A stretch of DNA of 64,000 nt. Source: Paludibacter sp. GTDB taxonomy: Bacteria > Bacteroidota > Bacteroidia > Bacteroidales > Paludibacteraceae. Shown here one piece after another: positions 1 to 64,000 of this stretch; the first letter of the stretch is position 1; each line of letters opens with the position of its first letter. The translations under genes were made by a program, and so were the position numbers. Where the stretch lies: assembly GCA_028692715.1 (NCBI GenBank), contig JAQUWU010000001.1, forward strand, positions 1 through 64,000, given 5' to 3'. The notes under the pieces were generated by a model, which had not been told where the DNA came from, made no database searches, and saw only the letters and a list, made by a program, of their open reading frames with translations.

Positions 1-130
1 ACTACAATGCAACTTCAGAAATACTACAACTGAATTTCAATAACATGCATGTTTTAATGGCTGATTTAAAGCCCAAAAATGTACGTATTTAATGGTTTTG
101 AGCTGTTTTTGCTGCAAAATGGGTTAACAC
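1..130 (+). mobile_element. Possible insertion-sequence end at the left window edge
   Basis: The sorting domain of the neighbouring pectate lyase stops abruptly near 120-133, and none of the three minus-strand frames in the remaining bases resumes a sorting-domain pattern, so foreign DNA probably starts here. On the plus strand an open frame runs in from beyond the window and ends at TAA 90-92, which would fit the C-terminal end of a transposase reading toward the junction. I see no terminal inverted repeat pair because the other end is outside the window, so the family is not assignable. Confidence 0.4.
3..92 (+). CDS. C-terminal fragment of an unidentified ORF, possibly a transposase
   Basis: A plus-strand frame open from base 3 encodes about 29 residues (it contains EILQLNFNNMHVLMADLKP) and stops at 90-92. 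The start lies outside the window. The peptide is too short to assign. Its position, ending about 30 bases before the point where the pectate lyase reading frame becomes nonsensical, is what suggests a transposase. An open frame of this length can occur by chance, so confidence is low. Confidence 0.3.
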   Translation, partial: YNATSEILQLNFNNMHVLMADLKPKNVRI

Positions 131-1850
131 TTTCTACTTTTCTTTCTGATGTGGACAGTTCAAAGTTAACGACATCTGAAAATGGATTTGGATAACATTT
201 TACAGCACCATTAATAAATACATCGTTAATTGCCGTATTTGGTTCATAGACAATGCTTGTTGTAAGTGGAGTTTCGTTGTACGAATTATAAGCTATTACT
301 CTATAGGCCACTTTATAAGTGGTCGGTAAAAGTGCATCTGTGTAACTATTAGAATATTTTGAGACCATATCCAATTCAAAAAATTCACCATCATTAATTG
401 ACCGTTCGATAATAAAACCATCTTCGGCCAAATAATTATCTGCCCACTTTAACAGAAATCCTTTATCACCCAATTTTGTCAATTCATAACCGGTAACCGG
501 AGAATTGAATTCTATACCATTGAGGTATTTTTCAAGCATTGTGTATCCATCTGCGGCCACAGTATTTCTATCGGTAGCATTGTTCGGATTCAAATTATGA
601 GCAGTTTCCCAATCATCAGGCATACCATCATGATCTGTATCGGTTGGAGCAGGCAAACTATTTAAAGTAGGCCATCCACCAACATCCGAAGGATCAGTGA
701 TAATGCCATTATTGCCATAAGTTGATGTGCCAGTACGAGCTTCTCCAACGATTCGTGTATCAACAGCATCGCGATGTAATGAGCACCCTGCATGGTCAAG
801 GACAGAGCTATATGCATTTTGTGGAGTTTGTTGCACAATGGCCATAGCAGGCCATGGTTCACTTAATTTGATGTAATTGCTTCCTGCAACTCCTGTCCAA
901 TTATTACTGGTTACACTTGGATAACCATTCACATAATTATCGGAAACATACCAACTACCTTTATCAGTAGCTGAACGAGCTGAAGGTTCAGTAATTCGAC
1001 TCTTTACTCCCGAACCTGTTGCTGGTCCAGCCTTATAATAGTTAGCAATCATATTAACAGTACTGAATGAAAATTGAGTTTCTGCATCTACTTGCACTGC
1101 CTCTGCTCCATAAGAACTTTGATAACCCCAGTTATAAAGTACATTGTTTCTGTAATCATTAAATCCACAACCTGAAGCCCAACGAGGATTCCGACTATCG
1201 TTATTTGCAATCAGGTTATGATGCCATGTACCGTAATTATTTCCCCAAATACCTCCAAATCTATGGCCTATACCTACACCGTCTACAAATTTCTCGCATG
1301 CTTCCGAAATCATACACCATTGAACAGTTGTGTTTTCATTATGGTACAATGTCATAGTCTCGTCGGTACTCCAACTGGCTGTAACGTGATCGAAGATAAT
1401 GTTTTTATGAAACCTGGTACCTATTGCGTCATTTTCACCATTAGCAGGATCCAACCTTACGCGAATATAGCGGATGATTATATTGTCGGCAGCAGTAGAA
1501 AGATTTCCTTTTATACATATACCATCGCCTGGCGCTGTTTGTCCGGCAATAGTAAGATCGCCTTTTGAGATACCAAAACTACCCGTAATCGTACCCGAAA
1601 CCCTAAATACAATAGTTCTGGGACCTGAGGTGCCAATTGCTGCACCAAAACTACCTACACCCGATGCATTGAGGTTAGTCACTTCAATAACCGCACCTCC
1701 TCGTCCTCCTGTAACATATTTTCCATAACCTTCTGCACCCGGGAAGGCTAATTGTTGAGCACTAAGTGTAATGAAACTACTAAACAAAATCAGTAGTAAT
1801 AAATGTAGCCTTTTCATATTATTATTTATATTAAAACTATTTATTTTCAA
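66..1850 (-). CDS. PL1-type pectate lyase with a truncated T9SS sorting domain
   Basis: Secreted pectate lyase of 594 residues that would cleave polygalacturonate by beta-elimination outside the cell. A signal peptide covers about residues 1-31 (ends LSAQ). The PL1-like beta-helix follows from about 32, opening with FPGAEGYGKYVTGGRGG. It carries the metal/substrate-site stretch SWSTDETMTLY near 160 and the basic motif SRNPRWASG near 220. After it come a thrombospondin-3-like acidic linker (DTDHDGMPDDWE) and an FN3-like domain. A sorting domain starts at CYPNPFSDVVNFEL but degenerates after ERKVESV into about 20 unrelated residues, so the usual Gly-Ile-Tyr end is missing. It lies 9 bases downstream of the next lyase and is probably in one operon with it and the pectinesterase. 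The catalytic core is very close to that of the lyase at 20966. The enzyme probably retains activity but may not be sorted by T9SS. Confidence 0.85.
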   Translation of the reverse strand: MKINSFNINNNMKRLHLLLLILFSSFITLSAQQLAFPGAEGYGKYVTGGRGGAVIEVTNLNASGVGSFGAAIGTSGPRTIVFRVSGTITGSFGISKGDLTIAGQTAPGDGICIKGNLSTAADNIIIRYIRVRLDPANGENDAIGTRFHKNIIFDHVTASWSTDETMTLYHNENTTVQWCMISEACEKFVDGVGIGHRFGGIWGNNYGTWHHNLIANNDSRNPRWASGCGFNDYRNNVLYNWGYQSSYGAEAVQVDAETQFSFSTVNMIANYYKAGPATGSGVKSRITEPSARSATDKGSWYVSDNYVNGYPSVTSNNWTGVAGSNYIKLSEPWPAMAIVQQTPQNAYSSVLDHAGCSLHRDAVDTRIVGEARTGTSTYGNNGIITDPSDVGGWPTLNSLPAPTDTDHDGMPDDWETAHNLNPNNATDRNTVAADGYTMLEKYLNGIEFNSPVTGYELTKLGDKGFLLKWADNYLAEDGFIIERSINDGEFFELDMVSKYSNSYTDALLPTTYKVAYRVIAYNSYNETPLTTSIVYEPNTAINDVFINGAVKCYPNPFSDVVNFELSTSERKVESVNPFCSKNSSKPLNTYIFGL

Positions 1851-1859
1851 ATAAACTAT

Positions 1860-4724
1860 TTATTTTTTCATAAATTTAAATTGTTCAACGCCACTGCTTG
1901 TGTATGCTTTGAAAAAATAAATTCCTTGTGCAAAATCAGACACATTAATACTTAAGTTGTCAGTTTTGTTATTATCTTTTTTCAACAATAAACCATTTAC
2001 AGTATATATCTCATATTTTGTAATATCAGAAGCGTTGGTTGCGTTTAACATGTCGCTCACCGGATTGGGATAAATGCTTAATTTATTCTTAGCTGACAAT
2101 TCGTTTACGGCAGTATTAGCTGCTTCGTTACTTGATATACTACCTGAATCAGGTGTAGCATTATCATTATTAAATGCTATAACACGGTAAGTAACCAAAC
2201 CTGATGGAGCAGTATTATCAGTATAATTATTTGAATATTGAGCTAAAGTTGCAATTACATTAAAAGGACCATTATTATCAGAACGCTCAACTTTAAAACC
2301 TGACTCAGCTAAATAATTATCACTCCATCCTACTTTATAGCTATTTGCACCTAAATTAATTAAAGTATAACCACCAACCTGATAATTAAACTCTATTCCA
2401 TTCAGGTAATTTTCAAGATTTGTATAACCATTGGCTGCAACCGTATTTCTGTCTGAAGCATCATTCATATTTAAATTATGAGCAGTTTCCCATGCATCGG
2501 GCATACCATCATGGTCTGTATCAGTTGGTGCCGGAGTTGAATTTAATACCGGCCAACCACCAACATCCGATTGAGAATCTATAATACCACATTTTTTCGT
2601 TTTATCTACAACACCATTTCCACTAAAGCTACTGTAGGTTCCCTCATAAGTGGCATCACCATTACGGGTATCATGTATAACATGTGTATCAACAGCGTCA
2701 CGTTTTAATGATGCTCCAACATTGTCGAGGACAGAAGAATAAGCTTCAGTAGCTGTTTGTGGGATTATTGGCATAGCGACCCATGGAGATGTTAATTTAA
2801 AAAGGGAATAATCTCCTGAACCTCCCTGAGGTTGTATTCCATTGCCAGACCAGTTATCCTCAGTTATTGTTGCATTTCCTGTCAAAACATTACCTGCAAT
2901 ATACCATTTACCATAATCTGTTTTTACGTTTCTATAACTCGGATTTGCCAAACGAGTGTCTATTCCAGATTTAGTTGCAGGCCCCGGTTTATAGTAATTA
3001 TTAACCATATTGATGACCATATATGCTTTTGTTAAATCTGTTGCATCTGCGTTTTCACCACCATAGGTACTATTGTATCCCCAGTTATAGATTACATTGT
3101 TTCTATAATCGAAATAACCAATTCCTGTACCTATTCTTGGATTACGACTTCCATGATGTGCCATCAGGTTATGATGATAAGTACTGTTATTAGATCCCCA
3201 AATACCACCAAAACCATGTACTGCAAGTGAGCCATCAGAAGATCCATCTTGGGTATGGTATGAGTTATACAAACTTTCAGCCACCAAACACCATTGAATA
3301 GAAATATTATCACAAGCATAAACCGACATGGTTTCATCAATACTCCAACTGGCAGAAACGTGATCTAAAATAATATTTTTAGCCCCTCTACCTCCTACTG
3401 CATCTTGCGCTAACTTCGTTTCATCACCAAAACGTACTCTGATGTATCGAATAATAACATCTTCTGCTCCATCAAGCATTAATGAATATCTTTTTAAACA
3501 AATCCCATCTCCCGGAGCCGTTTGACCTGCAATAGTAAGATGAGGATTTGAAATATTCAGATTGCTGGTTAAATCTATTGTTCCTGACACTTTAAAAACT
3601 ACCGTACGAGGTCCAGATTGATTTACAGCATATCGCAAAGAACCAGGTTGTCCATCATCAAGTAGATTCGTAACTTCGTAAACCGCACCACCACGTCCAC
3701 CTTGAGTATATTTTCCAAAACCTTCTGCACCTGGGAAGGCAATTTGTGGTGCAACAGCTGGTAATGTAAAGTTGACTGTATATGTAGTCGTTGACTTATC
3801 TACAGCAGTAACTACAACCGTTGAAGTGCCTGGAGCTGATGAGGCATTTGTAATTGAAATGGTTGCAAGTGGATCATTTGCGACAGCCAAAAGCTTTTGC
3901 ACTTGAGTAGTCCCGTAAGGTAATTCAATATTATAGTCTGTTTTGGTAGAAGAAAAACCAGCTACATAATATCCATTAGCTGTTAACGAAAAAAGTTTTG
4001 AATCCGAAGTATTAACTACCCCTCCAGAGGTTTCGAAATTAATATTTTTGAATACTATATATTTAGCACTACTCGTTGGATTGTTATTATACCAAGGATA
4101 AACTCTTAAATATAATTTTTGATCACTTTTTACAAGTATATCCAATCCGGATTTTAATATATCATTAAAGGACACTGCACTTATTCCTTGTTTAGTAAGA
4201 ATTTGTGTTTTTGTAGCAAATGTAGGATCAGTAGAAACATAAGCATTTACTGAAAATGTTCCTGTTCCAAGTGCCAGCATACTGAACGATATTTTATTGA
4301 CATGAATATCGCTCGTTGTGCTTGGTGTAACATAATATTGAAACCAAACATCAGATTTTTGGTCTGTTTGACCAGCTGGCCATCCAGCGACATCATTAGG
4401 ACTTACCTGACCGGGATAAATTGCATAAAAACCAATCCTTGGATATATTTTCCCAAAATCGGGGTCGCCAACAACATTATTGGTCCATGTATTTTTGTTT
4501 TGTAAATAGGTTCCGGTAGGATTTTGTCCTTCTGGAACTGTTGAAGAATAATATAAAATTCCGGTTACTCCTTTAATATCACCTGTGTTAACCCAGGTAG
4601 TGGCTCCGGTTCCATTATCACCAGCCAAAAATGCGGTTCCCTGTGCATTTAATGAGGGACTTAATAACCATAGAACCCCAATGGTAAAGATCTTAATACC
4701 CTTAAAAAAATGTAGATTGTTCAT
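1860..4724 (-). CDS. Large PL1-type pectate lyase with N-terminal extension and T9SS tail
   Basis: Secreted pectate lyase of 954 residues. The signal peptide ends near residue 27 (LNAQ). An N-terminal region of about 300 residues, absent from the other lyases here, looks like one or two beta-sandwich modules and may bind carbohydrate; I do not recognise the family. The PL1-like beta-helix starts near 330 with FPGAEGFGKYTQGGRGG and has SWSIDETMSVY and GSRNPRIGTG at the positions expected for the active-site face. An acidic calcium-type linker (DTDHDGMPDAWE), an FN3-like domain and a complete T9SS sorting domain (SIYPNPVSDML to the terminal KFMKK) follow. It is the middle gene of a likely operon, pectinesterase (90-base gap) then this gene then the truncated lyase (9-base gap), which would coordinate demethylation and cleavage. 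Confidence 0.88.
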   Translation of the reverse strand: MNNLHFFKGIKIFTIGVLWLLSPSLNAQGTAFLAGDNGTGATTWVNTGDIKGVTGILYYSSTVPEGQNPTGTYLQNKNTWTNNVVGDPDFGKIYPRIGFYAIYPGQVSPNDVAGWPAGQTDQKSDVWFQYYVTPSTTSDIHVNKISFSMLALGTGTFSVNAYVSTDPTFATKTQILTKQGISAVSFNDILKSGLDILVKSDQKLYLRVYPWYNNNPTSSAKYIVFKNINFETSGGVVNTSDSKLFSLTANGYYVAGFSSTKTDYNIELPYGTTQVQKLLAVANDPLATISITNASSAPGTSTVVVTAVDKSTTTYTVNFTLPAVAPQIAFPGAEGFGKYTQGGRGGAVYEVTNLLDDGQPGSLRYAVNQSGPRTVVFKVSGTIDLTSNLNISNPHLTIAGQTAPGDGICLKRYSLMLDGAEDVIIRYIRVRFGDETKLAQDAVGGRGAKNIILDHVSASWSIDETMSVYACDNISIQWCLVAESLYNSYHTQDGSSDGSLAVHGFGGIWGSNNSTYHHNLMAHHGSRNPRIGTGIGYFDYRNNVIYNWGYNSTYGGENADATDLTKAYMVINMVNNYYKPGPATKSGIDTRLANPSYRNVKTDYGKWYIAGNVLTGNATITEDNWSGNGIQPQGGSGDYSLFKLTSPWVAMPIIPQTATEAYSSVLDNVGASLKRDAVDTHVIHDTRNGDATYEGTYSSFSGNGVVDKTKKCGIIDSQSDVGGWPVLNSTPAPTDTDHDGMPDAWETAHNLNMNDASDRNTVAANGYTNLENYLNGIEFNYQVGGYTLINLGANSYKVGWSDNYLAESGFKVERSDNNGPFNVIATLAQYSNNYTDNTAPSGLVTYRVIAFNNDNATPDSGSISSNEAANTAVNELSAKNKLSIYPNPVSDMLNATNASDITKYEIYTVNGLLLKKDNNKTDNLSINVSDFAQGIYFFKAYTSSGVEQFKFMKK

Positions 4725-4814
4725 GAAAGTGTTAAATTAAATTAATTTGTATTGTCAACTATATATTTAATGTTTTTGTTTTCTATTATGAAATAATTTC
4801 CGGTATAAATAGTA

Positions 4815-6512
4815 TTATATTTTAATAAAATGCCCTGTTTTTAGATCAGTACCTAAATGTACTTGAATGGAATAGATACCTTTAGGAATATTGGTTACAG
4901 GAATATCAACAGTAAAATTGCCCATTTCTACCATTCCCAGATTTTTAGTATCGACTAAACCTCCTAACACATTATAAATATCGAGTGAAGCTGTTGAAGT
5001 TTTATCAATAATACCATTTATAATCAGGTGATCGACTACCGGATTTGGATATAAATTAATTCGAATATTCTTATTTTCTGAAATAACGGGAGTTACAGAA
5101 GTAACAGGAAGAACCGGCGTCCAACCATTAAAAAACCAATTTAATTCTCTGTATTGCGTATTTTGAACATCTGTCATTTGTTTCGAATTTGCATCTCTTT
5201 TCGAAACATCTATCAAGTTTCCATTTGGATCTACGCTTTTATATTCAGCAAAAAAGATAGTAGAAGCTTGTGCTGTCGTCAACCTACTAGTATTCCAACC
5301 TAAAGTTGATATATGGCTACCAATCGTGCAGTTTAAATAGACAATTTCTGCATACACATTAGTGGCTGTGGTAGTACCGGCATCTCTTCCCAAAACACTA
5401 TTGTTAGCAGCCGAAGACGTGGCGGTAATATTACAATCGGCAAAAGCATATCCATGATTAGATTGCCCGTTTCTTGCCTGAACATTATAACCAGCTTTGA
5501 GAGCCGATCTTATTTCACAACTTTGAAAGAAAACAGTTCCATTGCCCCATATAAAGTCAGTATTTCCTTCTAACAAACAATCTTTTAAATAGACTTTTCC
5601 AGACATTAAAACGGTATCCTGGTAGCTGAAAAACTTACAATTAACAAAAATATTTCTGTCTCCGGATAAACTTATGGTTTCAGCTTGAGAACCCCCACTC
5701 GGAGTTGTATTAATAAAAGTCAAATTAATAAAGGTAAGGTCATTCCCTGAAAAATAGGATAAATAACGGCTTGCACTAAAGTTGGCATTGTTGTACCCTT
5801 TAAGAATAACTCCGTCTACACTTTCGCCTTGGATGGTAATATTGTTTTTTGATTTCGAAGATAAAAGGCCTATATATAAACCATTCTTAACGGAGATCTT
5901 TGCTTTGCTCGAATTACCTGAAGGAATAAAGTCTAGTGCTCCCTGTAAGGTGGCAAAATCTCCAGTTCCATCTGCTGCAACTGTATAATCGAGATCTGTG
6001 GTAGGGGTTGCTTTAGTTGTAAAAGACCATTGATTAGCAGCAATGCCAGTAAAACCAAGCGTTGCTGAATTTGAAAAAACATTTTGATCAACCGTTACAT
6101 AATAGCCAGCGTTATATGTCATTGCTCCAATGGCAAATGAAATAATGGCTGTTTTATTATCAACCACCACTTTAAAAACGCTCACTGTTCCAACACTAAG
6201 AACTTGTTTCCATGGCCATGTAGCTGTGGCGGGAGTTCCGGATGGCAATAATGATAAATCGATGGTCTCTAGTAAAGTGCCATCACTTTTAAAAAGTTTA
6301 ATTGTTCCGGCACTTTGTAAAACCGGAGTACTTACAAATGTTAGTTTAAGTTGTGCATCTACACAAACATCGGTAGCATTATTTTCAGGAAATTGAATCC
6401 CATTTTGAGCAAAACCAATCATTGTTGAACACAATAGAAAGGACATCATCCAAATTCTTAGATGTAGCAGATGGATGTTAACACTTAGAATTCTTGTTGT
6501 GTGATTTTTCAT
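4815..6512 (-). CDS. CE8 pectinesterase with Ig-like N-terminus and T9SS tail
   Basis: Carbohydrate esterase family 8 protein of 565 residues that would remove methyl esters from homogalacturonan, preparing it for the lyases downstream. A signal peptide ends near residue 36 (GFAQ). An SbsA-type Ig-like domain spans about 38-165. The CE8 beta-helix begins near 180 (AADGTGDFATLQGALDFIP) and contains the QDT motif and GNTDFIWG, which hold the two catalytic aspartates. The usual LGRPW motif reads LGRDAG here, an unusual substitution at the substrate-binding Trp. A complete T9SS sorting domain (NLYPNPVVDHLIING onward) closes the protein. First gene of the operon; the 320 bases upstream hold a dispersed repeat. 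Confidence 0.9.
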   Translation of the reverse strand: MKNHTTRILSVNIHLLHLRIWMMSFLLCSTMIGFAQNGIQFPENNATDVCVDAQLKLTFVSTPVLQSAGTIKLFKSDGTLLETIDLSLLPSGTPATATWPWKQVLSVGTVSVFKVVVDNKTAIISFAIGAMTYNAGYYVTVDQNVFSNSATLGFTGIAANQWSFTTKATPTTDLDYTVAADGTGDFATLQGALDFIPSGNSSKAKISVKNGLYIGLLSSKSKNNITIQGESVDGVILKGYNNANFSASRYLSYFSGNDLTFINLTFINTTPSGGSQAETISLSGDRNIFVNCKFFSYQDTVLMSGKVYLKDCLLEGNTDFIWGNGTVFFQSCEIRSALKAGYNVQARNGQSNHGYAFADCNITATSSAANNSVLGRDAGTTTATNVYAEIVYLNCTIGSHISTLGWNTSRLTTAQASTIFFAEYKSVDPNGNLIDVSKRDANSKQMTDVQNTQYRELNWFFNGWTPVLPVTSVTPVISENKNIRINLYPNPVVDHLIINGIIDKTSTASLDIYNVLGGLVDTKNLGMVEMGNFTVDIPVTNIPKGIYSIQVHLGTDLKTGHFIKI

Positions 6513-6835
6513 TTCAAATTATAAAAAATATTTGTATTCCAATGGCTCGTTATAAATTTATTTAACTGACAGTTATAGTGCGTTTTAAAATGATATTTTT
6601 GAACAATTTTCTGTTTTAAAATTTAGAAAGAATAAACGCAAAGATACAAAGTTATTTATTTGTTAATCATTTGATAAATAGAAAATAAAAAAAGAACGCA
6701 AAGTAAAAAACTTAAAAGTTTCCCAAGATAGTTATCGGGATAGCGGCTTTGCAACTTAGCAATTTTGCGCCTGTCTGCAGTCAGGCAGGTTCAAAATTAA
6801 TTTTTATAACGAACTATTGTATTCAAAACAATAAA
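6513..6835. other. Intergenic region dominated by a dispersed repeat
   Basis: There is no supported gene in these 323 bases. Most of the interval is copy A of the dispersed repeat listed separately. A TAnnTTTG-like box on the minus strand (6639-6646) could serve the pectinesterase, but no TTTG lies at the right distance and the box falls within the repeat. Confidence 0.6.
6636..6824. repeat. Dispersed repeat, copy A, with CCTGNC...CAGGCAGG palindrome
   Basis: Shares with 17464-17640 and 31861-31995 a run of elements in the same order: AGAACGCAAAG, a gene-like but non-coding stretch with CTTAGC boxes, a GCGCCTG palindrome (6767-6790), and a TAACGAACTATTGT-type end. It is non-coding in all frames. 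It resembles REP/MITE-like repeats spread through Bacteroidota genomes. Confidence 0.65.
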
Positions 6836-8452
6836 TTATTTAATTTCCTGAATTCTTAAAGCCATATATGCTTTTTCAGGAAGTCTAATTTTCTGGAAAT
6901 CTTTATCATACAATCTATAATCGTTTGGTTTCGCAGTTTCAAAAACGCCCGGATAAGGCGTGATAGTCATGTCCCAGGTATCAATGATATCCACTTTATA
7001 TTTCTTGCCGGGTGATAAATTTTCGGTATACGAAACTTTTCTTGGTAAATTAAACAACCATGAGTCATGAATTTCCTTTCCAAAATAAATGAGATAGTAA
7101 CCTTTTCCATTTGTAGATGTGTAGTTATCTCTACTTACATCTGCCAATTCAATTGGACCTGGTGCAGTCTCTAAAATAGAACGTAGAAATGCCACACGTT
7201 TCCAGCTTTCACCTTTGAATTTACCTCCTTTTGCCCAAAAAATAGTATCTGTTGCATCTTTAAACATGTAAGCTTCACCATGAGTAACATACGTTCCAGC
7301 AATTACACCCTGCCAGATGACATGGGTCATTTCTTCGGGACTATACCTGCCCCAACGACTTGTAAGATTACCTTCGTAACATACTTCGTCGAATACAATA
7401 GGCTTGTCGAATGCATTTCTTAGTATCGCCGCACGACCAAAATCAGCCACCGGACCCTCGTCTTGTATGCTTAAATGAGTAAACCATTTTTCCCAGTATT
7501 TGTAATACTTTGCTGTGCTTCCGTGAATAGAACATAAATGACGATAAGAATCGTTTTCGTAAACTGTTTTGGATAATAATTCCCAATCAGCATCTGTTTT
7601 GGCTTTTACATAGTCATATTCATTAGCCATAGACCACCACACATTTCGGAATGAGCCAAGACGTGCAATTATGTATTTGATATAACGGATATTTACTTCG
7701 CTTGGCATCGAATCAAATCCCCAGCGACCTTTATCATATGGGTGGAAAAGTATCAAATCGGCTTCTATACCCAATTTATCTAACTCATCAATTCTTTTCT
7801 CCAAATGTTGAAAAAAGGCGGGATTAAATTTGTCAAAATTCCACACATATTTTTTATTCCCTTTTGAGTCTTTGGCAAGCTCCTTTAATTCAAAAGGATA
7901 TATTTCGGGTTCTTCTTTTACCAGATTATAGTCTTTAGGAAAAACACACATTCTCACTTTATTGAATCCGGATTTTTTAAGCGAATTCAAAGTCATTTCC
8001 TGTAGTTCATTTCCCATGTGCGTCCAAGCATAAGCTGTGGTGCCAAATGGATAATATTGTGTACCATCAGCGTATTTAAAATTGTGGGTGTCACTTACTT
8101 TTACAAATCCATGATTAGTTCCAGTGGCTCTAACACATTCAAATGTTCCTTTTTTATTGTTTAGTTGAGCAATATTACTTTTGGTTTTATATTTCCAAGC
8201 TCCGGTAGTTGGAGGCATAAAACGAATTTTAAAGTTATTATCTCCATCATAAAAACCCGAAACATTAAACGTAGTATCTTTTCCAACAAAGGTTGCAGTT
8301 AACTTTACATCTTCAAAAGCATTTTTCTTGCACTGAGAGCTAAAGGATATTTCGAATCGACCCCATTGCTCCACATTTTGTTGGGAGAATACAATGTTTG
8401 TGTATGCAAAAATAAGTAACAGTGAAACTAAAATTTGTTGTGTGATTTTCAT
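6836..8452 (-). CDS. GH140-like glycoside hydrolase (DUF5060 + DUF4038), apiosidase-like
   Basis: Secreted protein of 538 residues with a signal peptide ending about residue 24 (VFSQ). An N-terminal DUF5060 beta-sandwich (about 28-105, starting VEQWGRFEISF) is followed by a DUF4038-type TIM barrel (about 115-450). Candidate catalytic acids are the Glu in WSMANEYDYV (acid/base) and in VFDEVCYEGN (nucleophile). A small C-terminal beta domain follows. Characterised members with DUF4038 barrels include GH140 endo-apiosidases acting on rhamnogalacturonan II. Membership of this exact family, and apiose as substrate, are inferences; related DUF5060 proteins have other roles. It lacks a T9SS tail and sits alone between a repeat and a 410-base gap. 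The putative apiose operon 17-25 kb away makes the assignment attractive. Confidence 0.72.
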   Translation of the reverse strand: MKITQQILVSLLLIFAYTNIVFSQQNVEQWGRFEISFSSQCKKNAFEDVKLTATFVGKDTTFNVSGFYDGDNNFKIRFMPPTTGAWKYKTKSNIAQLNNKKGTFECVRATGTNHGFVKVSDTHNFKYADGTQYYPFGTTAYAWTHMGNELQEMTLNSLKKSGFNKVRMCVFPKDYNLVKEEPEIYPFELKELAKDSKGNKKYVWNFDKFNPAFFQHLEKRIDELDKLGIEADLILFHPYDKGRWGFDSMPSEVNIRYIKYIIARLGSFRNVWWSMANEYDYVKAKTDADWELLSKTVYENDSYRHLCSIHGSTAKYYKYWEKWFTHLSIQDEGPVADFGRAAILRNAFDKPIVFDEVCYEGNLTSRWGRYSPEEMTHVIWQGVIAGTYVTHGEAYMFKDATDTIFWAKGGKFKGESWKRVAFLRSILETAPGPIELADVSRDNYTSTNGKGYYLIYFGKEIHDSWLFNLPRKVSYTENLSPGKKYKVDIIDTWDMTITPYPGVFETAKPNDYRLYDKDFQKIRLPEKAYMALRIQEIK

Positions 8453-8865
8453 TGTAATTAATTTAAAGATTCAATGCTAAGATATCGATACAATATGAAT
8501 TAGAGCAAAAGGTTGTAAGTACAAAACATTTCTACAACTAATAAACAGGATAAACAATACATTGAAAAATAATTCTAAACGATTCTATTAGTTTTGACTT
8601 TATCGTTTTTTATACATTTTACTATAATTTAATGCAAATATAAATAAAGTATTTCGAAAACATTCGAAGATTATAACAAGAAAAACAAAAAGACCTATAA
8701 ATTTGACCAAAAAAAAACCATTTCACAAAAAAAAGTATGTCACTATTCATGTACTAATGATTTAAAGCATTTTAAAATCTGACAACTATATAAAAAACCG
8801 ATTATTTTAAATAACCGGCTTTTTATGATATGTAGCATTATCAATACTGAAAAACTATTTCAATA
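8453..8865. other. Intergenic region between the 401-residue protein and the GH140-like gene
   Basis: These 413 AT-rich bases hold no supported gene. They contain the terminator of the gene to the left (8792-8826) and a minus-strand TATATTTG box at 8635-8642, which could be the -7 element for the GH140-like gene with a long leader. No good TTTG lies 19 bases upstream of it. Confidence 0.5.
8792..8826 (-). terminator. Rho-independent terminator of the 401-residue protein gene
   Basis: Inverted repeat AAAAAACCGATTAT / ATAACCGGCTTTTT with a 5-base loop, lying about 40 bases past the stop at 8866 when read on the minus strand. It is flanked by A/T runs that give a U-tract in either direction. 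Confidence 0.7.
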
Positions 8866-10071
8866 TTATTTAATGGCAATTTTCTGTATACTATTACCGG
8901 CTTTTACAATGTATATACCTTTTGACAATCCGCTAGCAGATACTTCATTCACTTGTTTTGCACTGATAACTTTTGCTCCGTTTGTGTTATATACATTCAC
9001 ATCGCTTGTTTCACCAAGAACTATATTTTGCCCGATTAAACGAATATTGGATACATTTGAAGATACTTGATTAACAGCAGCTCCTAAATCAGTCATACCA
9101 GACACTATAAGATTTTTCATCAATATACCTGAACCCGCTTTCCCCCATAGATACATACGGAACGAAACTGTTTGACCAGCATTTGCACTGATATTTGCAG
9201 GCCAGCAAACATTTTCTTTACCCATCGAAGTAGTTAATCCAGGGTTAGCTGATGGAAAATTCACATCAGCAGTTGTAATTTGAGTCTTTACTAAATCATT
9301 AAAAGCAGCATCTGTTAATAGAGTTCCTGCAGTAGCAAAATTATCAAATGAATAATCAATCTTGACATTCATAGCGCCACTCTTATAACCAAATGCTGTA
9401 AATACTAATTGATTAATTATGATTTTATTTGTTGTAGTAACCGAAAATGCAAAGTAGATATTACTATCAAAAGTGGCCAGAGTCATAAGCCCTGCTGTCT
9501 CCTTTAATAAACCAGTTGGAGTAGGAAAAAGAACTGAAGTTGTACCATTACCTCCTGAATTCTGATCATAGCTAACACCTGTACAAACTTTACTATAATC
9601 TAAATCAGTTGCTGAAGTTCCAGTTACATCGGCTACTAAATTTGATTTTAAAGTCCATACTGATTCAACATCGTTTGATGAAGTGGTAAATAGCTTTTCA
9701 GTAGAATAACCGGTTTCTCCACCTAATGTTGTTGCGTAGGCTCTTACATGGTAGGCTGTGCCTGCAGCAAGACCTGCAATAACAACCGGCTCATAACTTG
9801 ATCCCGGAACGCTTTTATATGCCATAAATTTCATGTCTGCAATGGTAGGATTAGCTGCAGTTCCAACGCAAAGACCTCTTTCCATAACTGAATCTGGGTT
9901 TGTTAATCCAATAGCGGTACTTGTAACCCAACAACCACTAAATGCGGTAGTACGTGTAATACCAATAACAGTTGCAACTGAGTCAACCTGGGGTGCAGTT
10001 GCCATTGCACTAAAAGTGCTGAGTCCGAAAATTGTGGCTATTAAAGCCATCTTTAAAGTAGTTTTTTTCAT
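8866..10071 (-). CDS. T9SS-exported protein with FN3-like domain, function unknown
   Basis: Secreted protein of 401 residues. The signal peptide ends near residue 25 (FSAMATA). Residues 30-130 resemble an FN3-like domain common in Bacteroidota surface proteins (pattern ERGLCVGTAANPT, then AYHVRAYATT). Residues 135-325 look like an all-beta jelly-roll module, possibly carbohydrate-binding. The last 70 residues are a T9SS sorting domain (DVNVYNTNGAKVISAKQ to KIAIK). No catalytic motif is visible. It is a single-gene unit with its own terminator and a 400-base upstream gap. Its place among pectinases suggests a substrate-binding role, but that is only context. Confidence 0.6.
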   Translation of the reverse strand: MKKTTLKMALIATIFGLSTFSAMATAPQVDSVATVIGITRTTAFSGCWVTSTAIGLTNPDSVMERGLCVGTAANPTIADMKFMAYKSVPGSSYEPVVIAGLAAGTAYHVRAYATTLGGETGYSTEKLFTTSSNDVESVWTLKSNLVADVTGTSATDLDYSKVCTGVSYDQNSGGNGTTSVLFPTPTGLLKETAGLMTLATFDSNIYFAFSVTTTNKIIINQLVFTAFGYKSGAMNVKIDYSFDNFATAGTLLTDAAFNDLVKTQITTADVNFPSANPGLTTSMGKENVCWPANISANAGQTVSFRMYLWGKAGSGILMKNLIVSGMTDLGAAVNQVSSNVSNIRLIGQNIVLGETSDVNVYNTNGAKVISAKQVNEVSASGLSKGIYIVKAGNSIQKIAIK

Positions 10072-10473
10072 AAATTTAAATGTAAAATTATAAATAATGG
10101 AAAGTTGATTTTTTTATTTGTTTTATCTTCTTGTACAATCTTTTTGTTTTTTTTATTGTATCGTTTGCAAATATATTAAAAGATATTCATAATTATTCGA
10201 AAGTATAAGAAAATTTCTCTCAAATACCGAATATTTAACAACAGCAATGAGTACACAATCTTATATGACTGTTTTTATGCACATTACAACATATAAACAA
10301 AAAAAAATTAAACAATAAATTAGGATATAAGAATTTAGAAATAAAAATACTTCAAATTAAAGACAGAAAACCCCTTCGATTTCTTTCGAAGGGGTTTTAC
10401 TACTAATACAAAATAATTATAAATTCGATATTAAAATTATTAAATTAAAACTTTTTTCAGGCTCTATGATTTA
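10072..10473. other. Intergenic region with a GH3-side terminator and a possible promoter
   Basis: These 402 bases hold no supported gene. They contain a strong terminator (10367-10398) and a minus-strand TATATTTG box at 10168-10175, about 100 bases before the start of the 401-residue protein. No TTTG is found at the canonical spacing. Confidence 0.5.
10367..10398 (-). terminator. Strong bidirectional terminator after the GH3 gene
   Basis: A 13-base perfect stem (AAAACCCCTTCGA / TCGAAGGGGTTTT) with a 6-base loop, about 75 bases beyond the GH3 stop on the minus strand. It closes the aldo/keto reductase-DUF1593-DUF1593-GH3 transcription unit. Confidence 0.85.
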
Positions 10474-12804
10474 TCAATCAACGACATTAAGTTCCACTGA
10501 TTTCAAATCGACAGAGCTTTTACCAACATATATTGTGAATTTGCCAGGCTCAACTACTTCGTGCATGTTTCTGTCAAAAAACTTTAACTTGTCGGGGGTA
10601 ATTTGAAACGCAACAGTTTTCGATTCTCTTTTTTTCAGGAATATCTTTTCGAAGCCTTTTAATTCAAGTAACGGGCGGGTTACAGAACTTACATTATCTC
10701 TAATATACATTTGAACTACTTCCTTACCATCGTAATCGCCGGTGTTGGTAACTTTCACTTTTACAATGGTACTGCCATCCTTCTTTATTTCATTTGTATC
10801 GATAGTCAAATCAGAATATTCGAAGTTTGTGTAGCTTAATCCTAATCCGAAGGGAAACAATGCCTCGTTTTTTTCTAAAACATACCTAAGTACTAGTGCT
10901 GAAGCCTTTTTGTTATAATAAGAAGGAATATGTCCAACCGAGCGTGGAAACGAAATGGACAATCTGCCGGAAGGATTTACCTTACCAAATAAAATGTTGG
11001 CAACTGCATTTCCGGTTTCTTCGCCTTCGTACCAGCCTTCGATAATAGCTGGAGCCTGATCCATGATCTTTACGATACTGATAGGTCGACCATTCATCAG
11101 ATAAACTATGGTTGGTTTGCCGAGTTTCAAAATTTCATCTACCAACAGTTGCTGACGGCCAAATAAATTCAAATCGTCTCTGTCGCCGATGCGGGTTTGG
11201 TTGTTTTCGCGGCAAATGCGGGGTGTCTCGCCAATTACCAGTACAACAACATCAGTAGTTTTTGCCACTTCAACAGCTTCCTTGATAAGTTGCAGGTCAG
11301 ACTCTTCTGAGTTTAACACAGCCTCAGGGCTGCGCCAGTATCCGTCGCCCAAATGGATTTTACAGCCTTCAGCATATTTTACTTCCGCTTTTGAACCAAC
11401 ATAATTGTTAATCCCATCGAACACAGTAACTCCTCTATCGGCACTATACAAAGTGGTGTATCCGCCCATATAAGCATGCTTGGCATTTGGCCCAATTACT
11501 GCAATAGACTTAACTTTGTTTAGGTCGATGGGCAGGGTTTTGTTGTCGTTTTTGAGTAATACAATTGATTCCTCAGCGGCTTTTAACGCCAGCGCTTTAT
11601 GCTCGGGACTATGATTCACCTTTTTGGCATATTCAGCATCGGCAAAGCGGTCTTCGAACAAGCCTAAGCGGAATTTGAGGGTAAGAATACTACGAAGCGA
11701 ACGGTCGATATATTTCACATCCAACTTTCGAGTTTCTACTAGTTTTTTTAGGTTTTTAAATGCCTTAATTCCGGGGAGTTCAACATCCATACCGGCTTCT
11801 ATCGACATTTTTGCAGCTTCATCTATGGTCTCAGCTTCGAAATTAAGGTCAACAATTCGCTCTATGCCTCCATAATCGGACACAACAATACCTTTAAATC
11901 CCCATTCGTTTCTAAGTAAATTAGTTAGCAACCAAGAATTTGCATGGCACGAAACACCATCGTATTCAACATAGCCAGCCATAATGGAGGCAGCGTTTGC
12001 TTCTATAATAGCAGCACGAAACGGAACAAGATCTGCTTCGCGCATGGTGCGTTCATTCATGTAGTTAGGAGCCAAATTAAGGCCTCCAAAAGGTTGAGCT
12101 GAAGCTCCAAAATGTTTTACGGTTGCACCTATGTGGTCTTTCCCGATAAGGTAATCTTTGCCCTGAAAACCATTAACAGCAGCAATAGCGTATTGTGAGG
12201 TCAGGTAAGGGTCTTCGCCATAAGTTTCTTCGGTTCGTCCGTAGCGTGGGTCTTTGGCTAAATCGAGGTTCGGCGATAAGGATAAATTTGAACCACGGCT
12301 TCGCGTTTCTTTTGCAATTGCAGCCGAAACCTCTTCAACCAATGTCGGATTCCATGAGCTTCCCATAGCAATGGCCTGCGGAAAAACAGTTGCTCCGGAC
12401 ATCATAACGCCATGCAATGTTTCTTCGTGGACAATGGCAGGAATACCAAGTCGTGTTTTTTCGAGTAGGTATTTTTGAATCGTGTTAATTCTTTCAACAG
12501 TCTGTTCAGGGAATAAAGTTTCTCCCGAACGACTCAGTTGTCCAATACCGTTTTTAATATCAGCAGTGGACTTTTCGGGTAATTCTTCATTCAGTGCACC
12601 CATTTGGATATTGCCAAACGAACACATTTGAGCAATTTTCTCGTCGAGCGTCATTTGACTCATAAGGTTTTTAACCCGGTCTTCAATCTTAGCTTTTGGA
12701 TTCTCGTAAATATCCATTTTACCATTTTTATTGGCATCAATGAATTGCGCAAATAAACTTGGAGTTAAAAGTAAAAACGAGCAGAATAATAATTTAATCT
12801 TCAT
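10474..12804 (-). CDS. GH3 beta-glycosidase (beta-glucosidase/beta-xylosidase type)
   Basis: Glycoside hydrolase family 3 enzyme of 776 residues, normal for the three-domain form. The signal peptide ends near residue 19 (SLFAQ), so it is probably periplasmic, and there is no T9SS tail. The N-terminal TIM barrel contains GIPAIVHEETLHG and RYGRTEETYGEDP, and the nucleophile Asp lies in GIVVSDYGGIERI (about residue 300). The alpha/beta sandwich domain begins near 400 with ESIVLLKNDNKTLPI, and a C-terminal FN3-like domain covers about 670-770. It releases non-reducing-end sugars from oligosaccharides; the sugar (glucose, xylose or another) cannot be read from the sequence. It is the last gene of an operon behind two DUF1593 genes (23-base gap) and is followed by a strong terminator. 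Confidence 0.92.
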   Translation of the reverse strand: MKIKLLFCSFLLLTPSLFAQFIDANKNGKMDIYENPKAKIEDRVKNLMSQMTLDEKIAQMCSFGNIQMGALNEELPEKSTADIKNGIGQLSRSGETLFPEQTVERINTIQKYLLEKTRLGIPAIVHEETLHGVMMSGATVFPQAIAMGSSWNPTLVEEVSAAIAKETRSRGSNLSLSPNLDLAKDPRYGRTEETYGEDPYLTSQYAIAAVNGFQGKDYLIGKDHIGATVKHFGASAQPFGGLNLAPNYMNERTMREADLVPFRAAIIEANAASIMAGYVEYDGVSCHANSWLLTNLLRNEWGFKGIVVSDYGGIERIVDLNFEAETIDEAAKMSIEAGMDVELPGIKAFKNLKKLVETRKLDVKYIDRSLRSILTLKFRLGLFEDRFADAEYAKKVNHSPEHKALALKAAEESIVLLKNDNKTLPIDLNKVKSIAVIGPNAKHAYMGGYTTLYSADRGVTVFDGINNYVGSKAEVKYAEGCKIHLGDGYWRSPEAVLNSEESDLQLIKEAVEVAKTTDVVVLVIGETPRICRENNQTRIGDRDDLNLFGRQQLLVDEILKLGKPTIVYLMNGRPISIVKIMDQAPAIIEGWYEGEETGNAVANILFGKVNPSGRLSISFPRSVGHIPSYYNKKASALVLRYVLEKNEALFPFGLGLSYTNFEYSDLTIDTNEIKKDGSTIVKVKVTNTGDYDGKEVVQMYIRDNVSSVTRPLLELKGFEKIFLKKRESKTVAFQITPDKLKFFDRNMHEVVEPGKFTIYVGKSSVDLKSVELNVVD

Positions 12805-12827
12805 TTCGCTTGAATTTTAATCTTCGC

Positions 12828-14489
12828 CTAATTTTTAATAATTTTCTTCGAGACAACTTTGCCGAAATTATTATTTACCGCAACAAGATAAATACCAGCC
12901 GGCAAGTTTCTAATTTCAAATACATTTTCGGCATTGCTAAGCTTCTGTTTCAATACAATTTTACCGTAAACATCATACATCCTTACAATTGAATTGTCTA
13001 AATAACTTGCACTTACAACAATTCTCAGTTGATCAGTTACCGGATTAGGAATAAATAAATCGCAGTACTCATTGTCATTCAGACTAGCAGTTTCATTTGT
13101 TATATTGAAAACTATTCGTTGATATCTTGTGAGCACAGGAGTTCCATTATCGGTAACTTCGAGTATCACATGGAGTTGCTTGCCCAATTCATTGGGGACT
13201 ACAAACGATGCATTGTCAACAGATGTACTGTTATTAATCATTAGTTTTGTCGTAGCATTATCAGCCTCGAAATATTGCCACCACTTATACGACAAAGTAT
13301 TTCCATCCGGATCGCTCGATTCTGATGCATCCAGAGTAACAGTTTGCCCGGGCATTACTTTACACAAAACATCTCCTTTCACTTTTGCAATTGGCTGATG
13401 ATTGGCACCATCGTAAGTTGAAGCTACACACCAATCGGCACGCGATGCCCAATCATTTTGAACTGCACAAAGCCAGCGATGAAATGTGCGATGCATACTA
13501 GCTACACCGAGACTATCATCTGCACCATCCACCAAATGATTTTCGCCTACAGTTTCATATACCGGACGACCACCCCAACCACCTATTGTGTAATCGGTAT
13601 CTTGCTGAAGTCCGTTATCAATTAATGGCATAAACGAAGGGGAATCACCTTCGCTGGTATAGGATTGTGAATAAGCAGCTCCCAACTCACCATGATTGGT
13701 TTTAATATTAGTAGTCATCCATTGAGTATCCATAAGCACCTGAATATCTTTAGGATTAGAACTCATTACATTATTTTTTTTCAAATCGACACTATAATAA
13801 TCCCAAACGTAGCGCCAACTACCGTTTCGCAAAGGATAACCAGCTTGATAAATTTTCACTTCCGGGATATTATCCTGAATCCATTGTCCACCTGTATCCT
13901 GATACCAAATGCAGTAAAGTCGGGCTTTTGATACTGCATAATCATACTGCGCTTTTGTATAAGAAGTTTTTAATTTATAAAATGCATAAGCTGTAGTTAT
14001 AGATCCACCCCAATGAAGGATATGAACTGGTCGTAGGTCACTATCGAGTAATGCATCAATAATTAGTTGTGAGCCTGGAGTATCTTTCGTACTCATATTT
14101 GGGGGCGTTTTTGTCAAATCGTTTTTATTTTCGTTTCCAACAACTACCACACTTTTCAAATAAGCAGCTTCAGGATAATCCGGTTTATGTATTTTCAAAT
14201 TTGGCAATACAGTAGCATACTTATCAATATCGGCTTCAATCCACTCTTCAGCACTGTGTCCATTAGGTTGAGCATTCGAGGCTACTTGTACTATGCCAAT
14301 TATATCATAATCAGATGCATACATTAGAAATCGAACCATTGAACTTTTATCGTCCAGTTCGCCGTCTGTTGTAGCAATTACACGAGGTTTTACTCTTTCT
14401 GGAGTATTTGCTATTACCGAAAATTTGATAGTTAGAAGTAATATTGCAAACAACGCAAAATTCGTTCTTTTAAAAAAAAATTTAATCAC
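12828..14489 (-). CDS. DUF1593 nucleoside-hydrolase-like protein with T9SS tail
   Basis: Secreted protein of 553 residues of the DUF1593 family (one member has been called a cellulose-binding protein, Sde182). The signal peptide ends near residue 27. The N-terminal 300 residues have an inosine-uridine nucleoside-hydrolase-like fold, with the Asp cluster ATTDGELDDKSSMVRF near residue 40 resembling that family's calcium site. A second, Ig/PKD-like domain follows (LDASESSDPDGNTLSYKWW, about 380-470), then a complete T9SS sorting domain ending AVNNNFGKVVSKKIIKN. It is the tandem paralogue of the next gene. Outer-surface location plus a possible hydrolase fold suggest action on a glycan, but no substrate is established. 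Confidence 0.82.
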   Translation of the reverse strand: MIKFFFKRTNFALFAILLLTIKFSVIANTPERVKPRVIATTDGELDDKSSMVRFLMYASDYDIIGIVQVASNAQPNGHSAEEWIEADIDKYATVLPNLKIHKPDYPEAAYLKSVVVVGNENKNDLTKTPPNMSTKDTPGSQLIIDALLDSDLRPVHILHWGGSITTAYAFYKLKTSYTKAQYDYAVSKARLYCIWYQDTGGQWIQDNIPEVKIYQAGYPLRNGSWRYVWDYYSVDLKKNNVMSSNPKDIQVLMDTQWMTTNIKTNHGELGAAYSQSYTSEGDSPSFMPLIDNGLQQDTDYTIGGWGGRPVYETVGENHLVDGADDSLGVASMHRTFHRWLCAVQNDWASRADWCVASTYDGANHQPIAKVKGDVLCKVMPGQTVTLDASESSDPDGNTLSYKWWQYFEADNATTKLMINNSTSVDNASFVVPNELGKQLHVILEVTDNGTPVLTRYQRIVFNITNETASLNDNEYCDLFIPNPVTDQLRIVVSASYLDNSIVRMYDVYGKIVLKQKLSNAENVFEIRNLPAGIYLVAVNNNFGKVVSKKIIKN

Positions 14490-14498
14490 GACTTCCTG

Positions 14499-16211
14499 TT
14501 AAATAAAATAAATCAGTTTTGCTATTTTTTTACAATTTTCTTTGTTACCCCCCCCCGAAAAAATATTATTTATTGTAATAAAATAAATACCCTTCGGAAT
14601 GCTTCTTAGGTTCATCACGTTTTCACGCTCTGTAAGTTTTTGATTCAGAATCATCACACCCTGACAATCATATAAACACATATTACAATCAATTGATGAA
14701 TAATTATTTATCGAAATTTTCAATTCATCAATTACAGGGTTTGGATAAATGCTGACATCCGTACTTGCATAGACAGGTAAACCTGCAACTTCATTGCTAA
14801 TATTGAATATTATTCGTTGATATCTTGTAAGAACCGGAATCCCATTATCGGTAACTTCGAGCATTACATGTAGTTGTTTGTTAAGTTCATCAGGAACTAC
14901 AAACGATGCATTATCCATCGAAGTATTGTTGTTGATTGTAAGTTTTGTTGTTGCATTATCAACTTCGAAGTATTGCCACCATTTATATGACAGGGTATTT
15001 CCATCAGGGTCATTGGACTCAGAAGCATCCAAAGTAACTGTTTGCCCGGGGTTGACATTGCGAACTAAATCTCCTTTTACTTTAGCAACAGGTTGATGAT
15101 TTGCTTTGGAATAGTCATCTGCTACACACCAATCGGCACGAGCTGCCCAATCGTTTTGTACTGCCGGAAGCCAACGATAAAATGTATAATGATAATCTGT
15201 TTTACCGGCATTATCGTCACCACCATCCACAAAAATATTCGCTAAGCCAGAAAAAGAGATTGGTCTTCCACCCCAACCACCTAAGGTATAATCGGCATCC
15301 TGCTGCAATCCATTATCGACAAGCGGCATAAATGAAGGTGAATCACCTTCGCTTGTATATTCCTGCGAATAGGCTGCAGCAAGTGGCCCATGACCAACTT
15401 TTATATTATCAGCCAACCAGGGTTTATCCATGATTGTTTGAATTGTTTTGGGATTTTGACTCAATCGATTTTTCCAATAATAATCAACACTCATGTAATC
15501 CCAAACATACCGCCAACTATCATCATTATTTTTATAAGTTGAACTATTTACATCTACGGTTACACAGGATGCATACATTTTTATTTCCGGAAGATTTTTT
15601 TGAATCCATAAACCTCCACCATCCTGATACCATATACAATAAAGTCTTGCCTTTGCAGCTGCTGCCGGCCATTTATCGGGATACTTCGTTTTTATTTGCC
15701 ATAAAGCATTAGCCTGTGTATTGGCACCACCCCACGAAAGAATATGAACCGGACGAGGATCATCATCTGTTAGTAATTTTATTATAAGTTGCGCTCCTTC
15801 ATTATCTGCAATCAAAGGGGGCGCTTTACCCAAATCAGCACTGTTTTCGTTACCTACTTTCAGCACGCTTAATAGATAATCTTTGCTGGGATAATCGGGA
15901 TTATGGATTCTCAAATTCGGAAGACATTGGTCGTACTTATCAATTAATGCCTCAATCCATTTTTCACTACTGTGGCCGCTTTTCTGAACACCATTTACCT
16001 GAACAATACCCACGATGTCATAGTCGGATGCATACATCAGAAAACGAACCATCGAACTTCTGTCATCAAGTTCCCCATCGGTTGTAGCAATTACTCGCGG
16101 TTTTAGTCTGGTTGGAGTTGTCGCAAATGTGTCTATATTGCCAATCAACAAGACTCCACACAAAGCAAAATATATACCTTGACTTAAAATTCGTTTATAT
16201 GTAATTTTCAT
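14499..16211 (-). CDS. DUF1593 protein, tandem paralogue, sorting-domain end frameshifted at a G9 run
   Basis: Predicted at 570 residues and closely similar to the neighbour at 12828, with the same order: signal peptide (to about residue 31), nucleoside-hydrolase-like domain with ATTDGELDDRSSMVRF, Ig/PKD-like domain, T9SS sorting domain. The final residues are odd: after YFITINNIFS the frame reads GGGNKENCKK and on to IYFI. The coding strand has nine G at 14548-14556. With eight G the frame would read NNIFSGGVTKKIVKK and stop at TAG 14522-14524, matching the paralogue's ending. So either the run is phase-variable or one base is an error. The gap to the next gene is 9 bases as read (32 if corrected). 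It probably shares a transcript with the aldo/keto reductase 108 bases upstream. Confidence 0.82.
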   Translation of the reverse strand: MKITYKRILSQGIYFALCGVLLIGNIDTFATTPTRLKPRVIATTDGELDDRSSMVRFLMYASDYDIVGIVQVNGVQKSGHSSEKWIEALIDKYDQCLPNLRIHNPDYPSKDYLLSVLKVGNENSADLGKAPPLIADNEGAQLIIKLLTDDDPRPVHILSWGGANTQANALWQIKTKYPDKWPAAAAKARLYCIWYQDGGGLWIQKNLPEIKMYASCVTVDVNSSTYKNNDDSWRYVWDYMSVDYYWKNRLSQNPKTIQTIMDKPWLADNIKVGHGPLAAAYSQEYTSEGDSPSFMPLVDNGLQQDADYTLGGWGGRPISFSGLANIFVDGGDDNAGKTDYHYTFYRWLPAVQNDWAARADWCVADDYSKANHQPVAKVKGDLVRNVNPGQTVTLDASESNDPDGNTLSYKWWQYFEVDNATTKLTINNNTSMDNASFVVPDELNKQLHVMLEVTDNGIPVLTRYQRIIFNISNEVAGLPVYASTDVSIYPNPVIDELKISINNYSSIDCNMCLYDCQGVMILNQKLTERENVMNLRSIPKGIYFITINNIFSGGGNKENCKKIAKLIYFI

Positions 16212-16319
16212 TTTTATGATTCTAAGTTGTATTATAATTTCAGTATTCTTGTCGCTATTTTTTAAGAAAAATCATCATAATAAAACCTAAATAATCCTTT
16301 CTCGATTTTCTTGTCAAAA

Positions 16320-17315
16320 TTATTCGACCAGTTTTAATTTGCTTAGTTCAGTTGATATAAAAATCAATTCCTCAACAGTCAAGCATATATCTGCAGCGCC
16401 GGCATTCTGAATAGCCTGACTTGCATTACGAGCTCCCACCAAAGCAATAGTTATTCCAGATTGATCTAATGTCCAACGAATAACCAATTGACTTATTGTT
16501 GCGTTTTTTGCGTCAGCTAAAAGCTGAAGTTTTGCCAAAAATTCGTTGATACGTACAATATTTTCATTACTATAACTCGACATTCCGGCACGATGATCGC
16601 CTTCGGCAAACTGATGTCCGGCTTTTAATTTTCCGGTAAGAATTCCACGTCCGAGCGGACTATATGCAAGTATTGATTTATTTGCTTCAATGCAGTAAGG
16701 CACTAAATCATTTTCAATTTCACGTTTAATCATACTGTAAGGTAGCTGATTGGAAACCACATTTGTATATTTATTGGCTTCAATAAATTGTTCAAGATTG
16801 TAATTACTTACACCGGCATACCTTATTTTCCCTCTCTGAATTAATTTTTCAAATGCTTCCATAGTTTCTTCAAAAGCAGTTGTAGTATCTGGCCAGTGTA
16901 CCTGATACAAGTCAATATAATCAGTTTTCAACAAACGCAAACTATCTTCGCACTCTTTGATAATTCCCTCTTTTCCTGAATACTTATAAATTTCGAGAGC
17001 TTTTCCATCATTATCAAAGCTATTAAAATAAAAGCTCCCTTTCTTAACATTCCAACGTAATCCACATTTTGTAAGTATCTGAACTTTATCTCGCGGTATC
17101 CCCACAATGGCATCGCCCACTATTTTTTCACTGGTACCCATCCCGTATACTGGTGCTGTATCAATTGACGTTACGCCACAATCGTATGCTGCACGAATTG
17201 CATTCACCGATTCACTGTGTTCGGTACCACCCCACATCCAACCCCCAGCAGCCCAGGCTCCAAAAGTCACTACCGATAATTCTAATTCTGAATTCCCAAT
17301 TTTTCTATATTCCAT
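16320..17315 (-). CDS. Aldo/keto reductase
   Basis: NAD(P)H-dependent oxidoreductase of 331 residues in the aldo/keto reductase superfamily, cytoplasmic (no signal peptide). The catalytic tetrad is visible: Asp and Tyr in DTAPVYGMGTSEKIVG (residues about 52-67), Lys in QILTKCGLRW, His in LYQVHWPD. The C-terminal cofactor-binding region contains ALVGARNASQ. It would reduce a sugar aldehyde or oxidise an alditol or lactone; the substrate is not readable. It is first in a likely four-gene unit with the DUF1593 pair and GH3, so a role in processing the sugar those enzymes release is plausible. Confidence 0.9.
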   Translation of the reverse strand: MEYRKIGNSELELSVVTFGAWAAGGWMWGGTEHSESVNAIRAAYDCGVTSIDTAPVYGMGTSEKIVGDAIVGIPRDKVQILTKCGLRWNVKKGSFYFNSFDNDGKALEIYKYSGKEGIIKECEDSLRLLKTDYIDLYQVHWPDTTTAFEETMEAFEKLIQRGKIRYAGVSNYNLEQFIEANKYTNVVSNQLPYSMIKREIENDLVPYCIEANKSILAYSPLGRGILTGKLKAGHQFAEGDHRAGMSSYSNENIVRINEFLAKLQLLADAKNATISQLVIRWTLDQSGITIALVGARNASQAIQNAGAADICLTVEELIFISTELSKLKLVE

Positions 17316-17447
17316 ATTCTTTTTAAAAACCTATATTTTAATTTCTGACTTCATTTTTAAAGGTGATCCTTTTCACAATGGCACGTTATAAAATAATCTA
17401 TTAATTTAGTATTAAGGCAATTAAAGCGATTAACCCATTTAAAATAT

Positions 17448-17477
17448 CAAATATATATTTTTTAAATTAAGCACAAA
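17448..17477 (-). promoter_or_regulatory. Candidate promoter for the aldo/keto reductase operon
   Basis: On the minus strand, TTTG (17474-17477) then 18 bases then TATATTTG (17448-17455), matching the Bacteroidota -33/-7 consensus with spacing one base short of the usual 19. The leader to the start codon would be about 130 bases. Confidence 0.4.
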
Positions 17478-17640
17478 GAACGCTAAGCATAATAATTTTG
17501 TAATATACAGTATTTCAAATATATCTTCAAAGAACGCAAAGAGAAAAATTTGAAGTTTTTCTTGGCGACTTAGCATCTTAGCGCCTGCCTGCTGCAGGTA
17601 GGTTGAAAAATAAAATTTTATATCGAACTATTGTTCTTAA
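17464..17640. repeat. Dispersed repeat, copy B, with CCTGCCTGCTGCAGGTAGG palindrome
   Basis: Same order of elements as 6636-6824: AGAACGCAAAG (17530-17540), GAAGTTTTTCTTGGCGACTT, the palindrome at 17581-17603, then TATCGAACTATTGTT. Non-coding. Confidence 0.65.
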
Positions 17641-17696
17641 GAATTGAAGTAAAATTTATATCATTATGCTATACAAGTAAAAAAAGACTGTAGGGT

Positions 17697-19289
17697 CTAT
17701 TTTTTTAATAATACCTTACTTGAGTTTTTTCCATTATTTTGAAATGAAATTAAATAAATTCCGTTGGGAAACAGTTCAGAATTCATTTCAAATTGTTCTG
17801 TTGTTGGAATGGTTTGTAATATCAATTTACCAGTGCTATTATACAGTCTAACCGTAGCATCAGCACTGAGATTTTCATTCAATTTTATTTCAATCCTTTT
17901 TTCGAATGGATTTGGAAACACATTGAATGATTCAAAATTTGCAGTCAGATTCTGTAAAGCCGTAGAAGTATTGTCAACTAAACTATTAAGATAGACTTCA
18001 ATCATAGTATAACCATTATTCCCAATTATATTCCGATCGATCGCATCATTAGGATTCAGATTATTTGCAGTTTCCCATTCATTTGGCATGCCATCATGAT
18101 CGTCATCAGCAGGAGCTGGTAATGATGCAAGTGCAGGCCAGCCACCCTCCTTCTGATTGGCAGTTGAAGCAATCAAGCCACCTGTCTTATTTTTAACATC
18201 ATTTACTATACGAATATCAATAATATCACGTTTCGGGTAACTTGCTCCTGCTGAAAAAAGAACATCAATTTTAGCTTGCTCTGGCGAAGTTGTTGTTACA
18301 GGCTCCATCGGAATAAGATATGAACGTGATTTATACGCAGCAGCCTGTTCTGTTGTGTGATTGTTTAATTTCACCAAACTCCATGGATCGCTTGGCACTA
18401 TACCTTCAGAAGAGTTATTTTCAAAATAACCGTAACAGACCTGACATTTTTCAGTAAAAATCGGGTATGAACCTGAGTTAGGGCCCTTGATATATGCATT
18501 ACCAATAAAGTTATAACGGCTTACCGTAGTCACATCATCGTTATAACCCGGTTTGTTCTGCCAATTATAGACAACATTGTTACGAAAATCGAAATGTAAC
18601 CCTTCCGGATCTTTGGTGATATCAGTATAGTTACCCGGACGAGGCAACCTACTCATATTGTGGGCATAAAGATTATGATGATAGGTTTTTTCATCGCCAT
18701 AATCGCCTCGAACCAATGAACCATAGCTATGACTCTCAAAAGTGAGTGCTTCGCTAATTAAGCACCATTGAACTGTAACTTTATTAGAGGTTTCCTGACA
18801 CGAAATACCTTCATCTCTGGAATAAGAAGCAGTCACATGATCAATCATAATATTTGAGCCGCTAGAAATATCAATGGCATCGCCCGATGAATTTTTGGCA
18901 CCTGCATCAACGCGAACGCGCAAATATCGTATTATCACATTAGAAGCATCAATTTGAAACCGACCTTTAATACATATTCCATCACCAGGAGCAGTTTGTC
19001 CGGCAATGGTAGTATTACTTTTTGGTTTTAGAATTACATCTCCCAATTCAATGGTTCCGGAAACCCTGAAAATAATCGTACGATTGCCAACACTCATAGC
19101 ATCAGCTATAGAGCCCGTTCCACTATTGCTCAAATTGGTCACCTCATAAATTGTACCTCCTCGCCCACCGGTAGCAAATCTTCCACTACCTTCAGCTGTT
19201 GGAAATGCCAATTGCTGGCTTCTCGCTGAAAAGGTGATAAAAGAAAACAAAAGTAGAATTACGGCATTATAAATTGTGTTTTTTTTCAT
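17697..19289 (-). CDS. PL1-type pectate lyase with T9SS tail, compact form
   Basis: Secreted pectate lyase of 530 residues, the shortest of the four here. The signal peptide ends near residue 24 (SARSQ). The beta-helix starts FPTAEGSGRFATGGRGG and carries SYSRDEGISCQE in place of the SWSTDETMTLY of its paralogues, and MSRLPRPGN in place of SRNPRWASG, so it is a diverged subgroup that may prefer a different pectin region. The acidic linker (DDDHDGMPNEWE) leads directly, without an FN3 domain, into a complete T9SS sorting domain (NVFPNPFEKRIEI to SSKVLLKK). Its start is only 7 bases after the stop of the GH105 gene, so the two are almost certainly cotranscribed: the lyase makes the unsaturated ends that GH105 removes. 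Confidence 0.87.
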   Translation of the reverse strand: MKKNTIYNAVILLLFSFITFSARSQQLAFPTAEGSGRFATGGRGGTIYEVTNLSNSGTGSIADAMSVGNRTIIFRVSGTIELGDVILKPKSNTTIAGQTAPGDGICIKGRFQIDASNVIIRYLRVRVDAGAKNSSGDAIDISSGSNIMIDHVTASYSRDEGISCQETSNKVTVQWCLISEALTFESHSYGSLVRGDYGDEKTYHHNLYAHNMSRLPRPGNYTDITKDPEGLHFDFRNNVVYNWQNKPGYNDDVTTVSRYNFIGNAYIKGPNSGSYPIFTEKCQVCYGYFENNSSEGIVPSDPWSLVKLNNHTTEQAAAYKSRSYLIPMEPVTTTSPEQAKIDVLFSAGASYPKRDIIDIRIVNDVKNKTGGLIASTANQKEGGWPALASLPAPADDDHDGMPNEWETANNLNPNDAIDRNIIGNNGYTMIEVYLNSLVDNTSTALQNLTANFESFNVFPNPFEKRIEIKLNENLSADATVRLYNSTGKLILQTIPTTEQFEMNSELFPNGIYLISFQNNGKNSSKVLLKK

Positions 19290-19296
19290 TGTAAAA

Positions 19297-20457
19297 TTAT
19301 TTATTCAGTTCAATACAGCCCATGATAAATGGACCAGTTGCCTTGGCATCATTTTCCCTGATTTTTTCGTTTATATAATACTCATAACTTCCATCGCGAT
19401 ATGGGTCACCACCAAGTCCGGCCACAGCACAACATTGTGTAAGATTAAGCGTTCCATCTTTATCTTTGCGCATGAGTTTTTTCATAATCCCTTTGTATGC
19501 ACACATAGCAATTTTTTTATCCTTTTTAGGTAAATATCCTTTATTAACCCCTTTCGCGACACAGTACATAAACATGGACGATACGGACGCTTCCTGATAA
19601 TTTCCTTCTCTTGTTCCCATATCAACGACCTGATACCAAAGTCCGTTTTTCTGATACTTTTGTATAGATTTTGCCAGATCCTGTACCATTTTTATCATCT
19701 CGGGACGTTTTGGGTGAGACTGTGGAACAAAATCCAGCGCATCTACTAATGCCATATAAAACCAACCAATACTTCTTCCCCAAAAGATATGAGAAAGACC
19801 TGTAGCCGGATCGCACCATTTCTGGACTTTCTTCTCGTCCCATGCATGATAATACAATCCTGTTTTGGAATCGTACATATTATCCCTAACCAGCATAAAC
19901 TGATTAATAACATCGTCCATTAACTCAGGTTTGTTGAAGGTAGCAGCATATTGGGCAAGAAATGGTGAGCCCATATAAAGTCCGTCCAGCCACATTTGCC
20001 ACGGATATACTTCCTTATGCCAAAAGCCACCTTGACTATTGCGTGGGTGCTTCATCATTGTATTGTATAACAGATCAAGCGCCTTTTTATACTTTTCGTT
20101 TTTAGTTTGTTCGTATATCGGAAAAAGAATTTTTCCCGCATTTATCATGTCAATGTTATGTTTGCCGTTTACATAATCATAATTGAGTATGCTACCATCT
20201 TCCTGCACCATACTGTCGGCATATCGATAAACGTAGTCATAATATTTCTTGTCTTTTGTTGCTTTCCAAACCTTCAGCATTGCGAGAGAACCAAGTCCCT
20301 GAGTGTAACCAAAATAAGGCCGTGTTCCATAATCCAATTGCCAGGCCTCAGGAAATCGTTTGATTTCCGAATCGGCAAATTTCTTGTACACTTTTTCTTT
20401 TGCTCCCAGATTTAAGATCAAAAAAAATGAAAAAATTATTAAAGCTAAACGTCTCAT
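19297..20457 (-). CDS. GH105 unsaturated rhamnogalacturonyl/galacturonyl hydrolase
   Basis: Family 105 glycoside hydrolase of about 386 residues that removes 4,5-unsaturated galacturonic acid from the ends of lyase products by hydration. The start at 20457 (MRRLALIIFSFFLI) is chosen because a proper signal peptide follows it; an in-frame ATG 99 bases further upstream would put charged, AT-rich sequence before the signal. The alpha/alpha-barrel motifs are present: RPYFGYTQGLGSLAML, NIDMINAGK and the catalytic-Asp segment WQMWLDGLYMGSPFLAQYA, plus HAWDEKK and WGRSIGWFYMALVD. No T9SS tail, so probably periplasmic. It is the upstream partner of the compact pectate lyase (7-base gap). Confidence 0.92.
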   Translation of the reverse strand: MRRLALIIFSFFLILNLGAKEKVYKKFADSEIKRFPEAWQLDYGTRPYFGYTQGLGSLAMLKVWKATKDKKYYDYVYRYADSMVQEDGSILNYDYVNGKHNIDMINAGKILFPIYEQTKNEKYKKALDLLYNTMMKHPRNSQGGFWHKEVYPWQMWLDGLYMGSPFLAQYAATFNKPELMDDVINQFMLVRDNMYDSKTGLYYHAWDEKKVQKWCDPATGLSHIFWGRSIGWFYMALVDALDFVPQSHPKRPEMIKMVQDLAKSIQKYQKNGLWYQVVDMGTREGNYQEASVSSMFMYCVAKGVNKGYLPKKDKKIAMCAYKGIMKKLMRKDKDGTLNLTQCCAVAGLGGDPYRDGSYEYYINEKIRENDAKATGPFIMGCIELNK

Positions 20458-20965
20458 GATAATACTTGATAAATGGTTTTTATATATAAAATTTAAATTT
20501 TGGAAAATTAAAATTGAGCGATTTAGAATACGAAAATTGTTAGCATTGCAACTCAACGTCTACTCCAAAGTAAAATTCCGATTTGAAAAAAAAGCCAAAT
20601 CACTCTTACAAGAAAAATGATTTAGAGTATTAATTATTTTAATGATTATCCGCATAATGTACAGAAGGTCTTTAACAGGGGCTTTGCCCCTATAACCCTA
20701 CTTACTTTTTTACCTTGATGCAAAAAAGTAAGCAAAAAAAATCAAGACTACGTTCGCCCTGCCTACCGTCAGGCAGGTTCGCTCAAAAAACTATCGCTCG
20801 AAAGGCTAAAATCATCCAAACTCCTCCCTTCAGTCGTCAAACAGGAGTATTTTTACGCCTTTCTCACTTTTTTTTTGGCCTACCTGCAGCAGGCAGGCTC
20901 ACTGAACGAGGTCAATCCCATCAACTGAAAATTCAGTACAACTGTATACATTGCGGATAATCATA
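20458..20965. other. Intergenic region carrying a long dispersed repeat
   Basis: These 508 bases lie between GH105 and the next lyase. The GH105 promoter must lie in 20458-20660, but I see no consensus boxes. The rest is the composite repeat at 20667-20925. A plus-strand open frame within the repeat is not a credible gene. Confidence 0.55.
20667..20925. repeat. Composite dispersed repeat with nested hairpins
   Basis: Contains in order a hairpin AGGGGCTTTGCCCCT (20677-20691), a stem CTTACTTTTTT / AAAAAAGTAAG (20701-20732), and two GCAGG-type palindromes (20759-20778 and 20883-20897). GC content and codon pattern differ from flanking genes. This kind of mosaic of palindromes is typical of non-autonomous repeats in Bacteroidota. 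Confidence 0.6.
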
Positions 20966-23449
20966 TTATTTTTTAATGAATTTCAGTTTCGTAATTCTAT
21001 CTCTATTTCGAATACTACAAAAATAGATACCACTTGACAAATTATTTAATTCCAAACTAATTGATTTATTTAAAGAAATATTTCTTGTTGTTGAATAAAC
21101 ACTCTCACCATTTAATGAATAAATAGTAATACTGGCGTCACCAACATTTTCATTGGTAAAATCAATATTTAAAATTTTGTCAACTAAATTCGGATAACAT
21201 TTGATATTTGAATCGGAGACAGATTTTAATGCAGTCATTAGTGGCGAAACATTAACATAGTCAAAATTTGGACCTCCATTTGTAGTATTGACAGTTACCC
21301 GGACTGTATTATTTCCGGTATTTAAGTTAGCCGTTATTGTTTGCGTCGTCCACATAGTCCAACCACCTGTTATTGAAAAGCTTAGATTACCTACAGATAT
21401 GCCATTTACACTAATATCACACTGGCGGTTAGTAGTGCCGCCGTTCGCATACCTAAAAATTAATGAAGTGCTGCCACCACTTCCACCATCTATATTGTTC
21501 CATTCAATCCAGGCACCATTGCTGCCCATGTCGACTAAACCTGAGCCTGTATATCCTGCATAGGTGGTCACAACTGTATTACCTGATTGAGATGTGTAAT
21601 TTTCGGCTTGATATATCACTGCCGGAATTACACTAACAGTACATTGAGCAATATACCCTCCTTCTGCTGAGGTAGTTGTAATAGTGGATGTACCTACAGC
21701 AAGACCACTAACAAGACCGCTTGAATTTACTGTAGCTACAGCCGTGTTGCTTGAACTCCAGCTTAGACTTTGGTTTACCGCATTTGTTGGCAGTACTGAG
21801 GCTGTGAGCTGTCCGGTAGCGCCAACATTTACCGATAAGGTGGTTAGAGATGTTTTAATTCCAGTAACGGGAATATAGTTGACAGTTACAGTACTTTGAG
21901 CAGTAAAACCTCCATCCTCAGTTGTAGCCGTAATTGTGGCAGAACCTTCTGCAACACCGGTTACAAGACCTGTTGAACTAACTGTGGCAATAGCTGTGTT
22001 ACTTGAACTCCAAATTACATTTTGATTGCTTGCACTATAAGGTGCTATTAAAGTATATATTTGTAAAGTACTATTAATTCCAACAGTCCCGGTTGTGGGT
22101 GTTAGGCTTACACCTGTAACCTGACCACCTTCACCAACTAATTTATATAGGTATACTTCAAGATTCGTATATCCTCCTTCACCTATACCATTTCTGTCAG
22201 TTGCATCATTTAGATTTAATCCGTTTGCAGTTTCCCAACTATCTGGCATCCCATCATGATCAGTGTCAATAGGAGCTGTAGTGCTGTTTAAAGTTGGCCA
22301 TCCACCAACATCCGAAGGGTAAGAGATAATACCATTAGTGCCATAAGTTGATGTCCCAGTGCTAGCTTCATGAACAATGCGGGTATCTACTGTATCACGA
22401 ATAGGAAATGAACAGCCAGCTTTAGCCAGAACTGAAGTGTAGGCATCGGTTGCAGTTTCCTGATTAATAGGCATAGCTTGCCATGGTGTAGTCAATTTGA
22501 TATATTCACTACCTGAGACTCCCGTCCAGTTGTTGCTAGTGACACTAGGATAGCCATCCACATAATTATCGGAAATATACCAGCTACCCTGGTCGGTGGT
22601 TGAACGCTCTGAAGGTTCTACAATGCGGTACTTTACACCCGAACCTGTTGCAGGTCCTGCCTTATAATAGTTAGCGACCAGATTTAAAGTACTGAACGAA
22701 TAAAGAGTCTCCATTCCCACTTGCACTGCCTCCCCTCCATAAGCACTTTGATAACCCCAGTTATAAATCACGTTATTTCTGTAATCATTAAATCCACAAC
22801 CTGAAGCCCATCTCGGATTACGGCTATCGTTATTTGCAATCAGGTTATGATGCCAGGTGCCCGGGTTATTACCCCATATACCTCCAAATCTATGACCTAT
22901 TCCTACGCCGTCTTCAAACTTCTCGCATGCTTCAGAAATCATACACCATTGAACAGTTGTGTTCACATTGTGGTAAAGTGTCATGGTTTCATCGGTACTC
23001 CAACTTGCTGAAACATGGTCGAAGATTATATTAGAACTATACCGACCACCTATAGCATCATCAGAACCATAGTCAGGATCAAACCTTATGCGAATATACC
23101 GGATGATAATATTGTTGCCCTTTTCAGTGCTAAGGTTACCTCTAATACATATACCATCACCAGGCGCTGTTTGTCCGGCAATAGTAAGATTGTCATTTTT
23201 TATACTATAATTGCCAACGATAGTACCCGAAACCCTGAATACTATAGTTCGGGCTCCTGAAGCACTAATAGCTGCACCAAAACTACCTGTACCTGAGCTG
23301 TTAAGGTTAGTCACCTCATATACTGTACCTCCTCTACCACCTGTAACATATTTTCCATACCCTTCGGCTGTAGGAAAAGCTAATTGTTGTGCTTGCAAGA
23401 CACATATTGATTGAATAATCAAAAGAATAATAAGTAATTTGTTTTTCAT
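20966..23449 (-). CDS. Multimodular PL1-type pectate lyase with two Big_2 domains, CBM6/35-like module and T9SS tail
   Basis: Secreted pectate lyase of 827 residues. The signal peptide ends near residue 20 (VLQAQ). The beta-helix (about 21-400) is nearly the same as that of the lyase at 66 (SWSTDETMTLY, SRNPRWASG, GIGHRFGGIWGNN). After the acidic linker (DTDHDGMPDSWE) come two bacterial Ig-like Big_2 domains (about 452-535 and 537-612; SSSNTAIATVSSTGLVTG and SSSNTAVATVNSSGLVSG), then a CBM6/CBM35-like beta-sandwich (about 618-745, YQAENYTSQSGN to NFDYVNV), then a T9SS sorting domain ending KLKFIKK. The modules suggest a surface enzyme held close to polymer. It is monocistronic, with 750 bases of non-coding sequence upstream. 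Confidence 0.9.
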   Translation of the reverse strand: MKNKLLIILLIIQSICVLQAQQLAFPTAEGYGKYVTGGRGGTVYEVTNLNSSGTGSFGAAISASGARTIVFRVSGTIVGNYSIKNDNLTIAGQTAPGDGICIRGNLSTEKGNNIIIRYIRIRFDPDYGSDDAIGGRYSSNIIFDHVSASWSTDETMTLYHNVNTTVQWCMISEACEKFEDGVGIGHRFGGIWGNNPGTWHHNLIANNDSRNPRWASGCGFNDYRNNVIYNWGYQSAYGGEAVQVGMETLYSFSTLNLVANYYKAGPATGSGVKYRIVEPSERSTTDQGSWYISDNYVDGYPSVTSNNWTGVSGSEYIKLTTPWQAMPINQETATDAYTSVLAKAGCSFPIRDTVDTRIVHEASTGTSTYGTNGIISYPSDVGGWPTLNSTTAPIDTDHDGMPDSWETANGLNLNDATDRNGIGEGGYTNLEVYLYKLVGEGGQVTGVSLTPTTGTVGINSTLQIYTLIAPYSASNQNVIWSSSNTAIATVSSTGLVTGVAEGSATITATTEDGGFTAQSTVTVNYIPVTGIKTSLTTLSVNVGATGQLTASVLPTNAVNQSLSWSSSNTAVATVNSSGLVSGLAVGTSTITTTSAEGGYIAQCTVSVIPAVIYQAENYTSQSGNTVVTTYAGYTGSGLVDMGSNGAWIEWNNIDGGSGGSTSLIFRYANGGTTNRQCDISVNGISVGNLSFSITGGWTMWTTQTITANLNTGNNTVRVTVNTTNGGPNFDYVNVSPLMTALKSVSDSNIKCYPNLVDKILNIDFTNENVGDASITIYSLNGESVYSTTRNISLNKSISLELNNLSSGIYFCSIRNRDRITKLKFIKK

Positions 23450-24152
23450 AAAACCACTATTTAAATATGTTAATATAATTAAGAGTATATAAGTATGATT
23501 ATTTGTGACTACTCAGCACTTCAAGAAGTACTTCATTTGACGTTTTTAGGGAAATTGCAGAGTAAAAAAATGTAATTTCCACAAAAAAACAGCCAAATAA
23601 AAGCGCATAAATGATGAATGTCGCTCCAGAACTCCCCCTTTAGGGGGTTGGGGGGCTGAGTAGTTACGATTATTTTCATAAAACGATTACATATTACTGG
23701 CTATTAATTTAAAAATCATTATAAATATCAGAGAGAGTTCAAAATAAATATTTATCCATTTCTATAGCAGTAACTTCTACTAAAAGAGTATCATTATTCA
23801 TCAATACGGACAACACTCCATTGCAACCAAACTAAAAAACCACAAAATTCCCACTCCCAATAGAGTTTAACAATAAGCTATTCCAACAAACAAAAAAGGA
23901 CTTCTTCCGTTACTTGGATGATTTTCAACTACATTATTTTTATTAATAAAAAACAATACTATTCCTCGACACTATTCAGCATTACCTTAGATAGGTTTAT
24001 CCGCCGGTTTGGTATCGTTAACTAAAATAATTTCATTGTTTTGTCTTTACTCAATGTTATCAGCATTGTTAAAATATCGTCCAAAAAAAAATAAATACTA
24101 TTTTTTCATTCGAAAGTTATTATTGAATAGAAGAAGATTGAAAATCGAAAAA
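23450..24152. other. Long intergenic region, no gene seen
   Basis: About 700 AT-rich bases with stops in all frames. The only structure I see is a short palindromic repeat (23629-23664). The promoter of the multimodular lyase should be in the first 150 bases, but no convincing consensus is visible. Confidence 0.5.
23629..23664. repeat. Short C-run/G-run palindromic repeat
   Basis: CTCCCCCTTTAGGGGG followed by TTGGGGGGCT, a hairpin plus G-rich tail. It is related in design to the hairpins inside the primase-like gene (43270-43393) and the short one at 63141-63165. Confidence 0.55.
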
Positions 24153-24186
24153 AACTGACCTAAATCACGTTCAATTTAGGTCAGTT
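24153..24186 (-). terminator. Rho-independent terminator of the GATase-like secreted gene
   Basis: A 12-base perfect stem AACTGACCTAAA / TTTAGGTCAGTT with a 10-base loop, starting 14 bases past the stop at 24200 on the minus strand and followed there by a T-rich run. Confidence 0.85.
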
Positions 24187-24199
24187 AATAATTTTAATA

Positions 24200-25157
24200 T
24201 TACAATACGAATTTCAAGTAACCTTTAGTAGTTTTAGCAACATATACACCGTTTGCTAAACCTGTTACAGGAATAGAAGTTTCTTTAGAACTAATAACTC
24301 TTGCACCTAAAGTGTTATAAACTTCAACTTCAAGGTTAGTTGGGTTTACTAACTCATTTCCAACTTTATTAAGAAGACTTGCTGCAAGAACAGTTGAAAA
24401 ACCAGAAGTTCCATCTATTACCCAAGCAATTGCTCTGGTAATAATAGTTTTAGCTGCATCAGTCAAATTTGGCCAAGAGTCCATATTAATACCAATAATT
24501 ACAGCTCTATTTGTTAAAGTCACACCATTTAAAGTAGCTCCTTTCTCAAAAGCAATAATTACAGGTGCATTTTCCAATGCTACTGGAGCAGTGGCAGCAG
24601 TATTACCAGAAGCAGTTGCTAAAACTGTTACTCCAGTGCTTGGGAATTCGGCTTGAGCAGCTGGCAATACAACTTCAACACCTGATGTTGAAAGATTTAT
24701 ACCATCCGAGCTCATACCATAAGCTGTAAACAGAGCAACTGATGTCCCAAGTCCTTTAGTAATATCATGGGTAGAACCAGCCGTAGTAACATCTACGTTA
24801 AGTGAGGTAAAATTAGCTCCAGCAGGATTCTGAGTTGTCCAACCTAATGCTGCGGCTTTTAAACCCCACGTTTTAAGCATAACAACAGGTTCGGGTGTAG
24901 TTTTCAGCGTTCCGAAAGGTGCATCTCCTGAACCAAGTGAGTTACTTAAAACATGAACTGTATAGCCAGTGCCAACAGTTGCAGCTTGTGAGGTTGCAGT
25001 CACAGAATACCCTAATGAAGTGATATGCGCCTGCATAGCAGCATCACTAGTAGCGTAAGTAATTCGACGCAGATTTCCAAGAATACTCACAGGTTTGAGC
25101 AAATGCACTCGAAGTTGCAATTAAGCAACAAACTAAAAATGTAGAAATTGTTTTCAT
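24200..25157 (-). pseudogene. Secreted GATase-like (ThuA-like fold) protein with T9SS tail, frameshifted after the signal peptide
   Basis: The continuous frame 24200-25120 (306 residues) begins without a signal peptide, but an ATG at 25157 starts a typical one (MKTISTFLVCCLIATSSAFA) in another frame that soon hits a stop. Removing one G of the GG at 25092-25093 fuses them as AFAQTVSILGNLRRI and gives a protein of about 318 residues. The body looks like a class-I glutamine-amidotransferase/ThuA-like domain (SLGYSVTATSQAA, VVMLKTWGLKAAALGW, RAIAWVIDG), and the end is a T9SS sorting domain (EVYNTLGARVISSKET to GYLKFVL). As read, the gene cannot be exported. The rest of the frame is intact, so this is a very recent mutation or a one-base sequence error. 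Function unknown. Confidence 0.7.
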
Positions 25158-25371
25158 AATAATTAAATTTTAAAAATTGTTTTTAATAGAGAATTGTTTA
25201 ATAGATAATATTTATTTTATACTAAATAAATTCTAATATATATTTAACCACTACAAAAAAACAGATGATGATACATAATATAAAAAGCATGCTAAGTTAT
25301 AAATACTTCATCAATTTTCTACTTAGCAGTTTTTTAATCCTAAATACATCATTAATATATTTCTAAAAAAA

Positions 25372-26376
25372 TTACACTTTTGACAAGGTGATTACAACCA
25401 AACCCATAATAAAGAGAGCAAACATAGCAGTAAGCAATTTGTTTGTACCTTTAGGCGCACCTTTAAATTCCTTCCAGACAAAAACGCCCCAAAACATTGC
25501 CACGACAGGTGCTCCATTCGTTAATGCATATGAAATAGTTGGTCCTGCTTTTGGTATTGCCATAAAACTAATAACCATTCCAGTCATCCAGATAACACCA
25601 CCAAAAACTCCAATTATGTGAGTTTTAAAATCACCGGAAGCATAATCCTTCATAGTTAATTTTTCACCCTGAAGGGGATGACGCATTACAAAATAATTAA
25701 AAATTGGAGTGCTTAGTACCGCTCCAACAGTAAAGAAAAAGACTCCTGTAAATGGAGTAAGATTACCTGTACCACCACCAACATAGGCAGGGTCAAGCGA
25801 TTTTACTACTAGACCATAGAAAAATGCAATGGTAACACCAGCTAGCAATGAAACAATCAAACCTTTTGAAGTGGTTCCTTCTTTTGTTCCGGCTAATTTT
25901 TTATAAGCCAACATACAGAAATAAATGGCTCCAACAATAAGAGCTACACCTGTAAATAATACTGGTACATTATTGCCCTGAGGACCGGCAATAATAAAAT
26001 TAACAACAATACCAAGCACCCATGCTAAACCTCCACCAATGGGGAATCCAACAGACATACCTGCTATAGCCATTGCTGCAACCAATAATAATGTTCCTAA
26101 ATTCCAGACAATACCACCGGCAATTGCCCACATAATACTTGTAGAATTAGCTTGAGCTAAATCTTCTAAAAATCCCCGACCATCAGTACCAAAACTACCT
26201 AATGTAAAAGCAGCTACAATAGCTGTGATTAAAAGTCCCCATACAAAATCAAAATAAAAAAGTTCAAAGCGCCAGTTTTTTTCAATCATTTTTTGGGCGT
26301 TCGACCATGAACCCCAACATATCATACTAAATATTAGAAAGATGATAGCAGGAAGGTAACTTTGTATCAGTGTCAT
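25372..26376 (-). CDS. GRP-family (DMT superfamily) sugar permease
   Basis: Inner-membrane protein of 334 residues with about ten predicted transmembrane segments (for example residues 8-22, 45-63, 82-103, 104-128, 140-158, 172-192, 205-230, 255-278, 285-300, 313-332). The sequence pattern (SMICWGSWSNAQKM, GGIVWNLGTLLLVAAMAIAGMS cut into separate helices) matches the glucose/ribose porter group of the drug/metabolite superfamily, which moves sugars with protons. It is the last gene of the sugar-catabolic operon, 96 bases after the isomerase with a hairpin between. The likely cargo is the pentose used by the four enzymes; apiose is an inference. Confidence 0.78.
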   Translation of the reverse strand: MTLIQSYLPAIIFLIFSMICWGSWSNAQKMIEKNWRFELFYFDFVWGLLITAIVAAFTLGSFGTDGRGFLEDLAQANSTSIMWAIAGGIVWNLGTLLLVAAMAIAGMSVGFPIGGGLAWVLGIVVNFIIAGPQGNNVPVLFTGVALIVGAIYFCMLAYKKLAGTKEGTTSKGLIVSLLAGVTIAFFYGLVVKSLDPAYVGGGTGNLTPFTGVFFFTVGAVLSTPIFNYFVMRHPLQGEKLTMKDYASGDFKTHIIGVFGGVIWMTGMVISFMAIPKAGPTISYALTNGAPVVAMFWGVFVWKEFKGAPKGTNKLLTAMFALFIMGLVVITLSKV

Positions 26377-26427
26377 AAAATTGATTTTAAAGTGTGTATT
26401 AGATTGTGATAAAAATATAGAATAAAA

Positions 26428-26461
26428 GCCTTAAACCTTCCTTTAGGGAAAGATTTAAGGC
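26428..26461 (-). terminator. Hairpin between isomerase and permease genes
   Basis: Outer stem GCCTTAAA / TTTAAGGC with additional pairing CCTTCC / GGGAAA inside, just past the isomerase stop at 26473. A T-containing tract follows on the minus strand. It could terminate part of the transcription and so lower permease expression. Confidence 0.55.
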
Positions 26462-26472
26462 AATATAAATGA

Positions 26473-27891
26473 TTATTTGTGGTGGTATAAATTCCAACCA
26501 AGGTATGTTTCAATTGATTCTTCAATAACTTCAGCAACACTGTCACGTACCAAAGCAACGTGATGTTCGAATCCGTTTTTGCATATGTATTTCATTAAAT
26601 TCTGTAGATCATCAACTTCAGTCACAGCTATACAGCCATCCATTCCATAAGGGTCGTTGGTGATTTTGCCTTGACCAAGATAAGACTTAATGATTCCCAA
26701 ATTATCGTCAGTAGAAATGCGGAAATAAGTGAATGGTCCTTCGGATACTTTGCTAAGAACAGCTCCGACAGTTTTCACACGTCCCAACACGTTTCCTAAA
26801 ACCCCAAGCGAACCAACTTCCATCGGAGCTTTTACAAAACCTTTTGCAAAGTTACCGCAATGAGTACAAACACATTTGTTTCTATTTTCGGCAAAGTTAT
26901 TGTTCCAATCAGCTAATACAGGAGGAGTTCCTGCTGCCTGCATAAGAGTATACATAGAAACAGCACCTGCAATATCTGCTTCACAAGCACTTGGGAACAA
27001 GCGATCGCTCATCATACTCATAGTCAAACAAGGAGCGCAACCATAGTTTTTCTCCAATGAATCCCAGCATTGAATTGCCGAAGCATCTACTTCATTTTCT
27101 AAGATCCACTCGTCAACAGCCTGTCCAAATTGAGCCTGAATAATCAGTTTATCTTGCAAGGCTTTAGGGACACTGGCATAAGCTTTCATTTGCTTGATAC
27201 GGGTTTTAATAGCCGCAGCATCTTTATCAATCTTAGTAGCTGCAGCAAGAATTTCGGACAAATCGACAGGTATAACTGTGATACCAGTGTTTTGAAGTAT
27301 TTTTTCGCTGGCACGACAAGTTTGAAAACCGATTGGACGGCAACCGATGACACCAACGCGAGCTTTTCTTAAACTGTTTACAACACGGCAAACGCGTCCA
27401 AATTTATCAAGATCTTTTTTGAATGCTTCGCTGTGAATAGAATAAGTATGTAAAGAAGTATTTGTAAACGGAATCTTATACTGATAAAGGTTGTTACATA
27501 CCGACAGTTTACCACAAAAAGCATCACGACGTTTGTCAAGAGATACTTTATCGTTTTCGTCATCGCAAGCCTGAACAAGTACAGGGACATTTAGTTCGGC
27601 TAAACTGATTGAATTAACGATACCCACTTCATACCCAAAGTTTGGCAATGAAACGATGATACCATCAATTTTATCACGGTTAGCACGAAAAAGAGCAGCA
27701 CATTTTTTCGCATCATCGTAGGTTTCAATACTACCTGTTGGAGTTTCGGATGGGTCAAGAATTACATAATCATGCCCTTGTGCCGATACTTCCTTAAGTA
27801 CTGTTGTACGAACGTCTTCGGCCAATGCTGAATTGAAATAAGCCCGGGTACCAATAATGATACCAAAGGTAAGTTTTTGTTTGTAAGCCAT
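26473..27891 (-). CDS. L-fucose/L-arabinose isomerase-family protein (candidate D-apiose isomerase)
   Basis: Cytoplasmic ketol-isomerase-like protein of 472 residues, shorter than fucose isomerase (about 590) and nearer arabinose isomerase (about 500). The N-terminal Rossmann-like domain contains the substrate-region motif SLPNFGYEVGIVNS (residues about 82-95). The C-terminal half has WDSLEKNYGCAPCLTMS and ACEADIAGAVSMYTLMQ, including the acidic residues expected to bind the metal. The adjacent kinase and split transketolase imply an aldose-to-ketose step. By analogy with the known D-apiose route it would make D-apulose; arabinose, fucose or another pentose are alternatives. It is the third gene of the operon, 49 bases from the kinase. 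Confidence 0.8.
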   Translation of the reverse strand: MAYKQKLTFGIIIGTRAYFNSALAEDVRTTVLKEVSAQGHDYVILDPSETPTGSIETYDDAKKCAALFRANRDKIDGIIVSLPNFGYEVGIVNSISLAELNVPVLVQACDDENDKVSLDKRRDAFCGKLSVCNNLYQYKIPFTNTSLHTYSIHSEAFKKDLDKFGRVCRVVNSLRKARVGVIGCRPIGFQTCRASEKILQNTGITVIPVDLSEILAAATKIDKDAAAIKTRIKQMKAYASVPKALQDKLIIQAQFGQAVDEWILENEVDASAIQCWDSLEKNYGCAPCLTMSMMSDRLFPSACEADIAGAVSMYTLMQAAGTPPVLADWNNNFAENRNKCVCTHCGNFAKGFVKAPMEVGSLGVLGNVLGRVKTVGAVLSKVSEGPFTYFRISTDDNLGIIKSYLGQGKITNDPYGMDGCIAVTEVDDLQNLMKYICKNGFEHHVALVRDSVAEVIEESIETYLGWNLYHHK

Positions 27892-27940
27892 ATTAATTTA
27901 ATTTTTGGTATTAGTTATTTTATTTATTTGTGTATTTCTT

Positions 27941-29419
27941 TTATTTCATCAAAGCTCTTTTAACTGCTATTTGCCAGTTTTTATAGAGGGATTTTACTTT
28001 TTCAATATTCATTTTCGGAAAAATATATTCGTTGTTTGTGCGAAGAGCATTTGCATCCGAAAAATCGCTAAAACAACCCAAAGCAAAACAGTTCAATAAA
28101 TATGCGCCCAAAGCAGAAGCTTCTTCAATAGGGCAACGATTAATTTTTGCTTGCAACATATCCGACTGGAATTGCATTAAAAAATTATTTTTAGTTGGTC
28201 CACCATCTACTCGTAATCCTATAAGCTCCACCCCTGAATTCTGAATCAATTCAATCAAATCCTTCACCTGATAAGCAATTGATTCAAGTGCGGCACGTAC
28301 GACATGAGCTTTGTTACTTCCACGATTCATACCACAAATCAATGCTTTAGCATCATTATCCCACCATGGAGCTCCCAAACCTGCAAATGCTGGAACGAAA
28401 TATACGCCATCAGTACTTTGAACAGATGTAGCCAACGCTTCGGTTTCTGAAGCCGATTGAATTAACTTCAAATCATCTTGCAGCCATTTAATAGTCGCTC
28501 CGGTACAATGTATATTTCCTTCGAATGCATAAAACACTTTCCCATTTCCGGCAAATCCGATCGAGGTGACCAAGCCAGAAGGAGCTGGTAATGCTTTTTC
28601 ACCAATATTCACCATTATAGACGAACCAGTACCGTAGGTTGCCTTTCCCATGCCTGAAGAAAAACACATTTGTCCCACCAAGGCAGCGTGAGAATCGCCC
28701 AATACACCAGCAATTGGGATTTCTGGTAATAATCCGTTTAATGTTGTACTTCCATATTTTGCATCACAGGTTAATGCTTTTGGTAACATCGATACGGGAA
28801 TAGTGAAAAGTTCCAATAAATCTTTATCCCAATCTAAGGTGTGAATATTGAATAGAAGCGTACGTGAAGCATTGGTATAATCAGTAGCATGAACCTTTCC
28901 GTTTGTCAATTTCCAAATCAACCAACTATCCATTGTTCCTAACAAAAGATGTCCATCTTCAGCTTCCTTACGAGCACCTGAAACATTATCGAGAATCCAT
29001 TTTACTCCACTTGCTGAGAAATAAGGATTGATAATAAGACCAGTTTTCTCAGTCACTTTTGGTTCGTGACCTTGTGCAATAAGATCCTCGCAAATTTGAG
29101 TACCACGATTACATTGCCAAACAACAGCATTGTAAACAGGATTGCCCGATCTTTTATCCCATACAACAACGGTTTCACGTTGATTTGTAATAGCTACCGA
29201 TGAAATATCATTTTTATTGATATTGGCTTGTGAAATCAATTGTTCTACAGCTTTATATGTGTTTTCAATAATTTCAATCGGATTGTGCTCCACCCAACCT
29301 GGTTTTGGATAAAATTGTTGATGATCAACCGAAACTTTGGCAGTTAAAGTTGCTTTCTCATCAAAAAGCATAGCTTTTGTAGCGGATGTACTTTGATCAA
29401 TAGTCAGTGTGTATTTCAT
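27941..29419 (-). CDS. FGGY-family carbohydrate kinase (glycerol-kinase-like; candidate apulose kinase)
   Basis: Cytoplasmic sugar kinase of 492 residues, full length for the FGGY family. The N-terminal phosphate-binding segment is LTIDQSTSATKAMLF. The inter-domain signature region has GDSHAALVGQ and ATYGTGSSIMVN. The C-terminal FGGY domain has ALESIAYQVKDLIEL and LRVDGGPTKNNFLMQF. It resembles glycerol kinases most, but the isomerase and transketolase neighbours point to a ketopentose substrate, giving a 4- or 5-phosphate. It is second-to-third in the operon, with a 64-base gap to the transketolase C-terminal gene. Confidence 0.88.
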   Translation of the reverse strand: MKYTLTIDQSTSATKAMLFDEKATLTAKVSVDHQQFYPKPGWVEHNPIEIIENTYKAVEQLISQANINKNDISSVAITNQRETVVVWDKRSGNPVYNAVVWQCNRGTQICEDLIAQGHEPKVTEKTGLIINPYFSASGVKWILDNVSGARKEAEDGHLLLGTMDSWLIWKLTNGKVHATDYTNASRTLLFNIHTLDWDKDLLELFTIPVSMLPKALTCDAKYGSTTLNGLLPEIPIAGVLGDSHAALVGQMCFSSGMGKATYGTGSSIMVNIGEKALPAPSGLVTSIGFAGNGKVFYAFEGNIHCTGATIKWLQDDLKLIQSASETEALATSVQSTDGVYFVPAFAGLGAPWWDNDAKALICGMNRGSNKAHVVRAALESIAYQVKDLIELIQNSGVELIGLRVDGGPTKNNFLMQFQSDMLQAKINRCPIEEASALGAYLLNCFALGCFSDFSDANALRTNNEYIFPKMNIEKVKSLYKNWQIAVKRALMK

Positions 29420-29483
29420 GTGCAGTATTAGAGTTTTAAATATTATAAACTGTAAAAATAGAATAATATTTTTAGCTTTGCAA

Positions 29484-30440
29484 TTATTTTTCTTTTGACG
29501 ATTGTGAGTTCATGAAAGAATTTGCAGTTTTAAAAATTCCATCAGCATCAATACCATAATATTTGAATATCTCTACTGATGAAGCATGTATTGCATTCTC
29601 ATCTGGTATTCCTAGAATACGCATAGGTACCGGGATGCTTTGTGAAACGACCTCAGCAACTGCACCACCCAAGCCTCCGCTTACACTATGTTCTTCAACA
29701 GTAATGATTCGTCCGGTTTCTCTTGCCGCTTTTTCAACTATTTCCTTATCGAAAGGTTTCAAAGTATGCATATCAATTACACGTGCTTTTATACCTAATG
29801 CATGGAGCTGTTTTCCGGCTTGTAAACAATGGTAAACAGTTTCACCACAACCAATAATTGTCAAATCATCGCCTTCGAGCAAAGTATTTGCTTTTCCTAT
29901 TTCGAATTTAACATTTTCGTTTTCGTAAACATTTTCAACAGCATTTCTCCCAACACGAACATATACAGGATAAGGATAATCAACCAATGCTTCAACCAAC
30001 TTTTTTGTTTGAAAAATATCGCATGGCAGCACGATGTGCATTCCAGGAAAAGTACGCAAAGTAGCAATATCGTGTAAACTGTGATGAGAAAACCCTAAAG
30101 CTCCGTAGCTTACACCTCCACTTACCCCTAATATCTTTACAGGATTTGCCGAATAAGCAACATCCACTTTAACTTGTTCCAAACTACGAGCAACATAAAA
30201 ACACGCAGGTCCGCAAACAAATGCTTTTTTACCGACCGAAGTTAGTCCAGCAGCAACACCTACAGCATTTTGTTCTGCAATACCTAATTCCACAAATTGC
30301 TCAGGGAGTTCGTTTGCAAACTTATCCAGTGTAACAGATCCACGCGCATCGGTTGTAACAGCTACTATCTCTTTGTCTTGTTTTGCCAGTTCAACCAATG
30401 TATCGGTAAACATTTTACGGCAGGGTATTGTATTTGTCAT
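29484..30440 (-). CDS. Split transketolase, C-terminal subunit
   Basis: 318-residue protein equal to the pyrimidine-binding and C-terminal domains of transketolase. Visible motifs are VTTDARGSV, ELGIAEQNAVGVAAGL with the catalytic Glu that activates the thiamine diphosphate, FSHHSLHDIATLR, and the C-terminal domain segment VEEHSVSGGLGGAVAE. It must pair with the N-terminal subunit encoded one base upstream. Split transketolases of this type include the apulose-4-phosphate transketolase (EC 2.2.1.13), which yields xylulose 5-phosphate and dihydroxyacetone phosphate. Homologues in other pathways exist, so the substrate is inferred from the operon. Confidence 0.88.
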   Translation of the reverse strand: MTNTIPCRKMFTDTLVELAKQDKEIVAVTTDARGSVTLDKFANELPEQFVELGIAEQNAVGVAAGLTSVGKKAFVCGPACFYVARSLEQVKVDVAYSANPVKILGVSGGVSYGALGFSHHSLHDIATLRTFPGMHIVLPCDIFQTKKLVEALVDYPYPVYVRVGRNAVENVYENENVKFEIGKANTLLEGDDLTIIGCGETVYHCLQAGKQLHALGIKARVIDMHTLKPFDKEIVEKAARETGRIITVEEHSVSGGLGGAVAEVVSQSIPVPMRILGIPDENAIHASSVEIFKYYGIDADGIFKTANSFMNSQSSKEK

Positions 30441-30441
30441 T

Positions 30442-31278
30442 TTATATAGATATTTTTTCTATTCTTTTATTAATTTCAATAATTGCATCTTTGTATTGTT
30501 GCTCCTGCGGAGCTCCATGATGCCATTTGGCACCACCTTCCATAAACGAAATTCCGTTCCCTTTTGTAGTATGCGAAATTAATAGTTTTGGTTTTGAGTT
30601 TGAATAATCAATGTTATCAAATGTTTTGCAAATATCTTCCATATCATTACCTTTCACATCAATCACTTCCCAACCGAAAGCTTCCCAACGAGCCCTTAAA
30701 GGTTCTAATGCCATTATCGTTTCAGTCTTGCCACTAATTTGCAACGTGTTACGATCTATCATAGCCACTAAATTATCTAGTTTATAATGACTTGCCGACA
30801 TGGCCGCCTCATAAATAGAACCTTCACCTTGCTCACCATCACCCATTAAAACATAGGTTTTAAAATTCTTTTTGGACATTTTAGCTCCAATAGACATCCC
30901 AACTCCAACAGATAAACCATGTCCCAAAGCTCCACTATTTAATTCAACTCCCGGAGTTTTCTTCGTTGGATGTCCCGCAAGTAATGAATTAAATTGACCA
31001 TAGGTATCAACAAGCTTTGATGAAATAAATCCTTTTGCCTCGAGAACAGCATAAAGAGCTTCAACACTATGCCCTTTACTTAATATGAATCGATCCCTAT
31101 CTGGCATTTTTGGATTTTTAGGATCAATATTCATGACATGAAAATAGAGTGCAGTTTCAATTTCAATTGATGAAAGTGAACCACCCATGTGACCGCCTCT
31201 AGCTAAGAATATCATTTTTATAACATTTTTTCTTATGTCTTCGGCTTGTAGTTGCAACTTTTTTATTTCCTTTTGCAT
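30442..31278 (-). CDS. Split transketolase, N-terminal (TPP-binding) subunit
   Basis: About 278 residues, the pyrophosphate-binding half of transketolase. It carries SKGHSVEALYAVL with the substrate-binding His, the TPP motif GDGEQGEGSIYEAAMSA followed by the closing Asn in MIDRN, and GHGLSVGVGMS. The start is placed at 31278 (MQKEIKKLQLQ) because an ATG further upstream (31353) lies above the -7 promoter box at 31319-31326 and would add an unrelated Cys/Phe-rich peptide. First gene of the operon; its stop and the next start are separated by one base. Confidence 0.9.
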   Translation of the reverse strand: MQKEIKKLQLQAEDIRKNVIKMIFLARGGHMGGSLSSIEIETALYFHVMNIDPKNPKMPDRDRFILSKGHSVEALYAVLEAKGFISSKLVDTYGQFNSLLAGHPTKKTPGVELNSGALGHGLSVGVGMSIGAKMSKKNFKTYVLMGDGEQGEGSIYEAAMSASHYKLDNLVAMIDRNTLQISGKTETIMALEPLRARWEAFGWEVIDVKGNDMEDICKTFDNIDYSNSKPKLLISHTTKGNGISFMEGGAKWHHGAPQEQQYKDAIIEINKRIEKISI

Positions 31279-31318
31279 TGTTTTTTTTGCTTTAATGTGT
31301 TTCGTATTATTTCGCATA

Positions 31319-31349
31319 CAAATATAAAAGCAATTAAACGAAATACAAA
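31319..31349 (-). promoter_or_regulatory. Promoter of the transketolase/kinase/isomerase/permease operon
   Basis: On the minus strand TTTG (31346-31349), 19 bases, TATATTTG (31319-31326): an exact match to the Bacteroidota housekeeping consensus. Transcription would start about 30 bases before the 31278 start codon. Confidence 0.65.
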
Positions 31350-32037
31350 ACAAAAATATAAAAATAATCTAAATTCAATGCATTTTTAACACACAAAAAA
31401 TTATAGAACACAAACATCAGCGTTACACAAGTACAATCAACTCAACAATTTAAGATTGAGACCACTATGAAAAAGAGGAGAACGTAAATTTATAAATGCG
31501 TATATATCTGTATAATATATAAACTCATTTTGATGTAGATTTGCGCTTTTAGCGCATTCCGTAAGTCCGGGACGTCCAAATACTCCGTTTGCGCCTGTCT
31601 GCCATCAGGCAAATTCAAAAACGGCTTTTCTGAGAACACTCAATTATTAACTATTAAAATAAAATCTACAAATTGAAGAAATTGTATCCATTGTACTTAT
31701 AATCAATACTTCGTTTCAAAATTTTTAATATGGCAGAATTACAATAATGTGAATATATGATATCGATTTACAATATCTTTTGTGTTACATTACTCACACA
31801 AAAGTGGAATATCCTACACAACAATCTAATAGTCAGGGCAAATAAAATTTTATGCAAAAAAAAACACTGATTTATAGGTAGAGAAAACTTTGAAGTTTTC
31901 TTGGTGACTCCCGTTTTACGGGACAAGTGTGGTGTCATTAGGCCTACCTACCGAAGGTAGTTGAAAATGAATAGTTTATATCGAAATATTGTAATTAATA
32001 GGAGACAAATAATGTCTAAAATTCAATAAAAAATAGT
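31350..32037. other. Intergenic region with repeats, no gene seen
   Basis: About 690 bases between the sugar operon promoter and the end of the TolC gene. It contains a short GCGCCTGTCTGCCATCAGGC palindrome (31591-31612) and dispersed repeat copy C. No open frame looks coding, and no regulator gene is present for the operon. Confidence 0.55.
31861..31995. repeat. Dispersed repeat, copy C
   Basis: Diverged copy of the repeats at 6636 and 17464: GAAGTTTTCTTGGTGACT, then palindrome GCCTACCTACCGAAGGTAG (31942-31960), then TATATCGAAATATTGTAATT. An inserted CCCGTTTTACGGG hairpin is specific to this copy. Confidence 0.55.
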
Positions 32038-33330
32038 TTATAATTCAGCTATGAGCTGTTTCAATTTAGATTCTGCAATTTTCAAATTGTATTGAAAGTT
32101 AATTAAACGGGTGGATGATTGAACATAATCCGTTTGTGCCAGCCGAACTTCGAGAGAAGTTGCCTGACCCAAACGTAACCGTTGAAGGCTTATATTGAGA
32201 TTTTCTTTTGCCAATTGATTATTTTCTTTTTCAATTTCAAGTAATTTTTGCTGATTTTCGAAATTTTTGATATTATTTTCCAAATCAGCTGCTAATTGCA
32301 GTTTTGTTAACTGCAAATCATTTTCGTTTGCTGTTAATTGAATTTTTGAAATTGAAATTTTACGTTGATTTTCACCGGCAGAATAAAGCGGAATTGCCAA
32401 TGTTCCCCCAACTTGTGGCCCCGATGAGTTATTTTTCAGGTAAGTTCCTTGTGAATTATTGTTTTGAGAAAAATAATATCCACCTGTAAAATTAATGGTA
32501 GGAAGATACGTAAGTTTATTTTCTTTTATTTCCAAACGAGAAACATCTATTTTCTTTTCTAATGATTGTATTTCGGTATTTGAAATAAATAATTTATTCA
32601 TTAACTCATTTTTATCAGGATGATAAATCAATGGAATGCTGTCTTCAACTTCGAATTCGGTATCCGGTTGTTTTGCTAAAAGAATATTGAGCGATTTTTT
32701 AGACGCATTAATTTCAAATTGCTGATTAATAGCACTTTCTAACAATACGTTTAAATCAATTTTAGCTGATAAGAAATCTGATTTAAGCAAGGAGCCTGAA
32801 TTAAACCCTATTTCTGCAATTTTCACTCTTTCTTTATTGAAATTTATTACTTCATTTATAGAAATTAGTTGCTGTTTTTGCTTTACTATATTGTAAAATG
32901 CAGCAATAATTTCATACATTGTATACTGAACCTGATCTTTAAACTGCAGTTCCCCCAGCAATTGTATCTCTTTCAGTTTGTTTTTCCTAACAAACATTTT
33001 ACCACCGTCAAACAAAGTCCAGGATAATTGAGCACCGCCATTTAAAGAAGTGCTAGAAACTGAATTATAATTGTTTTGAGTTCCATTTTGCAGAGTCTGA
33101 TTTACTGTATTCAGTTCATAACTTCCTGAACCAATAATTTCAGCAGTGGGTAAAATTCCGGCATTCCCCAAAGTATTATTCGTCTTTGCAATGTCAGCTT
33201 CATTCCCGGCGACCAGAATATCATAATTATTTTTCAATGCAATAGAAATTGCATTTTCAATGGTCATTTTAGTTTGAGCACTGAGTATAAATCCTGTAAT
33301 AAAGAAAAATATTAAAAGTCTAAACTTCAT
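32038..33330 (-). CDS. TolC-family outer-membrane efflux protein
   Basis: Outer-membrane channel of the RND tripartite pump, 430 residues. The signal peptide ends near residue 18 (ILSAQ). It has two internally related halves of long amphipathic helices, with TMTIENAISIALKNNYDIL at the start and LRLGQATSLEVRLAQTDY near the end, both typical of the OEP family. It is the last gene after adaptor and pump, 118 bases downstream of the pump gene with a stem-loop in the gap. No lipobox is seen. Confidence 0.9.
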   Translation of the reverse strand: MKFRLLIFFFITGFILSAQTKMTIENAISIALKNNYDILVAGNEADIAKTNNTLGNAGILPTAEIIGSGSYELNTVNQTLQNGTQNNYNSVSSTSLNGGAQLSWTLFDGGKMFVRKNKLKEIQLLGELQFKDQVQYTMYEIIAAFYNIVKQKQQLISINEVINFNKERVKIAEIGFNSGSLLKSDFLSAKIDLNVLLESAINQQFEINASKKSLNILLAKQPDTEFEVEDSIPLIYHPDKNELMNKLFISNTEIQSLEKKIDVSRLEIKENKLTYLPTINFTGGYYFSQNNNSQGTYLKNNSSGPQVGGTLAIPLYSAGENQRKISISKIQLTANENDLQLTKLQLAADLENNIKNFENQQKLLEIEKENNQLAKENLNISLQRLRLGQATSLEVRLAQTDYVQSSTRLINFQYNLKIAESKLKQLIAEL

Positions 33331-33353
33331 ATATATGTTATTTGAAATTATGT

Positions 33354-33380
33354 AAGTAATGGGATAATATCCTATTACTT
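33354..33380 (-). other. Intercistronic hairpin between RND pump and TolC genes
   Basis: AAGTAATGGGA / TCCTATTACTT, 11-base stem with one wobble, loop of about five. There is no T-run immediately after, so it is more likely an mRNA processing or stability element than a terminator. Confidence 0.45.
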
Positions 33381-33448
33381 TTCAATTAATATACTGTATA
33401 TTTTTTTTGTAAAATAATAAATACTTAAGCTACAATACAAAAAAAACC

Positions 33449-36400
33449 TTATTCTCCCAGCGAATCTACTTCTTTTTGCAATTTATGTTTACTCGAGAAA
33501 ACAATATAAGTAACCGGAATTACAAATAATGTCAAAAGCAAGGAAAATAATAATCCACCCACAATAACAATTCCTAAAGACACCCTACTTTGAGCTCCTG
33601 CACCAAGTGCTAGAGCTATAGGTAATGCTCCAAACATGGTTGCTAGAGAAGTCATAAGTATCGGCCTGAACCTTGCAGAAGCAGCTTCAAAGGATGCAAC
33701 TCTTTTATTCATGCCCAGTTTTCGTTTTTGATTGGCAAATTCCACAATCAGAATTCCATTTTTGGTGACAATGCCGATTAATAAAATAATACCAATTTCA
33801 GAAAATATATTTAAGGTCTGACCGAATATCCATAGAGATAAAAATGCTCCAGCCACCGCCATTGGCACTGTCAACATGATGATAAACGGATCGCGAAAAC
33901 TCTCAAATTGGGCTGCCAAAATCAAATAGATTAACAACAAAGCCAGTACTAAAGCAAATAATATGTTCGAACTGCTTTCGGCATAGTCTCTTGATGGACC
34001 GGATAAAGCAGTAGTAAATGAGCTATCAAGTAGTTTATCTGCAATGGTTTGCATTTCTTCAATTCCTTCGCCAAGAGTTTTTCCGTCAGCTAAATTAGCT
34101 GATACAGTAGCTGATTTATATCGGTTGTAATGATATAAAATTGGCGGGCTACTGTTTTCTTCAATTTTCACAATATTGTCCAATTGGATCATATTCCCAT
34201 TATTCGTCCGCACATAAAGAGCTGAAATATCAGCCGGAACATTTCTGTTTTCACGGGAAACTTGTCCGATAATATAATACTGTTTATTATTCTGAAGAAA
34301 ATATCCGTAACGACTTCCGCTGTATGCTAAATCCAGCGCATTTGAGACATCTTTTTCATTCACGCCTAAACTATTGGCTTTCAACCTGTCAACGGTTACA
34401 TTTAACTCCGGTTTATTGAATTTTAAATCAACATCTACATTGCTAAAAACCGGACTATTTTGTGCTTCCTCCAAAAATTCGGGCAATTTTTCTCTGAGTT
34501 TTTCAAAATCGATATTTTGTAAAACAAATTGTACAGGCAATCCTCTAGATCCAGAGGTACTTATGGTTGGTTCCTGACTTGCAATGATGCGTGCATCTGG
34601 TATTGTAGCATAGATTTTTGATAACTTATCGTATATTTTTTGTTGAGAAACATTCCTTTCGTTGGGTTCTGAAAGAAAACTGATCACAAAACCAGTATTT
34701 GACCCTCCACTACTATATCCTCCACCATATCTGGCCAAAACGTAATTTGCCTGCGGAACGGAATCGATATTCAATTGCGCCAGATTATCAAGCATTTTTT
34801 TTGTTGTGTTATACTCTGTTCCTTCGCCGGCAGTAAGGAATGAACGGATGATACTATGATCTTCCAAAGGAGCTAATTCTGATTTCAGCTTTTTCGTAAA
34901 TACAACAATAATTAAGACACATAAACCAAGAATCGAAAAAGAGATCCATTTATTATAAATGAAAAAACTCAGAAATCTTCGGTATTTTTTCTCTACAGCG
35001 AGGAAAAACGGTTCTGATTTCAGATAAAATTTAGAATGATGCGTAGCGGAACCTCCCAAAAACACATTGAGAACAGGAGTCAGTGTCAATGACACCAGCG
35101 CTGAAATTAATACGGCAGAAGCCACCACAATACCAAATTCTCTGAATAAACGACCCGTGAAACCCTGCAAAAATATTACAGGGATAAAAACTATTGCAAG
35201 CGTTAAGGAGGTGGATATTACAGCAAAGAAAATTTCGCGAGTACCTTCAAAAGCAGCAGTCCACTTGTTCATTCCTTTTTCAATGCGCTTAAAAATATTT
35301 TCAGTTACCACAATACCGTCATCCACTACCAATCCCGTTGCCAGCACTATCCCCAGCAATGTGAGCACATTTACTGAAAAATCGAAAACATACATAATAA
35401 AAAATGTTCCTATCAGCGAAACAGGAATATCAATCAAGGGACGTAATGCTATAATCCAGTTTCTGAAAAACAAAAATATTATTAATACAACCAAAAAAAC
35501 AGCAATAAGTAATGTTTCAAGTACATCAGTAACTGACTGACGCACAAAAATAGACTTGTCACGTGCAATTTCCAATTCCATGCCTTTGGGAGTATTTTCT
35601 TTTATCTGATCCAATCTTACATAAAATTCGTCAGCAATTTCGATATCATTTGCCCCTGGAAGTGGCGCAATTGCCAAAATAACACCCGTTTTTCCATTTA
35701 TAGTAGCACCGGATTCGTCATCTTGTGTTCCCAACATTGCTTCTCCAATATCACTTAAGCGGACAAGCTGATTTCCGTCATGTTTAATAATGAGGCTATT
35801 GAAATCATCTTCGGAAACTAAACGCCCACGGGTTTTTATAATAAGTTCGGTGGCGTTACCTCTGATTTTTCCACCTGGCATTTCCACATTTTCCTTTGTA
35901 AGCGCTGAATTTACATCGGTGGCAGTAATATTATAAGCCGACATTTTTGAAGGATCGAGCCACAAGCGCATGGCAGGTCTTTGCTGTCCATAAATATTTA
36001 TTGAACTAACTCCGGGAATGGTTTGTAGTTTTTCCAGCAAAATATTTTCGGCATAATCACTTATTTCTAATTCGTTCATCGAATTACTCCGCACTGCCAG
36101 ATAAATAATCGGGTCGCTATTTGCATCTGCTTTTGTTACAGTTGGTTGAGCATCAATATCCTGAGGTAAACGTCTTGTTGCCTGAGAAGTTTTATCGCGA
36201 ACATCATTTGCTGCTTTTTCCAGATTCGAGCCCAATTCAAATTCAACAGTAATGGTACTTGTTCCGATGGACGATTTGGAAGTGATCGATTTTACTCCTT
36301 CAATTCCGTTTATCGATTTTTCGAGCGGTTCTGTTATTTGTGATTCAATAATTTCGGCATTTGCTCCCGTATAATTAGTTTGAACTGTAATTACAGGTGG

Positions 36401-36523
36401 ATCGATGGCAGGATACAGTCGCACGCCTAAGAAATTAAAGCCTACTGCTCCTAATAATATTATGACCAGACTCAAAACAACTGATCCGACTGGCCTTTTG
36501 AGAGCGATATCTGATAGTATCAT
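33449..36523 (-). CDS. RND efflux pump (AcrB/MexB-type inner-membrane transporter)
   Basis: Proton-driven inner-membrane pump of 1024 residues, normal length for the hydrophobe/amphiphile efflux group. It has TM1 at about 12-30 followed by the first periplasmic loop, a helix cluster at about 335-480 containing the proton-relay aspartates in ATGLVVDDGIVVTENIF, a second periplasmic loop, and the final helices at about 855-1005 with LLIGIVTKNGILIVEFAN. The start overlaps the adaptor stop by four bases (ATGA), so translation is coupled. The substrate (drug, dye, bile-like compound or metabolite) cannot be read. It is unrelated to pectin use except perhaps by exporting plant antimicrobials, which is speculation. 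Confidence 0.95.
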   Translation of the reverse strand: MILSDIALKRPVGSVVLSLVIILLGAVGFNFLGVRLYPAIDPPVITVQTNYTGANAEIIESQITEPLEKSINGIEGVKSITSKSSIGTSTITVEFELGSNLEKAANDVRDKTSQATRRLPQDIDAQPTVTKADANSDPIIYLAVRSNSMNELEISDYAENILLEKLQTIPGVSSINIYGQQRPAMRLWLDPSKMSAYNITATDVNSALTKENVEMPGGKIRGNATELIIKTRGRLVSEDDFNSLIIKHDGNQLVRLSDIGEAMLGTQDDESGATINGKTGVILAIAPLPGANDIEIADEFYVRLDQIKENTPKGMELEIARDKSIFVRQSVTDVLETLLIAVFLVVLIIFLFFRNWIIALRPLIDIPVSLIGTFFIMYVFDFSVNVLTLLGIVLATGLVVDDGIVVTENIFKRIEKGMNKWTAAFEGTREIFFAVISTSLTLAIVFIPVIFLQGFTGRLFREFGIVVASAVLISALVSLTLTPVLNVFLGGSATHHSKFYLKSEPFFLAVEKKYRRFLSFFIYNKWISFSILGLCVLIIVVFTKKLKSELAPLEDHSIIRSFLTAGEGTEYNTTKKMLDNLAQLNIDSVPQANYVLARYGGGYSSGGSNTGFVISFLSEPNERNVSQQKIYDKLSKIYATIPDARIIASQEPTISTSGSRGLPVQFVLQNIDFEKLREKLPEFLEEAQNSPVFSNVDVDLKFNKPELNVTVDRLKANSLGVNEKDVSNALDLAYSGSRYGYFLQNNKQYYIIGQVSRENRNVPADISALYVRTNNGNMIQLDNIVKIEENSSPPILYHYNRYKSATVSANLADGKTLGEGIEEMQTIADKLLDSSFTTALSGPSRDYAESSSNILFALVLALLLIYLILAAQFESFRDPFIIMLTVPMAVAGAFLSLWIFGQTLNIFSEIGIILLIGIVTKNGILIVEFANQKRKLGMNKRVASFEAASARFRPILMTSLATMFGALPIALALGAGAQSRVSLGIVIVGGLLFSLLLTLFVIPVTYIVFSSKHKLQKEVDSLGE

Positions 36524-37578
36524 ATTGAATCGGTTATGTTAGAAAAAATCAATTTCCCATTTTCTTTTACAAATAATAATCCCGAAGTTACTATTGTATC
36601 TCCTTTCTGAATTCCCTCAGTAATTTCAATAGCAGCCGATTTTCTGATACCAGTTTTTACAAGAACAAATTTTGCTATAGAATTTCTGGACACAACCACC
36701 ATTGTTCCGTTATCCTGTGGAATCAAAGCTTGTGTAGGAATCATCAACGCATTATTATTTTCACTCAATCGAAGTTTTACATTTACAAAATTTCCAGCAA
36801 TTAATTCATTAGAGTTACTTTTCACTATGGCTCTTACTTTCATGTTACGGGTTGCATCTTCAATTCCTCTTTCCGTAGCAAACACAGTTGCATCATACAA
36901 TTCATCATTATTCGAAAGACTGAATTTAACATTCATTCCTTTTTTAATTTCTGAGCTATATTTTTCGGGAACAAAAAAGTCCAGCTTGAGTTTATTTCCG
37001 GTTCGGATTGTCGCTAGAAGTGTTGAGGAATTTACAATAGCACCTACACTAATATTTCGCAGACCAATCATTCCATCAAAGGGTGCGAGAATTTCGGTTT
37101 TCCGAATCATTGCTTTTTGAACCTCAATATCAGCCTTTAAGGCACTAATTGTCAACCCATTTTGTTCATATTCATTTTGGGTGATACCATCTACAGTCAA
37201 CAATTCCTTTTGCCTTTTATAAATTTGCTCCTGAATGGCCAACTGCGATTTGAGTTTATTAAGCTCTGCCTGCAAATCATCATTAAAAAGCTTTACCAAC
37301 AAGGTTCCTTTTTTTACAAATTCGCCTTCAGAAAGGTTTATTTCCACAACTCTACCTGAAACTTCAGTTTTTAACTCAACAGATTCAAAAGCCTGTAATG
37401 ATCCTGAAACTGAAATATCATTAATTAGTAATGATGGATGAACAATATAAGCATCAACTTCTCTTTGTGGTCTTTCCTTATTTACTTTTTCATTTGGTTT
37501 TGTAAATCCTATTTTAAGGAGAATAATAGTTAAAGCTATAAATATCAATGCGATCCAGATGGTAGTCTTTTTTTTCAT
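36520..37578 (-). CDS. RND periplasmic adaptor (membrane fusion protein)
   Basis: Adaptor subunit of about 352 residues linking pump and TolC. The start at 37578 (MKKKTTIWIALIFIAL) is preferred because the N-terminal membrane anchor follows at once; an ATG 33 bases upstream adds only MIYRLNDNIF-like residues and would overlap a -7-like box at 37613-37620. It contains the HlyD-type split lipoyl domain (VVEINLSEGEFVKKGTLLV and ILAPFDGMIGLRNISVGA), a coiled-coil hairpin between them, and beta-barrel and membrane-proximal domains. First gene of a three-gene operon with no local TetR-type regulator. Confidence 0.92.
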   Translation of the reverse strand: MKKKTTIWIALIFIALTIILLKIGFTKPNEKVNKERPQREVDAYIVHPSLLINDISVSGSLQAFESVELKTEVSGRVVEINLSEGEFVKKGTLLVKLFNDDLQAELNKLKSQLAIQEQIYKRQKELLTVDGITQNEYEQNGLTISALKADIEVQKAMIRKTEILAPFDGMIGLRNISVGAIVNSSTLLATIRTGNKLKLDFFVPEKYSSEIKKGMNVKFSLSNNDELYDATVFATERGIEDATRNMKVRAIVKSNSNELIAGNFVNVKLRLSENNNALMIPTQALIPQDNGTMVVVSRNSIAKFVLVKTGIRKSAAIEITEGIQKGDTIVTSGLLFVKENGKLIFSNITDSI

Positions 37579-37800
37579 CTTAAATATGTTATCATTTAAA
37601 CGATAAATCATGCAAAAATAGTGAATTATGAGAAAAGTAAATATTATTTAAAATAAACATCCCATTATTTATCTTAAATTACTAAATTCTAACTAAAATA
37701 TAAGGTCAAATTTTTCGAAGAAGAAAAAATATAATTAAAAAAAATGTTTATACTAAACAGAAAAGACTTACACTTTCGTATAAGCCTTTCATTTTCAGCA

Positions 37801-37849
37801 GTCGGGATGACAAGATTCGAACTTGCGACCACTGGTCCCCCAGACCGGT
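37801..37849 (-). tRNA. 3' half of tRNA-Pro(GGG), attachment-site remnant
   Basis: Read on the minus strand this is anticodon stem-loop CCGGT-CTGGGGG-ACCAG, variable loop, T-arm GCAAG-TTCGAAT-CTTGT and acceptor 3' strand CATCCCGA. The D-arm and 5' acceptor strand are absent: the bases on the right are unrelated AT-rich sequence leading to an integrase. One C.A mismatch sits in the anticodon stem. This is the usual footprint of tyrosine-recombinase integration into a tRNA gene (duplicated 3' end). The intact tRNA, expected at the other end of the element, is not in the window. Confidence 0.8.
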
Positions 37850-37867
37850 AAATAAGTGATAATATAT

Positions 37868-37898
37868 TTTGGTAATTCATTGTATTTGTGTATATTTG
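37868..37898 (+). promoter_or_regulatory. Integrase promoter
   Basis: TTTG (37868-37871), 19 bases, TATATTTG (37891-37898), an exact Bacteroidota consensus on the plus strand, about 100 bases before the integrase start. The first box overlaps the chromosome-element junction zone by less than 30 bases, so integration could alter its context. Confidence 0.6.
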
Positions 37899-37998
37899 CA
37901 TTACATAACAGGCACTTAAATAAATAGCCATTTTGTATATTTTGTATTAAGTTTCCTCATTTGTGTAATGTTTGTGTAATGTAAAATTAAACGCAAGT

Positions 37999-39309
37999 AT
38001 GAAATACATTTCAATAATCCTATACAAAAGTAAAAGTAATCTCTTAAAGAATGGTGAACACCCAATTGTTTTGAGAATTACAAAAGACAGAGTTCGTAAA
38101 TACTTAAGTCTTAATCTTTCTGCAAATCCAAATCAATGGAATGAAGAATTTTCTCAATTCAAGAAAGATAAACGAGTCAATCCTGATTATGATAAGAGCA
38201 ATGCATATATTGCCAGTCAGCTTACAAAAGCTCAAAATGTCATAAACGATTTTGAACGCAACAAAATCGATTGGACTCTCAACCAATTCGAGGATGCTTT
38301 CCTAAATCGCTCAAAACAAGGCAAAATTAAACATTTTTTTGAGACTCAAATACAGAACTTAAAAGATACCGACCATATAGGTAATGCACTTTGCTATCAG
38401 AGGACATTAGACATGCTCGAAATCTTTGACAAGAAATTCGACAAGAAGTTCTTCTCCGAAATTGATATTAAATATGTCCGGGCTTTTGATGCTTTTCTTC
38501 AAATGCCACGGGAGTCAGTTTACATAAGTTCAAAAGGCAACAAAAGAATTGTGCAAAGAAAAGGAAATTCAAGCAATTCGCGAATGATTCATTTCAGAAC
38601 TTTGAGAGCAGTTTTAAATCAGGCCATAGAAGCCAAAGAAGCAAGTGCAACTACATATCCATTTGGAAAAGGTGGCTTTGAAGTAGCCAAATTAGCAGAA
38701 GAAACCGAAAAGCGATATTTACCCACGGAGTATCTTGTGAAAATAAAAAACACAGTTTCCGAAAACAAAGTTAACGAGTACGCCCGTAAATTATTTCTTT
38801 TCTCTTACTTCTGTTATGGAATGAGCTTTGTTGATATGGCACATCTTTCTCCTGAAAATATCAAAAGGTTTGAAAATGGCCATTATATCGTTTACAAGCG
38901 ACATAAAACTAAAAACAGTAAAGGAGCTAAAGCAATAAACATTAAGCTAACAGCAGAACTACAGGCACTTATCAACGATCTTTGTAATATAAAGAAGCCA
39001 GTTGAGAATTACTTATTGCCAATTATTTCAGTCGAAGGTCTTACTGGTGAGGATTTATACAACCATTTAAAAACAAGATTAAGTAAATTCAATAAATATC
39101 TTGATAAAATGGCAACCGAGTTTGAAATTAATGATATTGATCTAACTTCTTATGTCAGTCGCCATACTATGGCCATGAGCTTACAAAATAACGAAGTCCC
39201 AAGAGAAGTCATTTCACAAATTTTAGGGCATAAAGACCTTAAAACGACTAATACATATCTTGACAGTTTCAATAGCAATGTAATTGACGAAGCAGCAAAA
39301 GTTTTGTAA
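37999..39309 (+). CDS. Tyrosine recombinase (integrase) with atypical catalytic Arg I
   Basis: Site-specific recombinase of about 436 residues. The start at 37999 (MKYISIILYKSKSN) begins the arm-binding domain seen in Bacteroidota integrases; an ATG 27 bases earlier is possible. There is a SAM-like core-binding domain at about 100-215 and a catalytic domain from about 230. The K-beta segment (YKRHKTKNSKGAK), the R-H box (SYVSRHTMAMSLQ) and the GH...Tyr box (ILGHKDLKTTNTYLDSF) are present. The box that normally reads CRGMSF reads CYGMSF, so the first catalytic arginine is Tyr. IntDOT also lacks this Arg, so activity is possible. The gene points away from the tRNA remnant and ends in a perfect terminator. 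Confidence 0.9.
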   Translation: MKYISIILYKSKSNLLKNGEHPIVLRITKDRVRKYLSLNLSANPNQWNEEFSQFKKDKRVNPDYDKSNAYIASQLTKAQNVINDFERNKIDWTLNQFEDAFLNRSKQGKIKHFFETQIQNLKDTDHIGNALCYQRTLDMLEIFDKKFDKKFFSEIDIKYVRAFDAFLQMPRESVYISSKGNKRIVQRKGNSSNSRMIHFRTLRAVLNQAIEAKEASATTYPFGKGGFEVAKLAEETEKRYLPTEYLVKIKNTVSENKVNEYARKLFLFSYFCYGMSFVDMAHLSPENIKRFENGHYIVYKRHKTKNSKGAKAINIKLTAELQALINDLCNIKKPVENYLLPIISVEGLTGEDLYNHLKTRLSKFNKYLDKMATEFEINDIDLTSYVSRHTMAMSLQNNEVPREVISQILGHKDLKTTNTYLDSFNSNVIDEAAKVL

Positions 39310-39340
39310 TAAAACCGAAACAAATACGTTAATAGTTTCA

Positions 39341-39370
39341 AAAATGACATGATTACTCATGTCATTTTTT
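39341..39370 (+). terminator. Rho-independent terminator of the integrase gene
   Basis: A 12-base perfect stem AAAATGACATGA / TCATGTCATTTT with a TTAC loop, followed by T-rich sequence, 32 bases after the integrase stop. It also rules out the ATG at 39359 as a start for the next gene. Confidence 0.88.
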
Positions 39371-39427
39371 TTGTCTCCACGACAGACATTACCACTCTCT
39401 CTATTTAAAAATTTAAAACCATTAATT

Positions 39428-40474
39428 ATGAACAACTTAGAATTTACAGATCAATATTTGAAAAGTTTTGACTCTCTCTCGGAAGCACTATACTTATGCT
39501 GGTATAACTCATATTCAAACACAACTAAACAAATAGATGAAGAAAGTTTAAAAGAACAAATTCGTTCCTTTGGCTTTTATCACTTCAAAAAGAAACCTAA
39601 AAAGAAACTTCCTCTTAGTTTTAGAGCGAGGTTAAAATTTAAGACGCTAATTTGGGTCAATTACTTTACTGATGTTGTTGCTGAAGATACAATGTGTGAT
39701 CCTTCGGAGCTCCATCTGTTGGCACTCAAAGAGCTTAAAAACAAGTTGCTAAATCTTAAAAATCGAGATGATAGAATTGCATACGCCAATGTCATTTTAC
39801 GAGATTTGGATAAAAGCCATGTACACAATCATAATGTAGAGAGCTCTGTTGTTGATTTCAGGCTGAAAGAATTATTTGGATTTGTATTAGACCATAATTT
39901 TATTGCTGAAGATAACATCACAACGTTCAATGATGGATATAAAATCAATCCAATTTACGACTTGACGGTTCGTTTAATCAATCATCTTGACTTTATCGAC
40001 AAGTTAATCGAGTTGTTTGTATGCTTTGATATTTGTCTTATTTCCCTAGCTGAAAAGGCTGAATGTAACCTTTACATATTCAGAACCAATAAACGTGAAC
40101 CTTCAATTAACCCAGACATTCATGTAAATGCCGTTCTCCCTAAATTCAATTCCTCACTTTCCAATGACTGCATTGTTAAAATTATGCACTATCTTTTACA
40201 TAAAAAAATGCTGATTAACACGAATGCAGATGTTTGGCTTTTCTGGTTCAACCGCAATTACATTAAAGTTCCCGAGCCATTGATATGGGATGGCTCTCCC
40301 ACTTTGCTTTCGAATGTAATTCAACATCTATGCGGTGAAAGCATCGCTGCCACCATTAAAACGGCCTTTGGGACTAAAGTATATGTAAAGACAACTAAAA
40401 AAAGATATGAACGAGGCAAAATGTATAAAGAAATAGAACAGATTATCACTATTTCAAAACAAAAAAACAACTAA
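39428..40474 (+). CDS. Conserved-looking hypothetical protein of the integrated element
   Basis: 348 residues starting MNNLEFTDQYLKSF; an upstream in-frame ATG (39359) lies inside the integrase terminator and is rejected. I do not recognise a family. It is cytoplasmic, Lys/Asn-rich, with a basic patch FHFKKKPKKKLPLSFRAR-like near residue 55 and no transmembrane segment. A Cys-rich short segment lies near 195-215. Near the C-terminus the segment WDGSPTLLSNVIQHLCG could be part of an HTH. It is flanked by terminators on both sides, hence a single-gene unit. Its place next to an integrase resembles the accessory or regulatory genes of Bacteroidota mobilisable elements, but no function can be assigned. 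Confidence 0.65.
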   Translation: MNNLEFTDQYLKSFDSLSEALYLCWYNSYSNTTKQIDEESLKEQIRSFGFYHFKKKPKKKLPLSFRARLKFKTLIWVNYFTDVVAEDTMCDPSELHLLALKELKNKLLNLKNRDDRIAYANVILRDLDKSHVHNHNVESSVVDFRLKELFGFVLDHNFIAEDNITTFNDGYKINPIYDLTVRLINHLDFIDKLIELFVCFDICLISLAEKAECNLYIFRTNKREPSINPDIHVNAVLPKFNSSLSNDCIVKIMHYLLHKKMLINTNADVWLFWFNRNYIKVPEPLIWDGSPTLLSNVIQHLCGESIAATIKTAFGTKVYVKTTKKRYERGKMYKEIEQIITISKQKNN

Positions 40475-40477
40475 AAT

Positions 40478-40571
40478 TCCGACCTCAACTCCGACCAATT
40501 TTTAGCCTCATTTAGAGGCTTTTTTAGTTTAATGACGACTTAGTCCGACCAGTCCGAAGTCGGAGTCCGAC
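40478..40571 (+). promoter_or_regulatory. Cluster of TCCGAC repeats before the HTH operon
   Basis: TCCGACC occurs at 40478, 40490 and 40544, TCCGAA at 40553, TCCGAC at 40566, and an inverted copy (GTCGGA) at 40559, forming a palindrome with its neighbours. It could bind one of the two HTH proteins encoded just downstream, or act as iterons. The terminator 40504-40525 lies inside the cluster. Confidence 0.5.
40504..40525 (+). terminator. Rho-independent terminator of the 348-residue protein gene
   Basis: AGCCTC-ATTTA-GAGGCT followed by TTTTT, 30 bases past the stop at 40474. Confidence 0.85.
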
Positions 40572-40688
40572 TCTACAATTCACGGAATTTCGTAGTATCT
40601 GCTTATATTTTTGATGATACATTTGCAACAAGAAAGCCAATAGACTGCGCAGCTATTGACTTTCATAAAATCAGAAATAAGCACTATT

Positions 40689-41042
40689 ATGGAAACAAAA
40701 TTCCAACCAACAAACGACACTCCGTTAGCAGCCCTAACCATTGGCCAGTTCAAAGAAATCATAGGTACAATAGTTCAACCGCAATCAAGCCCACAAACGA
40801 AACAGGAATCTTTCCCCGATACATTTGGGAAGAAAGAGTGTAGTCAATTGACTGGCTATGCTGTCAATACAATCAATAAAATGATATGCGAAAAAGCAAT
40901 CCCATTTTACAAACGAAATGCGAAAGTCATTTTCAAAAGAAATGAGATTGAAGCCTGGCTGTTAGCTAATCGGATCCAGACTGTCGAAGAATTTATTGAA
41001 GAAAAAGAAAATCAACTATCAAACGGAAAGGGTCGCAAATGA
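40689..41042 (+). CDS. HTH DNA-binding protein, excisionase-like
   Basis: 117 residues from the ATG at 40689 (METKFQPTND); an ATG at 40656 would add 11 residues. The C-terminal half is an excisionase-type winged HTH: KKECSQLTGYAVNTINKMIC, then VIFKRNEIEAWLLANR. Such proteins bend DNA at attachment sites or regulate element genes. Its stop overlaps the next start by four bases (ATGA), giving a coupled operon of three genes. The repeats just upstream are a possible target. Confidence 0.8.
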   Translation: METKFQPTNDTPLAALTIGQFKEIIGTIVQPQSSPQTKQESFPDTFGKKECSQLTGYAVNTINKMICEKAIPFYKRNAKVIFKRNEIEAWLLANRIQTVEEFIEEKENQLSNGKGRK

Positions 41043-41401
41043 ACTTCAAAGAACATTTTGAAAAATTTGAAGCCGATATTCGCAAAAAACTGCTGGATGA
41101 TGAAACAATTATAGAGTCTTTGAAAGAAGTGAGCTGTAGGCACAATGTTCTGATGAAAAAGTTGGAATGTCTCATCGCCGGATTGAATGATTACAGAAAA
41201 ATTCCGGAAGATCCTTTTTTTACCAATGATGAATTTATGGATTTAATGAGTATCAGTGTGCGTACCGCTCAGCTATGGAGGGATCAGGGCTTGATTAGTT
41301 ATTCACAAATTAGTGGCAAGATTTACTATCGAATGTCAGATATTCAGAAGCTATTGGATGACAACTATCATAAATCAATCAAAAAGGCCAGAAAGCCATG
41401 A
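41039..41401 (+). CDS. HTH (MerR/excisionase-like) protein
   Basis: 120 residues. An N-terminal helical, charged segment (1-45) is followed by an HTH_17-type domain (about 58-105) with FFTNDEFMDLMSISVRTAQL, WRDQGLISYSQISGKIYY and RMSDIQKLLDD. The pair of HTH proteins in tandem is common in Bacteroidota transposable elements, where one is needed for excision and the other for regulation. It overlaps both neighbours by four bases. Confidence 0.8.
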   Translation: MNFKEHFEKFEADIRKKLLDDETIIESLKEVSCRHNVLMKKLECLIAGLNDYRKIPEDPFFTNDEFMDLMSISVRTAQLWRDQGLISYSQISGKIYYRMSDIQKLLDDNYHKSIKKARKP

Positions 41402-42744
41402 TAGAAAAAAAAGAAGCCCCTTCGAACCTTGCAGTATCCGAAGAGGCAAATAAACCTGAGCAAAACAAAAATACAAACTTCATTCAACAGATGAAAGCGG
41501 AGATTCATGCTAATAGTATGAATTCGAGTGCAAATGATACCGTTTTTCCTACAAACGGACTACCTCCGGTAATTCTGGATTTTGCCTTAGAAATTTCAGA
41601 GGTTTATGGAGTACCCATTGAATTCCCTGTCATGTCGGCTTTATGTGCTGTAAGTGCAGCTGCTAGAAAAAAGTTTGTGATAGACAGTGGGAAATACAAG
41701 AACTTTGGGCAATTGTGGGTTATGTTGGTTGCACCTCCCGGAGTGGGTAAGACTGAACCGGTGGCAGCGGCTTTCCGTCCATTACAAAAACTGGACAATA
41801 CCAGCTACGATGATTATCAACTGGAGCTGAGCCGTTGGAAGTCGGAATGTGCAGAAGCAAAACAACTGAAAACCCAGGAGCCGGAAAAGCCATTTTTCAA
41901 ACAATGTTTGATTGACGATTTCACACCAGAGAGTTTATATCAAACCATGTTCCGCAACAACGGATCCATATCGCTCTATCGGGATGAACTCTCAGGTTGG
42001 TTTGCTGACTTCGGAAGATATAACAAGAATGGTGAGATTAGCCGATATCTGTCTATTTTCAATAATGCACAATTCTGTATCAACAGAAAAAGTGAAGAAC
42101 CGTTACAAATCCCTGAGCCTTTTCTGACCATTTGTGGAACAATACAGCCAGAAGTATTAAACATGGCCTTGAGCAGCAATACCCTTAAAGAAAATGGCTT
42201 TGCAAGCCGCTTTTTATATGTCTATCCAAAAGAAGTTAAAAAACAAAAGTATTCTGAAAGAACACCTGATAAAATAATTGTTGACCGATACGAAAAATTG
42301 ATTACTCATTGCTATTACCTGTCAAAGGTTGAAAATCCATTCACACTTTCTGCTGAAGCAAAAAAAAAATTTATTGAATATGCCAACCAAACCACAGACT
42401 TCGTAAATAGTTGCTCAAATAATTTTGTTCGGGCTACCTATGCAAAAATGGAGATTCAGGTTTTGCGGCTAGCCCTTATTATTCAAATTATCAGGGGTAT
42501 TTACGACAATACCGAATGGCAACAAGGAATGATAACAAAAGAGGCAATGCAATATGCCATTAAGCTTTGTAACTACTTTAATTCTAAAATTACATTAGTT
42601 GAAACAGCCAACAGTCAAACAAAAATGACTCCTGCTGAAGCAATAAAAACAATTCAAAAAGAATACGGTATTAAGAACAAACAGGCATTCGCAGATTCCA
42701 TTGGTTTGTCACGGCAATTTATCTCTAAAATCTGTAACGAATAA
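41398..42744 (+). CDS. DUF3987 ATPase (primase/helicase-like) with C-terminal HTH
   Basis: 448-residue cytoplasmic P-loop protein of the DUF3987 family, common on Bacteroidota mobile elements. The Walker A motif is VAPPGVGKTEPVAAAF (about residue 112). A Walker-B-like acidic stretch lies near SLYRDELSGWFADFGR. The last 45 residues form an XRE-like HTH (NKQAFADSIGLSRQFISKIC). DUF3987 proteins are generally thought to act in element replication, though biochemical evidence is limited. It is followed by an iteron-like region and then a primase-like gene, which fits a replication module. The gene has an internal run of nine A, with the frame intact. Confidence 0.85.
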   Translation: MIEKKEAPSNLAVSEEANKPEQNKNTNFIQQMKAEIHANSMNSSANDTVFPTNGLPPVILDFALEISEVYGVPIEFPVMSALCAVSAAARKKFVIDSGKYKNFGQLWVMLVAPPGVGKTEPVAAAFRPLQKLDNTSYDDYQLELSRWKSECAEAKQLKTQEPEKPFFKQCLIDDFTPESLYQTMFRNNGSISLYRDELSGWFADFGRYNKNGEISRYLSIFNNAQFCINRKSEEPLQIPEPFLTICGTIQPEVLNMALSSNTLKENGFASRFLYVYPKEVKKQKYSERTPDKIIVDRYEKLITHCYYLSKVENPFTLSAEAKKKFIEYANQTTDFVNSCSNNFVRATYAKMEIQVLRLALIIQIIRGIYDNTEWQQGMITKEAMQYAIKLCNYFNSKITLVETANSQTKMTPAEAIKTIQKEYGIKNKQAFADSIGLSRQFISKICNE

Positions 42745-43060
42745 ATCCAACTTATAAACTATAAACTACCTACTATAAACTAATAACTACCCTTGGTTGC
42801 GGAGTTGCGGTTGCGGTCGGCTGAAAAGCTTTACCAGTATAGCTTTCTAAAGAAATCCCCCGCAACTATAATAAAAATCAGAAACTTTTAAAACTCATTT
42901 TAGTTGCGGTTAAATATCGCTACAACCGCTTACAGCAAATGGTTTCAGCCATTTCACACCGCAACCAACCAATTGCCAAAGAAAACACTTAAAAAACAAA
43001 TTAATAGGAACAGTTATTACACGAGTACAACCCCAATTTATAAACTATATACTATCAACT
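42745..43060. other. Intergenic region with GTTGCGG iteron-like repeats, possible element origin
   Basis: No gene is supported in these 316 bases. GTTGCGG is present at 42796, 42804, 42810 and 42903, and its complement CCGCAAC at 42860 and 42959, so six copies in 170 bases with three in tandem. They lie between an ATPase and a primase-like gene. This is the pattern of an iteron origin or a protein-binding array; an operator role is the alternative. Confidence 0.5.
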
Positions 43061-44170
43061 ATGAACTACACTCAACCTTATCTTCAAAAATATAAAGGCA
43101 AAGATACCCGCCACGATTGTCCATCATGCAAAGCTAAACTTAGTTTCACGCAGTATTTAGATGGCAACACACATAAACCCATTCATGACAATGTTGGTAA
43201 ATGCAACCGCGAAAGTAAATGCGGTTATCATTACACCCCAAAACAATATTTCATGGATAATCCTCTTTTTCCCTCTCCTGTGGAGAGGGCTGGGGTGAGG
43301 TCGCTTACTCCTTCCCTTAGGGTAGGTTGGGTGGGGTCGGACGCCTCGCCTAAAAAACTCCCCTCTACTCAAGGAGAGGGGCCGGGGGTGAGGATCGGTA
43401 CAATCCCCTTCAGGTTCGTTCAAAAATCCGCCAGCTACAAAAGTAATTTTGTACGCTTTCTCTTTGAACACTTCTCTGACGAACAAATACAAAACGTAGT
43501 TGAAAATTATGCCTTGGGAGCAACCAAAACTAAAGAAGTAATCTTTTGGCAAATAGATATTACAGGTAAAGTTCGCACCGGCAAAATTATGAAATACAAT
43601 TCTGAAACTGGAAAACGAATAAAACATCAAAGTGGTGCAATTGATTGGGTGCATAACAAATTAAAAAAGTCAGGTAATATATCGGAAGACTTCAATTTAC
43701 AACAATGTTTCTTTGGAGAACATCTCCTAACAATATATCCCAATAAGCCGGTTGCAATTGTCGAAAGCGAAAAGTCTGCCATTATTGCCAGTTGTATTAT
43801 TCCTGATCTGATATGGCTTGCAGCCGGAAACATAAACGGATTATCTATTGAAAAATGCCAGATATTGAAAGGACGAGATGTAATATTATATCCCGACTTG
43901 GGAGCTTATGAAAAATGGAGTATAAAAGCAATTGAAATACAAAAACTTTGTAATTGTAAGATGTCAGTTTCTTTGATTTTAGAAGATGAAGCAACCAGCA
44001 ACGACAGAGATAATGGGTTAGATATTGTCGATTATATTGTTGCAGAACTAAAATCAAAGAAAACAATTCCGAATATTCAAAGTTGGTTTAGTCCAATTCT
44101 ACAGTCTATGATTGAAACAAACAAGGCTTTATTGATACTCTTAAACAACCTAATACTTGAAGAAATTTAA
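43061..44170 (+). CDS. DUF6371-type zinc-binding primase-like protein with an in-frame repeat insertion
   Basis: 369 residues. The N-terminus has a zinc-finger pattern: HDCPSCKAKLSF then KCNRESKCGYHYTPKQYF, as in CHC2-type/DUF6371 proteins of Bacteroidota elements. A TOPRIM-like region (KPVAIVESEKSAIIAS, then DVILYPDLGAYEKW, about 225-285) supports a primase-like role. Between them, residues about 70-111 (PSPVERAGVRSLTPS and so on) are encoded by the palindromic repeat 43270-43393 and have no relation to the family, so the repeat was tolerated in frame. Whether the protein works is unknown. It is the last gene I can assign to the element on this side. Confidence 0.75.
   Translation: MNYTQPYLQKYKGKDTRHDCPSCKAKLSFTQYLDGNTHKPIHDNVGKCNRESKCGYHYTPKQYFMDNPLFPSPVERAGVRSLTPSLRVGWVGSDASPKKLPSTQGEGPGVRIGTIPFRFVQKSASYKSNFVRFLFEHFSDEQIQNVVENYALGATKTKEVIFWQIDITGKVRTGKIMKYNSETGKRIKHQSGAIDWVHNKLKKSGNISEDFNLQQCFFGEHLLTIYPNKPVAIVESEKSAIIASCIIPDLIWLAAGNINGLSIEKCQILKGRDVILYPDLGAYEKWSIKAIEIQKLCNCKMSVSLILEDEATSNDRDNGLDIVDYIVAELKSKKTIPNIQSWFSPILQSMIETNKALLILLNNLILEEI
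43270..43393 (+). repeat. Palindromic repeat inserted in frame in the primase-like gene
   Basis: Three hairpins: CCCTCTCC-TGT-GGAGAGGG (43271-43289) with tail CTGGGGTGAGG, CCTTCCCTTAGGGTAGG (about 43311-43327), and CCCCTCT-ACTCA-AGGAGAGGGG (43360-43381) with tail CCGGGGGTGAGG. Base composition is much richer in G and C than the gene around it. Related short hairpins occur at 23629 and 63141. Confidence 0.7.
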
Positions 44171-44265
44171 AAGTATAATGATTATTCAAAGGTTATCACT
44201 TCAATTAAATTTTCATAAAAAGCAATAATAACAACTACCAAATACAACTAAATAAAAAAAATTAT

Positions 44266-44273
44266 TACTTTTG
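44266..44273 (+). promoter_or_regulatory. -7 element upstream of the ECF sigma gene
   Basis: TACTTTTG matches TAnnTTTG and lies 32 bases before the sigma-factor ATG. No clear TTTG box is seen at the -33 position, so confidence is moderate. Confidence 0.45.
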
Positions 44274-44304
44274 TATTCATTGAAAAATCACACGAGAGAT
44301 CATT

Positions 44305-44904
44305 ATGTCAATCAAAAAGATAGATGAAAATGTAATACGGAATATTGCAAAGGGCGAAGAAAAAGCTTTTTCTTTGCTTTATGACTGCTATTACACCTAT
44401 CTTAATACTGTTGCTCTTTGTTACATCTTTAATAGAGACGTAGCAAACGAGATAGTAAATGATGTATTCATAAACGTTTGGCATAAACGGACTAAATTAG
44501 CCTACCCTATACATTTTTACCTTGTTCAGTCTGTAAAAAATGGCTGTTTGAACCATATCCGCTCTCAACGCACAAATGATCGCGTATTGAACGAACACAA
44601 AAAACAGTTGTTGGATTTTCAGGAGGACTATATCTTGTCAAACCCAACGCCACTTCAGTATGTAGAAACTCAGGAAATCGAAAAAGAAGTAGTGAATGCA
44701 ATAGCTCAACTACCTGAAAAGTGCAGAATCATTTTTGAACAATATCTGTTTAATGGAAAATTACCCGACGAAATAGCCAAAGATCTTTTAATTAGTGTTA
44801 GTACGGTAAGAGTACAACTAAAAAATGCTATGGATAAATTAAGGATATCCCTGAATCATCTTATTTGTGTTTTCATATTTATTTTTCTTATCAACACGTT
44901 TTAA
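44305..44904 (+). CDS. ECF RNA polymerase sigma factor
   Basis: 199-residue ECF sigma-70-family protein. Region 2 is GEEKAFSLLYDCYYTYLNTV with DVANEIVNDVFINVWHKR. Region 4 is AIAQLPEKCRIIFEQYLF then LLISVSTVRVQLKNAMDKLR. A short hydrophobic C-terminal tail (VFIFIFLINTF) is common in Bacteroidota members and may place it at the membrane. It is followed 33 bases later by a FecR anti-sigma gene and then SusC/SusD. This is the transport-sensing arrangement: substrate binding to the SusC STN domain relieves the anti-sigma. Confidence 0.93.
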   Translation: MSIKKIDENVIRNIAKGEEKAFSLLYDCYYTYLNTVALCYIFNRDVANEIVNDVFINVWHKRTKLAYPIHFYLVQSVKNGCLNHIRSQRTNDRVLNEHKKQLLDFQEDYILSNPTPLQYVETQEIEKEVVNAIAQLPEKCRIIFEQYLFNGKLPDEIAKDLLISVSTVRVQLKNAMDKLRISLNHLICVFIFIFLINTF

Positions 44905-44937
44905 CCAAACCTTTTTATATCGATATATATTTATAGC

Positions 44938-45954
44938 ATGCAAAGCGAAGACAAAAATTTTGAAGATCTAATGATTGATTATCTTTCGGGAAACATTTCC
45001 GAATCGAATCAACAATATCTGTCTGATCTTATAAAATCGAACGATAATCTCAAAGTTCGGTTTAATGAGATGCTTAAGTTACGTGCCATTTCTTTTGTCC
45101 CAGTTATCGAAGCAGAGAAGCAGGCTAATTACAAGAAAATATTAGAACAAATCAATGACACTCCAACTATAAATATATCTCGTACATGGATGTCAGGTTT
45201 CAAGAAAATTGCGGCAATTATCACTTTGATAATTTCTGTTTCTGTTGCGTCGTTTTATATATATAAAGATCTTACGTCACCAGCCGACAATACATTTTGC
45301 TACCAGACTTTCTCTCCGGTAGGTTCACAAACTAAAATAATTCTTCCCGATGGCACGGTAGTCTGGCTTAATTCAGGATCTTCATTAAAATACAATCGGT
45401 CATTTGGGAAAGAGAACAGGGAAGTAGCACTTTCAGGTGAAGGGTATTTTGAAGTTTCAAAGGATAAGAAAAAACAGTTTATAGTTCATACGGGCATGTT
45501 AGATGTTAATGATATTGGGACTGTTTTCAATGTAAAGGCTTATAAAGATGAAAAAGAAATTATTGTAAATTTGATTGAAGGAGCAGTAAACATATCTTTA
45601 CCGGATACTAAAAAATCAGTTCCTTTACTTATGAAACCCAATGAAAAATCAGTTTTCAATAAGCTCACAAAGAGAATTGAATTATTTGAAACCGATGCTT
45701 CTCGTTCTGCTTTATGGACTACCGGTAGACTTTGTTTTGTTGATGCAACCATCGAGCAAATCTCTAAAGATTTGGAACGCAAATATAATGTAAAAATTAA
45801 AATTGCAAATGAAAAAATCAAAAAGGAGCTTTTTTCCGGAAGTTTAAATTTAAACCTCTCACTCAAAGAAGTCCTCTCTTATATTGATGTGGACAAAAAA
45901 TTTAAAATAAATCAAGTTGGTGATACAATATTTGTAGGTATTAAACAACAATAA
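44938..45954 (+). CDS. FecR-type anti-sigma factor 1
   Basis: 338-residue single-pass inner-membrane protein. The N-terminal cytoplasmic domain (1-85, DLMIDYLSGNISESNQQYL) would hold the sigma factor, with a transmembrane segment at about 90-108. The periplasmic FecR domain (about 118-215) contains VGSQTKIILPDGTVVWLNSG, and the C-terminal DUF4974 domain (about 260-335) contains LCFVDATIEQISKDLERKYN and LFSGSLNLNLS. It is adjacent to the sigma gene, so these two are the natural pair. About half its residues are shared with the second FecR 400 bases downstream. Confidence 0.92.
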   Translation: MQSEDKNFEDLMIDYLSGNISESNQQYLSDLIKSNDNLKVRFNEMLKLRAISFVPVIEAEKQANYKKILEQINDTPTINISRTWMSGFKKIAAIITLIISVSVASFYIYKDLTSPADNTFCYQTFSPVGSQTKIILPDGTVVWLNSGSSLKYNRSFGKENREVALSGEGYFEVSKDKKKQFIVHTGMLDVNDIGTVFNVKAYKDEKEIIVNLIEGAVNISLPDTKKSVPLLMKPNEKSVFNKLTKRIELFETDASRSALWTTGRLCFVDATIEQISKDLERKYNVKIKIANEKIKKELFSGSLNLNLSLKEVLSYIDVDKKFKINQVGDTIFVGIKQQ

Positions 45955-46356
45955 TAAATTAAGCATACTAATTTCTGAAACTATTTTTTATGTTTGTTTA
46001 TTTCATTAAATTAGTAATTCCATGTTAGCACTTTCCCTTTTTAAAAAATAATAATATGTAGCCTAAACGATTTCATATCGAAATGTGTATTTATATAAAA
46101 GGAGTAATAGACATCACTCCAATATGTTTCTGTATTACATGTTATTTGAAATTTTTTGTTGTTTATTGATTTATGTTCACTATCCATCCTGTTATTGGTT
46201 TTTTTAAGGTTCGAAAGAATGTTTGATAATAAAAATCAAACATTTTTTCATTTTTTTTTGGAGAAGAACAAAAAAATACAAGAATAGCCTAAACGTTTTT
46301 AAGTCGAGATGTGTATTTAGTTATAGAGAGCACTAAAAAGCAATCTAAATAATCTA
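45955..46356. other. Intergenic region with a 45-base direct repeat
   Basis: 402 bases between two FecR genes, no open frame of note. Two copies of a segment starting TAGCCTAAACG and containing TCGA(A/G)ATGTGTATTTA lie at 46059-46103 and 46285-46329. Spacing is about 226 bases. They may be promoter-like elements or leftovers of a deletion/duplication that removed a second SusC/SusD pair. Confidence 0.5.
46059..46329 (+). repeat. Two direct copies of a 45-base motif before FecR 2
   Basis: The copies at 46059-46103 and 46285-46329 share TAGCCTAAACG, then a variable 9-10 bases, then TCGA, ATGTGTATTTA and TATA. The second ends about 28 bases before the FecR 2 start codon, the position of a leader or promoter. 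Confidence 0.5.
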
Positions 46357-47367
46357 ATGCTTGACAGATCACAACAATTCGAGAAACTAATGATGGATCA
46401 TTTATCGGGGAATATTTCCGATAGTGAAGAAGATGTACTATTAGACATTCTCAATTCTGACCACAAGTATAAAGCACTTTACAATGAAATGGCAAAAACT
46501 AGAGCCATTTCTCTAATTCCACTTATTGAATCTGAAAAAGCATCAAACTACAAACTTTTATTAAAACATATAAATAACGGTTTGCTCTCATATAGCCGAC
46601 CTAATTTAATGCAATACTTTTTTAAAATTGCAGCTATCGTCATTTTCGTACTTTCCACTTCCATTTCTACATATTATGTATATACTGAATATAACTCAAG
46701 AAACAATGAATTGAGTTACGAAACTTTTGTCCCACATGGTTCACAATCAAAAGTCATTTTACCAGATGGTACAGTTGCATGGTTAAATTCCGGTTCCACT
46801 CTGAAATACAATAATTTGTATGGTAGCAAAAGTAGATCTGTTCACCTCACAGGCGAAGGATATTTTGAAGTTCAGAAAAATCCTAAAAAACCGTTTTTGG
46901 TATATGCCAACAAAATCAAGATAAAAGTTTTGGGTACTGTATTTAATGTTCGTGCATATTCGAATGAAGCCTCAGTTGTAGTCAACTTACTGGAAGGTAA
47001 AGTAGACATCTCACTTGATATTACCAACCCAACAAAAATCGTAAGTTTATTACCAAATAAAAAAATGGTTTACAATAAGCTTAATAATACAATAGCTGCT
47101 TATAAAACAGATGCTGCAAGGTCGGCAACATGGACTACTGGTAAACTTTGTTTTGTAGATGCATCGCTGGAAGATATTTCAAAAGATTTGGAACGAAGAT
47201 TCGATGTTCGGATCATTATTAGATCTAAAAAAAATAATGCTGAATTATTTTCAGGCAGTTTGAATTTAAATCAACCTTTAGAAAATATTCTAGAATACAT
47301 CGATGTAGACAATAAATATACTAAAATTTATAATGGTAAAACAATATGTATAACATCTAAAAATTAG
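46357..47367 (+). CDS. FecR-type anti-sigma factor 2, with no sigma partner of its own
   Basis: 336 residues with the same domain order as FecR 1: N-terminal sigma-binding region (FEKLMMDHLSGNISDSEEDV), transmembrane segment at about 90-107, FecR domain (HGSQSKVILPDGTVAWLNSG) and DUF4974 (LCFVDASLEDISKDLERRF). It directly precedes SusC. Duplicated anti-sigmas with only one sigma gene are unusual. It may share the sigma factor at 44305, or it may be what remains of a second regulatory cassette. Its N-terminus differs enough from FecR 1 that it could bind another sigma factor elsewhere. Confidence 0.9.
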   Translation: MLDRSQQFEKLMMDHLSGNISDSEEDVLLDILNSDHKYKALYNEMAKTRAISLIPLIESEKASNYKLLLKHINNGLLSYSRPNLMQYFFKIAAIVIFVLSTSISTYYVYTEYNSRNNELSYETFVPHGSQSKVILPDGTVAWLNSGSTLKYNNLYGSKSRSVHLTGEGYFEVQKNPKKPFLVYANKIKIKVLGTVFNVRAYSNEASVVVNLLEGKVDISLDITNPTKIVSLLPNKKMVYNKLNNTIAAYKTDAARSATWTTGKLCFVDASLEDISKDLERRFDVRIIIRSKKNNAELFSGSLNLNQPLENILEYIDVDNKYTKIYNGKTICITSKN

Positions 47368-47466
47368 CAACACATGAGCACAAACTTGTCAGGTTAAAAG
47401 AATATTGAACCGAAAATACAACAATTAAAAAAAACTTTAGGTCAAAAATAACTAAAAAAAATCAAA

Positions 47467-50400
47467 ATGAGAGGAAAATTTTTAATTAGGATGCAAATTC
47501 CCCTAAAACTTTGTAAGTCTTTTTCTAAACGGGCTTTATTGCTAACAATTGCATATTTCACGTTCGTTTTAACTATCTCTGCCCAAGAGAAGAAAATAAC
47601 AATTAAACAAACAAACAAACAATTAAGCGAGATTTTAAATGAAATTGAATCTAAAAGTGGATACTCATTTCTGGTTCGTAGTTCAGATTTGAATTTGAAG
47701 CAAATTGTTTCTATTGATGCAAAAAACTTAATTATAACCGAAATACTTTCAATCTTATTCAAAAACAAAGGAATTAATTATGAAATCAATGGAAAGAACG
47801 TCTCGATTTATATACCACAAAAATCAATTGACAAATCTGACTTACAAAAAGAATCAAAAAATGTATTCGGTACGGTAACTGATGAAAAAGGTGTCCCAAT
47901 TATTGGTGCCAGTATCATAATAAATGGGACAACAAAAGGTACTATAACAGATGTAAATGGAACTTTTTCTTTAGAAGTTCAAAGTGACTCTAAAATAAAA
48001 ATATCATATATCGGTTATCTTTCAAAAGAAGTGGCAATAAATAATCAGGATAGATTAACGATAACACTAATAGAAGATACTAAAGCCTTAGAAGAAGTTG
48101 TGGTAATTGGCTATGGCAGCATGAAAAAGATAGATTTGACTGGTGCCGTTACATCTGCAAATATTAATGCTTTCAAGGAATCACCCAATGTATCCATTAT
48201 GCAGTCACTACAAGGCTCAGTACCGGGTCTTAATATAGGACAAGTAAATGAAGCTGGTGAGAACCCTAGCTTTACCATTCGTGGTCAGAATACATTTAAC
48301 GCAGGTAATACTGGGCCACTTATCGTTGTAGATGGTATAATTTATAAAGGAGGCATGAATGATCTGAACCCTTCTGATGTTAAATCTGTAGATATATTAA
48401 AGGATGCCAGCTCTGCATCAATTTATGGTTCACGAGCAGCAAACGGTGTTATTTTAATTACAACTTTATCAGGAGAAGCGAAAGCCGGAAAACCTGTTAT
48501 AACCTATTCTACCTCATATTCAACTCAAGATCCTGTAAACATATTAAGACCTTTAAATAGGGAACAATGGATAACAAGAATTAAGGATGCTGTATGGGAT
48601 AAGGCTTATCTCGCTCCCGATTACATTACTCCCAATCCGAATTTCAACATTGAATCTGAGTGGGTTGCTGAGGAAATTAAACAGGGTTATGTAAACGGAA
48701 CTGACTTCAATTGGTTGGATGCAGCTACGCAAACTGGACATACAAAAAACGACTTTTTGAGCATCAGCGGTAAAAATCAGGGTAGTACTTACTATATTTC
48801 GTTAGGTATTACTGACCAATTGGGATATATCATGAATGATAAATTTAAAAGATATACTGGCAAAATAAATATAGAAAACAAGATTAACAAATGGCTAAAT
48901 ATTGGTGTCCAAACCAATGTCAATTTTGGGGATTACAGTGGAATGACTCCTACTATGGGTGACATTATGCGTATGTCACCTCTTACATCTCCCTATGATC
49001 AAAATGGAGTTTTGATAAGACAACCTATGGGTCAGAATGTTCCAAATCCTTTTCAACCAACACAAATTAATGATCTAAACACAAAGATAAGCCTTTTCGG
49101 GAATCTGTATGCAGATATAAATATACCATTTATTAAAGGTCTTACATATCGGATAAATTATTCACACAATTATCGTACTGCAGATAGATTCCAAACTGAT
49201 CCGAACGCATCTAACTATCAAGGATCGGCAAGTAAATATAACGAGAGTGAATATGACTGGACCTTAGATAATATTCTTACTTATAACAGAACTTTTAATG
49301 TTGATCATAAAGTGCTGTTAACGTTAGTGTCTGGGAGAGAAGAGAGTCAATTTGAGACGACCAGTGCGAGTAATTCTGTATTTCCGAATTTGGACTTAGG
49401 TTATAATAATCTGTCTGTAGGGTCGAACCCTGAAGTATTATCTACTGCATGGGATGAATCTAGCCTTTATTATATGGGAAGAGCACATTACAGCTATAAA
49501 AACAAATACCTCGGTACTTTTACGCTTCGTCGTGATGGATTTTCCGGTTTTTCTGAAACCAAAAAATTTGCAATATTTCCATCAGCAGCTCTTGCTTGGA
49601 TTATAAGTGAAGAAAAATTCATGCAGAATAAACCTCTTACAATTGAGTTTTTAAAACTTAGAGCGTCTTATGGTCAAACGGGTAACCGTACAGCAGGGCG
49701 ATACAGTACGCTTGCAAAAGTAACGGCCAAAACAGCTAATGGATATATATATGGAGATGACGGTAATGTTACTGTTGGACAAAATGTAACTTCCATATCA
49801 AACAGCGACTTACAATGGGAAACAACTCTAGGTACTAACCTTGGTATTGATTTCAGTATTCTCAAAAATAGAATAACAGGTAATATTGAGTATTATAACA
49901 CCAATACCAGTAATATATTATACAACCGAAATCTTCCTTATGCATCCGGATTCTCAACAATAACCTATAACATTGGACAGATACACAACCAAGGTATGGA
50001 GTTCAGTATTAATACTATTAATATTAAAACGAATGATTTTCGTTGGGAAACAACATTTAATTTTTCAATCAATCGAAACAAAGTTATTTCTATTGTTGGA
50101 AAATGGAATGATGCTAATCAAGACGGAATTGAAGATGACCAAATATCTAACTCGTTGTTTATCGGGGAACCACTCAATGCAATTTACTCTTATAACATAA
50201 CAGGTATTTACCAACTTGGTGATCCTAATATTCCTGCGGGTTACAAACCGGGACAATACATTGTGACAGATTTGAACGAAGATGGATTAATTACTACAGC
50301 AGACCGGAGTATAATTGGTTACAAAGATCCAAATTACCGTTTCAGTTTAGCAAATACTTTCAAGTACAAAAACTTCTCTTTATTTGTTTTTATCAATTCA

Positions 50401-50799
50401 GTTCAAGGTGGTAAAAATTACTATATGGCGTTAAACGACCCTTCATCTTGGGGAGGTAGCACTGCGACAACCAACAGTAATGCTGTAGCTTGGGATTACT
50501 GGACACCTGCGAATCCAAACGCAAAATACCAACAATTATTCTATCCTACTCCTGTTGCAAATTCCAGAATTCAAGACAGAAGTTTTATCAGATTACAAAA
50601 TGTTTCACTTTCTTATCAGTTTGATAATAAAATCTTAAAAAAAATTGGTATTCAGAATTTGAAATTATATGTTAGTGGTCAAAATCTTTATACTTTGACA
50701 AATTGGGAAGGTTGGGATCCGGAAACCGGACAAGGATGGGGAGCAAATGGTTCTCCTGTCCTTAGAAGTTTTACTGCCGGACTTGATGTAAGTTTTTAG
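47467..50799 (+). CDS. SusC-type TonB-dependent transporter with STN domain
   Basis: 1110-residue outer-membrane active transporter. The signal peptide ends near residue 39 (LTISAQ). An STN (secretin/TonB N-terminal) domain lies at about 43-115, the part that talks to FecR anti-sigmas, so uptake and gene induction are linked. A CarboxypepD_reg-like domain covers about 132-205 (VFGTVTDEKGVPIIGAS), and the TonB-box-like EEVVVIGYGSMKK comes just after. The plug is at about 220-340 (LIVVDGIIYKGGMNDLNP, ILKDASSASIYGSRAANG) and the 22-strand barrel from there, ending with aromatic residues (GLDVSF). It pairs with the SusD gene 20 bases downstream. Substrate unknown. Confidence 0.95.
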   Translation: MRGKFLIRMQIPLKLCKSFSKRALLLTIAYFTFVLTISAQEKKITIKQTNKQLSEILNEIESKSGYSFLVRSSDLNLKQIVSIDAKNLIITEILSILFKNKGINYEINGKNVSIYIPQKSIDKSDLQKESKNVFGTVTDEKGVPIIGASIIINGTTKGTITDVNGTFSLEVQSDSKIKISYIGYLSKEVAINNQDRLTITLIEDTKALEEVVVIGYGSMKKIDLTGAVTSANINAFKESPNVSIMQSLQGSVPGLNIGQVNEAGENPSFTIRGQNTFNAGNTGPLIVVDGIIYKGGMNDLNPSDVKSVDILKDASSASIYGSRAANGVILITTLSGEAKAGKPVITYSTSYSTQDPVNILRPLNREQWITRIKDAVWDKAYLAPDYITPNPNFNIESEWVAEEIKQGYVNGTDFNWLDAATQTGHTKNDFLSISGKNQGSTYYISLGITDQLGYIMNDKFKRYTGKINIENKINKWLNIGVQTNVNFGDYSGMTPTMGDIMRMSPLTSPYDQNGVLIRQPMGQNVPNPFQPTQINDLNTKISLFGNLYADINIPFIKGLTYRINYSHNYRTADRFQTDPNASNYQGSASKYNESEYDWTLDNILTYNRTFNVDHKVLLTLVSGREESQFETTSASNSVFPNLDLGYNNLSVGSNPEVLSTAWDESSLYYMGRAHYSYKNKYLGTFTLRRDGFSGFSETKKFAIFPSAALAWIISEEKFMQNKPLTIEFLKLRASYGQTGNRTAGRYSTLAKVTAKTANGYIYGDDGNVTVGQNVTSISNSDLQWETTLGTNLGIDFSILKNRITGNIEYYNTNTSNILYNRNLPYASGFSTITYNIGQIHNQGMEFSINTINIKTNDFRWETTFNFSINRNKVISIVGKWNDANQDGIEDDQISNSLFIGEPLNAIYSYNITGIYQLGDPNIPAGYKPGQYIVTDLNEDGLITTADRSIIGYKDPNYRFSLANTFKYKNFSLFVFINSVQGGKNYYMALNDPSSWGGSTATTNSNAVAWDYWTPANPNAKYQQLFYPTPVANSRIQDRSFIRLQNVSLSYQFDNKILKKIGIQNLKLYVSGQNLYTLTNWEGWDPETGQGWGANGSPVLRSFTAGLDVSF

Positions 50800-50819
50800 T
50801 AATCAAATAAAATAAAGTT

Positions 50820-52514
50820 ATGAAAAAAAATCAATTTAAATTAATAGCATTATTTGCACTAACAATGTTTGTTCTGCATTCGTGCGATGAACAGGCGATA
50901 TTAAAAGAAACCCCATTAGACTTTTATAGCCCGGAAAACTCATATACAAAACCGGAGCATTTCGATTTAGCGGCTTCTTATATTTATAACATTTGTAGAA
51001 ATACATTCTATAATAACGATTCTAAAAATGGTTATTCGCTTATGGCTGGAACAGATTACATGAGAGATGGCAGAAATGACGGTTCTTTCAGCATCGGTGA
51101 TTATCGTCTCTTTGTTCCTACATCAAGTCAAGCACTATATTGGTGGCAACATCTCTATGAAATTATTTCATGTTCAAATATTATTATTGATAGAATTCAG
51201 CCTGTTGAATATCCCACAGAAAAAGAAAAAAAAGCTGTGATTGCTGAAGCAGTATTCTTTAGAGGATTCTGTTACAGGGGATTGGCTAATATTTATGGAG
51301 GTGTACCTCTTACAGTGCATGAGGTCAAAACTGTAAAACTTGATTTTGTACGTGCAACAAGAACAGAGACTTATCAACAATCAGCCAACGATTTGAAATT
51401 CGCAGCTGAAAATCTCCCTGAAAAAAAAGACGTTAAAAATATTGGACGTGTTAATCGTACTGCAGCATATCATTTTTTGGCAGAGGTATACTTGTCATTG
51501 GGGAAAAATGATAGTGCAATATGGGCAGCTAATAAAGTACTGCAAGACCCAAATTTCAGTATAATGACGCAACGGTTTGGTACGAGAGTTTCACCAACAT
51601 CTGGAAGTGGATACTCAACTAGTGCAGGTAATTCATATTGGGATCTTTTTCAAATGAAAAACCAAAATTCACCTGAAAATAAAGAAGCGATTTGGGTAGT
51701 TCAAATTGAACCTGATGATGGTCGCCTAGGCACCGGAAATTATAAACCGGAAAGAATTTTCGGCCCTGTTTACTACTCTATGAAGGATCCCAAAGGTGTT
51801 GCAGGATTTATAGGACCAACTACCAAAAATGGTGGAAGGGGTGCTGCTTACCTGGGTCCAACTGATTATTTTGTGAATGGACTATGGACTAGTGACTGGG
51901 ATAATGATCTTAGAAATCTTGAACCTAACATGATAAGGGACTACTTGTATGATAATCCTGCTTCGACGTATTTTGGAAAAAAAGTTAGTGAGAATCCTGG
52001 ATATGTATATGATACTAAGTATTATTTCTATCCTATAATGTCAAAGACTTCACAACGGGGAGACGAACCAACTTTTCTTTACGCAACTCCGGCTGATCAA
52101 GCAATAGGTCTATTAAACGCAAGTGCATCAAAAACATACCATGACTGGTATTATGCAAGGGTAGCTGAGACTTATCTAATTCGTGCTGAAGCATATTTGG
52201 CAAAAGATATGAAACCTGAAGCTGCCAATGATATAAATACCGTGAGAGCAAGGGTAAACGCAAAACCTGTGTCTTCTAATGATGTTACAATAGATTATAT
52301 TTTGGATGAAAGACTTCGTGAGTTAGCTTATGAAGAGCCCAGAATGATGACTCTAGGTAGACTTGGAAAAATATATGATAGGGTAAGGTTGTACAACAGT
52401 GGAACTGAAGGAACTACTGTTGCTCCTAGAAATAATTTATTCCCTATTCCTTACAACGAGATTGAAAGAAACACAGGAGCAGTTTTAGAACAAAATCCAG
52501 GGTATACTAATTAA
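50820..52514 (+). CDS. SusD-type surface glycan-binding lipoprotein
   Basis: 564-residue lid of the SusCD complex. The lipoprotein signal has Cys22 in VLHSCDEQ. An N-terminal SusD-like helical domain with TPR-like repeats carries YEIISCSNIIIDRI and EAVFFRGFCYRGLANIYG. The C-terminal RagB/SusD domain ends typically at RNNLFPIPYNEIERN and EQNPGYTN. An acidic DEQ motif after the Cys is compatible with surface export. It is followed by a 14-base perfect hairpin. Confidence 0.95.
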   Translation: MKKNQFKLIALFALTMFVLHSCDEQAILKETPLDFYSPENSYTKPEHFDLAASYIYNICRNTFYNNDSKNGYSLMAGTDYMRDGRNDGSFSIGDYRLFVPTSSQALYWWQHLYEIISCSNIIIDRIQPVEYPTEKEKKAVIAEAVFFRGFCYRGLANIYGGVPLTVHEVKTVKLDFVRATRTETYQQSANDLKFAAENLPEKKDVKNIGRVNRTAAYHFLAEVYLSLGKNDSAIWAANKVLQDPNFSIMTQRFGTRVSPTSGSGYSTSAGNSYWDLFQMKNQNSPENKEAIWVVQIEPDDGRLGTGNYKPERIFGPVYYSMKDPKGVAGFIGPTTKNGGRGAAYLGPTDYFVNGLWTSDWDNDLRNLEPNMIRDYLYDNPASTYFGKKVSENPGYVYDTKYYFYPIMSKTSQRGDEPTFLYATPADQAIGLLNASASKTYHDWYYARVAETYLIRAEAYLAKDMKPEAANDINTVRARVNAKPVSSNDVTIDYILDERLRELAYEEPRMMTLGRLGKIYDRVRLYNSGTEGTTVAPRNNLFPIPYNEIERNTGAVLEQNPGYTN

Positions 52515-52542
52515 TCACTAAATTTATTTACAACTCTGTAGA

Positions 52543-52574
52543 ACAGCATGTTTTGAAAAATCAAAACATGCTGT
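52543..52574 (+). other. Perfect hairpin after SusD without a T-run
   Basis: ACAGCATGTTTTGA / TCAAAACATGCTGT with a 4-base A loop. The following bases (ACAGAACTTTC) are not a U-tract, so partial termination or 3'-end protection of the susCD message is more likely than full termination. Confidence 0.65.
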
Positions 52575-52595
52575 ACAGAACTTTCATTACCTAAA

Positions 52596-55500
52596 ATGAA
52601 ACAATTTAAGTACATATTATTCGTATTTTCTTTTCCATTTGTACTATTTTCTCAATCAAATCCTAATGGATCAATTAAGAAAATAGATTTGAGTGGAGAG
52701 TGGAAATTTGCTACAGAAAAAAATGTTGAAGGTCTCAAAGATTGTTGGTATTCTATTCATTATAATGATAGCTCATGGCTAAAAATTCAAACGGGTAAAG
52801 GGTGGAATGAACAAGGAATAAGTCATGCAGGGTTTGGTTGGTACAGGAAAAAGATATTTGTTCCTTTAGAGAATCAAAATATTCCATTAGTACTTTATTT
52901 AGGTGAAATAATTTACGATGATGATGTTTTTTTCAATGGTCAAAAAGTCGGTGGTCTTAGTGGTCCTTATAAATATAAAAATCTGATAAACAGAGAATAT
53001 GCAGTACCAACTTCATTGATAAAATATGGAGAGGAAAATGTAATTGCCATTCGTACATGGGGAATGCTTGGAAATGGAACAGAAGGTTCAAAATTTGGTT
53101 TGGCAAAAGGTCCATTTTATGCTAGTGTGAACCCAATGTCTATTATTTTGCAAAGAACCGATAAACAAAGTTCTGTTGAGTGTGACACCAGAATGTTCGA
53201 CATAAGTAATGGACAGCAGAATCTTTCATTTAATATAATAAGTAAAATACAAACACCCAAATATGATAAACTTCTTAGAAATTTAAAATATTCCCTGTTT
53301 GATTATTATGATAATGAATTGATATCAGGTAATGTATCAAATTCAAAAATATCAAATGGAATTACGAAGGCTACAATACATGTAGATAAATCAATTGCAC
53401 AAAAATTATATTTTACCGGTCGCTTTAAACTGATTCTCACAGGTAAGGATTCAACTGGAGCTACTCTATTTGAAAACACACAAGAGGTTGACAGACTTAC
53501 TTATACTTCCCGTGATAACCTGAGTTTACCTGATACATTTAAGAATATTATTCACAATACACCTTATGGACAATTACGCTTAATTGATGAAATTGATTGT
53601 TCACTTGATGTTATGCGCGATGAACATCCTTACATGCAGAGTGGATTTGACAGTAGACAACAATTTAAAACTCCCGGTTCTCCCGTAAAGGTAAACATAA
53701 ATGAAGTATTGGGTAAAAAGGTACGGGAAAGCGAACACGGTTGGTTCGCTTATCGGATTGGTCGTGGCATACTACAACCACATAAGATGTATCTTGTCAG
53801 GATAGAGTATCCTGAAGATAAACCTCGCTATTGTCCAATTGAAATACAAACTGGTGAAAGTTACATGGACATTGGCTGGAAGAATGGAATTTCTCCGGAT
53901 AATCCTTACGACAATTGGCCATTAAGTGGTAAATACCAGTGGTTCGATGCAATTGTTCCTTTAGACAATATGACAGCAGGAACTTCAGGTTCTAATGGTG
54001 CAAGTTCAGAGCATGGATTTTGGATCTATTTTATGAATAAAGCAAATTCTCCCGGTTACTTTTCACTTTATAAAGGAGGTCCGGCTATTTCAAAAATCAG
54101 GCTTTATGAAATTGATACTGAAAAGAATGCACCTGTCATTATTAAACCCCAAGGGCTACCGGAACGTATTTTAACGTGCGACTGGGAACGTCAGGCACTT
54201 ATTAATCCTGATGATGTAACTAAATATTGTAAATTAATGGGGTATAATGCCGTTTCGCCGGTAATCATGAAATGGCATTTTATGAATTATGCTGATCCCC
54301 TAAATGGGTATAATTCTTTTAATGTTGACAAAATGGGATATTGGGATCAATTAAATTTTGACCCGAAAACAGGTGCTAAAGAGGCAATTCCGGGGAAAAC
54401 ATCTGTACATTATAATTTCCTTGAAGCAACTAAAAAGTATGGAATTAATTATATACCACGTGTTGAGTTTGGTGGTTCTTTAAATCTACCTGTTTACGCC
54501 CGTGCTATTTCAGCAAATGGCAAACCTGCAAAACCGAATAGATTTGCCGAGTGGTGCAGTGATTTATTACACCCTGAAGTATATGACGATTTTAAGGTAT
54601 TACTTGATTTTTTAATTAATAAAAATATTAAAAATTATCCACAAATTAAAGGTGTTATCTGGCGTATTCGTTGTGACCGTATGCCAATAAGTTATAGCGC
54701 TTATGACATTTCACTTTTCTCAAAAGAAACAAACACTATAGTTCCTGATAATCTATCCGATACCGAATTAGCTATATGGGCTTCTACTGGAGAAGTCGGA
54801 AATCAATACGCAGACTGGTGGCACAAAAAACGAGCAGATTTTCATGAGCGATTAGCGAAATTAGTTCAAAGCTATCGTCCTGATTTAAAGATGTATTATT
54901 ATAATTGGGATAATGACAAGTTTTCTTTGGGAATGACCGATTTTACCGGTTGGGATTTCTTAGCACCAACTGTAAATATTGGAAAAATAAATCCTGACAG
55001 TGCAACTAATCTTTATTTAAAGAATATTGAATCAAGAAAACGACTTACTGGTAATGACTATGTACATATGATTGAAAGCGGGAAGTTTGGAGTAAAAGAG
55101 GGCACTTTGCCGCATCATGGTTTACGTCCTTATTTGTATGACAAAATTAAAGGATTTGAAGTTTTCGCACCATCAAACTCCCTTTACATGGCAGACAATG
55201 AGCAGTATCTCAATTATTTCAAAACAAAAGAAGGCGTTGCAATAAGTAATGCAGCAGTGTACGATGAGTCTTTTGCTCGTTATATAAATCCAAAGTTTGA
55301 AGCTAATGAGATGGTTCCCGGAGGCCCCGCTTTCAGTATGGCTTTGGAATTGTTAGGATATTTTCATACAGATGCAAATACACTCACTTACACTTCTTAC
55401 AATTGCGCCCGTGGATTTGCCGATGCCCATCGTCGATTTGCTCAAGCCTTTTTGGCATTACCTGCAATTAATGGTGAGGTTCTGCCAAATGCAGATAAAG

Positions 55501-55730
55501 ATGTGCGAATCAGAAGATACAATTCCAAGAATGGTATTTATGTAGGAGTTGCTTCAAAAAGTTATCAAGGTAAAATTATAAAAATTAAATTGAAAAACGT
55601 ATCAGGTGAAAAACCAACAGTAATTGATCTTGTAAGAGGCAAAGCCATTAAAGCTACAAAGTCAGGAAAAACATTACAATTTGAGATTAATAGCGGTGCC
55701 ATGGAACTCAATTCATTTCTAGTCAAATAA
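52596..55730 (+). CDS. Large glycosidase-like secreted protein of no recognised family
   Basis: 1044 residues with a signal peptide ending near residue 19 (LFSQ) and no T9SS tail or lipobox. Residues 28-180 are a GH2-type jelly-roll (IDLSGEWKFATEKN, GFGWYRKKIFVP, VFFNGQKVGG, NVIAIRTWG). Beta-rich regions follow to about 520, then what looks like a TIM barrel (about 525-960; ERILTCDWERQALINPDD, GVIWRIRCDRMPISYSAYD, MYYYNWDNDKFSLGMTDF), then a beta cap. Acidic residues in the barrel (for example in DWERQ, and VGNQYADWWHKKRADFHER) could be catalytic, but I cannot map them to any family. It is the only likely enzyme directly after SusCD and so the best candidate for the main glycan-cleaving activity of this locus. 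A binding-only role is the alternative. Confidence 0.7.
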   Translation: MKQFKYILFVFSFPFVLFSQSNPNGSIKKIDLSGEWKFATEKNVEGLKDCWYSIHYNDSSWLKIQTGKGWNEQGISHAGFGWYRKKIFVPLENQNIPLVLYLGEIIYDDDVFFNGQKVGGLSGPYKYKNLINREYAVPTSLIKYGEENVIAIRTWGMLGNGTEGSKFGLAKGPFYASVNPMSIILQRTDKQSSVECDTRMFDISNGQQNLSFNIISKIQTPKYDKLLRNLKYSLFDYYDNELISGNVSNSKISNGITKATIHVDKSIAQKLYFTGRFKLILTGKDSTGATLFENTQEVDRLTYTSRDNLSLPDTFKNIIHNTPYGQLRLIDEIDCSLDVMRDEHPYMQSGFDSRQQFKTPGSPVKVNINEVLGKKVRESEHGWFAYRIGRGILQPHKMYLVRIEYPEDKPRYCPIEIQTGESYMDIGWKNGISPDNPYDNWPLSGKYQWFDAIVPLDNMTAGTSGSNGASSEHGFWIYFMNKANSPGYFSLYKGGPAISKIRLYEIDTEKNAPVIIKPQGLPERILTCDWERQALINPDDVTKYCKLMGYNAVSPVIMKWHFMNYADPLNGYNSFNVDKMGYWDQLNFDPKTGAKEAIPGKTSVHYNFLEATKKYGINYIPRVEFGGSLNLPVYARAISANGKPAKPNRFAEWCSDLLHPEVYDDFKVLLDFLINKNIKNYPQIKGVIWRIRCDRMPISYSAYDISLFSKETNTIVPDNLSDTELAIWASTGEVGNQYADWWHKKRADFHERLAKLVQSYRPDLKMYYYNWDNDKFSLGMTDFTGWDFLAPTVNIGKINPDSATNLYLKNIESRKRLTGNDYVHMIESGKFGVKEGTLPHHGLRPYLYDKIKGFEVFAPSNSLYMADNEQYLNYFKTKEGVAISNAAVYDESFARYINPKFEANEMVPGGPAFSMALELLGYFHTDANTLTYTSYNCARGFADAHRRFAQAFLALPAINGEVLPNADKDVRIRRYNSKNGIYVGVASKSYQGKIIKIKLKNVSGEKPTVIDLVRGKAIKATKSGKTLQFEINSGAMELNSFLVK

Positions 55731-55791
55731 ATCATTAATTTAAAGCGTCTCAATTAATTAATAATAATTATTAACAATTAAAAGAAGTATT

Positions 55792-56586
55792 ATGAAAACA
55801 AAAACACCTTTTTTTATTCTTAATAAAATGTCTTTTATTAAGACAATTATTTGTTTTATGGCATTGTTGGGCACTTTAACCGTTCATGCTCAAACTGAGA
55901 CTCCGTATGCTGTCTCAGATATTACAGAATTTACCGTGTTGATGGATCCTACACCCTGGGTAATCAAAACAAATATGCAAGTTGGGGATATTATTTACGT
56001 AGATAGAACACATTATATTAGTGCTCTTCCTCCTTTTTTTGTTGGTTCTACTTGGATTCAGACACCAGCTACAGCCAGAGCATATACGGGTACAGGCAAT
56101 ATTACTACATTTAAAGTTAATACACCGACAGATGTCTATGTTGCACATGTTCAGGGGATTACAATAAAGCCGGCTTGGTTATCAACTTGGTCTGAATGTC
56201 CAAAAGGGGATAATAATGATTTTTGTCTGAAAATTCAAACGACAGGCGATATTTGTTGGTTTTATAAGAAATCATTTCCTGCCGGAAGTACTGTTGAACT
56301 TGGTCAAAACGGTAGCACTACAAGATCTCCTTATACGGTAATCATTAAAAAAACTCCAATTAGCGGATTAAGTACACTAGGATCAACACCTTTCTTATCA
56401 GTCATAAACAAATCAATCTATTGCTTGGAGACAGGATTGTTTCAAATTTATGATTTATCAGGAACATTGGTACTTCAGGCTAAAGATATGAACAAAGTAA
56501 ATACAAATTTATCTTCAGGGTTATACCTGGTTCGATTTACCAGAACTAATGGAAGTTCTACAAGTATAAAAGTATCAATTAAATAA
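55792..56586 (+). CDS. Small T9SS-exported beta-sandwich protein, copy A1
   Basis: 264 residues with a signal peptide ending near residue 33 (VHAQ). It has one all-beta domain (about 38-180) with DITEFTVL, VGSTWIQTP, VAHVQGITIKPAWLSTW, the acidic GDNNDF and YKKSFPAGSTVELGQNG, then a T9SS sorting domain (GLFQIYDLSGTLVLQAKD to IKVSIK). The beta domain resembles C-terminal modules of extracellular polysaccharide lyases, so a carbohydrate-binding role is likely but unproven. A paralogue starts at 63492 and runs off the window. Confidence 0.7.
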   Translation: MKTKTPFFILNKMSFIKTIICFMALLGTLTVHAQTETPYAVSDITEFTVLMDPTPWVIKTNMQVGDIIYVDRTHYISALPPFFVGSTWIQTPATARAYTGTGNITTFKVNTPTDVYVAHVQGITIKPAWLSTWSECPKGDNNDFCLKIQTTGDICWFYKKSFPAGSTVELGQNGSTTRSPYTVIIKKTPISGLSTLGSTPFLSVINKSIYCLETGLFQIYDLSGTLVLQAKDMNKVNTNLSSGLYLVRFTRTNGSSTSIKVSIK

Positions 56587-56637
56587 TAATTTCAAATCAA
56601 CAAACCACTTTATTAATTAACAATTAAAATTTGTATC

Positions 56638-58272
56638 ATGAAAAAAATTAACTTTTTGGTTTTATTCTTCGCTCTGGTATTTATGTCTACTCAGGCACAG
56701 AATGTTTATTATGTAACTGCCGAAGCTGATGGAACAGCTGATGGTAGTAGTTGGGCATATGCAACTTCTCTCGAAGCAGCTATAGCCAAAACAACAAGTA
56801 CAAGTACTGATATTATCCTCGTGAAAAAAGGAACGTATACAGCTCCTTCGGCAGCTCAAACGACAGTTAGTGGTTCGATTTCAGGGTTGGGATATTTATT
56901 TGATGTAAAAAACGATGTTACCCTTTACGGAAATTGCGAAGGAACAGAATCTGAAACCAACTTACCAACTGTAAATGAGAACACAACTATTGGAACATTT
57001 TTGAATGCTCCGGTAGATGAAAGCAATGCCGCTTTGGGAAGAGTAATCACGATTTATAAATGTACTGTTAAGTTCATTGGATTTGATATTTCTGGTGGAG
57101 ATGCAAGCAAAAATTCTTCAACCGCTGCTTATGGTGCAGGTAAATATGGTGGAGCCGTTCACATAAAAGGAAAAGGCACTTTGAGATATTGTAAAGTTCA
57201 CGGTGCAACAGCCCAAAATGGAGGTGGCGTTTATCTTGAAGCATATACAGCACCAATTACACCTGCGACTATTGAGTATTGTGAAATATATGGAAACACT
57301 TCTACCGGTACCACTTCAGGTTCATATGGCGGTGGAGGTATATATATAATGGGGTCAAGTCCAGAAGTAGATGTTAATAATTGTATAATTCGGGACAATA
57401 CTGCCGTTAGAGCCGGCGGTGTATTTATATATAACGCTAGTGCCACCAAAATTACTTCAATTAGTAATAGTATAATTAAAAATAATACCGGTACTACAGC
57501 ACACGGAGGTTTTCAATTTTACAAGTACGGGAATATTGTTAACTGCCTTATCTCTGCCAATACCGGTGCATCTGGTACTGGTGGCGCATCTTTAGGATCA
57601 GCTACTCAGGTCATTAACTCAACGATTGTGAATAATACTGTTTCTTCCAATAATGCCAGTGATGCTGGCGGTGTTGCTGTAGCGACAGGATCTTTGAAAA
57701 ATTGTATTATATGGGGAAACACAGTAAATAATGGTGGAACAAATATGGATTTGCGACTGGCATCACACAATATCACTTCAACTTCCGTAAGTACTGTTAC
57801 AAATTCCTGCTACAATGTTGCTTCTGTCAGCTCAACCAGTGATACCTATCAACCGATTCTTACAAATAGTATTATAGCAGCTGATCCATTATTTACTTCA
57901 GCAATCGATTTTTCATTGACTACTTCAAGTCCATGCAAAAATACAGGGGACAATACGGCTTATGATACAAATTTATATCCGTCTGTAGATTTGAATAATC
58001 ATACCCGTATAGTAACAACAACAATTGATATGGGTGCATATGAATTTTCACCAACAACCGGTATTTCATCAACTATTTCTAAAGAATCAAATATTCTTAG
58101 TATCGGAAAAGGTTCATTAATTGTGAAATCAAAAGGTAATGTTGCTATATACGATGTTACCGGAAAAATGGTATCTAAAAAAGAGAGTGCCGGTTCAACA
58201 AATTTCTCATTGAATTCAGGAATTTATCTTGTAAATGTTTCGGGAACGACTTATAAAATTATAGTCCAATAG
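56638..58272 (+). CDS. T9SS right-handed beta-helix protein, copy B1
   Basis: 544 residues, signal peptide to about residue 20 (STQAQ). The N-terminal segment NVYYVTAEADGTADGSSWAY is shared by the beta-helix/choice-of-anchor proteins of Bacteroidota. About ten parallel beta-helix coils follow (repeats such as GGGVYLEA, NNCIIRDNTAVRAGGVFIYN, NCIIWGNTV), with a capping segment PCKNTGDNTAYDTNLYPSVD. A T9SS sorting domain ends YLVNVSGTTYKIIVQ. The fold is used by lyases, hydrolases and adhesins; no catalytic residues can be recognised. First of three tandem paralogues. Confidence 0.8.
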   Translation: MKKINFLVLFFALVFMSTQAQNVYYVTAEADGTADGSSWAYATSLEAAIAKTTSTSTDIILVKKGTYTAPSAAQTTVSGSISGLGYLFDVKNDVTLYGNCEGTESETNLPTVNENTTIGTFLNAPVDESNAALGRVITIYKCTVKFIGFDISGGDASKNSSTAAYGAGKYGGAVHIKGKGTLRYCKVHGATAQNGGGVYLEAYTAPITPATIEYCEIYGNTSTGTTSGSYGGGGIYIMGSSPEVDVNNCIIRDNTAVRAGGVFIYNASATKITSISNSIIKNNTGTTAHGGFQFYKYGNIVNCLISANTGASGTGGASLGSATQVINSTIVNNTVSSNNASDAGGVAVATGSLKNCIIWGNTVNNGGTNMDLRLASHNITSTSVSTVTNSCYNVASVSSTSDTYQPILTNSIIAADPLFTSAIDFSLTTSSPCKNTGDNTAYDTNLYPSVDLNNHTRIVTTTIDMGAYEFSPTTGISSTISKESNILSIGKGSLIVKSKGNVAIYDVTGKMVSKKESAGSTNFSLNSGIYLVNVSGTTYKIIVQ

Positions 58273-58296
58273 TTTATAACAGCTGAATTTTTTAAC

Positions 58297-58334
58297 CCGG
58301 AAACTACTCTTCTTTTTAAAATTGTAGTTTCCGG
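58297..58334 (+). terminator. Hairpin between B1 and B2
   Basis: CCGGAAACTAC / GTAGTTTCCGG, an 11-base stem. The whole intergenic region is duplicated between B2 and B3. No strong T-run follows, so termination is likely only partial. Confidence 0.55.
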
Positions 58335-58389
58335 AATATTAGCATTTCAAATAAATTATTTAGTTAATTAAAACCTTGAATTATATATC

Positions 58390-60021
58390 ATGAAAAAAAT
58401 CAACTTTTTGTTTATATTCTTCGTTCTGGCATTTATGTCTGCTCAGGCGCAGAACGTTTATTATGTTTCTTCAGAAGCCGATGGTTCTGCGGATGGCTTA
58501 AGTTGGGCAACAACTACTAGTCTCGATGCTGCAATTGCTAAAACAACAAGCGCAAGTACTGATATTATATTTGTAAAAAATGGAACGTATACAGCTCCTT
58601 CAGCCGAACAATCCACGTCAACCGGTTCTTCTATTTCCGGTTTAGGTTATTTAATTGACTCTAAAAATGATGTTACCATTTATGGTAATTGCGATGGCAC
58701 TGAATCAACAACCAACCTGCCAATTGTTGAGCAAAATACAGCTATTCAAACATATCTGCAAGCACCTGTTGATGGAACCGGAGCTTTGGGAAGGGTAATT
58801 ACAATTTATAAAAGTAATGTTACCTTCATTGGATTCGATATCTCCGGTGGTGATGCTGCTAAAGTTAGTTCTACAAATTCATTTGGGCAACAACTATATG
58901 GCGGTTCTGTATGGATAAACGGAAAGGGCACCTTGAAATATTGTAAAGTTCATGGTGGAACAGCAACAAAAGGAGGTGGAGGTGTTTATCTTTCGATAAA
59001 TGGAGCTTATACTCCTGCTACTTTGGATGATTGTGAAATATACAGTAATATTGTAACTAACGATGTAACTAACGCCGGAGGAGGAGGAGTATACGTCTCA
59101 GGAACTGATGTTTATGTCAATAATAGCACCATTAGAAATAATTCGTCAGCGAGAGCTGGTGGAATATATATAAGTATGTCTGCAACTCCAGCTACATCAT
59201 TAATTAGCAACTCTATAATAAGAGACAACACTGTTACTGCGACTTCAAGTACAGCTCCTGGTGGTGTCCAGTTTTATAAATATGGAACTATTGTAAATTG
59301 CTTAATTTCTGGTAATACAGGTTATACAGTTGGTGGTGTTGCTTTAGGATCTGCATCTTCAGTTATTAATTCTACAATAGTGAACAATACAGTAACTTCA
59401 AACGGTGCCAGTGATGCCGGTGGTATTGCTGTAGCTGCAGGTACTGTGAAGAATTGTATTATTTGGGGAAATACTAAAAACAGTGGAGCAACAAACATCG
59501 ATTTACGACTTGCATCGAGTGGCACACTTCAAGCAAATGCAAGTACCGTTACAAATTCCTGTTACAACGTAGCATCTGTAAGTACAGCTACTTATATGCC
59601 TGTTCTTACAAATAGTATTATAGCAACCGACCCATTATTTACAAACGCTTCGGTAAGCGATTTTTCATTGACTACTTCAAGTCCTTGCAAAAATACAGGG
59701 GACAATGCGGCTTATGATACAAATTTATATCCGTCTGTAGATTTGAATAACCTTACCCGAATTGTATCAACCATTGATATGGGAGCTTATGAAACTTTAA
59801 CATCAACAGGTATTTCATCAACTATCTCTAAAGAATCAGATATTTTCAGTATTGGAAAAGGTTCATTGATTGTAAAATCCAAAGGGAAAGTTGCTATATA
59901 CGATGTTACCGGTAAAATGGTATCTAAAAAAGAGAGTACCGGTTCAACAAATTTCTCATTGAATTCAGGAATTTATCTTGTAAATGTTTCAGGAACGACT
60001 TATAAAATTATAGTCCAATAG
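58390..60021 (+). CDS. T9SS right-handed beta-helix protein, copy B2
   Basis: 543 residues with the same layout as B1. Its first 245 bases differ from B3 at only about two positions, whereas its last 160 bases and the following non-coding stretch match B1 much better than B3. The middle coils diverge from both. This mosaic suggests recombination or gene conversion among tandem copies. Motifs include GGGVYLSINGAYTPAT, GGGVYVSG and NCIIWGNTKNSGATNIDL. The T9SS tail ends NVSGTTYKIIVQ. Function unknown, probably an extracellular glycan-active or adhesive protein. Confidence 0.8.
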   Translation: MKKINFLFIFFVLAFMSAQAQNVYYVSSEADGSADGLSWATTTSLDAAIAKTTSASTDIIFVKNGTYTAPSAEQSTSTGSSISGLGYLIDSKNDVTIYGNCDGTESTTNLPIVEQNTAIQTYLQAPVDGTGALGRVITIYKSNVTFIGFDISGGDAAKVSSTNSFGQQLYGGSVWINGKGTLKYCKVHGGTATKGGGGVYLSINGAYTPATLDDCEIYSNIVTNDVTNAGGGGVYVSGTDVYVNNSTIRNNSSARAGGIYISMSATPATSLISNSIIRDNTVTATSSTAPGGVQFYKYGTIVNCLISGNTGYTVGGVALGSASSVINSTIVNNTVTSNGASDAGGIAVAAGTVKNCIIWGNTKNSGATNIDLRLASSGTLQANASTVTNSCYNVASVSTATYMPVLTNSIIATDPLFTNASVSDFSLTTSSPCKNTGDNAAYDTNLYPSVDLNNLTRIVSTIDMGAYETLTSTGISSTISKESDIFSIGKGSLIVKSKGKVAIYDVTGKMVSKKESTGSTNFSLNSGIYLVNVSGTTYKIIVQ

Positions 60022-60047
60022 TTTATAATAGCTGAATTTTTTAACAT

Positions 60048-60081
60048 GGGAACTACTCTTTTTTTTAAAATTGTAGTTTCC
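60048..60081 (+). terminator. Hairpin between B2 and B3
   Basis: An imperfect copy of the B1-B2 hairpin, GGGAACTAC / GTAGTTTCC with a loop of about 16, located in the duplicated intergenic region. Weak as a terminator. Confidence 0.45.
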
Positions 60082-60138
60082 GGAATATCAGCATTTTAAA
60101 TCAATTATTTAATCAAATATCACCTTGAATTATATATC

Positions 60139-63132
60139 ATGAAAAAAATCAACTTTTTGTTTTTATTCTTCGTTCTGGCATTTATGTCTGCTCAGGCGCA
60201 GAACGTTTATTATGTTTCTTCAGAAGCCGATGGTTCTGCGGATGGCTTAAGTTGGGCAACAACTACTAGTCTCGATGCTGCAATTGCTAAAACAACAAGC
60301 GCAAGTACTGATATTATATTTGTAAAAAATGGAACGTATACAGCTCCTTCAGCCGAACAATCCACATCAACCGGTTCTTCTATTTCCGGTTTAGGCTATT
60401 TAATCGACACGAAAAATGATGTTACTATTTATGGTAACTGTGAAGGGACGGAATCAGCAACAAACCTGCCAACAATTGATCAAAATACAACTATTCAAAC
60501 ATATCTGCAAGCACCTGTTGATGGAACCGGAACGTTGGGACGAGTTATTTCAATTTATAAAAGTAATGTTACGTTCATTGGATTCGATATTTCCGGCGGC
60601 GATGCTTCTAAAGTAAGTTCTACAAATTCTTTTGGAAATGGAACGAATGGCGGTTCTGTATGGATAAACGGAAAGGTCACCTTGAAATATTGTAAAGTTC
60701 ATGGCGGAACAGCAACTCAAGCGGGTGGCGGTGTTTTTCTTTCGATAAATGGAGCCTATACGCCTACTACTCTAGATGGATGCGAAATATACAGCAATTC
60801 TGTTACTGCCGACGTAGCTAACAAAGGTGGAGGTGGCATATATATTTCCGGTACAGATGTATTTGTCAAAAATAGCACCATTAGAAACAATATAGCAGCG
60901 AGAGCTGGCGGAATATATGTTTACATGACTGCAACTCCTGCTACTTCATTAATTAGCAATTGTATTATAAAAGACAATACAGTTACTGCGACTTCAAGTA
61001 CAGCTCCGGGGGGAATACAATTTAATAAATACGGAACTATTGTAAATAGCTTAATTACTGGCAATACCGGTTATACAGTTGGTGGTGTTTCTTTAGGATC
61101 TGTTTCTCAAATTATCAACTCTACAATAGTAAATAACACTGTTACTTCAAACGGTTCAAGTGATGCAGGTGGTATTGCTGTAGCTGCAGGCACTGTGAGA
61201 AATTGTATTATCTGGGGAAATACAAAAAATAGTGGTGCAACAAACATCGATTTACGACTCGCATCGAGTGGGACACTTCAAGCTAATGCAAGTACTGTTA
61301 CGAATTCCTGTTACAACGTTGCATCTGTAAGTACAGCTACTTATATGCCTGTTCTTACAAATAGTATTATAGCTACCGACCCATTATTTACAAACGCTTC
61401 AGTAAACGATTTTACGCTGGCTTCTTCAAGTCCATGTAAAAATACAGGAGACAATACAGCTTATGATAACACATCTTTCCCAAAAGATTTAAATAATGAT
61501 ATTCGTATCATAAATTCAACCATCGATATGGGTGCGTATGAATATTTTTCGACCCAAACAATAAGCTCTACAACAAATACGTCGGATATTACAGACGCTA
61601 ATACTTATGGTATTAGTATTACTGCTCAAAATGAATTGGTTGTAGATAATACCAAAACATTTAATTATATTACTGCAGCACCTACTAGTAAACTGACTAT
61701 AAATAATGGTGCAAGTTTGACTACTGGCACCATTGATTTACAAAGTGATGCAACTGGTTCAGCCACATTTGTAAACAGCGGAACATCTACAATAACTTCT
61801 GCTAACGTACAACAACATTTGACTGCCGGTCGCAACTGGTATATATCCTCACCTATTATTTATGCAAAAGGCTCTGCACTTAATTTAGGCAGCTCAGTTC
61901 AATATTGGGATGAACCAAGTGCTTCGTGGCAAGTACTTCCTACTGGTAATACCTTAACTCCTACCAAAGGCTATATATCAGTTGGCACTGTAGAGCCTTC
62001 TGCGACTGGAAATGTTACTTTCAGCGGGACATTGAACGATGGGAATCAATCGGTTTCACTTACTCGTACTGGTTCTGGAATTTCTGCCGGATTTAATTTG
62101 GTGGGAAATCCATATCCTTCTTACCTAAATGCAATGTCTGCCATCACTGCTGCGAATGATGCAGCCAGTCCAACCACTATTGTTGAACCAACTATTTGGT
62201 ACAGAACAAAGGGAACATCTGCATATTACTTTGAAACAATAAACACTACAACCGGAATTGGAACTAATAATAGTAACACGGGAACTGTAACTGGATATAT
62301 ACCCCCTATGCAGGCTTTTTGGGTACGCGTGGCTGCTGGACAAACCGATGCAACGTTAAATTTCACAAACAATCTGCGCTCTCACAGTAAAACAGCCATC
62401 GAAACCGGAACAGTAGCGACCACACCGTTGAAGGTGTCATCTGTGAATAAAGATATTCAGAAATTATTGAGGTTACGTGTAAGCAATGGAACTACTAATG
62501 ATGAAGCTATTGTAGTTTTCAATCCAAATGCAAGTAATGAATTAGACATATACGATTCCAAAAAAAGGAGCAATAACAATGCTGCTATTCCGGAAATCTA
62601 TACATATCTAGACAGCACTAAATTAACGATAAATGGTCTGAAATCTATTGAATCAGTAAATGAAATACCATTGGGTTTTACGACCGGACAATCTGGTTCA
62701 TTCAGTATCAAAGCATCTAAAGTTACAAATTTCGATGTAGGTACACAGATTATACTGAAGGATAAATTGCTTGGAATAGAACAAGATATAACTAATGGGA
62801 CAGACTATGTTTATACATCTGAAGTTGTTTCCACAAATAGTCGTTTTAGCTTAATATTTAAAACGGCAAGTTCAACTACAGCTTTGAATAATACTGAAGG
62901 CGATCAAGTAATCTTGATTTACAAGAATGCAAATAACCAGATTTCAGTTAAATGCATAGGAGATATAGAAGATGCTTTTTTATCAATTTACAACGCATTA
63001 GGTCAAAAATTAATGACAAAGGATATTACAAGCACTACTACTGTTATTAGTTCTATTTTTACTTCAGGAGTTTATGTTGTAAATGTAAATAATGCTGGAA
63101 AAAGTGTAACTCGAAAATTAATACTTAACTAA
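60139..63132 (+). CDS. T9SS right-handed beta-helix protein, copy B3, with long C-terminal extension
   Basis: 997 residues. Residues 1-475 are a B1/B2-like beta-helix; the rest is new. From about 480 there is a second beta-rich region (TSDITDANTYGISI, NNGASLTTGTIDLQS), then a module with GRNWYISSPI, FNLVGNPYPS and PPMQAFWVRV, a pattern seen in large surface proteins of Bacteroidota. It ends with a T9SS sorting domain (FLSIYNALGQKLMTKD to VTRKLILN) unlike that of B1 and B2. So B3 is a fusion of the array's helix to a different carrier. The extension suggests surface adhesion or an enzyme-scaffold role. Confidence 0.8.
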   Translation: MKKINFLFLFFVLAFMSAQAQNVYYVSSEADGSADGLSWATTTSLDAAIAKTTSASTDIIFVKNGTYTAPSAEQSTSTGSSISGLGYLIDTKNDVTIYGNCEGTESATNLPTIDQNTTIQTYLQAPVDGTGTLGRVISIYKSNVTFIGFDISGGDASKVSSTNSFGNGTNGGSVWINGKVTLKYCKVHGGTATQAGGGVFLSINGAYTPTTLDGCEIYSNSVTADVANKGGGGIYISGTDVFVKNSTIRNNIAARAGGIYVYMTATPATSLISNCIIKDNTVTATSSTAPGGIQFNKYGTIVNSLITGNTGYTVGGVSLGSVSQIINSTIVNNTVTSNGSSDAGGIAVAAGTVRNCIIWGNTKNSGATNIDLRLASSGTLQANASTVTNSCYNVASVSTATYMPVLTNSIIATDPLFTNASVNDFTLASSSPCKNTGDNTAYDNTSFPKDLNNDIRIINSTIDMGAYEYFSTQTISSTTNTSDITDANTYGISITAQNELVVDNTKTFNYITAAPTSKLTINNGASLTTGTIDLQSDATGSATFVNSGTSTITSANVQQHLTAGRNWYISSPIIYAKGSALNLGSSVQYWDEPSASWQVLPTGNTLTPTKGYISVGTVEPSATGNVTFSGTLNDGNQSVSLTRTGSGISAGFNLVGNPYPSYLNAMSAITAANDAASPTTIVEPTIWYRTKGTSAYYFETINTTTGIGTNNSNTGTVTGYIPPMQAFWVRVAAGQTDATLNFTNNLRSHSKTAIETGTVATTPLKVSSVNKDIQKLLRLRVSNGTTNDEAIVVFNPNASNELDIYDSKKRSNNNAAIPEIYTYLDSTKLTINGLKSIESVNEIPLGFTTGQSGSFSIKASKVTNFDVGTQIILKDKLLGIEQDITNGTDYVYTSEVVSTNSRFSLIFKTASSTTALNNTEGDQVILIYKNANNQISVKCIGDIEDAFLSIYNALGQKLMTKDITSTTTVISSIFTSGVYVVNVNNAGKSVTRKLILN

Positions 63133-63140
63133 AATCTAAT

Positions 63141-63165
63141 TCTCTTCTCTTTGGAGAGAGGGACT
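63141..63165. repeat. Short hairpin repeat related to 43270 and 23629
   Basis: TCTCTTCTCTTTGGAGAGAGG followed by GACTTGG, the same stem-plus-G-tail design, in the gap between B3 and the small ORF. Confidence 0.4.
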
Positions 63166-63189
63166 TGGAAAATATAATCGAACAAAAAC

Positions 63190-63372
63190 ATGGAAACAAC
63201 TAATAAAAATACTCAAAAACTTACATATAGTCCGCCTCAAATTGAGCGAATTAAACTGGACAATGATATCTCCCTTCAGTTAGAATCTGAGGCACCTCCT
63301 TTAGGTCCGGGTGAATCAATTGGAGCACTAAAGTATAACAATAACGATCCGTTTAAACAACAGCAGGTTTAA
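63190..63372 (+). CDS. Small ORF with conserved-looking ESEAPPLGPGES core
   Basis: 60 residues, cytoplasmic. A leader-like N-terminus (KLTYSPPQIERIKLDNDISL) is followed by QLESEAPPLGPGESIG and a hydrophilic tail. I recall similar small Bacteroidota peptides with the pattern LDN-ISL-LES-PP, but cannot check this. It has no signal peptide and no Cys. It could be a regulatory peptide or a peptide precursor; no modifying enzyme is visible nearby. It starts 58 bases after B3. Confidence 0.5.
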   Translation: METTNKNTQKLTYSPPQIERIKLDNDISLQLESEAPPLGPGESIGALKYNNNDPFKQQQV

Positions 63373-63491
63373 TTTCTTTTTCTATGATGCTAAAAATAAT
63401 AGTAAAAATATAAACCAGAAATTGACTCAAACTACAATTAACAAGTATATCTCAATTATTTTATTTATAAACAATTAAAAATTAATTTATT

Positions 63492-64000
63492 ATGAAAACA
63501 AAAAACTCTTTTTTTCTTCGAAACAAAATGTCTTTAGTTAAGACAGCAATTTGTTCCTTTATGTTATTAGGCACAATGCTTGTGTCAGCTCAGGGCTATC
63601 CGGCAGCTGATATTACAGACTTAACAGTTCTTGGTCACACAACTCCGTGGTCGGTTCAAACAAATCTTCAGGTAGGAAATAAACTTTTCGAAGATCGTAC
63701 TTATACAGTTGAGTCAGTTAATTCATTCTTCAAAGGTTCAACTTGGATCAGAACTGCAAATGATGCTAAGTCCTATCTAGGAAGTAATCCTTTAGCAACT
63801 TTTGTTGCTAAAAGTGCCATAGTTGTATATATTGGCCATGACCAAGGACTCACTGCCAAACCAGACTGGTTAACATCTACATGGGATGAATGTCCAAGAG
63901 GAGATAATAATGATTTTAATATGATATCGGGTGGAGGTTTAACTACATACTGGTTCTATAAAAAATCATTTTCTGCAGGAAGTACGGTTGAATTAGGAAC
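63492..64000 (+). CDS. Small T9SS-type beta-sandwich protein, copy A2, cut by the window edge
   Basis: Open from the ATG at 63492 to the last base (169 codons) with no stop. The signal peptide ends near residue 34 (LVSAQ). The sequence is plainly a paralogue of the protein at 55792: DITDLTVLGHTTPWSV, FKGSTWIRT, YIGHDQGLTAKPDWL, then ECPRGDNNDF and YKKSFSAGSTVELG. A T9SS tail is expected beyond the edge. The locus therefore continues to the right, perhaps with another beta-helix copy. Confidence 0.8.
   Translation, partial: MKTKNSFFLRNKMSLVKTAICSFMLLGTMLVSAQGYPAADITDLTVLGHTTPWSVQTNLQVGNKLFEDRTYTVESVNSFFKGSTWIRTANDAKSYLGSNPLATFVAKSAIVVYIGHDQGLTAKPDWLTSTWDECPRGDNNDFNMISGGGLTTYWFYKKSFSAGSTVELG

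Follow-up and report, generated by a model that had tools for sequence, protein, structure and literature searches.

A predicted D-apiose catabolic operon with an AraA/FucI-superfamily isomerase in Paludibacter sp.

Known apiose systems and overview of the locus

Use of D-apiose, a rare plant sugar with a branched skeleton, by the transketolase route proceeds through isomerisation, phosphorylation and a transketolase step. A pathway of this kind, with ApsI, AplK and AptA/AptB, was reportedly described by Carter et al. in 2018, and PDB entry 3ktc is presumably ApsI, a TIM-barrel D-apiose isomerase. The locus described here resembles that pathway in having a two-subunit transketolase, an FGGY kinase and an aldose isomerase, with cluster homology running via the enterobacterial versions. 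It differs in that its isomerase belongs to the AraA/FucI superfamily instead of being a TIM-barrel enzyme, and its transporter is a GRP permease in place of an ABC transporter. The apiose cluster of Escherichia coli SE15/ST131 (PMC13001218) has AptA, AptB and AplK homologous to the proteins of this locus, and two SDR oxidoreductases but no isomerase. Four Escherichia strains with an SE15-type cluster, all of those tested, grow on D-apiose (PMC13001218).

The window, meaning the whole stretch of DNA analysed, comprises 64,000 nucleotides of contig JAQUWU010000001.1 of Paludibacter sp. (assembly GCA_028692715.1), a genome with 5.34% reported contamination. Judged from sequence comparisons, its operon is probably a D-apiose catabolic cassette that follows the apulose-4-phosphate transketolase route but starts it with a non-orthologous isomerase. 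The preliminary description had proposed this route with an isomerase of the fucose isomerase family, and comparative genomics supports it well (cluster homology, isomerase interchange, co-occurrence with GH140-type genes, synteny). Provisionally, the locus is regarded as a known pathway with a new type of first-step enzyme. No paper joining 'apiose' with 'fucose isomerase' was found in the one literature collection searched, which did not include Carter et al. 2018, nor did any title or abstract opening listed there suggest an enzyme of that kind.

Operon organization

The coordinates are given in Table 1. Five genes lie on the minus strand in the order transketolase N, transketolase C, FGGY kinase, isomerase and permease (ORF list and domain search), with order and domains as first described, and the single base 30441 separates the two transketolase genes. 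For the consensus promoter named in that description, a match to the Bacteroidota consensus is present; scanning for sigma-70-type promoters yielded no more matches than expected from shuffled sequence. Since the Bacteroidota pattern matches 12 times in the whole window, both strands counted, the match upstream of the operon is weak by itself. The terminator-like hairpin lies ahead of the permease gene, so the transcription unit may consist of 4+1 genes with the permease set apart. The gene order of the transketolase-kinase-isomerase cassette is kept in relatives, so the gene set is not due to chance.

Table 1. Features of the proposed apiose locus and of the glycoside hydrolase gene in the window
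Feature	Position	Strand	Basis
Glycoside hydrolase, DUF5060-Apiosidase-DUF5605	6836..8452	-	PF13204, 60.8 bits
GRP/RhaT-type sugar permease (RhaT/ureide-permease-like)	25372..26376	-	PF07168 (1.7e-24) and PF06800 (7.9e-7), both over cut-off
Terminator-like hairpin, isomerase/permease interval	26428..26461	-	14 pairs then TTTTATTCTA
Proposed D-apiose isomerase, AraA/FucI superfamily	26473..27891	-	PF02952 (Fucose_iso_C); Foldseek to AraA and FucI
Apulose-kinase-like FGGY kinase, GlpK-related	27941..29419	-	Domain and NCBIfam profile searches
AptB-like transketolase C subunit	29484..30440	-	PF02779/PF02780
AptA-like transketolase N subunit	30442..31278	-	PF00456 (E 1e-49); ATG start at 31278 gives 278 aa
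Promoter match, Bacteroidota type	31319..31349	-	TTTG-19-TATATTTG, pattern match upstream of the operon

Transketolase and kinase

The N and C subunits of the transketolase are encoded by separate, neighbouring genes, as in AptA/AptB (EC 2.2.1.13). The N subunit shows 44% identity to AptA of E. coli SE15 (48.5% to the Listeria cassette). The C subunit shows only 33% identity to SE15 AptB (52.6% to the Listeria cassette) and has a generic enzyme, the split transketolase of Carboxydothermus, as its best solved-structure match. In a tree that held no generic split transketolases, and for which the program flagged long branches, the window transketolase groups with those of other isomerase cassettes. 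The alternative start of the N subunit gene at 31353 is a TTG extension.

The kinase is 39% identical to SE15 AplK, and its GDSH and TGxS motifs are common to apt-cluster kinases, unlike E. coli GlpK. Position 135 is a tyrosine (Y135), as in GlpK. Tyrosine at this position is absent from the enterobacterial apt kinases displayed, and those of SE15 and Klebsiella have leucine. Against the NCBIfam glycerol kinase equivalog the kinase scores 606 bits (cut-off 590), and it is over both NCBIfam GlpK cut-offs; it also retains the GlpK residues R83, E84, W103, Y135 and D245, all as expected of an ordinary glycerol kinase in a glycerol/pentose shunt that does not involve apiose. Such a role is very unlikely, since Q246-Q247 of GlpK are replaced by S-H and F270 by S (presumed position numbers; the sole GlpK compared was that of E. 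coli) and an aldose isomerase would be superfluous for a glycerol kinase. The remaining 14 apt-type kinases displayed, out of 28 aligned, also have S-H and S at these sites, apart from the Listeria kinase with S-E at the first.

Isomerase

The assignment to the L-fucose isomerase family is confirmed by the Fucose_iso_C domain and the AraA/FucI fold. The best Foldseek matches of the structure model (mean pLDDT 75) are L-arabinose isomerases, with TM scores mostly about 0.75. Residues E304, D328, H344 and H443/H444, candidate counterparts of the metal ligands of AraA, are present in 30 of 30 aligned isomerases. The enzyme shares fold and domain with L-arabinose and L-fucose isomerases, but differs from them in sequence: E. 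coli FucI gave no significant BLAST match to it, and no solved chain matched significantly in PDB sequence searches.

The enzyme has 45-46% identity to the isomerases of enterobacterial apt clusters. Its assignment to ApsI was rejected, because the protein carries PF02952 and has another fold than the xylose-isomerase-like TIM barrel (PF01261); no ApsI-type gene was found in the window's genome at E 1e-15. It is interpreted as a non-orthologous enzyme standing in for the TIM-barrel isomerase that other clusters use.

The sole NCBIfam match of the isomerase is the sulfoquinovose isomerase SftI, and split transketolases are known in sulfo-transketolase pathways. That the operon serves a sulfoquinovose pathway of this type is nevertheless exceedingly unlikely, and the route was rejected on the SftI score, which is 122 bits where the cut-off is 700. 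The sulfo-transketolase route is not known to need a kinase. The window has 37 ORFs of at least 150 aa, and no GH31-type sulfoquinovosidase was present among the 21 that were scanned with Pfam.

Eight other genomes of the same phylum have isomerases 43-47% identical to that of the window in contexts other than apt clusters, which means that the family is not confined to apiose; among the neighbouring genes, Pfam checks covered an Aldolase_II gene at L166 and a further FGGY kinase at L168. Together with the Foldseek matches, these occurrences favour action of the isomerase and kinase on another pentose or hexose (L-arabinose, D-arabinose), with the transketolase feeding the pentose phosphate pathway. 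This assignment is unlikely: the operon contains no aldolase- or epimerase-type gene, its GlpK-type kinase has the residues of apt-cluster kinases, and the isomerase interchanges with an SDR pair and a TIM-barrel isomerase in AptAB clusters and is associated with GH140-type genes (see below).

In the isomerase tree, rooted with E. coli FucI, which is too distant for safe rooting, the apt-linked group is weakly supported (81/68). The Listeria and Monoglobus isomerases (24-25% identity) may represent an AraA/FucI branch separate from the Bacteroidota/Enterobacterales group of the window enzyme.

Interchange of first-step enzymes

Cassettes of Klebsiella, Sodalis and Rahnella that contain this isomerase have AptA, AptB, kinase and regulator proteins 70-79% identical to those of the SE15 cluster, which has the two SDR genes and no isomerase. 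The binding protein of the Klebsiella cluster has its best match in PDB 5ibq (E 3e-134), presumably a complex with alpha-D-apiose. Among 72 loci, the four query loci included, 45 contain the isomerase, 20 the SDR pair, 7 neither and none both, a split that is not a census because the scan patterns came from an alignment of three isomerase-type rows and one SDR-type row. One of the seven loci with neither (L052) ends at a contig edge, and the check for ApsI covered these loci except L029 and L061; for clusters without isomerase and SDR genes, a TIM-barrel gene was found elsewhere in 4/4 genomes. In two otherwise similar clusters (L125 and L122), the eight common genes are 59-88% identical and only the isomerase differs.

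The window-type isomerase was found in 9 and the TIM-barrel isomerase matching 3ktc in 6 of 26 AptAB genomes, with both in none; p-values for this exclusivity are not clean, since four of the 26 (G062-G065) were picked for clusters without isomerase. Several of the 26 are the same organisms as loci among the 72, a partial match (G093) was excluded, and in some genomes a single SDR gene of the pair was in, or called in, the stretch read. The ORF caller used for reading loci misses genes where they are GC-rich.

On these comparisons, the same isomerase swap is also seen in enterobacteria. Apiose isomerisation may have been solved several times, by ApsI, by the SDR pair and by two independently recruited AraA/FucI branches (Bacteroidota/Enterobacterales; Listeria/Monoglobus), so that the first step would be an exchangeable slot in at least three phyla; this broader view is tentative and is held at slightly less than even confidence.

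Permease

The GRP permease named in the preliminary description is present with its domains, but as an operon member it is not constant in relatives. A permease adjoins the cassette in four loci (L133-L135 and L144); in other relatives the cassette comes with an ABC transporter like that of enterobacterial apiose clusters, or SusC/D genes lie close to it. The score against the NCBIfam RhaT/GlcU subfamily TIGR00776 is 34.5 bits, under the cut-off of 319.6. Import of apiose is the likely function of this GRP/RhaT-type protein.

GH140-type genes

The operon and a GH140-like gene at 6836 had been joined into one release-to-catabolism route. The apiosidase-like domain of that gene is real, but the gene is a divergent relative of GH140. 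It was rejected as a typical member on its DUF5060/DUF5605 architecture, on NE where the strong PF13204 genes examined in the genus have GGD, and on the lack of Collagen_bind_2. The joint route is only partly supported, by 46% identity over 522 aa to a Monoglobus gene adjoining the same kind of cassette, and the hydrolase is a possible partner of the operon. PF13204 genes come next to the cassettes in both Listeria and Monoglobus.

The strong PF13204 genes of the window's genome (G000) are located on other contigs, C45 and C54. The former combines PF13204 with Collagen_bind_2, and the latter probably has the same architecture, as suggested by 83.6% identity to a gene of locus L136. In a relative (G032) the cassette lies inside a pectin locus (GH140, GH95, GH28), between DUF3826 and GH95-GH140 genes, and this locus is syntenic with contig C54, with five genes 75-89% identical.

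Within the genus (36 genomes; presence lists compiled by hand), a strong PF13204 match, defined by a 350-bit line set after a gap in the scores was seen, is found in 7/8 genomes with the isomerase and 3/28 without (p 1e-4; 3e-4 with the own genome excluded). For any match over the Pfam cut-off the counts are 7/8 and 8/28 (p 0.005; own genome excluded, 0.010). The one isomerase genome without any PF13204 match is G026, and a 35% identical isomerase match in another context (G034) was scored negative. GH28, used as a control, gave p 0.05, and within the GH28-positive genomes the association of strong PF13204 matches with the isomerase still had p 0.004. With the own genome excluded, a strong PF13204 match was found in 30 Bacteroidota, and 25 of them lack the isomerase.

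Proposed pathway and significance

In the proposed route, GH140-type apiosidases would free D-apiose from pectin (rhamnogalacturonan II), and the RhaT-like permease would bring it into the cell. The AraA/FucI-superfamily isomerase is predicted to convert D-apiose to D-apulose, which the GlpK-related kinase would phosphorylate to apulose 4-phosphate. With glyceraldehyde 3-phosphate as acceptor of the two-carbon unit, the two-subunit transketolase would then form xylulose 5-phosphate and dihydroxyacetone phosphate. If this is true, a function would be assigned to proteins now annotated merely as 'L-fucose/L-arabinose isomerase family protein', and it would be explained how bacteria with apiose clusters do without ApsI. 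The operon would also provide a genome marker for apiose use and a candidate enzyme for the chemistry of branched sugars. In Bacteroidota, it would tie the breakdown of rhamnogalacturonan II to a pathway inside the cell for the branched sugar of this pectin.

Operon organization

The five minus-strand genes of the preliminary description were all recovered by ORF and profile checks. Transketolase N is most likely translated from the ATG at 31278, and one base separates the genes of the two transketolase subunits. The hairpin between isomerase and permease suggests that the permease may be transcribed only in part with the other four genes.

Features of the window and of related loci
Feature	Sequence	Position	Strand	Remark
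Promoter element TTTG-19-TATATTTG	window	31349-31319	-	pattern match; 12 matches across window, weak alone
Transketolase N	window	30442-31278	-	
Transketolase C	window	29484-30440	-	
FGGY kinase	window	27941-29419	-	
Isomerase	window	26473-27891	-	
Terminator-like hairpin	window	26461-26428	-	14 pairs
Permease	window	25372-26376	-	
Pectinesterase, pectate lyase, GH88-type, GH3 (pectin-related); several proteins with type IX sorting tails	window	66-23449		
Two Sde182-like genes	window	12828-16211		tandem
Three DUF5060-type relatives of the 6836 gene	L177 (contig C94, own genome)	5028-11908		interspersed with two binding-protein-like genes
Transposase-like ORF between kinase and isomerase	L134 (genome G031)	10671-11570		by eye
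RibB gene near cassette	L133	6631-7251		PF00926 by Pfam
RibB gene near cassette	L134	800-1447		by resemblance
RibB gene near cassette	L135	7323-7943		by resemblance
RibB gene near cassette	L137	15841-16461		by resemblance
RibB gene near cassette	L138	8464-9087		by resemblance
ribB (annotated) flanking apt cluster	L178 (Rhizobium sp. TH2)	1-274		tpiA there in S. meliloti
Triose-phosphate isomerase gene	L179 (rhizobium)	1-540		adjoins apt cluster
Triose-phosphate isomerase gene	L148 (rhizobium)	9456-10208		adjoins apt cluster

Isomerase types in apiose clusters

A scan with AptB, the transketolase C subunit of apiose (apt) clusters, gave 68 loci; with four named loci, 72 were classified. A fucose-isomerase-family gene is present in 45, a pair of SDR oxidoreductases in 20, neither in 7 and both in none. 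In locus L125 a TIM-barrel gene (PF01261) adjoins the kinase and matches PDB 3ktc (E 1e-198), presumably ApsI of Pectobacterium atrosepticum, the D-apiose isomerase type of other clusters. L125 and L122 have eight cluster genes in common (59-88% identity) but differ in the isomerase. When 26 genomes with both transketolase subunits (AptAB) were searched genome-wide for both isomerase types (E 1e-60), nine held the fucose-isomerase type, six the ApsI type and none both. At least one SDR gene lies within the stretch read in 13; each of the other 13, without SDR genes in the cluster, holds exactly one isomerase type. Four genomes (G062-G065) have clusters without local isomerase or SDR genes, and ApsI was expected elsewhere; it was found in all four, and in none of the nine that hold the fucose-isomerase type. 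The exceptions are G060 (SDR genes and ApsI) and G141 (SDR genes and a fucose-isomerase-type gene elsewhere). Fucose-isomerase, SDR and ApsI types are interleaved in the AptB tree. Mutual exclusion with interleaving is what non-orthologous gene displacement looks like, and this is the main argument for reading both isomerase types as doing the same job.

Matches to the window isomerase were found in 13 plasmid records. Three of these (Klebsiella pneumoniae, Sodalis praecaptivus, Rahnella aquatilis) carry the cassette in the row transketolase N, transketolase C, isomerase, FGGY kinase, close to genes for a ribose-type ABC transporter and for a sugar-binding regulator. Identities to the window are 45-46% (isomerase), 39-41% (kinase), 44-45% (N) and 33-34% (C). 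The apiose cluster of E. coli SE15, found by way of PMC13001218, is 70-79% identical to these in N, C, kinase and regulator, but has two SDR oxidoreductases and no isomerase, whereas the three have the fucose-isomerase-family gene, which thus sits inside an otherwise apiose cluster. According to PMC13001218, all tested strains with the SE15-type cluster (one E. fergusonii, three E. coli) grow on D-apiose, and the oxidoreductases are proposed as a stand-in for ApsI. The Klebsiella binding protein is just 44% identical to that of SE15. Its best PDB matches are 5ibq (E 3e-134), which we take to be an alpha-D-apiose complex, and 4ry0 (E 8e-134). A linear 11.6 kb Klebsiella 'plasmid' (L002, CP110761.1) holds little beyond an apt cluster and may be a fragment of chromosome.

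The order N-C-kinase-isomerase is kept in the window's genus (L133, L135, L136, L137, L138) and interrupted in L134; in G029 the isomerase is divided over two contig ends (L139, L140). The uptake gene is variable: the window-type permease occurs in L133-L135 and in L144 (other genus, same order), L139 has a DUF2291 protein and an ABC transporter homologous to the enterobacterial one, and SusC/D-like pairs lie near the cassette in L134 and L137. L133-L135 also have a stand-alone Peripla_BP_4 protein close to the cassette. L162-L164, from other families of the phylum, have the gene set of the enterobacterial clusters (isomerase, N, C, binding protein, DUF2291-type protein, ATPase, permease, kinase) together with a DeoR-type regulator (DUF2291 and DeoR Pfam-checked on L163); L161 is truncated behind the N subunit. 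In records of Listeria and Monoglobus the cassette comprises isomerase, N, C and a GlpK-like kinase; their isomerases are 71% identical to each other and 26-27% to the window's (BLAST). The triose-phosphate isomerase genes beside rhizobial apt clusters are in keeping with dihydroxyacetone phosphate as product.

Association with apiose release

Among 36 genomes of the genus, own included, the isomerase occurs in 8, a strong match (>350 bits) to PF13204, the domain of GH140-type apiosidases, in 10, and both in 7 (Fisher p 1e-4). With the own genome left out, strong PF13204 is present in 6/7 isomerase genomes versus 3/28 others (p 3e-4). The association is weaker for GH28 as control (p 0.05), and that with PF13204 persists when the count is restricted to GH28-positive genomes (p 0.004) or to genomes of 3 Mb or more (p 0.001). 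In a sample of 295 further phylum genomes, PF13204 (E 1e-40) was found in 5/12 isomerase genomes versus 25/283 others (p 0.004), and in three of the four with the isomerase in apt context. Strong PF13204 is without the fucose-isomerase type in 25 of 30 phylum genomes, and an ApsI search (E 1e-15) of 35 phylum genomes gave three weak matches (E 1e-16 to 1e-18), so in those genomes apiose would either go unused or be handled by other means.

In G032 the cassette and a DeoR-like gene are flanked by a DUF3826 gene on one side and a GH95-GH140 pair on the other; GH28 and GH78 genes belong to the same locus. Contig C54 of the own genome has a syntenic locus, with five genes at 75-89% identity and one more at 68%, without the cassette and with a relative of BT_1020, which we take to be a rhamnogalacturonan II enzyme. 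A GH140-type gene of the usual form is thus present in the own genome, outside the window's contig. The proposed release partner, the GH140-like gene at 6836, has a counterpart in Monoglobus, where a DUF5060-Apiosidase-DUF5605 gene 46% identical to it directly follows the cassette. In Listeria a PF13204 gene (E 4e-93) lies downstream of the cassette, past a PTS gene.

Isomerase, kinase and transketolase

Sequence search found no solved relative of the window isomerase, and BLAST no significant match to E. coli FucI. The structural model (mean pLDDT 75) resembles L-arabinose isomerases at TM 0.65-0.76 and L-fucose isomerases at TM 0.65-0.70. Candidate metal ligands E304, D328, H344 and H443/H444 are present in 30/30 aligned isomerases. 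Isomerases 43-47% identical to the window's occur outside apt contexts in eight other phylum genomes; Pfam identified an Aldolase_II gene in L166 and a different FGGY kinase in L168, and the remaining loci were judged by eye. Three further ones (34-36%) accompany another FGGY-type kinase, in L141 beside a class II aldolase gene (Pfam). The family therefore probably serves other sugars as well. In the tree, the isomerases linked to apt clusters in Bacteroidota and Enterobacterales fall into a single group, with support of just 81/68.

The window kinase scores above the glycerol kinase cut-offs. In place of Q246-Q247 and F270 of E. coli GlpK it has S-H and S, as do the 14 other apt-type kinases displayed (28 aligned); Listeria has S-E. 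It keeps Y135 of GlpK, however, a residue that is L or M in the SE15 and Klebsiella kinases and in most of the other proteobacterial ones displayed. Transketolase C groups in the AptB tree with Firmicutes and Bacteroidota cassette subunits, but its similarity to E. coli AptB does not exceed that to a generic split transketolase.

Proposed function

The literature search returned no paper with both 'apiose' and 'fucose isomerase', and related topics gave no pointer to a fucose-isomerase-family enzyme acting on apiose; novelty is provisional, since the primary apiose paper lay beyond the search. The earlier proposal of an apulose-4-phosphate route with such an enzyme is well supported by its exchange with the SDR pair or ApsI and by co-occurrence with PF13204. 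The operon most likely serves D-apiose catabolism via the known transketolase route, and its D-apiose isomerase is most likely an enzyme of the fucose/arabinose-isomerase superfamily.
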